This document shows, piece by piece, positions 1 through 38,976 of a DNA stretch of 38,976 nucleotides (position 1 is the first letter of the stretch; each line of letters starts with the position of its first letter). The DNA is from Candidatus Kuenenia stuttgartensis (GTDB lineage: Bacteria; Planctomycetota; Planctomycetia; Pirellulales; UBA1268): positions 1 through 38,976 of the forward strand of contig CAMDDJ010000027.1 of assembly GCA_945891385.1 (NCBI GenBank), read 5' to 3'. A program made the position numbers and the translations under genes. Under the pieces are notes generated by a model. That model searched no databases, was not told where the DNA came from, and saw nothing but the letters and a program-made list of their open reading frames with translations.

Positions 1-144
1 AATGAGCAAAGACTTTGGTGGTTGCGCTTGCTGTCTGTGACTGTGCTGCAGCCCTGTTCGAAGTGCTCGGTGAAGTGCTCTTTGAGCCCCTGCACCGCTG
101 AAACAGCGGCAGGCTTGCAGCCTGGCCGAATCCGGCACCTGCTC
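1..144. other. left-edge intergenic sequence with an open minus-strand frame
   Basis: No complete gene is visible. On the minus strand a frame starting at a GTG (93-95) runs open to the window edge. It encodes about 31 residues rich in Glu, His and Lys (VQGLKEHFTEHFEQ...), so it may be the start or middle of a gene continuing to the left. There is no good ribosome binding site. A perfect hairpin (CCGCTG, loop AAA, CAGCGG; 95-109) sits about 36 bases downstream of the stop of the next minus-strand gene. It could end that transcript, although no T-run follows it. Confidence 0.25.
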
Positions 145-738
145 CTACACGCGTTCTCTGACAAACGCCTTCAGAAGCGAGGCGTGGTGGCCGTTCCACT
201 TCCAGAGGTGGCAGTCGCGGCGGTCGGCCTCCCCTGCCCCGCGGATGCCGGCCCGATGGAGCCAGTAGTGTTCGCCCGTGGCCAGCGGGAAGGCGGCAAA
301 CTCGTGGTGCCGTTGCTCGGGCACGCTGGTCTTGATCCAGTTCCAGAGGTTGACGTGCCGGGCGTTGTGCTCGTCCGGATGCTGGATGCACCATAGGCGG
401 TATTCGAGCTCCGTGACGGCGGCGGCTCGTCCGGCGAGCGCCTGGGCCGGGGGACTGCCGCCGGAGACAAGGTCTTCGGTCACGGCGATCCCGACGGGCG
501 ACGACGTGACGATCAGCGCGGGCTCCGAGTCGGTAGTGGGATCGAGCGCCGCCCAGTGGCGACGCTCTCTCTCGACCGACTCCCAGCCGGTCAGCCAGGT
601 GGCGAGCTGGGTGGCCAGGATCATGCGCTCGGCGGCGGTGAGCGCCGGGTCATCCGGGGGGACAAGCGGTTTCTTCTCGCGGTGCTCGAGCACGAATTGC
701 TGCAGACCTTGAAACCAGCCGCGGGTTTCAGCGCGCAT
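145..738 (-). CDS. hypothetical Trp-rich protein (197 aa)
   Basis: This intact 197-codon frame has a good ribosome binding site: GAGGA lies about 8 bases before the ATG at 738. I do not recognise the family. The protein has no signal peptide and no convincing membrane helix, so it is probably cytoplasmic. Its first half is helical and charged. Its second half is dense in Trp and His (for example WNWIKTSV at about residues 131-138, HYWLHRAG near 157-164 and a WKWNGHH stretch near 179-185), which could suggest a compact metal- or ligand-binding fold, but that is speculation. The next gene upstream on the same strand is a small secreted peptide about 150 bases away, and an operon is not evident. 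I am fairly sure it is a gene and have no functional call. Confidence 0.6.
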   Translation of the reverse strand: MRAETRGWFQGLQQFVLEHREKKPLVPPDDPALTAAERMILATQLATWLTGWESVERERRHWAALDPTTDSEPALIVTSSPVGIAVTEDLVSGGSPPAQALAGRAAAVTELEYRLWCIQHPDEHNARHVNLWNWIKTSVPEQRHHEFAAFPLATGEHYWLHRAGIRGAGEADRRDCHLWKWNGHHASLLKAFVRERV

Positions 739-885
739 CGAAGGATCCTCGGGACCGTGCCACCTTACCTGACGGCGATCCTGTTCCTCTATAAAAAGGC
801 GTCGAGCAGCCGGCGGGCCCCGGATGAGCCTGCCTGCTGCTCGACTGTGATTCGTGACACGTTCCGGCCCGAGCCGGTCAGCGGT

Positions 886-1068
886 TCAGCGGGCGAACTT
901 CTGCCGGAGCCATTCGTTCTTCCGCCGCTCGAGTTCCACGAGCTTCGCGACCGGACCCTTGCGGGCGGCGTTGACTTCGGGATTGGCAGACCGGGCTTGG
1001 TTGGCCGAGGCGGTTGAGGCGACGACGAAGGTGGTGACGAGGGCGAGGAGGAACATGGCGTAGCGCAT
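886..1068 (-). CDS. small secreted peptide (60 aa)
   Basis: A short frame encodes a classical signal peptide: MRYAMFLLALVTTFVVASTASA, with a likely cleavage after ASTASA near residue 22. It is followed by a basic mature peptide of about 38 residues rich in Lys, Arg, Asn and Glu. The hydrophobic core followed by an AxA site is what makes this look real despite its length. No Cys residues or recognised domain are present. It lies downstream of hrpB on the same strand, but a 258-base gap with a strong inverted repeat (1107-1149) separates them, so it probably has its own promoter. The function is unknown, and a structural or envelope-associated peptide is possible. A shadow ORF is possible but less likely given the quality of the leader. 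Confidence 0.5.
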   Translation of the reverse strand: MRYAMFLLALVTTFVVASTASANQARSANPEVNAARKGPVAKLVELERRKNEWLRQKFAR

Positions 1069-1106
1069 GGGTGGGATGGCTCCAGAGAAGGCGAACAGGA
1101 AGGGAC

Positions 1107-1149
1107 GAGCGATCGGGCGGTCGGCGGGGAGCCGTTCGGCCGATCGCTC
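1107..1149. terminator. strong inverted repeat between hrpB and the small peptide gene
   Basis: GAGCGATCGG (1107-1116) pairs perfectly with CCGATCGCTC (1140-1149). The 23-base interior can itself fold (CGGC/GCCG). It lies about 180 bases past the hrpB stop and about 40 bases before the start of the small secreted peptide, both on the minus strand. No T-run follows on either strand. It may therefore be a factor-assisted terminator for hrpB, an mRNA 3'-end stabiliser, or a leader structure of the peptide gene. Confidence 0.35.
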
Positions 1150-1326
1150 AGGCGAGAGATCGGCGGTGCCGGCGGTCGCCCTTCAGCGGGTTTTTCTCCG
1201 CATGGCGTGTTCGGTACGACGGGAATGACTCGCGAGATTCGCAGGTCGCGCGCACTCGTGAGAACCCGACGTGGGGCGGTGCCGTGCCGATGAAAAACGC
1301 CTCGCGCGAACTTGACAGCCCGCGAT

Positions 1327-3897
1327 TCATGAGGCGAGCGGATCCTCGGGCCACTTGTGTTTGGGATAGCGGCCGCGGAGATCCTTGCGAACCTGCGGAT
1401 AGGTTCGCTCCCAGAACCCGGCCAGGTCGTCGGTGATCTGCTGAGGGCGGAAATTGGGAGCGAGCAGGTGGAGGAGCACTGGCAGCCGGCCGCCGGCAAT
1501 TCGCGGGGTGTCGCGGCGGCCGAAGAGTTCCTGGATGCGAATGGCGAGCACCGGCGGCTTGCCGGGCTCGTAGGCAAGTTTGTGCCGCTTGGTGCCGATC
1601 TCGAGGCTCGGCGGCGCGAGCCGTTCGATCTCGGCGATGCGGTCGAAGCCGACGGCTGCCTGGAGGTGGGCCAGCCAGTCGGCCGCCTTGAGTTCGTCGA
1701 GCGATCGCAGGCCATGGCAGAGGTCGGGCAGGAGGGCCACGAGGCCGGCGTCGTCGAAGAAGGGCAGGCTGAGGTCGGGCACGGCGTGAGCCAGCCAGCG
1801 GACGCGGGCCAAAAAACTCCCGGCTGCCGAGTCGGCCCCGGGCATGACCCGCGACAGGTCGGCCGCCGCCTGGCGGGCGAGGATCGCGGCGGCGGCGGCG
1901 GAATCACGGATCGGGGCGGGCGTTTCATCGAGCACGAGGTCGAGCCAGGCCGTCCGCAGCCGAGCCTCGACCTGGCGGCGGGATGGGTGCCAGAGGAGTT
2001 CCTCGCCGGTGCGCAGGTTTGCCGAGGCCAGCGGTTCTTCGGCGAGCCACTCCCGCTCCACGGCCGACGCCAGCCGCACCTCGGCCTCGCCGTCGGCGTC
2101 CTGCAGGTCGATCGCCAGGAAGAGCGGCTCGCCGCGGAGCCGCGACCACTTGAGCCTCACGCCGCGGCCCCCCACGAGCGTGCCGCGATCCTGCGCGCCG
2201 GGCCGCTGCCGCGCAAGCCGGTCAGGGAAGGCATCGAGCAGCGACCGCCGCAGCGCGGCCGCCGGGTCGGCGGCGCGAGGGCCGAGTTCGGCGTCTACGA
2301 GCCGGTAGAACTGCTCGGCCGACTGCAAGACGCCGTGGGCCCCGGCGGGGTGGGGGTCGAGTGCCGGGTCGTCGATCCGCACGCCGGCATGGAAGGCCTG
2401 GAGGGCGGCCACCCGATCGCCGAGGTCGCACCGCGACCGGACAGTCTGCCGGTCGCGGGGGCCGGTGCCCGGTCGGGGCGTGCGGAAGGGGTCGCGTTCC
2501 GAGAGCAGGGCCGCGGCGATCGATGCCTCACGCAGCACGCCCCGCTCCGCCCCGGCGAGCAGCAGCCGGGCGAGCCGCGGGTGGGTCGGGAGTTGGGCGA
2601 TCGCCTCCCCAAGCGGCGTGATCCGATCGCGGCCATGGGCGTCGGTGGCCACCGCGCCGAGGTGCCGCAGCAGCTCGGCCGCCCGGCCGAGGGCCTCGTC
2701 GGGCGGCTGGTCGAGCCAAGCGAAGCCGTCGGCCTCGCCGATCGCGAGCAGCTGGAGCAGCGGTCCGGCCAGGTCGGCCCGCAGCGCCTCGGGCGGCTCG
2801 GCGGCCGGGCGATGATGGTGGGCGGCCTCGTCCCAGAGCCGCCAGCAGATGCCAGGCTCCGTCCGGCCGGCGCGGCCGGCCCGCTGCTCGGCGGCCGCCT
2901 TCGAGATCGGCACGAGCTCCAGCCGCGGCAGCCCGGTGGACGCCGAAACGCGGTTCTGCCGGGCGAGTCCCGAGTCGATCACGGCCGTCACGCCGGGAAT
3001 CGTCAGCGACGTCTCGGCCACGTTCGTGGCGAGGATGATCTTGCGGCAGCCGAGGTCGCCGAGCACGCGGTCCTGGGCTTCCGGCGGCAGATCGCCGAAC
3101 AGCGGCAGGACCGCATGCCCCTGCCGTTCGGCCGCCGCGGTGATTTCGCGTTCGCAGGCCCGGATCTCACCGACGCCGGGGAGGAACACGAGCACATGGC
3201 CGGTGGTGGCTGCGAGGGCCCGGGGCACCGCTTCGGCTACGAGCGAGACGAGCTCGCGGCGGTCGCCATGCTTGAGGTAGTTCACCTCGACGGGAAACAC
3301 TCGCCCCTCGGCGTGGACGACCGGGCAGGCTGCGGCAGCGGCAGCGAGATCCTCGCCCTCCCCGAGCATCCGGGCCACAGGCTCGGCCGCGAGCGTGGCG
3401 CTCATCACGATGATCCGCAGGTCGGGCCGCACGGTCTGCCGCAGCCGCACGAGCAAGCCGAAGACGAGATCCATCTCCAGCGACCGCTCGTGAAACTCGT
3501 CGAGCACGACGGCCCCGATCCCGGGCAGGGTCACATCGCCGACGAGCCGCCGCAGCATGATCCCGGTGGTCTCGACGACCAGCCGCGTGTCGCGGCCCAC
3601 CTTCGAGTCGAACCGCACCTGATAGCCCACCTCGCCGCCGAGGGGCGAGCCCCGGAGTCGGGCGATCCGATGGGCGACGCTGCGGGCGGCCAGCCGCCGC
3701 GGCTGGAGCAGCACCACGCGATCGCGCGGTGGCAGGTCGTCGAGAATCGCCGCCGGCACGAGCGTCGTCTTGCCGGAGCCCGGTGGGGCCGTCATCACCA
3801 CCGCGCCGGTGCGGGAGGCCGCCACCACGTCGGCGAGCACGCCCGCCACGGGCAGGTCGAGGTCGCGGACGGAGTCGGCTGCGGAGGGCTGCGGCAT
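1327..3897 (-). CDS. hrpB: ATP-dependent RNA helicase HrpB
   Basis: This is a DEAH-type superfamily 2 RNA helicase, cytoplasmic, of about 856 residues. That is the usual size for bacterial HrpB, whose physiological role in most bacteria is poorly defined. Counting from the in-frame TTG at 3930, motif I (PPGSGKTT) is at about 49-56, the Walker B box is DEFH at 144-147, and the SAT motif is at 177-179. The C-terminal helicase half carries the typical VAETSLTIPGV and QRAGRAGRT segments. It is followed by the HrpB-specific C-terminal region ending in PEDPL. I chose the ATG at 3897, 33 bases inside the longest frame, because the upstream start is a TTG; neither has a clear ribosome binding site. 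The gene begins 48 bases after the SulP transporter stop on the same strand, so the two may be co-transcribed. Confidence 0.95.
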   Translation of the reverse strand: MPQPSAADSVRDLDLPVAGVLADVVAASRTGAVVMTAPPGSGKTTLVPAAILDDLPPRDRVVLLQPRRLAARSVAHRIARLRGSPLGGEVGYQVRFDSKVGRDTRLVVETTGIMLRRLVGDVTLPGIGAVVLDEFHERSLEMDLVFGLLVRLRQTVRPDLRIIVMSATLAAEPVARMLGEGEDLAAAAAACPVVHAEGRVFPVEVNYLKHGDRRELVSLVAEAVPRALAATTGHVLVFLPGVGEIRACEREITAAAERQGHAVLPLFGDLPPEAQDRVLGDLGCRKIILATNVAETSLTIPGVTAVIDSGLARQNRVSASTGLPRLELVPISKAAAEQRAGRAGRTEPGICWRLWDEAAHHHRPAAEPPEALRADLAGPLLQLLAIGEADGFAWLDQPPDEALGRAAELLRHLGAVATDAHGRDRITPLGEAIAQLPTHPRLARLLLAGAERGVLREASIAAALLSERDPFRTPRPGTGPRDRQTVRSRCDLGDRVAALQAFHAGVRIDDPALDPHPAGAHGVLQSAEQFYRLVDAELGPRAADPAAALRRSLLDAFPDRLARQRPGAQDRGTLVGGRGVRLKWSRLRGEPLFLAIDLQDADGEAEVRLASAVEREWLAEEPLASANLRTGEELLWHPSRRQVEARLRTAWLDLVLDETPAPIRDSAAAAAILARQAAADLSRVMPGADSAAGSFLARVRWLAHAVPDLSLPFFDDAGLVALLPDLCHGLRSLDELKAADWLAHLQAAVGFDRIAEIERLAPPSLEIGTKRHKLAYEPGKPPVLAIRIQELFGRRDTPRIAGGRLPVLLHLLAPNFRPQQITDDLAGFWERTYPQVRKDLRGRYPKHKWPEDPLAS

Positions 3898-3945
3898 GCT
3901 GCGATCATACGCGGGCGGAGCGTGGTGCAAGTCGGAGGCCCCGCC

Positions 3946-5634
3946 TCAGTCGCTCCAGTCTTGCCAGGCGACCTCGTGCTCGTCGAGATACCGGGACACG
4001 GCTCGGCCGAGTGTGGGATGGAAGGCTGCGTCGCCGAATCGGGCAAAGACTCCGTAGCGTTTCAGGTGATCCTTGACCGGGCCCTTGAGTTCGGCGAAGG
4101 CGAGGCCGATCCCACGAGCCTGGAGTTCGTCGGCGAGCTGGCAGAGGATGTCGGAGGCGGTCGTATCGATGTCGGTGATCGGCTCGGCGGCGATAATCAC
4201 CTGCTTCACCGGCGCCGGTGTCTCCGCGAGCACGTCGAGCAGCCGGCGGCGAAACATTCCGGCGTTGGCGAAGAAGAGCGGCGCGTCCCAGCGGAAGAGC
4301 ACGAGGCCCGGAATCAACGCGGCGGCTGGATGCCGAGCGACGTCGTGGTAGCCCTTGACCCCGGCGACGCGGCCGAGCACGGCGTCGTAAGGCCGCCAGC
4401 TTCGCCAGATGAAGTCGGTGAGCGAGAGGGCAACGGCCAGCACGATGCCGGGCAGCACGCCGAGCAGCACGACGCCCAGCAGGCACACGAGAGAGACCAC
4501 GAACTCCCCCGGACGGATCCGAGCGAGCTGCCAGAATCCACGGTAATCGAGGAGCGAGCTACAGGCAGCGATCACCACCGCCGCGAGCGCGGGCCGGGGA
4601 ATGAATCCACTGAGCCAGGGAGCGAACGCGATCAGGAGGGTGACGGTCGCGGCGGCCACGAGGCAGGCCACCTGGGAGCGGGCCCCCGCAGCGGCCACGA
4701 TCGGCGTGCGGGTGGAGCTCGAACTCACGGGCATGCCCTGAAAGAAGCCGGCGGCGAGATTCGCCAGCCCGAGCGCGACGAGTTCGCGGTTTGGCGGCGA
4801 GGGCTGTCCGTCGGGACCGGGATAGGCTCGCGAGAGCACGCTCGTGTCGGCGGCGGCGACCAGCGCGATCGCGCCGGCGATGGGGAGGAGCTCCACGAAC
4901 CCGGCCCAGTCAACCTGCGGAAGCGCCAAGGCCGGCAGGCCGGGCGGGATCGCCGGCACAAGCGCGGGGAGCGGCAACCCGCGGTGCTCGAGCACGGCGG
5001 CGGCCGCAGCCGCGCCCGCCAGCCCGATGAGCACGCCCGGCGCCCGCGGCACGAACCGGCGCAGGAGGAGGATCGCCCCCAGGCAGCCGCAGCCGAACAC
5101 AACGGACAACGGCTGAATCGCGCCCGCCGCCAGCCGCGCCACGACCACCGTCGCATCGTCGAGAAAGGAATTGCCCGATGCTCCGGCCTGTTCCGGCATG
5201 CCTGTGAGGGCGGGCACCTGGCCAGCGATCACCGTGATCGCGATCCCGTTCAGATAGCCGATCCGCACCGGTTTCGAGATGAGGTCGGTCAGGAAGCCGA
5301 GCCGCACGATCCCGGCGGCGATGCAGAACAGGCCGGCGCAGAGCGTGAGCACTGCGGCTCGGCCGGGCCCGGCGGCGGGTGGCGCGGCGGCCAGGCAGGT
5401 GGCCACGAGCGGTACAAGCGCTGAATCGGGACCCACGACGAGGATCTGGCTCGGGCCGCTGAGTCCGTAGGCCACGAGGGCGGCGATGCTCGCATAGAGC
5501 CCCGCCTGCACGGGTAGCCCCGAAGCGGCTGCATAGCCCATCCCGGCCGGCACCAGAAAAGCCGCAAGCACCAGCCCCGCAGCGGTATCGGCGGCGATCC
5601 CGTCGCGGCGGTAGGTGCGGAGATGCGGAAGCAT
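3946..5634 (-). CDS. SulP family anion transporter with STAS domain
   Basis: This is a membrane transporter of the SulP/SLC26 family, whose members move sulfate, bicarbonate or related anions, often with H+ or Na+. The protein is 562 residues. The first about 410 residues form a series of hydrophobic helices and contain the family's early signature region (VPAGMGYAAASGLPVQAGLYAS near residues 28-49, then a SGPS...VGPDSA segment). Residues about 435-545 form a cytoplasmic STAS domain with the expected central strand-loop (ITDIDTTASDIL) where related anti-sigma antagonists are phosphorylated. The substrate cannot be read from the sequence. The start ATG at 5634 lacks a clear ribosome binding site. 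The gene precedes hrpB on the same strand with a short gap, which suggests a shared transcript but no obvious shared function. Confidence 0.93.
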   Translation of the reverse strand: MLPHLRTYRRDGIAADTAAGLVLAAFLVPAGMGYAAASGLPVQAGLYASIAALVAYGLSGPSQILVVGPDSALVPLVATCLAAAPPAAGPGRAAVLTLCAGLFCIAAGIVRLGFLTDLISKPVRIGYLNGIAITVIAGQVPALTGMPEQAGASGNSFLDDATVVVARLAAGAIQPLSVVFGCGCLGAILLLRRFVPRAPGVLIGLAGAAAAAAVLEHRGLPLPALVPAIPPGLPALALPQVDWAGFVELLPIAGAIALVAAADTSVLSRAYPGPDGQPSPPNRELVALGLANLAAGFFQGMPVSSSSTRTPIVAAAGARSQVACLVAAATVTLLIAFAPWLSGFIPRPALAAVVIAACSSLLDYRGFWQLARIRPGEFVVSLVCLLGVVLLGVLPGIVLAVALSLTDFIWRSWRPYDAVLGRVAGVKGYHDVARHPAAALIPGLVLFRWDAPLFFANAGMFRRRLLDVLAETPAPVKQVIIAAEPITDIDTTASDILCQLADELQARGIGLAFAELKGPVKDHLKRYGVFARFGDAAFHPTLGRAVSRYLDEHEVAWQDWSD

Positions 5635-5731
5635 GGAAGCGGGCGACCGCTTCCCATCCTAAGGCCCGTTTGTCGTCGCCAACAGTCTGCTGAGCCGCCC
5701 GGTGGCCTTTTCATCGGATCGGCTCAGCCTG

Positions 5732-5749
5732 TCGGCCTCAGAAGGCCGA
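5732..5749 (-). terminator. hairpin just after the PEP-CTERM protein gene
   Basis: TCGGCCT (5732-5738) and AGGCCGA (5743-5749) form a perfect 7-bp stem with a 4-base loop. It starts 5 bases past the stop codon of the upstream minus-strand gene. No T-run follows, so this is a probable 3'-end structure rather than a textbook intrinsic terminator. Confidence 0.45.
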
Positions 5750-5754
5750 ACTGC

Positions 5755-8700
5755 TCATCCGCGTTCCGCCGCGGCGGCCCGGCGGCGGCGAATGCCGGCC
5801 AGGGCTGCCACGGCGGTCAGCGCGATCAGGCCCGCCGTGGCGGGCTCCGGAACGATCGAGAACTGGCTGTTGTGATCGACCACGGCCCAGACGTTCTCGC
5901 CAACGGGGTCGCGACCGTAGGCCCCTACATAGGAGGAAAGGTCGCTGCCATATTGCGTCTGAAAGTCGGCAAAGCTGCCGAGATAGCCGACTTGGGCTCC
6001 CGATGCCGTGCTCGTCAGATTCCCGGCGACCGCGTTCACCCAGGTCGGGCTCCCGCCAGCGGTGGCGTTCCAGCCGAGTGCGAGGCCAGACGCCGTGAGC
6101 GGGTCAAGGGTTGGGGAATAGGAGATTGCCAGCACGAATGGTGTGGAGCCGGTCGGCGTGGTGAGTTCCAGTACGTCAGCGAACAGACCCACCTGGGTGG
6201 GCAGCCACGCGCTGGCCATCGTGCCGCCGCCGGCAGCGACGGTGCCGGCCAGGATCGAAGCTGTCGTAGCGGCCGAGGCGGTCGTAAATCCCTCGAGGCT
6301 TGTTCCCGCCGCAAGCGGCAGGCTGCCGCCCGAGGTCAGCGACACGACGCCGCCGGTCTGCGTGGTGACCGAGTTGCCTGCGCCAAGGTCGAGCGTCGTC
6401 GATACGACGAGCGTCCCGCCGCTGCCCACCGTCACGTTGCCGATTCCCAGCGCCTGGGGAACACCTGCCACGAGCGCTCCTGCCTCGACCGTCGAGCCGC
6501 CGGTGTATGTGCCGGCCGCCGTCAGCGCGAGGCTGCCAGCGCCGGTCTTCCGCAGACTCCCTGGGCCGACCAACCCCGTGGCGATCGTGAGGGTCGCAGC
6601 CGGGTCTGTGACCGAGATCGTCGCGGCACCGCCCAGGGTGACGGCACCGGCTCTGGTGACCGAACCACCGTCGAATTGCAGGGTGGCCCCGGCACTGCCG
6701 GAGCCTAGCGAGAGGACGCCGGAGCCGACGTTGCCAGCCGTAGCCAACCGCAGCGTACCCTCTTCGACGCTCACCCCGCCGGTGGTCGTGATCGACGCCG
6801 AGCCGCTCACGAGCACTTCGCCGGAGGTTGTCTTCACGATCGGCGTCGAACCGGCGAACGTGTAGGTGCCGCCGGTGAGCGTGCCGCTCGTCCAGGCGAG
6901 GGGAGTGCTGCCGGTCGCGTTCAGCCCGCCCTGCTGCAGATCGACCGTGCCGCCCTGAAGATTGACGCCGCCGAGGTCTTCGCTCTCTTGCCAGACGACG
7001 AGCCCACCAGCGTTGGCTGTGATGATCGTGGTGGCCGGAAGGTCGGGGTTTCCGCTGCCTGCGTTGCCGAACTGGAACGTGCCGCCGTCGTTGACGACGA
7101 TCGCGGTCGCACCGAAGTCGCCACCGAGGCCCTGATCCTCGATCCTCACCTCGCCGCCGTCGATCGTCACGGTGCCGGTGAAGCCGTTGCTGCTGCTGGT
7201 GAAGGTGACCCGGCCGGCTCCTGCCTTCGTGATCTCGCCTTCGCCCGAGACCACGTCGGCGTAGGTGAGGTCGACGGCGTTCTCGATGGCCACGACGCTT
7301 CCCGAAGCAATTGCGAGCGTGCCGGAGCCGCCGCCATCTCCAATCTCCAGCCGACCGCCTGTCAGGCTCGCGCCGCCGCTGTATCGGCCGCCTGTGAACC
7401 GGGCTGTGCCGCCGGATACCGTCACCGGCCCGGCGATGCTGCCTGCCGCCACGGTGGCCTCGCCAGCCGAGACGGTGAGGCCCCCGGCCACGGTGGCGTT
7501 GCGGGCGTCGAGGAGGCCCCCGGAGACGACAATGTCGCCGGCATACTCGATGGCGGTCGAGGCGTCGCCGAGTTGGAGGGTGCCGGCGGTCACGATCGTA
7601 CTGCCGCTCGATGTGTTGGAGACGAGCAGCGTGGTTCGAGCGGCGCCCTGCTTCGTCAGCGTGCCGGCACCGGTGATTCCGCCGCTGCCGCCGACCGAGT
7701 AGTCGATCGACGAATGGTCGAACACGATCGAGCCGGGTGCCACGCTCCCGGAGATCGAGACCTCGCCTGAGGAGGCCCCATCGGTGAAGGCGACCTTGTC
7801 GCCCGTGAAGAAATTGGTCGCGGTGGTGCCGGTCGAGGCCAACAACCAATTGAACGCACCCCCCGCGTCGATCGCGGTGCCCGTATCCCAGGTCGGGGAG
7901 ACGCCGGCCCACCGGAGGCTGTCAGCCGCAGTGATGTCGAGATCGACCGTCGTGTTCTCGGTGTCAAACACGAGGTTTCCAGTGAGTCGCTGGGGCAGCG
8001 GAGCGAGCGAAAACCCGCTCGGGATGGCCGTGCCCGTGTAGTCGAGCAGGGTGAACCGCCCGAGGCCGAGCGAGCCGGACGACGAGAGCGAGAGCGTGTG
8101 ACCGCCGGCGAGGGACAGCCCGTCGAGCTGCGTGACGGCGAGCAGTGGGACGGTCGGGTTCGACGCCGCCGCCAGTTCGAAACCGAGCGCGGCTCCGCTC
8201 GCGAGCGTGAGCGTGGGCGTCGAAAAGGTCTCGGGCGTCGCCCCGCTGGAGATGGCCAGGCTTCCGCCGGTGACGGTCACGCCGCCATCGGCCGTGCCTG
8301 CAGCCAGCACGAGCGTGCCGGCCTGCACGGCGATCGGTCCGTCGAAGACCGTCGGAGCCGTGAGTGCCACCCGTGCGGTTCCGGCCTTGATGAGCGAGCC
8401 ACTGCCGGTCACGCCGCCGCTCAGGGAGAGCGACCCGCTCCGGTCGACGAGCAGGGTCGCCCCCGCAGCAACCTCCACGTTGCCGGTGATCGATCCGGTC
8501 GACCCACCGGCGCCGATCTTGAGGGTACCGGCCGAGACGGTGGTCCCGCCGGCATAGTCGTTGTCGGTCGCCAGCGTGGCGGAGCCCGTGCCGGTCTTGA
8601 GCAACCGCCCGGCACCGACGATCCCGCCCCCGCCGCCGAGCGTGTAGTCACGCGCGTCATTGGCCAAGGTGACGAGCTGCGGGGCGACGGCTTCGTCGAG

Positions 8701-10164
8701 TGTCACACTGACAGCTCCGGTGCCCGCCGCCGAGTCATCGAACACGACCCGGTCGGTGTTCACGAAGTTCGTGGCGGTTCCCGCCGTCGCAAGCTGCCAG
8801 TTTTCGGTGCCACCCGAGCCGATTGTGATACCGCGATCCCAGGCCACCGATGTGTTGCCCTTCCACACGAGTGAGTCCACGACGTAGGTCGTCCTCAGGT
8901 CGGGCCGGCGGTTCGGGTCGGGGTTGCCCCCCGAACCGATCTCCCAGCCGTCCTCGGTGAGGGACGTTCGCACGAGCAGCCCGTTATTGGCAGCGGTGCC
9001 GTCGAACCAGGCCTGAACGTCGGCCGTTACGTCGAACCAGGCCTGCTGATTCTTCTCCATGGGCTGGACGGTCGCGGAGGGTGTGGCCAGGTAGTCGGTA
9101 CCCTGCACAGGCCCGGCAGGCCCGAATCCGGCATACGTAGTGGACGTATCCCAGCTGTCGGTCATGCGGTACACGGAATAGGGGCCAGGCGACTGGCTGT
9201 TGCTGCCGCTGTTCGTGGTGAGCACAAGCCAGCTCTTCGCGATCTCCGCCCGAGTTGGGACCTGACTGGCAGCCGAGCCGACGATGCTGTCGAACCGCAC
9301 CAGCGCCAGGGCGTCCGGACTAGCGCCGCCCGGGGCCGTGCCACCGGTCGGTCCGTCGAGATAGAAGTTCGAAGTCCCGGTCTGGTCGAGCGTGATGCCC
9401 GACACTCCGTCCATCGAGATCATCGTCATGCCTGCGTATCCATCCACGCCGGGCACCAGCGACGCGGTGTCGGCCGCGGCGGTTGTGTACGTCACAGACA
9501 GCCGAGGACGAGAACCCGCCGTCGTTGCGGCGATGCCATTCACCCACCAGGCATCGGTCGTATGCGCCTGCACGACGAAGCCGTTGTTGCTCAGTGAGCC
9601 ATCGAGCCAGTCCTGCACGAGCGGGGCCACGAAGGCCGACACCACGCTGCCGGCTACGGGCGCGGTGTAACCTGATACCGCGAGAGTGGCATTGCCGTTG
9701 GCATAGGTAGGGCCATTGTTCGCCAAGGCCGTATTGGCGTTTCCCAGGCTCGTCAGCGACGTAGCGGTGGTGAAGGGCACTCTCATGCCCGCCACGACGA
9801 AGCGTCCGTTGGATTGGTTGTTGGAGCCGGTGCCTGTCGTGAGCGTGAGTTGGGCGTCGAGGATGGTGGCGTCTGTCGGAATCAGACCCGCACCGAAAAT
9901 GTCATCGAACCGGATGAAATACTGGGCTTCATCGTTGAGGCCGCTGCCGGTTCCACTCTGGGCGTCGATGTAGCCCCCTGCCGTGTTGGCGGTAGCCGTC
10001 GTCACCGTGATTCGCGCGTCGGTCGCCCCGGCATAGCCGGCAACGCCCTGCTGGAAGGAGAGCGTCGAGGTCGTCACCTGGGCCTCGGCCGCCATCTCGA
10101 CGAGGAAGCCACACGCTGCGACGACAGCGGCGATACCGCGGATCAGAGCCAGATTTCTTCGCAT
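5755..10164 (-). CDS. secreted DNRLRE / beta-strand-repeat protein with PEP-CTERM anchor
   Basis: This is a 1469-residue exported surface or matrix protein. A signal peptide of about 28 residues (ending EMAAEAQ) is followed by two DNRLRE-type domains at about residues 30-225 and 235-430. Each carries the QYFIRFDDIFG-like or ALVRFDSIVG-like core and an aspartate/tryptophan motif (VQDWLDGSLSNNG; VQAWFDGTAANNG). From about 440 to 1330 the chain is made of autotransporter-associated beta-strand repeats (for example GAGRLLKTGTGSATL...GGTTVSAGTLKIG), which predict a right-handed beta-helix. The C-terminus is a PEP-CTERM tripartite sorting signal: VPEPAT, a hydrophobic helix, then an Arg cluster (IRRRR). 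In bacteria such signals are processed by exosortase. There is no autotransporter barrel. The ATG at 10164 has AAGGA about 6 bases upstream. A carbohydrate or cell-surface role is inferred, not shown. Confidence 0.9.
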   Translation of the reverse strand: MRRNLALIRGIAAVVAACGFLVEMAAEAQVTTSTLSFQQGVAGYAGATDARITVTTATANTAGGYIDAQSGTGSGLNDEAQYFIRFDDIFGAGLIPTDATILDAQLTLTTGTGSNNQSNGRFVVAGMRVPFTTATSLTSLGNANTALANNGPTYANGNATLAVSGYTAPVAGSVVSAFVAPLVQDWLDGSLSNNGFVVQAHTTDAWWVNGIAATTAGSRPRLSVTYTTAAADTASLVPGVDGYAGMTMISMDGVSGITLDQTGTSNFYLDGPTGGTAPGGASPDALALVRFDSIVGSAASQVPTRAEIAKSWLVLTTNSGSNSQSPGPYSVYRMTDSWDTSTTYAGFGPAGPVQGTDYLATPSATVQPMEKNQQAWFDVTADVQAWFDGTAANNGLLVRTSLTEDGWEIGSGGNPDPNRRPDLRTTYVVDSLVWKGNTSVAWDRGITIGSGGTENWQLATAGTATNFVNTDRVVFDDSAAGTGAVSVTLDEAVAPQLVTLANDARDYTLGGGGGIVGAGRLLKTGTGSATLATDNDYAGGTTVSAGTLKIGAGGSTGSITGNVEVAAGATLLVDRSGSLSLSGGVTGSGSLIKAGTARVALTAPTVFDGPIAVQAGTLVLAAGTADGGVTVTGGSLAISSGATPETFSTPTLTLASGAALGFELAAASNPTVPLLAVTQLDGLSLAGGHTLSLSSSGSLGLGRFTLLDYTGTAIPSGFSLAPLPQRLTGNLVFDTENTTVDLDITAADSLRWAGVSPTWDTGTAIDAGGAFNWLLASTGTTATNFFTGDKVAFTDGASSGEVSISGSVAPGSIVFDHSSIDYSVGGSGGITGAGTLTKQGAARTTLLVSNTSSGSTIVTAGTLQLGDASTAIEYAGDIVVSGGLLDARNATVAGGLTVSAGEATVAAGSIAGPVTVSGGTARFTGGRYSGGASLTGGRLEIGDGGGSGTLAIASGSVVAIENAVDLTYADVVSGEGEITKAGAGRVTFTSSSNGFTGTVTIDGGEVRIEDQGLGGDFGATAIVVNDGGTFQFGNAGSGNPDLPATTIITANAGGLVVWQESEDLGGVNLQGGTVDLQQGGLNATGSTPLAWTSGTLTGGTYTFAGSTPIVKTTSGEVLVSGSASITTTGGVSVEEGTLRLATAGNVGSGVLSLGSGSAGATLQFDGGSVTRAGAVTLGGAATISVTDPAATLTIATGLVGPGSLRKTGAGSLALTAAGTYTGGSTVEAGALVAGVPQALGIGNVTVGSGGTLVVSTTLDLGAGNSVTTQTGGVVSLTSGGSLPLAAGTSLEGFTTASAATTASILAGTVAAGGGTMASAWLPTQVGLFADVLELTTPTGSTPFVLAISYSPTLDPLTASGLALGWNATAGGSPTWVNAVAGNLTSTASGAQVGYLGSFADFQTQYGSDLSSYVGAYGRDPVGENVWAVVDHNSQFSIVPEPATAGLIALTAVAALAGIRRRRAAAAERG

Positions 10165-10227
10165 GGGGATTCCTTAAGTTGGCTGAGAGGCGGGATGACG
10201 GTGGGGGCAGGCAGACACGTGACGCAC

Positions 10228-10238
10228 GTCCGACGGAC
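10228..10238. promoter_or_regulatory. short palindrome in the divergent spacer
   Basis: GTCCG-A-CGGAC is a perfect 5-1-5 palindrome, and it extends to a 7-1-7 near-palindrome (one mismatch) over 10226-10240. It lies about 65 bases upstream of the PEP-CTERM protein gene, in the spacer shared with the divergent propeller-like gene. It could be an operator, but in GC-rich DNA such a site is also expected by chance. Confidence 0.2.
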
Positions 10239-10491
10239 ATCGATTGTGCGGGCAAGCATGAGCGGATGATGTGCTCGGCTGGCCTTTCGCATGAGAATCG
10301 TGTGAGCGAGTCGCTGCGGCGATACGCTTTGAGCGGGTGAGGCTGCCACCCGGCGACTCGGGCAGGCTCGATGCCTGTGCAGTGGCGTCGAAGGCATGCT
10401 CGATCGTGATGGCCGAAAAGCGAGAACCTCGGGTTCGGGCGATCGTATGCGTCAATTCCTGCGAAGTCAGCGGGCCCAGTGCCGGTGGATA

Positions 10492-11403
10492 ATGCCGCTT
10501 GGAGCCAAGGATGGGCCGAGGGTCATCCGACGACTCGGCCCTGCTGTCGAGTTGACGCTGGCCGCTCAACGCTTCAGCACCCGGCAGAGCGTGCTTGCGC
10601 TGACCGCCTGGCTCGCTGCCGCCGCTGTGCCGTCGCTGCTCTTGGCTTCAGGGACCACGAAACTCGATCGGCAGGCTGGATGGACCACCGACAGGCTTCT
10701 CGCGTCGCCGTTCGCGACGCAGGCGGCCGTCGCCGACAGGGCTTATGTCTATGCGATCTCCAACACCGTCGTCGCCCAGTATGACCGCCGGACCGGCCGG
10801 TTGGTTGCCCAGGGCTCGGCAGCCGATGCCAAGCATCTCAACAGTGGGTTTCTTTACGAAGGCCGAATCTACGCCGCCCATTCCAATTATCCAGCCGAGC
10901 CCCACGAGAGCGACATTCGCGTGTTTGATCCTGCGACGGGGAGCCTGAGCCTCTTCCATCGGTTCGAGGATCCCCCAGGCAGCCTCGTGTGGTGCATCCG
11001 CAAGGGTGGCAACTGGTGGTGCTGCTTCGCCCAGTACGGCCCGGCCAATGACCGGACGGTGCTCATCGAATATGCCGACGGCGGGTTTGAGCGGGAGTTG
11101 CGGCGGTTCACCTTTCCCAGCGAGGTCGTGGCCGACTGGGACGGCATGAGCGGGTCGGGAGGGATCTGGGACGGCGACATCCTGCTCGTGTCGCACCACC
11201 ACTTTCCCGTGCTCTACCGGCTTGCGGTGCCTGAGACCGGAAACGAACTCGTGCTCGACGCGGCCCACTTCTGCCCGTTTCCTGGCCAGGGGTTCGCCGC
11301 CGATCCGCTGACCGGCGGCCTCGTGGGGATCGACCGATTCAACCGGCGACTCGTGTTCGCCGTGCCCGAGTCCGCAGCCTCGAGCGGCCGGCTGGCCGAG
11401 TGA
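10492..11403 (+). CDS. secreted propeller-like protein of unknown function
   Basis: I do not recognise a named family. The frame opens at 10396. I suggest the ATG at 10492, which has GGTGG just upstream, or a TTG at 10552. Either gives a short basic stretch and then a hydrophobic export segment (SVLALTAWLAAAAVPSLLLASG), so the product is probably secreted or anchored by an uncleaved leader. The mature part of about 240 residues repeats blocks such as VYAISNTVVAQYDRRTGRLVAQG, SDIRVFDPATGSLSLFHRF and GGLVGIDRFNRRLVFAV. These resemble beta-propeller blades (PQQ- or WD-like strands ending in a turn with Asp/Gly). It contains a striking GGNWWCCF stretch. The gene is divergent from the PEP-CTERM surface protein. 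No catalytic residues can be assigned. Confidence 0.6.
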   Translation: MPLGAKDGPRVIRRLGPAVELTLAAQRFSTRQSVLALTAWLAAAAVPSLLLASGTTKLDRQAGWTTDRLLASPFATQAAVADRAYVYAISNTVVAQYDRRTGRLVAQGSAADAKHLNSGFLYEGRIYAAHSNYPAEPHESDIRVFDPATGSLSLFHRFEDPPGSLVWCIRKGGNWWCCFAQYGPANDRTVLIEYADGGFERELRRFTFPSEVVADWDGMSGSGGIWDGDILLVSHHHFPVLYRLAVPETGNELVLDAAHFCPFPGQGFAADPLTGGLVGIDRFNRRLVFAVPESAASSGRLAE

Positions 11404-11467
11404 CGAGCCCCGCCCCGGCGACGACCAGGAGTACGAGGTCGCTGAGCCAACGAACGAGGCCGCTCAC
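11339..11467 (-). CDS. possible 42-aa single-membrane-span peptide
   Basis: A short frame starts at a GTG (11467) placed 6 bases after a perfect GGAGG. It encodes one hydrophobic segment (DLVLLVVAGAGLV, about residues 10-22) followed by an Arg-rich tail of about 20 residues. This would be a positive-inside single-span peptide. It is antisense to the last 65 bases of the propeller-like gene. The ribosome binding site and membrane segment are the only support. Arg-rich tails are common in spurious GC-rich frames, so this is weak. Confidence 0.2.
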   Translation of the reverse strand: MSGLVRWLSDLVLLVVAGAGLVTRPAGRSRLRTRARRTRVAG

Positions 11468-11655
11468 AAGCAACCTCCGTCACGAACAATCGGCATACCT
11501 CTCGCTTGCCCTGCGCACGCGGCGACTCAGCAGGCACCAACCGCCGAGGGCTGCCACGAGCGGCACGATCGGTCGAGTGCCAGGAGCCCCTCGTATTCTG
11601 TCATGCATCACCACATACCCGGCCTGCGTACCGCAATAGCTTATCGAGAACGCGT

Positions 11656-13044
11656 TCAGCTCCGGTATTCAAACTTGTAGCGACCTGGATAGGGCACGGG
11701 ATACTGTCCGTCGGCGTCGGCCAGGACCGGAGCCGGGGAATCGGCCGTGAAGCTTGCCACCGCCGCCGTCATGTCGTCGCCCCAGTCGAGGGCCTCCGCG
11801 AAGCTGACCGTACGGCCGACATGGGCCGACATCCGCCCCATCGCCGTGACGAGGCTCGCCTCGGCCCCGCGGACGGCCTCGTTGTAAGGCGTGTCGTCGA
11901 CGATCGCCGCCACCAGATCCTCCCACTCGCGGCGGTAGGGATTGGGCTCGGGCTGGGCCGCTGCCCAGAGCAGGTTGTCGTCGGCCATCCGCTGGCTCTT
12001 GTAGATCGCCGAGCGGGCCGGCGAGTGGCCGCTCGTGGAGATCGTGAAGGCTCCCTTCGAGCCCTGGCCGTAGACGGCAAACTCCTGCTCGCAGCCGTTC
12101 ATGATCCGGCACTGATAGAAGAATTTCGCCCCGTCGGGGAAGGTGTATTCGATCGCGTAGTTGTCGAAGTTCTGGTCGTTGATCTTGCCCTGGAAGTGGC
12201 GGCCGCCGACCGCCTCGGCTTTCACGGGCCAGGCGTTCTTCATCCAGCAGACCTCGTCCACATGGTGGATGCAGTAGTCGCTGAAGATGCCGCCGGAGGC
12301 CCAGACGAAGTTGTGGAAGCGCCGCGCCTGCCAGAGGAGCTCCGGCATCTCGCCACGGCCGGGGAAGAGATCGAGGTGGTGGGCGGCGGAGTGGTTGCGA
12401 TAGCCGCGGAAGGCGATGAGGTCTCCAGCCTCGCCGGCCTGAAGCCGGTCCCACAATTCCTGCCGCCGCTCGCAATGACGGCACATCAGGCCCACGCCCA
12501 CCTTGAGCCGTTTTTCATCGGCCTTTGCGGCCAGGTCGATGATCCGCTTCGCGCTTGCCCCGTCGACGGCGACGGGCTTCTCCATGAAGCTGTGCACGCC
12601 CTTCTCGATCGCGTAGGCGAAGTGGGCCGCGCGGAAGGCCGGTGGCGTGGCGAAGATCGCGATGTCGCCCGGCCGGAGGCAGTCGATCGCCTGCTTGTAG
12701 GCGTCGAAGCCGAGAAACGATCGCTCCTCCGGCACGTCAATCCGCTCTGGAAACTCGGTCGCGAGCGACTGCTTCTTGATGCTCAGCCGCTCTGGGAAGA
12801 TGTCGGCCATCGCCACGACCTTGAGATTGGCGCCCGGCACGGAGAGGGCGTCGACCGTGGCCCCAGTGCCCCGGCCGCCGCAGCCGATCACCGCCACGCG
12901 AATTTCGTCGCCACCCGCGGCATGGGCGTTCTGCAGGCCCGAGCCGGCGACGAGCGAGCCGAGCGACGCGGCCGCGGTGGTGCGGGAAACGCTGCCGAAG
13001 AATCCCCGGCGACTGGTGGCGGCTGGATGTGGGTCGTTGGCCAT
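11656..13044 (-). CDS. Tat-exported Gfo/Idh/MocA family oxidoreductase
   Basis: This is a 462-residue NAD(P)-dependent oxidoreductase of the Gfo/Idh/MocA family, whose members oxidise or reduce sugars, inositols and related polyols. The N-terminus carries a twin-arginine signal (SRRGFFG at 11-17, hydrophobic stretch, probable cleavage after NAHA near residue 42), so it is likely exported folded with its cofactor. The Rossmann glycine motif GCGGRG is at 54-59, and the family EKPVAVD motif, with the conserved Lys at the active site, is at 155-161. A C-terminal alpha/beta domain follows. Many planctomycetes carry dozens of such Tat-exported paralogues. The ATG at 13044 has AAGGA upstream. The gene lies 64 bases downstream of the aldolase-like gene on the same strand, so the two are probably an operon. 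The substrate is unknown. Confidence 0.93.
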   Translation of the reverse strand: MANDPHPAATSRRGFFGSVSRTTAAASLGSLVAGSGLQNAHAAGGDEIRVAVIGCGGRGTGATVDALSVPGANLKVVAMADIFPERLSIKKQSLATEFPERIDVPEERSFLGFDAYKQAIDCLRPGDIAIFATPPAFRAAHFAYAIEKGVHSFMEKPVAVDGASAKRIIDLAAKADEKRLKVGVGLMCRHCERRQELWDRLQAGEAGDLIAFRGYRNHSAAHHLDLFPGRGEMPELLWQARRFHNFVWASGGIFSDYCIHHVDEVCWMKNAWPVKAEAVGGRHFQGKINDQNFDNYAIEYTFPDGAKFFYQCRIMNGCEQEFAVYGQGSKGAFTISTSGHSPARSAIYKSQRMADDNLLWAAAQPEPNPYRREWEDLVAAIVDDTPYNEAVRGAEASLVTAMGRMSAHVGRTVSFAEALDWGDDMTAAVASFTADSPAPVLADADGQYPVPYPGRYKFEYRS

Positions 13045-13108
13045 GAGCGGTGTCCTTTGCGAGCGTGGTGTGAGATCACGGGAGAAGGAAGGAGCCGCCT
13101 ACCGGGGC

Positions 13109-14173
13109 TCACCCGCGGTAGGCGGCGGCGGAGGGGCTGCGGGCGAGGTCGTCGTCGAGCGAGCGGTGCGGCTGGAGTCCGAGGGTTGCGAGCGCGGCGT
13201 GGTAGGACCGCACGGCCTCGGCGGCGGCAAGGTCGCCGTCGGCCACGAGCCTGAGGTGCCGCACGAACGTCGGCTGGTGCTCGGCGGCGTTGATCTTCCG
13301 GCCGAACAGGGCGACCCGCGCCCCATGCCGCTTGGACTCCTCCACCAGCGCGAAGGCGTCGTGGGTGGTGCCGGCGGAGCCTCCGAGCACGCCCACGACG
13401 AGCGAGCGGTCGTAGGCGGCCAGCATTTCCATCACGGCGGGACCGAGGTAGGGAATCTTGAGAAACAGCGGCCGGCCGGCCCGCGGCACGCCCGCGAGCG
13501 CCCGCACCACATGGTCGGCGAGAAACCGGGCCACGTCTTCGGGCCGGCTGCCCGCGGGCTTGCCCGGCACCTGCCCGGGAGCATTGGGATAGAAGACCTC
13601 GAGGAAGTGCGTGAACCCCGCCTGCTCGGCCTCCAGGCGAAAGCCCTTGTAAGCCTCGAGCATTGCGCTGTCGAGCAACGCTGAGTCGTTGAGCGTGAGT
13701 GAAAAGAGGCCGAGATTCGCACCCGGGCCCGGGCCTGCCGCCGGGGCCTCCGCCCTGCCCCACCGCGCCTGGGCGATCGTGGTCGTGGCAAAAGGCATCG
13801 CCGGCTCGCGGCCATACCCACCCGTGCCGGCAGCCAGCCAGATGTCGGTCGTGTCGTTCATCCGCACCGCTGGTGTGACGGGGCTCGTCTCGAACAGACG
13901 CCCGTCGATCGCCAGGGCCTCGCTCGTGCTCGCGCTCATCAGCATGATGTCGACGAGCCCCTCGGCCACGAGCGTGCGGATTTCGTCGCGGTAGGCGTGG
14001 ATCGAGCGAAACGGCCCGCGGCCGGGCTGGCCGCCGGGGGCGAGGCCCGGCGCGGCGAGGCCGAAGGCCATGTCGGCGTCCTTCGCATCAGCCAGGATGT
14101 AGTCGCCGCAGGACGGGTCGGCGAGGATCCGTCGGAGCTTGCGGTCGAGACTCTTTTCCGGAGCGGCCTGCAT
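13109..14173 (-). CDS. putative class I aldolase-like TIM-barrel protein
   Basis: This 354-residue cytoplasmic protein fits the DeoC/FbaB/LacD class I aldolase superfamily, judged by eye. An N-terminal ILADAKDADMAFG segment (27-39) resembles the first barrel strand. PLFLKIPY places Lys239 where the Schiff-base lysine would be expected. GVLGGSAGTTHD (261-272) and ALFGRKIN (288-295) resemble the phosphate-binding strands 7 and 8 (the FbaB/DhnA family has a GRN motif there). It carries insertions rich in Gly and Pro near 40-55 and 140-152. No ribosome binding site precedes the ATG at 14173, so a leaderless or weakly initiated message is possible. It is divergent from the XylR-type regulator and precedes the oxidoreductase. 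An aldol cleavage step in the local sugar pathway is inferred. The exact family should be treated as provisional. Confidence 0.6.
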   Translation of the reverse strand: MQAAPEKSLDRKLRRILADPSCGDYILADAKDADMAFGLAAPGLAPGGQPGRGPFRSIHAYRDEIRTLVAEGLVDIMLMSASTSEALAIDGRLFETSPVTPAVRMNDTTDIWLAAGTGGYGREPAMPFATTTIAQARWGRAEAPAAGPGPGANLGLFSLTLNDSALLDSAMLEAYKGFRLEAEQAGFTHFLEVFYPNAPGQVPGKPAGSRPEDVARFLADHVVRALAGVPRAGRPLFLKIPYLGPAVMEMLAAYDRSLVVGVLGGSAGTTHDAFALVEESKRHGARVALFGRKINAAEHQPTFVRHLRLVADGDLAAAEAVRSYHAALATLGLQPHRSLDDDLARSPSAAAYRG

Positions 14174-14224
14174 GGGAGGAGAAGACTAGGGCACGAGGAA
14201 GAATCGAGCCAGGAACTGCATAAA

Positions 14225-14240
14225 GGTTTTACAATAAACC
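14225..14240. promoter_or_regulatory. candidate operator in the aldolase/regulator divergent spacer
   Basis: GGTTT-TACAAT-AAACC is a 5-6-5 inverted repeat within an AT-rich island of the 146-base spacer between the divergent aldolase-like and XylR-type genes. Its location and its contrast with the GC-rich surroundings suit a site bound by the neighbouring regulator. I could not assign clean -35 and -10 boxes around it. Confidence 0.35.
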
Positions 14241-14319
14241 AGAATCCTTGTGCGGTAGGGTGCGGGAAAATCCAGTCGGGATCGCCGGTCGCTGGTGTGA
14301 CCCGCGAGGTACAGCCTTG

Positions 14320-15540
14320 ATGAACCAGCCCGCAGCCAGGCCCTTGGTGGCCGTGATCCTCGACGCAGCCCGCCCGTACGATCGGCTGATCATCGGGGGC
14401 GTGGCCCAGTATGTCCGCGAGCACCAGGCCTGGAGCCTCTACGTCGAAGAGGATCCGCTCCAGAAACTGCCCGACCTCGCCCACTGGCGTGGCCAGGGGA
14501 TCATCGCCAACTTCGACGATCGACAGGTCGCCCAGGCGATTCGCGGGCTGTCGATCCCGATCGTCGGCGTCGGCGGGGGTTACGGTTGGTACGAGCCGGA
14601 GTCGGGCATTCCGTATATCTTCACCGACAACCAGCGGATCGGGCAGCTGGGCGCGGAGCATCTGCTCTCGTGCGGCTTCGAGCACCTGGCCTTCTATGGC
14701 TACCCGCGAACCTCGACGAATGCCTGGTCGGAAGAGCGAGCCGCGGCGTTCGATGCCTGCTGTCGGGCGGTTCCCGGCCGCGACTGCCGCGTCTTCACCG
14801 GCCGCCTGGGCAACGCCCGCCGCTGGGGCGAACTCCAGGAGGAGCTCACCGCCTGGCTTGCCGACCTGCCGAAGCCCGTCGGCATCATGGCCTGCAACGA
14901 CGTGCGGGCCCGGCACGTGCTCGAGGCCTGCCGCACGCTCGGCCTCAAGGTGCCGCGGGACGTGGCCGTGCTCGGCGTGGACAACGACGAGATGATCTGC
15001 GAGCTGACCGATCCCCCGCTCTCGAGCATCGACCAGTCGGCCCGGCGGATCGGCTACGAGGCCGCCGCCGCTCTCGACCGGCTGATGCGGCAGGCGGCGG
15101 GTGCGGCCGCCGAGTCGCCGCCGCTGCGGGTGGTCGTGCCTCCGATCGGCGTTGTGTCTCGCACCTCGACCGACACGATGGCGACCGAAGACGAGGCGGT
15201 GCTCCATGCGCTCGAGCGGTTGCGGGCCGACCCCTGGCATCGGCCCGACATCGCCGCGCTGGCCCACGAGGCCTGCGTCTCGCGGTCGACGCTTGAAAAT
15301 CGGTTCAAGGCTGCCGTGGGCCGTTCGATCCACGAGGAGTTCGTGCGGCTCAGGCTCGCGGGATTACGGCGGCTCGTGACCGAAACCGATCTCCCGCTCA
15401 AGGCGATCGCCACCCGCACCGGGTTTCGCTCGGTGCAATACATGACCACGTTTCTCCATCGCCACACGGGCCTCACGCCGGCGCGGCTGCGGGCCGTGGA
15501 GCGGGGACGGGTGGAGAAGCCGGCGGAGGGCGAGTCGTGA
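14320..15540 (+). CDS. XylR-type transcriptional regulator (LacI-like sensor plus AraC HTH)
   Basis: This is a 406-residue DNA-binding regulator. Residues about 8-275 form a periplasmic-binding-protein-like sugar sensor (LVAVILDAARPYDRLIIGGV at the start; IPYIFTDNQRIGQLGAEHLL and VAVLGVDNDEMICEL further on) without the N-terminal LacI HTH. Residues about 300-395 form an AraC-type double HTH (IAALAHEACVSRSTLENRF; LKAIATRTGFRSVQYMTTFLHRHTG). This architecture is that of the E. coli xylose activator XylR and is common in planctomycetes. The ATG at 14320 has GAGG about 10 bases upstream, so I shortened the longer frame that starts at 14248. It is divergent from the aldolase-oxidoreductase pair and upstream of a PfkB kinase, so it probably controls these genes in response to a sugar. 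The ligand is unknown. Confidence 0.93.
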   Translation: MNQPAARPLVAVILDAARPYDRLIIGGVAQYVREHQAWSLYVEEDPLQKLPDLAHWRGQGIIANFDDRQVAQAIRGLSIPIVGVGGGYGWYEPESGIPYIFTDNQRIGQLGAEHLLSCGFEHLAFYGYPRTSTNAWSEERAAAFDACCRAVPGRDCRVFTGRLGNARRWGELQEELTAWLADLPKPVGIMACNDVRARHVLEACRTLGLKVPRDVAVLGVDNDEMICELTDPPLSSIDQSARRIGYEAAAALDRLMRQAAGAAAESPPLRVVVPPIGVVSRTSTDTMATEDEAVLHALERLRADPWHRPDIAALAHEACVSRSTLENRFKAAVGRSIHEEFVRLRLAGLRRLVTETDLPLKAIATRTGFRSVQYMTTFLHRHTGLTPARLRAVERGRVEKPAEGES

Positions 15541-15594
15541 AGCGGAAGGTGGTTTCCGTCTGTCGTTTCGCTTTGCCCGAGTCTGATTTCTTTC

Positions 15595-15767
15595 GATCGC
15601 ATTGAGGTCATGTGTAGCACCGGCTCGGGGTCGGCAAAAGTCGGTCGGAGGACCGACTCCTTCGGATTGTCGCGGGTGAGGATACGCCCCTGTGCTCCTC
15701 GAGCGTTCGCCGACCCCTCGCCTCCTCTCGCGGTGTAGACACTCGTCGCTACGGCTATCTCAAATGC
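15595..15767 (+). repeat. dispersed ~175-bp repeat, copy A
   Basis: This segment recurs in opposite orientation at 31300-31474. The core from 15614 to 15725 differs from copy B by four substitutions and a one-base indel in my hand alignment. The outer parts are more diverged but still align (GATCGCATT at the left; a TCGCT...ATCTCA block at the right). The core contains a perfect hairpin, AGTCGGTC-GGAG-GACCGACT (15639-15658), and a second small stem (15674-15689). It occupies most of the 258-base gap between the regulator and the kinase. No protein is encoded. It could be a miniature transposable element, a REP-like element or a structured RNA. Confidence 0.8.
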
Positions 15768-15798
15768 TTTCCCGCGTCTCCAGTCTGGTCGCTTTGTC

Positions 15799-16803
15799 AT
15801 GACTCACTCACCGTCGTTCCGCTCGTCTGCTGCTGATCGCATCGCCGCCTCGGCCCGCGACTTCGACGTCGCCGTGATCGGCACGATCGTGGCCGACGTC
15901 CTCGTGCGGCCGGTGCCGCTCGGCGAACCGGTCGGGGGCGGCCGGTTGTTTCATGTCGAGCCAATCGAGGTCACGACGGGTGGGATCGTCTGCAATTCCG
16001 GAATCGGCCTCGCCACGCTCGGGCTGCGGGTCGCGGCGATGGGGCTAGTGGGCGGCGACGCCTGGGCCGAGCTGATCCGCATCCGGCTGGCGGCGGCCGG
16101 CCTGGACGTGACCGCCGTCGAGACCGCTCAGCACGCGGCCACGAGCACCACAGCCGTCCTGATCGATCCGACCGGTGAGCGAAGCTTCGCCCATCATGTC
16201 GGAGCCTGTGCCAGCCTCGACCTCGCCTTTGTGCAGCGGCACCTCCCCGCGTTCGCCCGCTCAGGCTGGGCGGTGCTCGGCTATGCGGGGCTCTTGCCGG
16301 GCCTGGAGCCAGCGCTGGGCGAAGCGGCCGCGGCTCTCAGGCAGGCCGGCTGCAAGGTGGCGATCGAGACCGGGGGCTCAGGCGGGCGGCTCGAGGACGT
16401 GGCGGCCGCGCTGCCGCATGTCGATCTCTATGTGCCGAGCCTGGGTGAGGCCGCGGCCCAGACCGGGTGCGCTGAACCCCGGGAGATCATCGCCCGCTAC
16501 CGATCGTTCGGGGCCGGAGGAATCGTCGGGGTGAAGTGCGGCTTAGCCGGCACGCTCCTGAGCCCCGCGGCGAATGCCCTCGTGCAGATCCCCTGCCTAC
16601 CGCCCCCCGGGCCCGTGGCCGACACGACCGGCGCCGGCGACGCCTTCCTCGCCGGCCTGCTCGCGGGCATCGTCCGCGGCATGTCGCCCCGCGAGGCTGG
16701 GCTCGTCGGCGCGGCCAACGCCGCCTGCTGCGTCACGGGCGTGGGCGCGACGGCCGGGCTGCGGTCGTTCGCCGAAACGCTCACCGTCGCCGGGCTCACG
16801 TGA
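15799..16803 (+). CDS. PfkB family carbohydrate kinase
   Basis: This 334-residue cytoplasmic sugar kinase belongs to the PfkB (ribokinase) family and transfers phosphate from ATP to a sugar or sugar-like alcohol. The first family signature is GGIVCNSGIGLATLG (61-75). The second is DTTGAGDAFLAGLL (275-288), with the catalytic base Asp281 and the anion-hole GAGD. Length and order match the family. The ATG at 15799 lacks a clear ribosome binding site. The gene follows the XylR-type regulator on the same strand, separated by repeat copy A. In sugar pathways of the KDG, tagatose or inositol type a PfkB kinase acts just before an aldolase, and an aldolase-like gene lies nearby. Substrate assignment is inference only. 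Its last 307 bases are overlapped in antisense by the giant surface-protein gene. Confidence 0.93.
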   Translation: MTHSPSFRSSAADRIAASARDFDVAVIGTIVADVLVRPVPLGEPVGGGRLFHVEPIEVTTGGIVCNSGIGLATLGLRVAAMGLVGGDAWAELIRIRLAAAGLDVTAVETAQHAATSTTAVLIDPTGERSFAHHVGACASLDLAFVQRHLPAFARSGWAVLGYAGLLPGLEPALGEAAAALRQAGCKVAIETGGSGGRLEDVAAALPHVDLYVPSLGEAAAQTGCAEPREIIARYRSFGAGGIVGVKCGLAGTLLSPAANALVQIPCLPPPGPVADTTGAGDAFLAGLLAGIVRGMSPREAGLVGAANAACCVTGVGATAGLRSFAETLTVAGLT

Positions 16804-19800
16804 CCCCAGGAAATGCCGGCAGCCAGACTGCGAAATGCCTGCAGTCGTGAGTGTTCGTCCAAGCTCTCGACCATGGGTTCGACCATGACATTCACCTGGG
16901 AGGTTTCACGCTGAGGGCTCGCGGCTGGACCATCAGCACTATATTCGCTGCCCAGGGCGGTGACGCTGCTATGCTGCCCGCCCCCCATCGCAATCAGGTC
17001 AAAGGCATTCACAACCCCGTCGTAATTGACATCCCCCGCAGCCCAGTCGGCGGGGGTTCCTCTCCCGTAGTGGCCCCGAGCCGAGAGCTGGACAAGGTCA
17101 AAGGAATCGAAGTCGAAGTCGAGATCGAGATCGCCCACCGTGGTGACGGCCAAGGATGCTCCGCCGGATGGGTGAACAAGGTATCCGACCGCTCGTCCAG
17201 CCGGGGCCGAGGCCAACGTCGAGGATCCGATCCCGCGGCTCGTGATCCAGGTGCCACCATCGCGGCCGGCGATGATCGCCGAGCGTAGACTCGCCGCGTC
17301 GGTGACACCAGGAGCGATCTCGAGCCGAGCGCTGCCAATGTCGAGTCTGGCGTCGTCGGCCAGCGCGAGTCCCGCCAGGGCCACCGTCTGCGGGCTCACG
17401 TCAAGAACGACTGTCGCGCCCCTGGCGATCGCCAGCGGGCCGGCCCCGAACGCGGCCGCATTGCGGACAAGGAGCGTTCCGGCGACGACTGAGGTGCCGC
17501 CGACATGGGTGTTGGCCCGACTCACTTCCAGGGTGCCCCCGCCCGCCTTCGTGAGCGTGTCGCTGCCTGAAAGCGTGACGAGCAGGGGTTCCATCTCGCC
17601 ATCCGGCACACGTACCACGATATCTGAGGAGAGGCCCCCGCGAGGTATATCGTCAATCGCTTGTTGCACGCTTCGCAGCCGTTGTGTTGCTTGGAGTATC
17701 ACCTCGGCCGGGTCGCTGATGCGGTACAACCCATCGCTGATGCCATGAAGGGCTGTGCGCGAAAATTGAAAGGCCTGCCTCTTGAATTCGTTCACTGCCA
17801 TGAGCAGCGTCGAGGGGCTCGCTCCCCTCTGCAGGGCTTCGAGCCGGAGTTCATCGAGCCGGCTCGCCACGTCGAGTCCGGCCATGGCCGCCATATCGGC
17901 GGCCTTCGCGGCGAGGTCGCCCACGAGCGGATCGCTGTCGGGATTTGCCCGCTTCCAGGCGTCGGCGATCGCCCGGCCGAAGCCCTCCTTGAGGGTCTCG
18001 GCTGTCGGCCGCTCGCGGAAGCTGCCGGCAAAGCCCTTCAGGAGCTCGAGTTCGGCCGCCAGGCTGTTGGGCACGTCGTCGGGCAGGAGGTTCTGCAGCA
18101 CGCCGGAGACCAAATCCCAGGCGAAGTGGAGCTTGACATGCGCGAGATAGGCGTTGGCTGCCTCGCGGGTGGCAGGATCGTCAAAAGAGGTTGCCTCCTG
18201 GAGAACCCGCAGCGGATCCTGAGTGAGGTAGTCAAAGCGGCCGAGTTCGAACACCTCGGCGATGAAACCCCGAACCTCTTCCGCTGGAACGCCGGCCGTC
18301 ACGGCCAGGTTGTGCAACGTGGTCAGCGGCGTGACCATGCCCCCCAGCGGCCCCGCGAAGGGCAGCTCCAGCTTCTGATCCATGCTCGTGTCGGTGCCGC
18401 CGAAGACCACGAGCTGCCCTTCGTCGGCGTCGATGCGGCCGTTGCGGTTGCGGTCGAAGGTGCGGAGGTCGACGTCGAGGGTGTAGCGGCCGTCGGCGTC
18501 ACTCGTCGTCACCGGCTCGAGCGAGTCGATGCGGCCGTTGAAGTTGGCATCGAAGAACACTGTCGCGTCGGCGATGTGGCCGTTCGAGACGCTGCCGCTG
18601 CCGTAGCGGCCCCCGATGCCGAACTGGAAGATCGGGATCTCGGCCAGCCGTCGCTCCCAGACCGTCTCCCAGATCGAGTAGAACCCAAGATCGATTCCTA
18701 TTTGCACCCTCGACTTCACGTAGGCGATCAGTTCACCAGAGAGCTCGAAGAGATTCAACGGATTTGAGATCCGGTCGGTGATCTCGAGGCCGCGGATCTT
18801 CCCGTCGGACGTGCCGGCGATCTCCCCTTCGTCGAGCAGATCGAGGCTCACGGCGGCTTCGAGGCCACCCGTGATGTCGGCCCGCACGACCCGGGCGGAA
18901 TAGCCGAGCCCCGCCCCCATGCTCGCGTCCATGGTGAACTCGGGAATGTCGTCGCCACTCTTGTCGAGGTCGGCCACGTAGAAGCCGTTGAACACCTTCC
19001 AGGAGCTGCTGGCGGCGAAGCCGTCCCTCCGCCACTGGCTCAGGCCGAAGGTGTCGAAGCCGAAGCCCAGGTGCGCTTCGACCTCGTAGCCCCCCTCGAT
19101 CACGCCCTCAATGCCGCCGTAGATCGGGAAGGTCTTGTCGATCTCCGACGACATTCCCATGCCTGGCATCCGCCATTCGAACAGACTCACGTCCTGGCCG
19201 AACAGCAGCTTGACGACGTTTGCCGGCTCTTCGATGAGCGGAATCGTGATCCCCAGTTCGTCGAGCTGATCCATGACCTTGGCAAACGCATTCTTGGAAT
19301 TGCCGTCCTCGTCCTTGCCCCCCTGGTCGGCCTGCTCCTTCGTGTCGTCGCTGAGCCCCTCGGCGTCCGCGTCCACCTCCTCGTCAGCCGGATCGGCGTC
19401 GTCGTCGCCGGCATTCCAGAGCGGCAGCTCATAGCTGCCGAAGCTGACGTAGAAGCCCTCCTCGTCACTGAGCCTTTCGAGGTCGCGAACGAGATCCATG
19501 ACGCCCTTGAGCATATCAAGGAACTCGACCGTTTCCTCGACGCTCGCGGCGAGCCGCTGGCCACGGTCGCGGTCGATCGTGGCGTAGAAGCCGGCAAACC
19601 AGCGGGAGAGGTCGATGGTCGAGGTTTGGCCGTCCCCGTCGACGTCGAAGGTGTCCTCCAACCCGACTGTCGCGAAGATCTTCGTGTCCTTGTAGAGCGC
19701 GTCGACGAGCGGGTAGAGCGGCTTGAGAATGCCGTCGAGTCCGTCCACGATCGGACTGAGCATGTCGGTGATGTAGCTGCCCAGGTCAAGCCGGATGTCG

Positions 19801-22800
19801 TCGAAGTAGAACGTCGTGGCACTCGCCGGCTCGTCGGCCTGCTCCTGATTGGAGTAGTCGAACAGCGGGAGCAGGGCCGAGAGCTCGAACTTGAAGGAGG
19901 GGATCGCCGCCGACCCGTTCACGCTCGTCGTCACGCCGAACGACATCGCCGCGTTGCCGCTGAAGGAATACTGAAAGACCTCCTCGAGGTCGAGGCTGCT
20001 GCTCGTGAGCTCCGTGTAGCTCAGGCTGCCATCCTCGCCGGCGCCCCCGTTGACGAAGAGCTCGAAGCTCACGTCGAGCTCCGTGCTCGCGGGCTCGTCG
20101 CCGATCTGCACGTTGTCGTTGACGCTCGGCTGGTTGACGGCGTCGAGCTGCATGAAGCCCAGGCCGCCCGTCAGGCTGAAGTTCTCCGAGAGTCCGGCGT
20201 TGAAGTTGGCCGTCACGAACGTCTTGTCGTCGGCCGTGTTCAGGTAGATGTCGCCGCTGCGGGGAAACACGAGTTCGAGCCCCGCGTCGTAGCTGAAGAA
20301 GGCGTCGAAACTCCCCTCGGTTTGGAAGCCCAGACCCGGAAGACCGAAGTCGGACGCGAGTGGCACGCTGAGGACGGTGTAGGCGTCGGAGAAGCCGAAC
20401 CGCACCACCACGGCCGGGTTGGTGGTCGACGTGTCCTTCATCGACAGGCTCACCGAGATCGCATCCTCCGACACGCCGAGCGCGGCGGCGATGTCACGGG
20501 TGATGAGCCGGCTCAGCCGCGACGGCGTGGGCGTGCCGACCTGCCGGATGCTGTTGGTGAGATCGTTGATGAACTTTCGCAGGCCCTGCCCGGTCTTGCC
20601 CGTGAGGCTGCCCACCATCGGCAGCGAGAGGCTGTCGATGCCCTCCTGGAGGCTCGTCAGCGACGACTGCATCGACGTGGCGGTGGTGTCCGCAAGCTCG
20701 TAGTCGAGCACGTCGACACTCTGCACGAAGTTCGTGAAATGACCCGAGTCGCCCGAGTGACTCGCGGTGTCGTAGTCGGTGTCGGAGCTGGAGAAGCGGT
20801 AGGCCAGCTGCGCTGCATGGATCCCGGTCTTCGCCGTGCTGCCGCTGCCGTCCTCGATCTTGTAGTCGTCGAAGGCCCGCACGCTGATCTGCTGCGGGGT
20901 GAACCAGTTGTCGCGGGTGAAGGTCACCGTGGTGCTGAAGGCCGCGCTCGACGTGCCGAGCTGGCGGCTCGCGCCGCCGGCGACCTTCTCGGTGATCGTC
21001 ACGGTCACGGTGCTCTTCGGCTCGCTCGTCAGCGCGAGCTGGTAGGTGGCGCTGGAGCCCGACTCCTTGACGAACACCCGCTCGCCGGAGGTCATCACGA
21101 GGATGCCGGCGACGTCGTTGTTGATGATCTTCACCGTGGCGGTCGTCCGTGAGCTGTCGGAACCGACGGTGTAGCCGTCGCCGCTCGCGAGCGCGACCGT
21201 GATCGATTTGCTCGTGCTGTCGGCCAGGAAGTCGTCGATCGGCACCACGAGCACGTCGCTCTGCGCCTGGCCCGGCGGGATCCGCACCGTGCCGCTGACC
21301 GACGTCGGCGTCTGGGCGATCTTCCCCAGGCGGTCACCGACGCTGGAGCCGTAGGGAAGGCTCGAGTCGAGGTCCACCGCGGTGACCGAGTAGTTGACCA
21401 CCAGCCCCTTGGAACCGACGGAGCTGGCCGTGGCGTCGGAGAGCCGGATGCGGAACCGTCCTGGCCTACCCTCCTCGGCTCCGTCGCTGATTCGCTCGAG
21501 CGTCGCGGTGGGCAGGTCGTTGTCGGTGATCACGATCGAGACCGTGTCGACCGCGAGCCCGTCGAACCGGGCGTCGTCGCTCGTGGTGGCGAACGTGAGG
21601 CTGCTCGTGCTCACGTCCTCGACCACGCTGTCATCCACCGCGAAGAGGCCGACCGTTTGCAGGGTCGCCCAGTTCGCCGGGGTGAAGACGAGCGTCTCAC
21701 TGCGGCCGACGCTGCGGTCATTGATCGTGAACTGCCTGTCGCTCGGCGAAAGCGTGACCACCACGTCGGCCGTCGGCTCGGCAGTCAGGCTGAGGTTGAT
21801 GAAGCCGTTGCCGGCCTTGGCGATGCTGCCCTGCTGCAACTCCACCTTCACACCGGACGTATCGTTGTCCTGGAGGAGCAGGGTCTCGGCCACCGGCCGA
21901 CTGAGGGCGATCTCGAGGTAGTTGATCCGGGTTGCCGAGGACGAACCAGCGTCGATCGTCAGCCGGCCGTCGCTGACGGTGACCAGGGCCTTGAAGAAGC
22001 CGAACTCATTGGCCGCGAGGGACCGGGCACTGAAGTACGAGACGCCTTCGATGTTGAGTGTGTGGGTGCCTGTGAACTCGGCATCACCGATCGAGGCGGA
22101 TACCTCGTACACGCCGTTGTCCAGGGCGATCTCCCAGGATTGGCCGTTTTTGATGCCGATGAGCGTGTCGAGGCTCTGGTCGGCGTTCTTGTTGCGATCG
22201 CGACCCATATCGGTGTGATCGGTCGACCAGCCATAGCTCCATCCTTGGTTCCTGTCACCGAACACCTGGCCGCTGTCGGCAAGATAGCCGTCCGGGGTCT
22301 CGGCAGAACCGAGCTGGAAGTTGATCCTGGCCACCAGGGATTCCCTGCCCGCGGAGGCGATCTTGTAAAACCGGTCGCTGCTGGTGGTGCGGGCATGAAT
22401 CTCGACGCTCTGGCTGCCGTCCACCAGGCGGTCGTCGACCGGCACGATCTGGAAGGCCTGCGGGACCTTCCAGTTTTCCGGGGTGAAGGTCAGCGCGATC
22501 CGGGCGGTCGGATCCTCGGGGCTGCTGGCGGGAATCTGCAGGCGCGCCTCGCTCGCGTCATTCGTTTCGAGGTACAGCGTCACGGAGTCGTCAGGCTGGC
22601 TCGTGAGCCTCACGTACCTCGTCAGGCTCGCACCCCCCTCCGCGAGGGTCACCCGCGATCCGTCGGCGGGCTCGAATCCCTCGCCGTCGAGGAAGAATGC
22701 GATCCCGGCCGCGTCGTCGTCGGTGATCGTGAGCCGGGCATTCGTCGGCAGATCGACGCGGCTGGTGAGGCCCGTCAGGGGCGAGGTGGACGACGTCAGG

Positions 22801-25800
22801 TCGAGGCCGAGCGTGACCACTTCGACACGCACCGGCACCGACCCCGCCGCCTGGCCGCTCTCGACCGAAAGACTGTTCACCAGCACGAGCGTCGCCGTAT
22901 CTCCCGTGGAATCGTTCCTGTAGACAAGCTCGGTGCCGGCAGCGAGTTCGACGCTCGAACGGTTGGTGCTTCCGAGGGTCAGCGAGGCGAGATAGCGGTC
23001 CGTACCCGAGGCCGCATCGGTGGTCAGTGGCGCGTTGAGCGTCATCGTCACGCTGCGGTCGAGAACCTGGTAGAGATCCCCCTGGACGCTGGTAACCAGA
23101 TCGACGACCGACCCCGAGACGCTGCTCTGGCTGTTCGCGTCCACCCAGGCGAGGGTGCCGGTGACGCGAGCGCCACGATCACGGTGGAGCGTCACACTCT
23201 CACCGAGAGTGAACCGCGCGACTGTCGATCCCTTGCTGCCGCTGATTTCGACACTCCGGCCGAGGGCGAGCACCGTGCCCGCGGCCAGGGTCACGGCCTC
23301 ACGGTCGGTGGTGCCGAGGGCCAGTTCGAGTTGCGTGCCACCGTCGGTCGCGTCGGTCTGGCTCCTGACCACGAGCTCCACTCCGCGAGCGGCGAGCAGC
23401 CGGGCCACGAGCGTCTCGTCGTCCTCTTCGATCGAGTCATCGAGGCCCTGCACCGTGACGGATGCGGAGGTGCTGCCTGCCGCGATCAACAGATGAATGC
23501 CATCCACCCGGCTGAAGGCCTCGGCGGGAATCGTCTCGGTCACCGTGTCGGCGTTGTTATTCCGCGGCCGCTCCCACTGGAGGGCGACGGCCGGGGCGGC
23601 CGTGTTAAACGACGTGTAGTCGAGCGTGACCGCGACGAAGTCGCCGCGGGTCAGTTGCAGCGATTCGGTGCTCCAGGTGGCCTGGGTGTCGATCCATTGA
23701 TCGATGACCGTCGTGCCATCGAGCACGAGCCGCACGCCCCCGCGGACCGGCACCGTGAAGGTGTAGCTGCCGGTCTCGGGGACCGCGATGTAGCCCGACC
23801 AGGTGGTCGTGAAGCTGCCGCCCGCTGCGGGGAAGGAGGAACTGGTCTCGTCGATGCCGTCGGCATCCACGCTGGTCGTCTCAACGCCGGTGCCGCCGGT
23901 GCTCTTGATCTCGAGATAGTTGATCCGGGTCCTCTTCCTGGCCGCCGAGCCTTGGTCGAGTGTCAGCCGACCATCGCTGACCGTGACGGTCGCCGTCGTT
24001 CGAGCAAACTCGTTGGCAGACAGTTGCTGCTCGCTGAAGAACGAGACCCCCTCGACGTTGAGCGTGTGAGTACTGGAGAACTTTGCGTCGCCCACGGAGG
24101 CGCTGACTTCATACACCCCATTAGGCAGCGAAACTTCCCAGGTCGCGCCCTCTTGAAAATGCATGTGTGTGTCGAGCAGCTGATCGGAATTAATGCTATG
24201 AACACGTCCGAGGTCGGTGTGGTCGCTCGACCAGCCATACGTCCGGCTGTTGCCGCGATCGCCATACACGCTCCCGCTGTCCGCCAGGAAGCCGTCCGGC
24301 GTCGCGGCGTCCGGGTGTTGGAAGTTGATCTTCAGATCTGTGGTTTCCATTGCCTCAAACCGCGCGAGTCCGACCAGCGCCTGGGCGTTCTGGCTGGGCG
24401 TGACGACGAAGTCGCGGGCATTGAGCTGCCGGTTGCTCTGCTCGAGATCGAAGAAGACGAGTGTGTCCTGGGCGGCGGGCTGCGAGAGCGTGATCGTGAA
24501 CTCGGCCGAGTCGCTGCCAGACTCCTCGATGGTCGTCCGGGTCGGGGCCGAGATCTGGGCGATCGGAGCCTGGGCGTTCTGGGCGGCAGCCAGGTCTTCG
24601 TTGGCGGTGGCGGTGTCGTCGTCGAGCACGAGCACCGTCACGCTCGGCGTCAGCGGCTTGTAAAGGGTGTCGGTCGTCGTGATCGTGAAGTCGAGCGACC
24701 GCTCGATGTCGCCATCGATGCTCGTGTCGTCCCGGCCCTGCAGGAGCAGTTCCTGCACCTGATCCCAGTTGTCGGGCGTGAACACCAACTCGATCGCCGC
24801 GGCGGTCGGGCTGCCGGCGAGCGTCGTGCGGATGTCGCCACTGGTGGCCGTGTTGGTCTCGAGTCGCAGCGTGACCGTGTCCGTCGGCCGGCTCGTCAGG
24901 CGGATGCCCAGGCGGGTCTTGCTGCTTCGGGCCTCGTCGCTCTCGCTCACGGTAAAGCGGCCCGTGCTCGTCCAGCCGCTGCTCGTTGCGTCGAGATTGC
25001 TCCAGGCCGCCAGAAACTCCACGTCCGCTGAGTCGTCGTCAGCGAGTTCGGCCGTGCTGGTGCTCGACGCCCCGCCCAGGCTGTAGAGGCCGCTGTCGAC
25101 GAGCGTGAGCGTGAGAGTCTCGTCGTTCTCGGCCGTGAGGTCGTCGAGCACGACCAGCGGCACGCCGACCTGGCTGGCGCCCGCGGGTAGCCGCAGGCCG
25201 TAGGTCGGCACGGCGGCGAAGCCCGCCGTATTGGACGAGTTGCTCGAGAGCACGGCTGCCGGAGCCGAAGAGACGTCATTGGCCAGCGAGTTGTTGAGCG
25301 GCAGGCTGCTCACGAGACCCGAGCCGCTCGCCGTCTCGCCGAGCATCGATGCCCGGATCTCGTCCTGCGTGCGGGCGGCATTCCAGATCGCCACGCCCCT
25401 TACAGCGCCGTCGAGCCGCTCGCCGTTCAGCGACCGGCCCAGCAGGTTGCTCGACCGGGCCAGCCGGGAGAGCCCGGAGGCGAGCGTCTGCCGGGCGACG
25501 AGCTCGCCGTTGACGTAGAGACTGGCGACCTTGTTTCCGTCGATGCTGAAGGCGAGGTGGTTCCACTCGGCGACGGCCAGCGGCACGTCGCTCGTCAGCC
25601 GGGCCAGCACGGCCCCGCTCGACGAACGCAGCTGCAGCCGCGGCTTGTTCGTGCTGTCGGGGAAGCCGAGCCAGATCTGGTGCTGGCCGCTCGCGTTCGA
25701 GAACTCGAGCACCGTGTCGCCGTCCTGGGCCTTGTCGCGCCGCACCCAGGCCTGCCCGCTCAGCTCGCCCGCGTCACTGACGGTGGTGAAAGTGCCGAGG

Positions 25801-28800
25801 TCGGCGTAGGCCGCGTCGCCCGATCCGGAGTTCGCGAGCACGAGTGGATGGTAGGCGGCGTCGGGCGAGTGCCGCACGTCGGCCGCGGTGCCGGCGAGCG
25901 ACATGCCGTTGCCCGCGGCGAGCGTGTAGAGCAGCTCCACCGGACTCGAGGTCGCAACCGCCCCCAGGCCGAGCTCGAAGCCGAACCGGCTCGTCGTGCC
26001 CTCGGTGCCGTCGATGGCCGCGACCGACGCCGCCGGCTGGGCCGCGAGCACCGTGCCCCCCTCCCACAGGGAGAGCTCCAGCTCCGACGACCAGCTCGAC
26101 GGCACCACTCGCTGCTGTGTGGTCTTGTCGCGATACCGTGAGTCGCCGCTCGTGCTCGTGAGCCGGACAGTCGTCGCCTGATTCTCGGTCACGCCCGTGA
26201 GCGTGATTCGCTGCGGCTGCGTCCAGTTGCTGCCGGTGAAGGTCAACTGCCCGGCCGAGAGGCTGCCGCTGGTGGTCGTGAGGGTCACCGTCACGTCGGT
26301 CTTCGGCTGGCTCGTCACGTGCACGTCGAAGCTCGCCACTTGGCTGCCGTCGGTCAGCCGGGCCCGCACGGTCGACTGGCCGGTGCGGTCGGCCGGGGTG
26401 GTGACGACGGCCGACTCGAAGGCCTCGCTGTCGGTGATCGTGAGGGTGGCCTGCTTGGCCGAGGCGTCGACGTTGTAACGCTGGAAGGTGAAGTTCTGAT
26501 TGTCTTGCTCGACATTCGTCCGCAGTTCGAGCACGACCGTCTCGTCCCCCTCGCGGATCGAGTCGGCCAGGGCGGCGATGTAGATCCTGGCCTCGGTCGC
26601 GCCGGTCGGGATCACCACCAGATCCTGGGCTGAATAACTCGTGGTGCTCAGGGTCGCCTGGGGGGCGGTGTAGTCGGAGTTGCGCGTGGCGGTGCCCCCG
26701 GTGATCGCATACTTCACCCGCAGGCCGGCTGGAGCGGGGCGATCGCCCGTGGTGATCGTGAACCAGCCGAGGTCCCCCTCGTCGCCCGCCCCCTCTTTGG
26801 GGTTCTGTCCGGCCTGAACGCTCAACACGAACGGGCTGTCGGCGATCGAAATGGTCTGGCTGTCGTTGCTCACGCCGTAGCCGGTGTTGGATCCGAGCTC
26901 GAGCGTGATCGATTCGGTGGCCTCGGCGTAGCTGTCGGTGAGCACCTGTACGTAGTAACTCTTGACGTTCGCGAGGCTGCCGGCGGCCTGGTCGGGCTTC
27001 CAGACCGTCGTCGCGAAGCTGTCGTTGAGGCCGATCAGCCCCGTGCCGATCTGCGTGCCGGCCGACGCGTCGTCCCAGAGGGCGTAATCGTCGCCCACGA
27101 CGCCGCTGCCGACCCGGCGCTGGGCGAGGCTCGTGTCGACCGTGGAGTTCGAGGTCTCCGAGGTGCTTGCGAGCTTCACGTTCAAATCCGAGCTGCTCGA
27201 CTTGTTGGCGAAGAGCTGGAAGCCCAGGGCCCTGGTGTCGCTCGTCGCCGACTCGGTGCGGTTGACGCCGGCGGCGAGGGCCTTCGAGAGAAACATGGCG
27301 CTCGCGGGGATCACCTGGTTGCTGGTGGTGCCGCCGCTGCCGTCGGGCCGATCCCAGAGCAGCCGGGCCGCGGCCGTGCCGCTCTTCTCGTACATGTCGA
27401 ACTGCACCCAGACGACATCCCCCTTGGTGAGGCTCACGGCCGACGTGCTGCCGGTCTTCGAACCGTCGGACCAGTTGGAGATGGTGGCCAGCGCGGTCCC
27501 ACTGCTGTCGTTGCGCCTGACGGTGAGCTTGTGGCCGTCGTCGCTCGAGGTGCGGAAGGTGTAGCTGCCGGTCTCAGGAATGCGGACGTAGGTCTCCCAC
27601 CGCATGGCGAAGGAGTCGTAGAAGCCCTGGTCGGAGAACGAGGAATTCGACTCGTCGATGCTGCCGGTGTCGAAGATGAGCGTGTCGGCGGAGGTGCTGA
27701 AGTCGGAGTTGCTCGCGGGCAGGGTCTGCGAGGAGCCGGCAGTGAACGGGGCTCGAATGAACTGATAGGCCCCCTGCCCCAGGCTCAACAGCGGCTCGTC
27801 GTCGAAGATCCAGACCTGGCTCGTGGCGTTGTCGCCGATGCCGAAGATGTTCTCGCTGCCGTCGCTGCCGAGGGTCGCCTTGATCGTGCGGGGCGACTGC
27901 CAGGTGGTGTTGTTCCTGGGCGTGAAGGTGAGGGTGACCGTCTGGGTGTTGCGGACGTAGAGTTTGCCGTCGCGGAAGTAGCTGCTGCCGCCGCTGACGG
28001 ACATGTCGTAGTCGGTGCCGGCGGTGGCGGTGCCGCTGAAGGTGATCGGGATGTCGATCAGCGGCGTGTCGTTGCGGATGTCGATGTAGTCGCTCGGCAC
28101 CTTGCGATCGAAGGAGATCGTCATCCTGGCAGCCTGGCCGTTCTCCAGCCCGTTGACGGTATCGCTGCTCCCCAGATCAGCGAACTCGGCGGTGAACTCG
28201 ACGCCGTCGCGGCCCCACTCGGTGACGTAGGCCTGGATGTCGTTGTCGTGATCGACGTCGTCCCACTTGCCGTCGGTCTGGATGCCCAGGTAGTCCTGAT
28301 TCTTGGAGTTGTCTGGCTGACGGCTCGACCAGTTCGCATAGACGCCGGAGGGCGTGCTGCCGTTGCTGCGGAACACCACGCCGTCGTCCCCCGACCCGGG
28401 GGCTTTCCAGACCCACCGCCCCTCGGAGGTTTCGTCGGTTCCTCCGGTGTGGGCCGTCCTCGTGATCGCACTGCCGCCGCGGGAGTAGTTCTTGATGAAG
28501 TCGTTTTCGCCGCTCGAGGTGATCGTCGCCAGGTAACCCTGGGTGCCGAGTTGGTTCAGGCTCGTGCCGCGCGATCCGTCATAGGCATCGCTCCAGTCGA
28601 TGTCCTCCTGCGTGAAGGCGTAGTAGTGACCATTACCCCAGTACGGCTTGGCGTTGCCGGTGTTGACCGACAGGGCGAGCCGTGGCTCGAGCGACTGGAT
28701 GTGGAGACTCGTCGATGTCGCTCGGGACGCATGATTCGGTCGCTTCCGCCGTCGAGGCAGGGCGGCGGGGCCGGGACTGTGCCGTCGACGCCGGAACGCC

Positions 28801-28823
28801 CTGTGAACGAACGAAAAGTCCAT
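16497..28823 (-). CDS. giant multidomain adhesin-like surface protein with LEPR motif and dockerin
   Basis: This is an extracellular protein of about 4,108 residues. I chose the ATG at 28823 (GGAGG 8 bases upstream). The basic N-terminus carries LEPRLALS (residues 45-52), a planctomycete export/sorting motif. Modules in order, by base position: C-type-lectin-like (about 28610-28200); first PA14 (27730-27280); Calx-beta-like stretches (27270-25900); LamG/concanavalin-like (25860-25310); more Calx-beta; malectin-like copy 1 (24345-23900); second PA14 (23875-23500); malectin-like copy 2 (22335-21905); further Calx-beta; a long unrecognised beta-rich region (20700-18600); Ca-binding-like DxDxDG/DxNxNG loops (about 19630 and 18430); one autotransporter-associated beta-strand repeat (17590-17400); dockerin-like repeats (17135-16980). 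The final about 100 residues overlap the kinase gene and are Ala/Pro/Ser-rich. Function in adhesion or glycan binding is inferred. Confidence 0.92.
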   Translation of the reverse strand: MDFSFVHRAFRRRRHSPGPAALPRRRKRPNHASRATSTSLHIQSLEPRLALSVNTGNAKPYWGNGHYYAFTQEDIDWSDAYDGSRGTSLNQLGTQGYLATITSSGENDFIKNYSRGGSAITRTAHTGGTDETSEGRWVWKAPGSGDDGVVFRSNGSTPSGVYANWSSRQPDNSKNQDYLGIQTDGKWDDVDHDNDIQAYVTEWGRDGVEFTAEFADLGSSDTVNGLENGQAARMTISFDRKVPSDYIDIRNDTPLIDIPITFSGTATAGTDYDMSVSGGSSYFRDGKLYVRNTQTVTLTFTPRNNTTWQSPRTIKATLGSDGSENIFGIGDNATSQVWIFDDEPLLSLGQGAYQFIRAPFTAGSSQTLPASNSDFSTSADTLIFDTGSIDESNSSFSDQGFYDSFAMRWETYVRIPETGSYTFRTSSDDGHKLTVRRNDSSGTALATISNWSDGSKTGSTSAVSLTKGDVVWVQFDMYEKSGTAAARLLWDRPDGSGGTTSNQVIPASAMFLSKALAAGVNRTESATSDTRALGFQLFANKSSSSDLNVKLASTSETSNSTVDTSLAQRRVGSGVVGDDYALWDDASAGTQIGTGLIGLNDSFATTVWKPDQAAGSLANVKSYYVQVLTDSYAEATESITLELGSNTGYGVSNDSQTISIADSPFVLSVQAGQNPKEGAGDEGDLGWFTITTGDRPAPAGLRVKYAITGGTATRNSDYTAPQATLSTTSYSAQDLVVIPTGATEARIYIAALADSIREGDETVVLELRTNVEQDNQNFTFQRYNVDASAKQATLTITDSEAFESAVVTTPADRTGQSTVRARLTDGSQVASFDVHVTSQPKTDVTVTLTTTSGSLSAGQLTFTGSNWTQPQRITLTGVTENQATTVRLTSTSGDSRYRDKTTQQRVVPSSWSSELELSLWEGGTVLAAQPAASVAAIDGTEGTTSRFGFELGLGAVATSSPVELLYTLAAGNGMSLAGTAADVRHSPDAAYHPLVLANSGSGDAAYADLGTFTTVSDAGELSGQAWVRRDKAQDGDTVLEFSNASGQHQIWLGFPDSTNKPRLQLRSSSGAVLARLTSDVPLAVAEWNHLAFSIDGNKVASLYVNGELVARQTLASGLSRLARSSNLLGRSLNGERLDGAVRGVAIWNAARTQDEIRASMLGETASGSGLVSSLPLNNSLANDVSSAPAAVLSSNSSNTAGFAAVPTYGLRLPAGASQVGVPLVVLDDLTAENDETLTLTLVDSGLYSLGGASSTSTAELADDDSADVEFLAAWSNLDATSSGWTSTGRFTVSESDEARSSKTRLGIRLTSRPTDTVTLRLETNTATSGDIRTTLAGSPTAAAIELVFTPDNWDQVQELLLQGRDDTSIDGDIERSLDFTITTTDTLYKPLTPSVTVLVLDDDTATANEDLAAAQNAQAPIAQISAPTRTTIEESGSDSAEFTITLSQPAAQDTLVFFDLEQSNRQLNARDFVVTPSQNAQALVGLARFEAMETTDLKINFQHPDAATPDGFLADSGSVYGDRGNSRTYGWSSDHTDLGRVHSINSDQLLDTHMHFQEGATWEVSLPNGVYEVSASVGDAKFSSTHTLNVEGVSFFSEQQLSANEFARTTATVTVSDGRLTLDQGSAARKRTRINYLEIKSTGGTGVETTSVDADGIDETSSSFPAAGGSFTTTWSGYIAVPETGSYTFTVPVRGGVRLVLDGTTVIDQWIDTQATWSTESLQLTRGDFVAVTLDYTSFNTAAPAVALQWERPRNNNADTVTETIPAEAFSRVDGIHLLIAAGSTSASVTVQGLDDSIEEDDETLVARLLAARGVELVVRSQTDATDGGTQLELALGTTDREAVTLAAGTVLALGRSVEISGSKGSTVARFTLGESVTLHRDRGARVTGTLAWVDANSQSSVSGSVVDLVTSVQGDLYQVLDRSVTMTLNAPLTTDAASGTDRYLASLTLGSTNRSSVELAAGTELVYRNDSTGDTATLVLVNSLSVESGQAAGSVPVRVEVVTLGLDLTSSTSPLTGLTSRVDLPTNARLTITDDDAAGIAFFLDGEGFEPADGSRVTLAEGGASLTRYVRLTSQPDDSVTLYLETNDASEARLQIPASSPEDPTARIALTFTPENWKVPQAFQIVPVDDRLVDGSQSVEIHARTTSSDRFYKIASAGRESLVARINFQLGSAETPDGYLADSGQVFGDRNQGWSYGWSTDHTDMGRDRNKNADQSLDTLIGIKNGQSWEIALDNGVYEVSASIGDAEFTGTHTLNIEGVSYFSARSLAANEFGFFKALVTVSDGRLTIDAGSSSATRINYLEIALSRPVAETLLLQDNDTSGVKVELQQGSIAKAGNGFINLSLTAEPTADVVVTLSPSDRQFTINDRSVGRSETLVFTPANWATLQTVGLFAVDDSVVEDVSTSSLTFATTSDDARFDGLAVDTVSIVITDNDLPTATLERISDGAEEGRPGRFRIRLSDATASSVGSKGLVVNYSVTAVDLDSSLPYGSSVGDRLGKIAQTPTSVSGTVRIPPGQAQSDVLVVPIDDFLADSTSKSITVALASGDGYTVGSDSSRTTATVKIINNDVAGILVMTSGERVFVKESGSSATYQLALTSEPKSTVTVTITEKVAGGASRQLGTSSAAFSTTVTFTRDNWFTPQQISVRAFDDYKIEDGSGSTAKTGIHAAQLAYRFSSSDTDYDTASHSGDSGHFTNFVQSVDVLDYELADTTATSMQSSLTSLQEGIDSLSLPMVGSLTGKTGQGLRKFINDLTNSIRQVGTPTPSRLSRLITRDIAAALGVSEDAISVSLSMKDTSTTNPAVVVRFGFSDAYTVLSVPLASDFGLPGLGFQTEGSFDAFFSYDAGLELVFPRSGDIYLNTADDKTFVTANFNAGLSENFSLTGGLGFMQLDAVNQPSVNDNVQIGDEPASTELDVSFELFVNGGAGEDGSLSYTELTSSSLDLEEVFQYSFSGNAAMSFGVTTSVNGSAAIPSFKFELSALLPLFDYSNQEQADEPASATTFYFDDIRLDLGSYITDMLSPIVDGLDGILKPLYPLVDALYKDTKIFATVGLEDTFDVDGDGQTSTIDLSRWFAGFYATIDRDRGQRLAASVEETVEFLDMLKGVMDLVRDLERLSDEEGFYVSFGSYELPLWNAGDDDADPADEEVDADAEGLSDDTKEQADQGGKDEDGNSKNAFAKVMDQLDELGITIPLIEEPANVVKLLFGQDVSLFEWRMPGMGMSSEIDKTFPIYGGIEGVIEGGYEVEAHLGFGFDTFGLSQWRRDGFAASSSWKVFNGFYVADLDKSGDDIPEFTMDASMGAGLGYSARVVRADITGGLEAAVSLDLLDEGEIAGTSDGKIRGLEITDRISNPLNLFELSGELIAYVKSRVQIGIDLGFYSIWETVWERRLAEIPIFQFGIGGRYGSGSVSNGHIADATVFFDANFNGRIDSLEPVTTSDADGRYTLDVDLRTFDRNRNGRIDADEGQLVVFGGTDTSMDQKLELPFAGPLGGMVTPLTTLHNLAVTAGVPAEEVRGFIAEVFELGRFDYLTQDPLRVLQEATSFDDPATREAANAYLAHVKLHFAWDLVSGVLQNLLPDDVPNSLAAELELLKGFAGSFRERPTAETLKEGFGRAIADAWKRANPDSDPLVGDLAAKAADMAAMAGLDVASRLDELRLEALQRGASPSTLLMAVNEFKRQAFQFSRTALHGISDGLYRISDPAEVILQATQRLRSVQQAIDDIPRGGLSSDIVVRVPDGEMEPLLVTLSGSDTLTKAGGGTLEVSRANTHVGGTSVVAGTLLVRNAAAFGAGPLAIARGATVVLDVSPQTVALAGLALADDARLDIGSARLEIAPGVTDAASLRSAIIAGRDGGTWITSRGIGSSTLASAPAGRAVGYLVHPSGGASLAVTTVGDLDLDFDFDSFDLVQLSARGHYGRGTPADWAAGDVNYDGVVNAFDLIAMGGGQHSSVTALGSEYSADGPAASPQRETSQVNVMVEPMVESLDEHSRLQAFRSLAAGISWGHVSPATVSVSANDRSPAVAPTPVTQQAALAAPTSPASRGDMPRTMPASRPARKASPAPVVSATGPGGGRQGICTRAFAAGLRSVPAKPHFTPTIPPAPNDR

Positions 28824-29189
28824 GAGATAGTCCTCCGGCGTCCTCCGAGGTGATCGTCCACACCCTGTCACGCGCAAATAGAGCGAAACAACTAATAAGC
28901 ATCAAGCGGCCGTTTATGAGATTTTGGCGTGCCCGCGAGGGTGGGGCATTCCGCCCACGCAAAGGGGAATCGCTGCGCTCTCACACCGGCCTTTCCCACA
29001 GAGCCTGGAGCACTTCCTGGTCGGTGCGGATGCCCGAGGCCGTATGGAAACAAGTGGCTGAAAAGGAGGGTCGCCGGGCTCTAGGCCGGCGAATCTGCGC
29101 TGCTATGACGCGGGGCTTTTTCTACGATACGGGCATCGTGGCCCGGCCGCCCTCATCCCCGGCGCATGGCCCCGGCGAGCAGGAGACCC
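28824..29189. other. divergent spacer between giant protein and patatin genes
   Basis: This 366-base gap has no convincing gene. Its left part is AT-rich and holds the candidate promoter of the giant gene. Its right part contains an inverted repeat, TCGCCGG (29071-29077) and CCGGCGA (29086-29092) with an 8-base loop. It also holds a short GTGGG/CCCAC repeat near 28945. A promoter for the patatin gene is expected here but I cannot place it. Confidence 0.4.
28877..28905 (-). promoter_or_regulatory. candidate sigma70-type promoter of the giant gene
   Basis: Read on the minus strand, TTGATG (28900-28905) and TCTATT (28877-28882) are separated by exactly 17 bases in an AT-rich stretch. The predicted transcript start near 28870 would leave a leader of about 45 bases with a strong GGAGG site before the ATG at 28823. 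Each hexamer matches consensus at 4 of 6 positions, so this is only a candidate. Confidence 0.4.
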
Positions 29190-31274
29190 ATGCGATTCAT
29201 GTCGTCGATCGGCCTGGCCCTCTCGGGCGGCGGCTTCCGGGCCGCGCTCTACCATCTCGGGGTGATTCGCTACTTCCGCGATTCGGGCGCGCTTGCCCAC
29301 GTGGAAGACATTGCCGCCGTCTCCGGGGGCAGCATCGTCGCGGCCCACCTGGTGCTCAACTGGGACCGCTACACCGGTGACGACGCCGCCTTTGCCGAGG
29401 CCGCCGGTGAGGTGATCCGGTTCGTGCAGTTCGACCTCAGGAATCACATCGTTCGCCGGCTGCCACTCACCTTCCCGCTGCGGATCGCGGGCCGGGTGAT
29501 CGGCAGCGACACGGCCGAGCTCTCGCCGAATGCGATGCTCGAGCGGTATTACCGTGAGTTTCTCTACGGCGATCGGCGGCTGTTCGAGCTGCCCGAGCGG
29601 CCCGGCCTCCACATCCTCACGACGAACGTCAGCGACGGCACCCTCGCCGCCTTCAACCGCCGCGGGCTCCACGTGCTCCGCCGCGAGCAGGGTACGCGGC
29701 AGGAGGATCCATTTCAGCACGTGCCTGGCACGATGGCGACGGTCGCCAAGGCGGTTGGGGCATCGTCGGCCTTTCCCGGATTCTTTCCCCCGGTGCGGGT
29801 GAACGCCGCCGATCTGGGCGTGGGCGAGGGGCAGTTTCCCGGCGAATCCTTCACCGACGGTGGCGTGTATGACAACCTCGGCACGCGGGCCTTCACCTGG
29901 CTGCAGCGGCTCAAAGATGTCACCTACGACCGGATCATCGTCAGCGACGCGGGCAAGCCCTTTCAGATCCTGGGTCGCAACCCGATCGGCTTTCTGGCCC
30001 AGTCGATCCGAGCCACCGACATCCTCTGGGATCGCGTCTGGCAGCTCGAGCGGGAGAACTTCGGCGACCAGAACGGCTTCTTCTTCGCCCCGATCACCCG
30101 CGTGGTCGATCCGGCGGAGGATCCCCACGTGCTCCATCCGGTCGTGCAGGCCCAGATCTCGTCGCTCCGCACCGACCTCGACCGGTTTGACGATCTGGAG
30201 GTGTCGGCCCTCGTGCGGCACGGCTACGAGGTGGCCCGGGCCACCCATCGGCACATCGCCGATCGGAGCGATCTGCCGATCCACGAGGGACCCGTCTGGG
30301 ATCCCTTCCCTGGGCGTAGCGGGCTCGAGCAGGCCGTGGGTGGCGGCGACGTGGCTCGGGCGAGCACGGCTCGGACCAGCGGCACGTGCCCGGTGGCCCG
30401 GCTGGCCGACACCCTCCGCCACGGAAGCCAGCGGCGGGTCTGGAGCACGCTCCTGAGCACGCGAGACTGGCCGAGTTACGTCTACGCCGTGCTCGGCCTG
30501 ATCCTGTTTGTCTGGCTGCCGATCCGATTCTGGCAGGTGCATCGCCACGCCAAGTTGCTCACCAGCGTGATCAACTCGATCTCCGAGGGAGATCCCGACA
30601 TTCGGCTCGTGCTCGACCTCGTCGATGGCGATCCCTCCCGCGACTGGAATCCGGTGACGATCAAGCCTGCGGCGGAATCGACGCCAGCCACCGGCTTCAC
30701 AGGCATCGATGTGCTCTCGTTCAGCCGCATCATGGATCTGCGGCAGGCCGACGCTGAAGGCGGTGAGCAGGTGCGGGTGCGAGACCGGCTCGTGCTGCGA
30801 TTCGACGACTCCGCTGAATCCCACCGGCATGTGGTGTTTCACTCGCTCCTTCCCGCGGCTGACATTTCCTTTCGCCAGCCAGCCGGCCAGCCGCCGGTCG
30901 AGATCCGCAAGGTCAAGGCCGCCGACGGCAAGGTCGGGGATGCCATCGAGGTGCACCTCAATCTTTCGGGCGTGCCCGCCGGGGAGCCGGTCACGCTCGA
31001 ACTCGCCACGGTGATGAAGGCCCCGATTCTCGCGGACGGCAAGGTGCTGCTCGACCTGCTCGCCCCGGCCGATCTCCTGACGGTCTGGCTGCTCTTCCCC
31101 GAGGATCACCCCTACCGCAGCTACCGGCTGCTCCGGTATCCGGAGCACGACCCCGATGCCGCCGAGCCGATGACCCCGCGGTACACGATCGACCACCCGT
31201 ATGGCCAGCTGATCGGCTGGTCGGTAATCAAGCCTGCCCAAGGGCTCGTGTATGAATGCCGCTGGACGCCGTGA
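29190..31274 (+). CDS. patatin-like phospholipase with membrane segment
   Basis: This 694-residue lipid acyl hydrolase-like protein starts at the ATG at 29190, which has AGGAG 4 bases upstream; an upstream ATG at 29166 lacks one. The oxyanion-hole motif GGGFRA is at 13-18. The nucleophile elbow is GGSIV (46-50), with Ser48 where the usual GxSxG has a final Gly replaced by Val. FTDGGVYDNLG supplies the catalytic Asp near residue 223 in a DGG motif. The catalytic region covers about 1-370. A hydrophobic helix (YVYAVLGLILFVWLPI, about 430-446) follows, then a C-terminal domain of about 240 residues that I do not recognise. The protein is probably membrane-anchored and may act on membrane phospholipids or stored lipid. 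It is divergent from the giant surface protein gene. Confidence 0.88.
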   Translation: MRFMSSIGLALSGGGFRAALYHLGVIRYFRDSGALAHVEDIAAVSGGSIVAAHLVLNWDRYTGDDAAFAEAAGEVIRFVQFDLRNHIVRRLPLTFPLRIAGRVIGSDTAELSPNAMLERYYREFLYGDRRLFELPERPGLHILTTNVSDGTLAAFNRRGLHVLRREQGTRQEDPFQHVPGTMATVAKAVGASSAFPGFFPPVRVNAADLGVGEGQFPGESFTDGGVYDNLGTRAFTWLQRLKDVTYDRIIVSDAGKPFQILGRNPIGFLAQSIRATDILWDRVWQLERENFGDQNGFFFAPITRVVDPAEDPHVLHPVVQAQISSLRTDLDRFDDLEVSALVRHGYEVARATHRHIADRSDLPIHEGPVWDPFPGRSGLEQAVGGGDVARASTARTSGTCPVARLADTLRHGSQRRVWSTLLSTRDWPSYVYAVLGLILFVWLPIRFWQVHRHAKLLTSVINSISEGDPDIRLVLDLVDGDPSRDWNPVTIKPAAESTPATGFTGIDVLSFSRIMDLRQADAEGGEQVRVRDRLVLRFDDSAESHRHVVFHSLLPAADISFRQPAGQPPVEIRKVKAADGKVGDAIEVHLNLSGVPAGEPVTLELATVMKAPILADGKVLLDLLAPADLLTVWLLFPEDHPYRSYRLLRYPEHDPDAAEPMTPRYTIDHPYGQLIGWSVIKPAQGLVYECRWTP

Positions 31275-31299
31275 CGGCGGCGGCGACAGGGTCTCGAGC

Positions 31300-31474
31300 G
31301 CGTCTGAGATGGCTGCAGCGATGATTGAACAAACTGAGCACGGGAGGCGAGGGGGTCGGCAAACGCTCGAGGAGCATAGGGGCGTATCCTCGCCCGCGAC
31401 AATCCGAAGGAGTCGGTCCTCCGACCGACTTTTGCCGCCCCCGAGCCGGTGCTACGAGTAGATCGAATGCGATC
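31300..31474 (-). repeat. dispersed ~175-bp repeat, copy B (inverted)
   Basis: This is the reverse-complement counterpart of 15595-15767. The conserved core is 31343-31455. The element starts 26 bases past the patatin stop and ends on the stop codon of the convergent membrane-protein gene. It includes the perfect AGTCGGTC/GACCGACT hairpin (31411-31430) and a GGGCG/CGCCC stem (31380-31395). In copy A one base of the second stem has changed from C to T, which keeps pairing as a wobble on one RNA strand. It encodes no protein. Confidence 0.8.
31411..31433 (+). terminator. terminator-like hairpin downstream of the patatin gene
   Basis: AGTCGGTC-CTCC-GACCGACT is a perfect 8-bp stem ending directly in TTTT on the plus strand. 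It could end the patatin transcript about 140 bases past its stop. The same hairpin in copy A points its T-run toward the minus strand, against the local genes, so termination may be incidental to the repeat. Confidence 0.45.
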
Positions 31475-34400
31475 TAGCTCTTTTCTCTGCGAGCCTGCTC
31501 CCAGGCCTCCCGCCAGTCGTTCCATTCGAGGCTCCTGACGGGCGCGGACTCCGTCACGCCGCCTGTCTCACGCACGGTGAAGTCGGCTCCGCAGAGCGCG
31601 TCGAGCCCGTCGAGGGCCAGGGCCAGGAGCCGCTCGCGGTGGGCGGGGAGCTCCGCGGCCCATTCCGGCAAAGAGCGGCGGACCGTGAGCGTGGAGCCCG
31701 ACTGCCCAATGTCGACCCGGATGGGTTCCGGGCCGAGCTCGTCGGCCGCGATCTCGATCCGTACCCGGTTGGTCGCAAGTTGCACGTCGGCCACCCGTAG
31801 CCCGGCCCCGCCGAACTGCGACCGGCGGAGCAGGCCGAGGCATTCGTCGTCCACGAAGGCTGCGATGTCGTGGGCGAGTTCCGTCAACTGCTCCTCGGCC
31901 CGCACGGGCGCGCCGCCGGCAGCCGCCCTGCCCCGGAGGTGCCGCCGCAGCCGGGTGAAGAGCTTGGGGATCGTGCCGGAGTGGAATCCCGGCAGGAGGA
32001 GCCGACGCATCGTTTCGCCGTGGTGGCCCACCTGCACGGGCTGGAGCAGCCGCGGGCGATTGGCCGCATAGAGCCGCCAGTTCTCCTTCAGCTCCCAGGC
32101 CAAAAACCCGAACACGCCGGGAGTGGCCGTGGAGAAGAACGTGACGAGCGTGAGGGCGAGCCGTCGTTCGAGGCCAGTCGCCGCTGCGAGGTTGGAGGCG
32201 ACCATCGGGATCATCGGCACGAGCAGCTTGTGGGAGACCGTGACGACGGGAAAGTGCTTGATCGGATTGAGCTGCGGCTCGATCAGGAGGGTCACGCAGA
32301 ACCGCACGAACCAGTCGACCACTGACCAGAGCGTGGTAGCCACCGCCTTGACCGCGAGCGTGAGGCGAGATTCACCCGTCCGAAACCGCAGCTGCTCGTC
32401 GACCGCGTAGAGCATGCCCTCGACAAAATCGACCGCCCGTTGAAACACGTCCATGATCCAGGAGAGCAGCCCGGCGATCAGGTGCACGTGGAGCTGGTGG
32501 AGGAGCCTGGCCGCCGCGTCGACCGCTTGCTCCTGCAGCCACCGCCCCAGCGGCGAGTTGAGCAGGGCCGCGTTGACGGTCAGGAGGACGCCGGGCAGCC
32601 AGCGATTGCTCCGCGAGAGCCAGGTCCAGCCCAGCCCGGCCGCTTCGCCGCCGCCATGGGGCAGGAGCAGCCAGACGGCGAAGGTCAGCAGCAACGGGCT
32701 CCAGAGATACCGGCGAAACAGCCGCACCGCGCGGCTGCGGAGCAGTTGCTCCACGACCGGCAGCGCGAGCAGCCGCCGCGGCAGCACGATCACCGCGAGG
32801 TGGAGGATCGCCCCGGCCGTGCGCAGCGATTCGGCCGCAAGTCGGCGGATGGCGGGCACGTGCATCAAGAGCCAGATCACTGCGCCCGTAGCGATCACCG
32901 CCGTGCGGCTGTAGATGTGCCAGGGCTCACCGAAGGAATAGTGGCTGATCGGCTCGACGACGTGCTCGAGCCCCTTCCAGAGCACCCACGCGCCGCCGAA
33001 GGGCAGGAGCACGTGGAGGGTGAGCGCTCTCCCTACCGGCAGGCCGAAGGCAATCGCGCTGAGCCGCTGCATGGCAAGGAGATACGACGGAGCCTTGCGA
33101 TAGGCGCCATCGAGGGCCGCCGCCAGGTTGCGATCGGCTCGCAGGAGCGGATCTCCGGAGATGAGCTCGCTGAGGCTCGCCAGGTCGGGCAGCTTCACTT
33201 GGTTGCGGGAGATCGCATCGCGGACGCTGCCGAACGACTCGAACCCGCGGTGCACGACGTCGTCGAGCAGTTCGTCGACGAGCGTGTCGAAGCCCGCCTC
33301 CTCGACGAGCGAGCCGGGGGCGAGGCCGGCCGCGGTGAAGGCCGCCCGGATCGGGGGCCCGAGCCGGTCGCGGACGCGGTGCTCCGTGGCCTCGAACGCC
33401 GCAGTCAAAAACACGGCCGCCTGATGGGCGGCGGTGGGTGGCAATTCCAGGGCCGGCAGCCGACGCAGTGCCGCCGCGATATGCCGATGGACGAGGGCCA
33501 CCCGCTGAAGCGGCAGCGGCCTGATCAGCGGCACCCGACCCCAGGTCACCGCCCAGGAGATGAGTTGCGTGCGATAGCCCTCGCGTTCGGAATCGACGCA
33601 GGCCTTCTGGAGGTCGTAGAGCAGCCGGGCGGCGGGCGACCAGGTCGAGCCCTCCGCGGCAGCGACGAGGGCGGTGATCGCCGTCGCGATTTCGGCGACA
33701 GGTAGCTCGCCACTCCCAACAGCGCGATCGAGCCGCGTGGCGAAGCCGTCGATCCGGTCGGCCAGTTGCTGCTGAACAGACTCGACGGGCTCGTGATCGC
33801 CATCGGCCCGGTCACTGAGCCGCCAGAGCAGGATGGCTGCGCGGACGTCGTTGCCTCGGCGGGCGGCGGCGTCGGCCCGCCGGCGGAGGAACTGGCCCGC
33901 CCGGCCGGCAAGCCCCTGATGCTGCGCGACGGCTGGGTCCTTCGGCCGCGCTCGCGCCGCCGGTATCAGGGGCTCACCGGTCGGCGACTCGTCGAGTAAC
34001 GCCGGCTTTGTCCGCCGGAGAATCGCCTCGCCATCCACAAGACCCCGGCAGAGACGAATCAGGCCATCCTCGTCCTCGACGGCTGGGAACCAGGCTGGCA
34101 GAAGATGCGGGGCAAAGGCGGCCATCTCCAGCACCGCAGCGATGAACTCGGCCATCGCCTCCCGCTGGTCGGCTGGATCCCGCAGGAGCGACTCCTGGGC
34201 GAGCACGGTTTGGGCCTCGACAAAGGCCGACTCGCCGATCCGGCCAACGAGGCCGCGAAACTCCGGGCCATCGACGGCCTCGCCCTCAAGCAGCTCCCGT
34301 GCCGCCAGATCGACGCAGCCATGAAACAGCCGCCGCCAATACTCCCGAGCGAGCGCCTCGTTGCCGCGGTCGGCAAACTGGGCCGAATCGGGCCGGGCCA

Positions 34401-34695
34401 GCAGTACGATCCGCTCGGGCAGTTCGGGGGGCAGCGCCCAGACGTCGTCGGCCAACTCCAGCAGCCGCCCCGGCGGCAGCACGATGCCGTCGCGGTGGGG
34501 AATCCGCGGCCGCAGGAGCGGCAGGTCGAGATCGGCCCTGATGATCCGCCGCACCGTCGCCGGCGCGGCAAAAACCGCCTCCGGCACGGCCAGCCGCAGG
34601 CCCTGCTCGATCGAGAGCGGGTCCGCGACGGGCGTTGAATGAACGGACCCCACAGAGGTGGTAAACGAAGCGGGGCAGCTCTGGCAGTCTTGCAT
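31474..34695 (-). CDS. large multi-pass membrane protein of unknown family (1073 aa)
   Basis: I do not recognise this protein. Residues about 1-540 are a mostly helical, Ala/Leu/Arg-rich soluble region with no signal peptide. Several hydrophobic helices follow between about 545 and 880, for example GRALTLHVLLPFGGAWVLW, TAVIATGAVIWLLMHVPAI, LLLTFAVWLLLP and FFSTATPGVFGFLAWEL. The last about 190 residues are soluble again and end in a charged DWREAWEQARREKS tail. The C-terminal part has an alternating-strand section (RVADVQLATNRVRIEIAADELG). No catalytic motif is visible. It is convergent with the patatin gene. The ATG at 34695 has no clear ribosome binding site, so the true start may be slightly downstream. 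The length and intact frame argue that it is real; the function is unknown. Confidence 0.8.
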   Translation of the reverse strand: MQDCQSCPASFTTSVGSVHSTPVADPLSIEQGLRLAVPEAVFAAPATVRRIIRADLDLPLLRPRIPHRDGIVLPPGRLLELADDVWALPPELPERIVLLARPDSAQFADRGNEALAREYWRRLFHGCVDLAARELLEGEAVDGPEFRGLVGRIGESAFVEAQTVLAQESLLRDPADQREAMAEFIAAVLEMAAFAPHLLPAWFPAVEDEDGLIRLCRGLVDGEAILRRTKPALLDESPTGEPLIPAARARPKDPAVAQHQGLAGRAGQFLRRRADAAARRGNDVRAAILLWRLSDRADGDHEPVESVQQQLADRIDGFATRLDRAVGSGELPVAEIATAITALVAAAEGSTWSPAARLLYDLQKACVDSEREGYRTQLISWAVTWGRVPLIRPLPLQRVALVHRHIAAALRRLPALELPPTAAHQAAVFLTAAFEATEHRVRDRLGPPIRAAFTAAGLAPGSLVEEAGFDTLVDELLDDVVHRGFESFGSVRDAISRNQVKLPDLASLSELISGDPLLRADRNLAAALDGAYRKAPSYLLAMQRLSAIAFGLPVGRALTLHVLLPFGGAWVLWKGLEHVVEPISHYSFGEPWHIYSRTAVIATGAVIWLLMHVPAIRRLAAESLRTAGAILHLAVIVLPRRLLALPVVEQLLRSRAVRLFRRYLWSPLLLTFAVWLLLPHGGGEAAGLGWTWLSRSNRWLPGVLLTVNAALLNSPLGRWLQEQAVDAAARLLHQLHVHLIAGLLSWIMDVFQRAVDFVEGMLYAVDEQLRFRTGESRLTLAVKAVATTLWSVVDWFVRFCVTLLIEPQLNPIKHFPVVTVSHKLLVPMIPMVASNLAAATGLERRLALTLVTFFSTATPGVFGFLAWELKENWRLYAANRPRLLQPVQVGHHGETMRRLLLPGFHSGTIPKLFTRLRRHLRGRAAAGGAPVRAEEQLTELAHDIAAFVDDECLGLLRRSQFGGAGLRVADVQLATNRVRIEIAADELGPEPIRVDIGQSGSTLTVRRSLPEWAAELPAHRERLLALALDGLDALCGADFTVRETGGVTESAPVRSLEWNDWREAWEQARREKS

Positions 34696-35052
34696 GCGCG
34701 AATACTATTCAAATCGTAACGCTCCGGCACTGATTCGCCAAACCGTGTTGCGCCCAGACCTGCACAGCCTCAAAAAACAAGGCAGAACTAATGCGGCTGC
34801 TCGCCTTAACGAAGCGGAACCACAATTGGGGAATCAGCACCACATTGGCGAGGGGCTCCAAGGCCCTGATTCAACTAATTTCCGAACGGCGGAAAATCAA
34901 AAGCCGATGCTCCCCACCGCGCCTCAGCAACGTAACGGAACGGCGACATCAGGAGTGCGATCGGTCGCGTCTAAGCCGGGGGTTGCTGTCCACTGGGCGG
35001 AGGGGTAAAAATAGGGGGTGGTGCAGATGTTCAGCCTATTGCGTGGTGCAGC
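34696..35052. other. 357-base gap at a base-composition boundary
   Basis: I see no supportable gene. Plus-strand frames here lack ribosome binding sites and have shadow-like composition. From here to the right edge the DNA is visibly less GC-rich than the preceding 34 kb. A purine/A-rich stretch (GGGGTAAAAATAGGGGG) occurs near 35004-35020. A promoter for the following plus-strand gene is likely but not identifiable by eye. Confidence 0.4.
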
Positions 35053-36492
35053 ATGAAAGCCTCGCTTTGTTGGCCTTTAAGGCTATTGGGTTCGTTAAAG
35101 CGTGTCGTGTTCTTCCTGTGCTTTTTTCCACAGGTCTGCGCTTTTGCTACGCCGCCGCTCTATGTGCAGTTAAGGACCGAAGAAGCAAACGAAGCATTTT
35201 TCGATGGAAACTACGCAGAAGCGCTGCGATTGATCGGAGATTGTACTGCCTGGATCCAATCCAGTAGCAACCGGCTTCAAGTGGCCAACCGTGGAGTCGA
35301 TTGGACTGTCTTGGAAGGCATGCTACTTGGGTTAAGAGCTGAAATACTTCTCGCCCAAGGTGAATCCGAGTCGGCAAGATCGTTAGCGCAAAGAGCAGCC
35401 GCCAAGTTACGGGCCCGCAGAAGTTATTATATTCGCAACGCGGCCGATCCGCGAGGCGTATTCGACTTCTGGCTGTACGAGGCCTTTATAAGGCGGGTTG
35501 AGGGCGATCTCTATCGGCCGATTGCGCTGTTCGACACAGTTCTAACAGGGCAAGCCGAAAAGCTGACGCGTTCCAGTCAAGCCAAGGCGGCCAAGGGCTA
35601 TCAAGATTCCCTTCGGGTTTTGGAACAACAGGCTTCGATGGTTTTGTCCGACACAATAGCTGAGGATTCAAATACTACATTCTCTTCGTATCGTGCGAAT
35701 CGTCTTGCAGTACAAGTGATGGTGCGCTTAGCCATGGTCGGCCTCAGAAAACCTGGGCCTGTTACCGCGGAAGACATTGCGGACGCAAGTTATCTCCTTA
35801 CAAGGGCGGATGAAAGGTTGCAGAATGGTTGGGCGTGGAAGACGTTCGTGAACTCAGACGGAGACCTCCGGAACCTTCGGTATGACGATTTAAAGAAAAT
35901 GGCCGAAGAAGGTGCGGAAGCTGCTGCCCAGAAGCCTGATATTACTCAAGCCGACACTGTACTACTTAAACAAATCCTGTGGCATCTTCTTGTTGACTAC
36001 GCCGAGATCAACACAGCCCTAGCGGAGTGTAAGGCTCACATGTCGCTTCTTGAGCCGGGCCATTTTCTGAACCCAGATGGCGCAGATGCCGATGCGCCTG
36101 GACTTTTTTACGAGCAAGCTCGGCAAATGCTTGGGAGCCATTTCGAGCCCGCGCATCCAATTTTACGCGAACTCGACTTTTCCCATGCAATTTGGTTTGC
36201 GATTCAGTCGGACGCTAAATTGCTTGATGAAAAAAATCTTGGGCGGCTGGTCTCTTACGCGCGGGACTGCGTTTTTCTCGCGGAGCGTGCCATACAAGGC
36301 AGGCAAGCCGGGCTGCCTCTTAGTGCATCAGAGTATCTGGAGTGGCTCTGCCTAGAGCAGAAGGCGCTCCGTAATTGCATCGCTATTCACGAACAGAGAG
36401 AATGCCTCAGCGACGAACAGTGCGACGAGGCGAAGGCACGGCTGCAAACGTTGCAGGCGGAGATTAACGCGTGCGCGGCCGCATTTCATTAA
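35053..36492 (+). CDS. secreted helical-repeat (TPR-like) hypothetical protein
   Basis: This 479-residue protein has an export signal: a basic start, then VVFFLCFFPQVCAFA, with probable cleavage near residue 32. The mature part is almost entirely helical and includes TPR-like helix pairs (EEANEAFFDGNYAEALRLIGDC at about 43-64; LRAEILLAQGESESARSLAQRAA further on). The family is not recognised. Such helical repeats usually mediate protein-protein contacts. Base composition and codon use are clearly lower in GC than in the genes to the left, which suggests transfer. It is followed by another secreted orphan about 150 bases away on the same strand, so the two may be functionally linked. There is no obvious ribosome binding site. 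Confidence 0.65.
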   Translation: MKASLCWPLRLLGSLKRVVFFLCFFPQVCAFATPPLYVQLRTEEANEAFFDGNYAEALRLIGDCTAWIQSSSNRLQVANRGVDWTVLEGMLLGLRAEILLAQGESESARSLAQRAAAKLRARRSYYIRNAADPRGVFDFWLYEAFIRRVEGDLYRPIALFDTVLTGQAEKLTRSSQAKAAKGYQDSLRVLEQQASMVLSDTIAEDSNTTFSSYRANRLAVQVMVRLAMVGLRKPGPVTAEDIADASYLLTRADERLQNGWAWKTFVNSDGDLRNLRYDDLKKMAEEGAEAAAQKPDITQADTVLLKQILWHLLVDYAEINTALAECKAHMSLLEPGHFLNPDGADADAPGLFYEQARQMLGSHFEPAHPILRELDFSHAIWFAIQSDAKLLDEKNLGRLVSYARDCVFLAERAIQGRQAGLPLSASEYLEWLCLEQKALRNCIAIHEQRECLSDEQCDEAKARLQTLQAEINACAAAFH

Positions 36493-36638
36493 TCCGTTTT
36501 CAAGAAAACCGCCAAGATTGCCAGGGAATGAAATGTCACTCCAGTCGGTGATCGAAAATGCTGGCATAGACCGTCAGGGGAGTTCTTCTATTTCTTATGG
36601 CCCGTGTCTGCTCACCTGGTAACCGAACTGAGAACTCA

Positions 36639-37448
36639 ATGCTGAAGAGGGGGCGAGAATTGGCATTCATTCATCTCTTTTTTTACGTGTTCGTGGTGTT
36701 GAGTCTATCTGCCAATCAAAACCTTGCGGTGGGCAATGAAGTTGGTTTCGTGCACGGGGCGATCATTCCTAAGATGCCACCACGTGACCTGAACGCCGCT
36801 CCGCCAGTTCAGCGAGTTGACCCGGTGCGGTTTTGGCTTGAGAAGAACGTAATTCAGGTTCGTGGAATCGTCGTTGAGGATCCAGACTTTATCGTCCGCG
36901 ATCGTTATTGGGTGCTGAATGACGTGTGCGTCGGGGTTGTTGTTGCCGTCGACGACACCCTCAATCCGTGCGTGTGTTCAGTACGCTTCTCAGGCCAGGA
37001 AAATTGGCAACAAAAAGGATTTGAGAAGCAAGTCGAAGGCACCGTGGAGACGAAAATTGTTCATGACGGTTACGAGACGCATGTCCTTCAGACTTTCGTG
37101 AGAAATAACGGAGTGCAGGTGGAGCCATCCATCTGTGGATTGATTCAAGCGTCGTCTCAGGAACAGGGGGTCGTAGTTAGATTCCCTGTTTCATTGCTTA
37201 GTCTAGAGCGGCCGAGAATGGGGGATGAGGTAATTCGTGCCGCCGATTGGCGACTTGGTTATGCAGATGGCGGCGGGAAGCCTGTGGGTTTGCTCGACAA
37301 GAGAGAGGAATTAGAGTGTCTTGGAACAATTGTAGGCAACAGAACTGAGGATGGTGTGATGAGAGTGAGATGGGCCAAGACCGAGAGGATTTCTCTCGTA
37401 CGGTTTGATCAAATGGGGTTTTTTGACGTAATGAGAAAAATGCAATAG
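36639..37448 (+). CDS. secreted hypothetical protein (269 aa)
   Basis: The frame opens at 36597. The in-frame ATG at 36639 gives a proper leader (MLKRGRELAFIHLF..., hydrophobic core FFYVFVVLSLSA, cleavage near residue 32). The mature part of about 237 residues is predicted to be beta-rich. It contains two similar-looking blocks, VRGIVVEDPDFIVRDRYWVLNDV and CVCSVRFSGQENWQQKGF, and ends with a short Arg/Lys tail. No family is recognised. It is lower in GC than the left part of the window. It lies between the TPR-like orphan and the broken insertion sequences, in a segment that looks acquired. Confidence 0.6.
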   Translation: MLKRGRELAFIHLFFYVFVVLSLSANQNLAVGNEVGFVHGAIIPKMPPRDLNAAPPVQRVDPVRFWLEKNVIQVRGIVVEDPDFIVRDRYWVLNDVCVGVVVAVDDTLNPCVCSVRFSGQENWQQKGFEKQVEGTVETKIVHDGYETHVLQTFVRNNGVQVEPSICGLIQASSQEQGVVVRFPVSLLSLERPRMGDEVIRAADWRLGYADGGGKPVGLLDKREELECLGTIVGNRTEDGVMRVRWAKTERISLVRFDQMGFFDVMRKMQ

Positions 37449-37491
37449 TTGGTGAGATGCATGGGTCTTATAAAAGGGTTCTTCCGGGACT

Positions 37492-38187
37492 TTAGTGGCA
37501 GGGTAGTCGCGGCCTGAGGTCGAGCTTCCCGCAGAAGAATAGGATCAGTGTTCGGTAGTTCTGGAATGAGCGGAAGCCGCGGGCAGCGTACTTCAAGGCC
37601 TGGATACCGCTGTTGAATCCCTCGCTCGTGGCGTTAGTGATGCGGTGAGGGAAGTAGCTCAGTGGGTTCGGCAGATGACGCTTGAGCATCTTGGCCACCT
37701 TGATGACGGGGCGAAGGCGGCAGCGCACGCCGCAGGCATACCACTGGCTGAAGAACTCCTCGGCGCTCATCGGATACACATACCGCCAGAACCAGCGGAA
37801 CTCCTCCTTGATGGCCCAGGCTCGAGCCGTCTTCGGGCCGTTTTGTCGGATGGCTGCGAACCTGCGTCGCTGGGCGGGCGAGAGGTTGGCTTTGTTGAAC
37901 AGCCAGAGGAGCTGGCGTGTCCCCTTGAGCCAGTCATCGTCTTCTGCCGTGGGGGCTTTGTTCTCTGCTCGTCGCACCTGACCGACTGCCTCTCCCAGGT
38001 GCTTCGCGACTTGGCACTTGTCGTGCTGTCTTGGTTTACCGTGAACTGGAATCAGGTGGGCCTGGCGTAAGGGACACAACCGCGGCATCGTGCCGATGTC
38101 CGCTACTACATCTTGAGCAAGAAACTGTCGGCGAAGAAGTTTGCCAAGGTAGTCGCGAGCCATTCGTCTATCGAGAACCAGCTCCAC
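37492..38187 (-). pseudogene. ISL3 family transposase, C-terminal remnant
   Basis: From about 38026 downward the frame reads like the C-terminal half of an ISL3-family DDE transposase. HDKCQVAKHLGEAVGQVRRAE is followed by TRQLLWLFNKANLS, RAWAIKEEFRWFW and KVAKMLKRHLPNPLSYF. The highly typical HRITNATSEGFNSGIQALKYAARGFR and ILFFCGKLDL come last. The full protein should be about 400 residues, so the N-terminal zinc finger/HTH and first catalytic Asp are missing. The approximately 50 residues upstream of HDKCQ (to 38187) are not transposase-like and represent joined foreign DNA. It is probably inactive. Confidence 0.85.
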
Positions 38188-38201
38188 TGGCAGCTGGACG
38201 T
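38086..38201 (+). pseudogene. ISAs1 family transposase fragment
   Basis: About 38 residues read VRYYILSKKLSAKKFAKVV, then a short link and SIENQLHWQLDV. This is the conserved C-terminal ISAs1 pattern RYYI...F...VR.HW.IEN.LHW.LDV. An in-frame stop (38068-38070) lies upstream. The frame is interrupted right after LDV at 38202, where IS3-like terminal sequence starts. Only a scrap of the gene remains. Confidence 0.8.
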
Positions 38202-38275
38202 TGACCTGCCCCCCTTAAACGTCGCCACTTTCAGAGAGAGAATCTCTGGTGGCGTAAACCAAGGGAGGGCAAGAG

Positions 38276-38522
38276 ATGCCACGAGGAAAGAAGTTCACTG
38301 CGGAGCAGATCATTGGGAGGCTCCGCGAGGCTGAGGTTGGGTTGGCTCAGGGGAAGACGGTTTCCTGAGGTGGTCCGGAAGCTTGGCGTGACCGAGCAGA
38401 CGCACTACCGGTGGAAGCGGGAGTACAGCGGGCTGCGGACGAATCAGGCGAATCGACTGAAGGATCTCGAGAAGGAGAACGCTCGGCTGATGCGGCCCCC
38501 GGCGACACTCACGGCGCCGTGA
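38276..38522 (+). pseudogene. IS3 family transposase OrfA, frameshifted and truncated
   Basis: The ATG at 38276 follows GGGAGGG and opens MPRGKKFTAEQIIGRLREAE, the typical start of an IS3-family (IS407-like) OrfA HTH protein. A stop codon at 38366-38368 interrupts it, and the protein continues in the next frame with EVVRKLGVTEQTHYRWKREY and a leucine-zipper-like RLKDLEKENARL. It then diverges and ends at 38522. OrfB, with the DDE catalytic domain, is absent. Both a frameshift and loss of the 3' end make it inactive. Confidence 0.85.
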
Positions 38523-38670
38523 ATTCGCGGGTTGCCGGAAGGACACACCAGGGGCACGAGGAGTCTCTCACAAGAACTGGATCAGGATTTGGGGAGGGCG
38601 TCATCTAGACGTCGCCTCATCGCAAGCTATACGCGAAATCGTGTAGGTTTATGACCGTAATCACGGAACA
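38523..38670. other. short spacer after the IS remnants
   Basis: I see no gene. The frames here are short and shadow-like. It could contain further decayed IS sequence, but no recognisable transposase motif is readable. Confidence 0.35.
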
Positions 38671-38976
38671 CTATCGCTGCGGGTTTAGCTCAGCGTAATC
38701 GATGAGCAAGCGATGGGCCTGAAGCACGTCCTGCGATGAAACGGCAAAGTTCAGGCCTTCGGCAACGCCATCTTCTCGGTTTCGGCCAAAAACGAGGGTA
38801 TTCACTCCTACTACGCGCCCTCTATCATCGAGAAGTGGTCCACCACTGTTGCCCCAGTTGACTGCAGCGGTCGTCTGTATCCATTGCACGTTTAAGTTTG
38901 GTCCTTGGCCCCCTTCAGAACGAAACGCATCCCGCAGTTCACCAGCTGACCGGATCCCGCTCACGATGCCTTGCGT
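38671..38976 (-). CDS. trypsin-like serine protease, C-terminal part (cut by window edge)
   Basis: The frame continues through the window end, so only about the last 101 residues are visible. They begin [10 protein letters not shown] and include [21 protein letters not shown]. The Ser in GNSGGP is the nucleophile of HtrA-type trypsin-like proteases, and the Asp after the Leu pair is typical. [11 protein letters not shown] strand follows, then EGLNFAVS. No PDZ domain follows; the protein ends 26 residues after NFAVS, so a PDZ-lacking S1C-type protease is likely. The His and Asp of the triad should lie beyond the edge. Cellular location cannot be judged without the N-terminus. Confidence 0.85.

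Follow-up and report, generated by a model that had tools for sequence, protein, structure and literature searches.

A dispersed family of hairpin-forming intergenic repeats in Candidatus Kuenenia stuttgartensis, probably a short non-autonomous mobile element

The window (the whole stretch of DNA analysed, 38,976 nucleotides) holds two copies of one repeat in opposite orientations. Copy 1 lies between a XylR-like AraC-type regulator upstream (14248..15540, + strand; Pfam PBP1_XylR, Peripla_BP_3 and HTH_18) and a PfkB carbohydrate kinase downstream (15799..16803, +; PF00294, E 1.8e-37). Copy 2 lies between a patatin-like phospholipase gene converging on it (29166..31274, +; PF01734, E 2.4e-21) and a 1073-aa ORF that ends at it (31474..34695, −), for which Pfam returned no match at E ≤ 0.001. 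The initial annotation had reported an inverted pair with both members in intergenic space, and both statements held. The pair was returned by a repeat search as the longest inverted repeat of the window (arms 15614-15717 and 31352-31455, 104 nt, 96% complementary). The remaining 18 inverted-repeat pairs were 30-46 nt long and 71-76% complementary.

Copy 1 was assigned the extent 15592..15775 (+) through its likeness to the CTAG-bounded form of 184/185 bp described below, with boundaries inferred by eye; its own termini are degenerate. Its conserved core (15621..15724, +) was scored at 48.9 bits by covariance model R1 (E 4.4e-9) and belongs to a long subtype with an extra hairpin. A stem termed P1 was read from the sequence, with the 5′ arm GGGGTCGGC at 15627..15635 and the 3′ arm GCCGACCCC at 15709..15717 (both +). 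The extra 8-bp hairpin, AGTCGGTC-GGAG-GACCGACT, was confirmed at 15639..15658 (+) as perfectly paired. It is present only in the long subtype, and its position in relatives' long copies is occupied by other sequences. The second stem noticed originally, GGGTG/CGCCC, is part of the exchangeable terminal hairpin of copy 1 (GGGTG-AGGATA-CGCCC, 15674..15689, +), where the one substitution gives a U-G pair. When both strands were read, the cores differed by four substitutions and one C indel, exactly as first counted. Copy 2 has the full-length 185-bp form (31293..31477, −, from alignment with that form), and its core (31344..31448, −) scored 58.8 bits with R1 (E 2.8e-11). The left CTAG end of copy 2 includes the TAG with which the 1073-aa ORF stops, and its right end reads CTCGAG.

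The regulator-kinase gap was repeat-free in 7/7 relatives with both genes on one locus. The distance from the regulator stop to kinase codon 26 was 333 bp here, compared with 20-29 bp in the seven relatives. The copy-2 site was empty in the one relative with both neighbours together (1/1; G020); there the patatin gene and the 1073-aa ORF share 25 bp, as against a separation of 200 bp here. In relative G017 (locus L303) the repeat follows the patatin gene in the same orientation, so the copy-2 site may predate this lineage or was hit twice. From these sequence comparisons, both window copies look like lineage-specific insertions.

In the genome itself (3.77 Mb), 199 matches to the left half and 210 to the right half of the repeat were found, with 0 in reversed controls. 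The family comprises about 200 dispersed copies in this genome, which rules out a simple local duplication. The covariance model was matched by all of the scored candidates (150/150, E ≤ 1.1e-9; 10,634 first-look candidates in the genome), far beyond chance expectation. Matches were confined to 11 genera of one planctomycete family, save for one marginal match; the 45 sources are an upper bound, some genomes probably having been counted twice. No earlier description of this intergenic palindromic repeat family was found. Two to four scored copies formed tandem units in 22 of 132 clusters. Several copies lay where contigs of the draft assembly end, and the repeats therefore probably contribute to assembly breaks. 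Phage or plasmid carriage was ruled out by absence: viral contigs gave no match to the exact right-arm pattern, and the repeat was absent in blastn searches of 50,697 phage and 72,556 plasmid records.

What the copies conserve is an imperfect hairpin of about 80 bp plus an exchangeable terminal hairpin. Its two conserved, mutually inverted arms can pair into a single long hairpin, which is imperfect, being interrupted by fixed mismatches and a bulged G. The terminal hairpins differ in sequence among copies and exceeded shuffled sequences in stability only by a modest margin (67 middles, mean z about −1.1). Two-sided changes were found in five of 19 pairs, and the covariation score was reached by 0/500 shuffles; the fold was drawn from the same sequences later scored, and the covariation cells are counts of sequences, not independent events. 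Four pairs of the P1 stem carried two-sided changes across species. Among 72 distinct copies from relatives, pair Y-Y′ was G-C 57 times and C-G 15 times; in copies of this genome it was G-C in 92/94. By aligned columns it was G-C in 27 and C-G in 9 of 36; an apparent G-G in L014 and L017 arose because the pattern hit GGTCGGCAA within the P1 arm. The X-X′ association (T-T 57, G-G 10, other 5; n = 72) is not Watson-Crick and is interpreted as two adjacent pairs switching together. For further pair types the count was not above shuffles (128/500). The drawn continuous hairpin lay above the unconstrained minimum by a mean of 3.8 kcal/mol as RNA and 2.7 as DNA (159 copies). Its pairs X-C and C-X′ were unpaired in 31/36 aligned copies, and for copies of this genome RNAalifold favoured a hairpin formed by the right arm on its own. 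The compensatory changes favour the proposed fold.

A full-length subset (159-185 bp) has inverted, CTAG-bounded ends, (C)TAGAGCGCAT ... ATGCGCTCTA(G), with a terminal inverted repeat of about 11 bp in the commonest form. Of 162 distinct copies of this genome located by pattern, 11 have both ends, at spacings of 159, 161, 184 or 185 bp. The left terminus was missing (within 5 substitutions) from 124/147 copies, though their cores stay highly similar; it was also present in 46/115 copies from relatives. Of the 12 terminus matches in this genome, ten adjoined a core copy and two (L256, L265) a core that was deleted or truncated; no gene was seen to be bounded by any of them. The CTAG at both ends of full-length copies is compatible with TA duplication. 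At the core boundary, no clear excess of target-site duplications was detected in 88 single copies. Core-only copies are more numerous than full-length copies. Conservation is higher in the core than at the ends; as this would be unusual if the ends alone were recognised, the core may have a host function.

Placement relative to genes was assessed with gene calls from a simple codon-score script. Of the 132 clusters, 94 were classified, after removal of 12 overlapping a predicted ORF, 20 at a locus edge and 6 without a locus (38 in all). These comprised 54 convergent, 33 tandem and 7 divergent gaps, against 20, 86 and 23 in 129 repeat-free control gaps, from which six repeat-holding gaps had been removed. 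Within the window, the control run lost the kinase to an overlapping giant ORF and labelled the copy-1 gap convergent in error, and that gap was excluded; in the run behind the 94 clusters the regulator and kinase were both called. The preference for convergent gaps was strong (Fisher p about 8e-11) and persisted when the 12 ORF-overlapping clusters were counted as non-convergent (54/106, p about 8e-9). Divergent gaps were avoided (7/94 vs 23/129, p 0.03). Orientation in tandem gaps was unbiased (15 sense, 18 antisense), and the median distance after a sense upstream stop was 32 bp. A convergent preference of this kind could also arise from a useful terminator role.

The two copies are best read as members of a short, non-autonomous, REPIN/MITE-like family of mobile DNA, to which we give a probability of roughly 0.72. 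A miniature element, a REP-like sequence and a structured RNA had all been offered initially. The mobile miniature or REP-like reading fits best, given about 200 intergenic copies, covarying stems and insertion-like sites; the structured RNA fared worse, a cis-acting RNA being less likely because of the unbiased orientation to tandem genes. An enzyme encoded elsewhere would act in trans, recognising either the strand in its folded state or the inverted repeats that end full-length copies, and would generate further copies at new sites. Short cores may also multiply locally as tandem units of about 100 bp. Copies would persist mainly beside the stop codons of converging genes, presumably because insertion there is least harmful. 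Transcription from either side would leave mRNAs with a strong hairpin at the 3′ end, possibly with a secondary benefit for termination or mRNA stability.

Mobilisation by a RAYT was considered and is argued against by the following searches. PF01797 (Y1_Tnp) gave 0 matches in this genome (control rings matched in 5/14), an absence made uncertain by its completeness of 93.9%. Y1_Tnp was found in 9/22 genomes of the genus. The repeat was absent from 11 Y1_Tnp loci of the genus with flanks of up to about 1.5 kb, where a single match of 11.8 bits (E 0.75, L269) was taken as chance. Near Y1_Tnp loci, three loose matches to the right-arm pattern (L268, L305, L306) gave no model match and resemble coding sequence. 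GTAG occurred within 16 bp upstream of 15/147 copies in this genome (9/23 of those with the left terminus) and 6/115 copies in relatives, and there was no conserved tag.

As described in the available portions of PMC3116915 and PMC3733652, REPs and REPINs likewise have many intergenic copies with two inverted arms and a hairpin, lie near stop codons in convergent and tandem gaps and sometimes supply a TAG stop. They differ in their 20-40-bp REP units (about 80-185 bp here), their conserved GTAG tag and their RAYT, which was neither found in this genome nor repeat-flanked at the 11 genus loci. CGTC-tagged REPs, so far as the excerpted text of PMC3733652 describes them, share a CGTC beside the hairpin, with TGTC and CCTC variants, and have no dedicated transposase. 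Unlike them, the consensus read by eye here lacks A-T pairs where the stem begins and has no 8-9-bp stem with a CCA tail, and the repeat is far longer. For repeats of the PVC superphylum, the Results of that paper, in the part available, name GTAG and not CGTC, while in its abstract both super-families are linked to Planctomycetes. ERIC, BOX, RUP, Correia and similar MITEs (see PMC10969869 for a review) resemble the family in being non-autonomous with a modular interior and a stem-loop, and in terminal inverted repeats, which are confined here to the full-length subset (11/162). The present repeat is GC-rich, its core outlasts its ends in conservation and core-only copies predominate; it was set apart from these MITEs by descriptions, not by sequence. 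The bcr1-bcr18 repeats of Bacillus cereus are intergenic, some MITE-like and some with conserved RNA folds, and about half are transcribed according to the portion of PMC3446304 available; they belong to another phylum and were compared by description, not by sequence.

A MITE bounded by terminal inverted repeats and moved by a DDE transposase (for example IS630-like, with the TA duplicated inside CTAG), its core-only copies being derivatives, is possible, though we doubt it. IS630 favours CTAG, and the roughly 11-bp terminal inverted repeat, the fixed lengths of full-length copies and the left terminus shared with relatives' copies (46/115) agree with such an element. The loss of that terminus from 124/147 copies whose cores remain highly similar does not, nor do the 12 terminus matches, none seen bounding a gene. 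A host-maintained family of bidirectional transcription terminators or mRNA 3′-end stabilisers would account for the convergent preference, the avoidance of divergent gaps, the 32-bp median after a sense stop and the compensatory changes in the fold. It is nevertheless unlikely: relatives lack the repeat at both window sites, no T-run was seen after the hairpin when the consensus was read by eye, 33/94 clusters stand in tandem gaps in both orientations, and ordinary REPs show like placement in the available text of PMC3733652. A cis- or trans-acting structured RNA (riboswitch-like or sRNA) would explain the compensatory changes and the many invariant residues, and is very improbable in view of the 15 sense and 18 antisense tandem placements, the tandem units and the lack of an Rfam match. 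At the Rfam gathering cut-off there were 0 matches in the window and four other loci, and around copy 1 there were 0 at E up to 10, which rules out a known Rfam RNA.

The layout of integron attC sites comprises paired arms, an extrahelical base, fixed mismatches and a variable terminal structure. The repeat, which was also compared with the repeats at L329, resembles it in its imperfect hairpin, extrahelical base and variable terminal structure, and integron integrase was found above the curated cut-off in 14/22 genus genomes, this one included. A dispersed attC-like folded site for an integron integrase or other tyrosine recombinase is scarcely credible all the same. Clear model matches occurred at only 3/15 integrase loci (L327, L328 and L332), about 7.7, 4.4 and 10 kb away, and the cassette-site-like repeats beside the G012 integrase (GCCGAAC ... 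GTTCGG) are unlike this family. Canonical R boxes were not apparent in the consensus, and the repeats were not seen in cassette arrays and have no gene-linked orientation. Most cassette arrays fell outside the contigs, 9/14 integrase genes being no more than 1 kb from where their contig stops. Integron cassette sites proper were rejected on the lack of R boxes and the rarity of repeats near integrases (3/15 loci, about 4.4 kb or more away). A distinct folded-strand mobile class, moved by a tyrosine recombinase or unrecognised enzyme and not by a RAYT or DDE transposase, with strand and polarity read from the long imperfect hairpin through its fixed mismatches and single extrahelical base, and with interchangeable terminal hairpins, is rather improbable.

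REP-like repeats are best known from Proteobacteria, in which their spread is attributed to RAYT transposases. The REPIN/MITE-like family favoured here extends over 11 genera of one planctomycete family, with about 200 copies kept in a genome where no RAYT was found. A RAYT-less family of this size with a covarying fold would make the mover of such repeats testable in a defined clade.

The pair at issue is the window's longest inverted repeat (arms 15614-15717 and 31352-31455, 104 nt, 96% complementary). Copy 1 (approximately 15592-15775, plus strand) is flanked by genes for a XylR-like regulator and a PfkB kinase, and copy 2 (31293-31477, minus strand) by a patatin-like gene and a 1073-aa ORF, the latter with no Pfam match. 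Both copies are intergenic, as the initial annotation had them. Its description of the core also held when both strands were read: the copies differ by one indel and four substitutions, the 8-bp hairpin is present at 15639-15658, and the second stem, which in copy 1 includes a U-G pair, lies at 15674-15689. A 4126-aa ORF at 16497-28877 (minus strand) carries Pfam PA14, Laminin_G_3 and weak Calx-beta matches. Its 3' end is antisense to the kinase gene (15799-16803, plus strand) over approximately 300 bp, and its actual end may lie elsewhere than called. Together with the patatin gene, this ORF separates the kinase gene from the 1073-aa gene (16497-31274); in several relatives (loci L274, L281, L283 and L285) these two genes directly adjoin.

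The genome to which the window belongs (3,768,324 bases, 150 contigs, 93.9% complete) was searched at the DNA level and with a covariance model. Copy 1 as query returned 78 matching pieces. The covariance model, built from 36 copies (33 from relatives and 3 from this genome), matched all 150 scored candidates out of 10,634 first-look candidates; the count of at least 150 is a lower bound because 150 is the number scored. Half-element patterns, allowing up to 2 mismatches, were found 199 and 210 times, and their reversed-pattern controls gave 0 matches in the same genome. We take the total to be about 200, or one copy in every 19 kb, so that the proposed search for further copies returned a family rather than a pair. 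Copies and arrays were also seen at contig starts (e.g. C78:80, C44:69, C22:61 and C12:117). Repeats at contig ends probably cause assembly breaks, which makes the copy count a lower bound.

The core of the element, approximately 80 bp, comprises a terminal hairpin flanked by two inverted arms. Its consensus, GGCTCGGGGGCGGCAAAAGTC[G/T]CGTCGC-(hairpin)-GCTCC[G/T]CGAGCGTTCGCCGACCCC(C)TCGCC, was taken from 52 aligned cores, found by pattern in loci fetched from the copy-1 matches; the pattern missed some listed places, e.g. L011. A long subtype, to which both window copies belong, has approximately 24 nt extra with an additional hairpin. The full-length form adds outer arms with the ends (C)TAGAGCGCAT and ATGCGCTCTA(G). 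The left terminus is found in 22 of 162 distinct pattern-found copies of the genome, 11 of which have both termini, spaced 159, 161, 184 or 185 bp apart; among relatives' copies, 46 of 115 carry the left terminus. Among the 22 copies with the left terminus, the left CTAG end supplies the stop codon of the flanking gene at L006 (copy 2), L184 and L249, and the right CTAG end does so at L005, L014, L016 and L020. Of the 132 clusters into which the scored places fall, 22 are tandem units of 2-4 copies, with a spacing of mostly 92-110 or 196-201 bp (one of 125, two of 296). In a relative, G018:C12:83702-84564 holds four copies at an exact spacing of 261 bp, a unit longer than any seen in the window's genome. 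A second repeated sequence, like CGATGTCTGACAGGTTCACCGTCGTATGCC, directly follows several copies on the right flank (C4:148, C6:70094, C9:70045, C42:23146 and C62:15397).

At a cut-off of E <= 0.001, the repeat was matched in 33 of 60 genomes (this one and 59 relatives). Of these, 32 were among the 37 genomes of its own planctomycete family, spanning 11 genera; the remaining match, a marginal one (E 8.6e-4), came from the 23 genomes outside. In a class-wide sample, 9 of 297 genomes matched, this one included, and all 9 belong to that family; family membership was seen for all but 268 non-matching genomes. A pattern scan of 84,980 species, one genome per species, gave at least 101 stretches, and among the matches listed 80 of 80 were titled as planctomycete metagenome-assembled genomes. 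Viral contigs, phages and plasmids gave no match.

Regulator and kinase share one locus in seven relatives (L274, L276, L280, L281, L283, L285 and L288), none of which has the repeat between them. In each of the seven, the regulator stop and a possible start codon overlap by 4 bp, and kinase codon 26 follows that stop at 20-29 bp, versus 333 bp in the window. The patatin and 1073-aa genes were found together in one relative (G020), overlapping by 25 bp with no repeat; in the window, where a 185-bp repeat lies between them, their distance is 200 bp. The simplest reading is that both window copies were inserted in their own lineage, with loss elsewhere possible at single sites. Another relative (G017, L303) has a same-orientation repeat after its patatin gene, so the position of copy 2 may be old or may have been hit twice. 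Mobility of the family on an evolutionary time scale is well supported.

Flanking-gene direction could be classified for 94 of the 132 clusters: 54 lie in convergent, 33 in tandem and 7 in divergent gaps. Repeat-free control gaps from ten 20-kb stretches plus the window (n=129) were 20 convergent, 86 tandem and 23 divergent (Fisher p about 8e-11 for convergent, 0.03 for divergent). In tandem gaps 15 repeats are sense and 18 antisense, and sense repeats follow the upstream stop at a median of 32 bp. PMC3733652 (Di Nocera and colleagues) describes a similar placement habit for REPs.

The terminal hairpin has several differing sequences among relatives with pairing kept, and 11 to 73 nt lie between the constant parts, long subtype included. 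Its gain in stability over shuffles is modest (mean z about -1.1, 67 distinct middles). It is possible to draw both arms as a single continuous, though imperfect, hairpin, in which the mismatches are fixed and one G bulges out. Across 36 aligned copies, two-sided changes occur in 5 of its 19 pairs; the covariation score, for a structure drawn from the same sequences as were scored, was reached by 0 of 500 shuffles. The count of further pair types was not above shuffles (128 of 500), and two of the drawn pairs do not form in 31 of the 36 copies. One pair, Y-Y', reads G-C in 57 of 72 distinct relatives' copies and C-G in the other 15, with both states together in 3 assemblies; in the window's genome it is G-C in 92 of 94 and unpaired in 2. 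RNAalifold on that genome's copies prefers an alternative fold with a separate GCUC/GAGC hairpin, in which no two-sided change was found. The continuous hairpin as drawn lies a mean of 3.8 (RNA) or 2.7 (DNA) kcal/mol above the unconstrained minimum (159 copies). The suggested check for covarying stems returned compensatory changes, and these support the fold. The data fit RNA and single-stranded DNA alike as the folding molecule.

Several enzymes were considered as movers. The REP (RAYT) transposase, Y1_Tnp (PF01797), was not found in this genome, which is 93.9% complete; it occurs in 9 of 22 genus genomes, and the repeat was at none of the 11 such loci read. According to PMC3733652, CGTC REPs have no dedicated transposase. 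The core resembles them in the CGTC that adjoins its hairpin, varied to TGTC or CCTC, but it fails the remaining features described there, and CGTC REPs are therefore a lead, not a class assignment.

The hairpin layout also resembles that of integron attC sites. Of 22 genus genomes, 14 encode an integron integrase scoring above the curated cut-off, the window's genome among them (L325, G000:C1:229079-230023). Three of 15 integrase loci have a clear repeat, at about 4.4, 7.7 and 10 kb; none was clearly seen at the other 12, and most arrays are out of sight because a contig end is no more than 1 kb away from 9 of the 14 integrase genes. One integrase locus (L329, genome G012) adjoins repeats of about 85 bp, GCCGAAC...GTTCGG, which look like cassette sites and differ from the family studied here. 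Another possible mover is an IS630-like enzyme that would act on the CTAG ends.

The initial suggestion of a miniature or REP-like element was borne out by about 200 copies, empty sites and compensatory changes: the window pair are members of a real REPIN/MITE-like family. REPINs, as defined in PMC3116915, are the closest mechanistic model. No description of the family was found in the portions seen of the open-access literature on REPINs and on planctomycete REP, MITE and structured repeats. The family is apparently undescribed, and its kind, REPIN/MITE-like, is already known.
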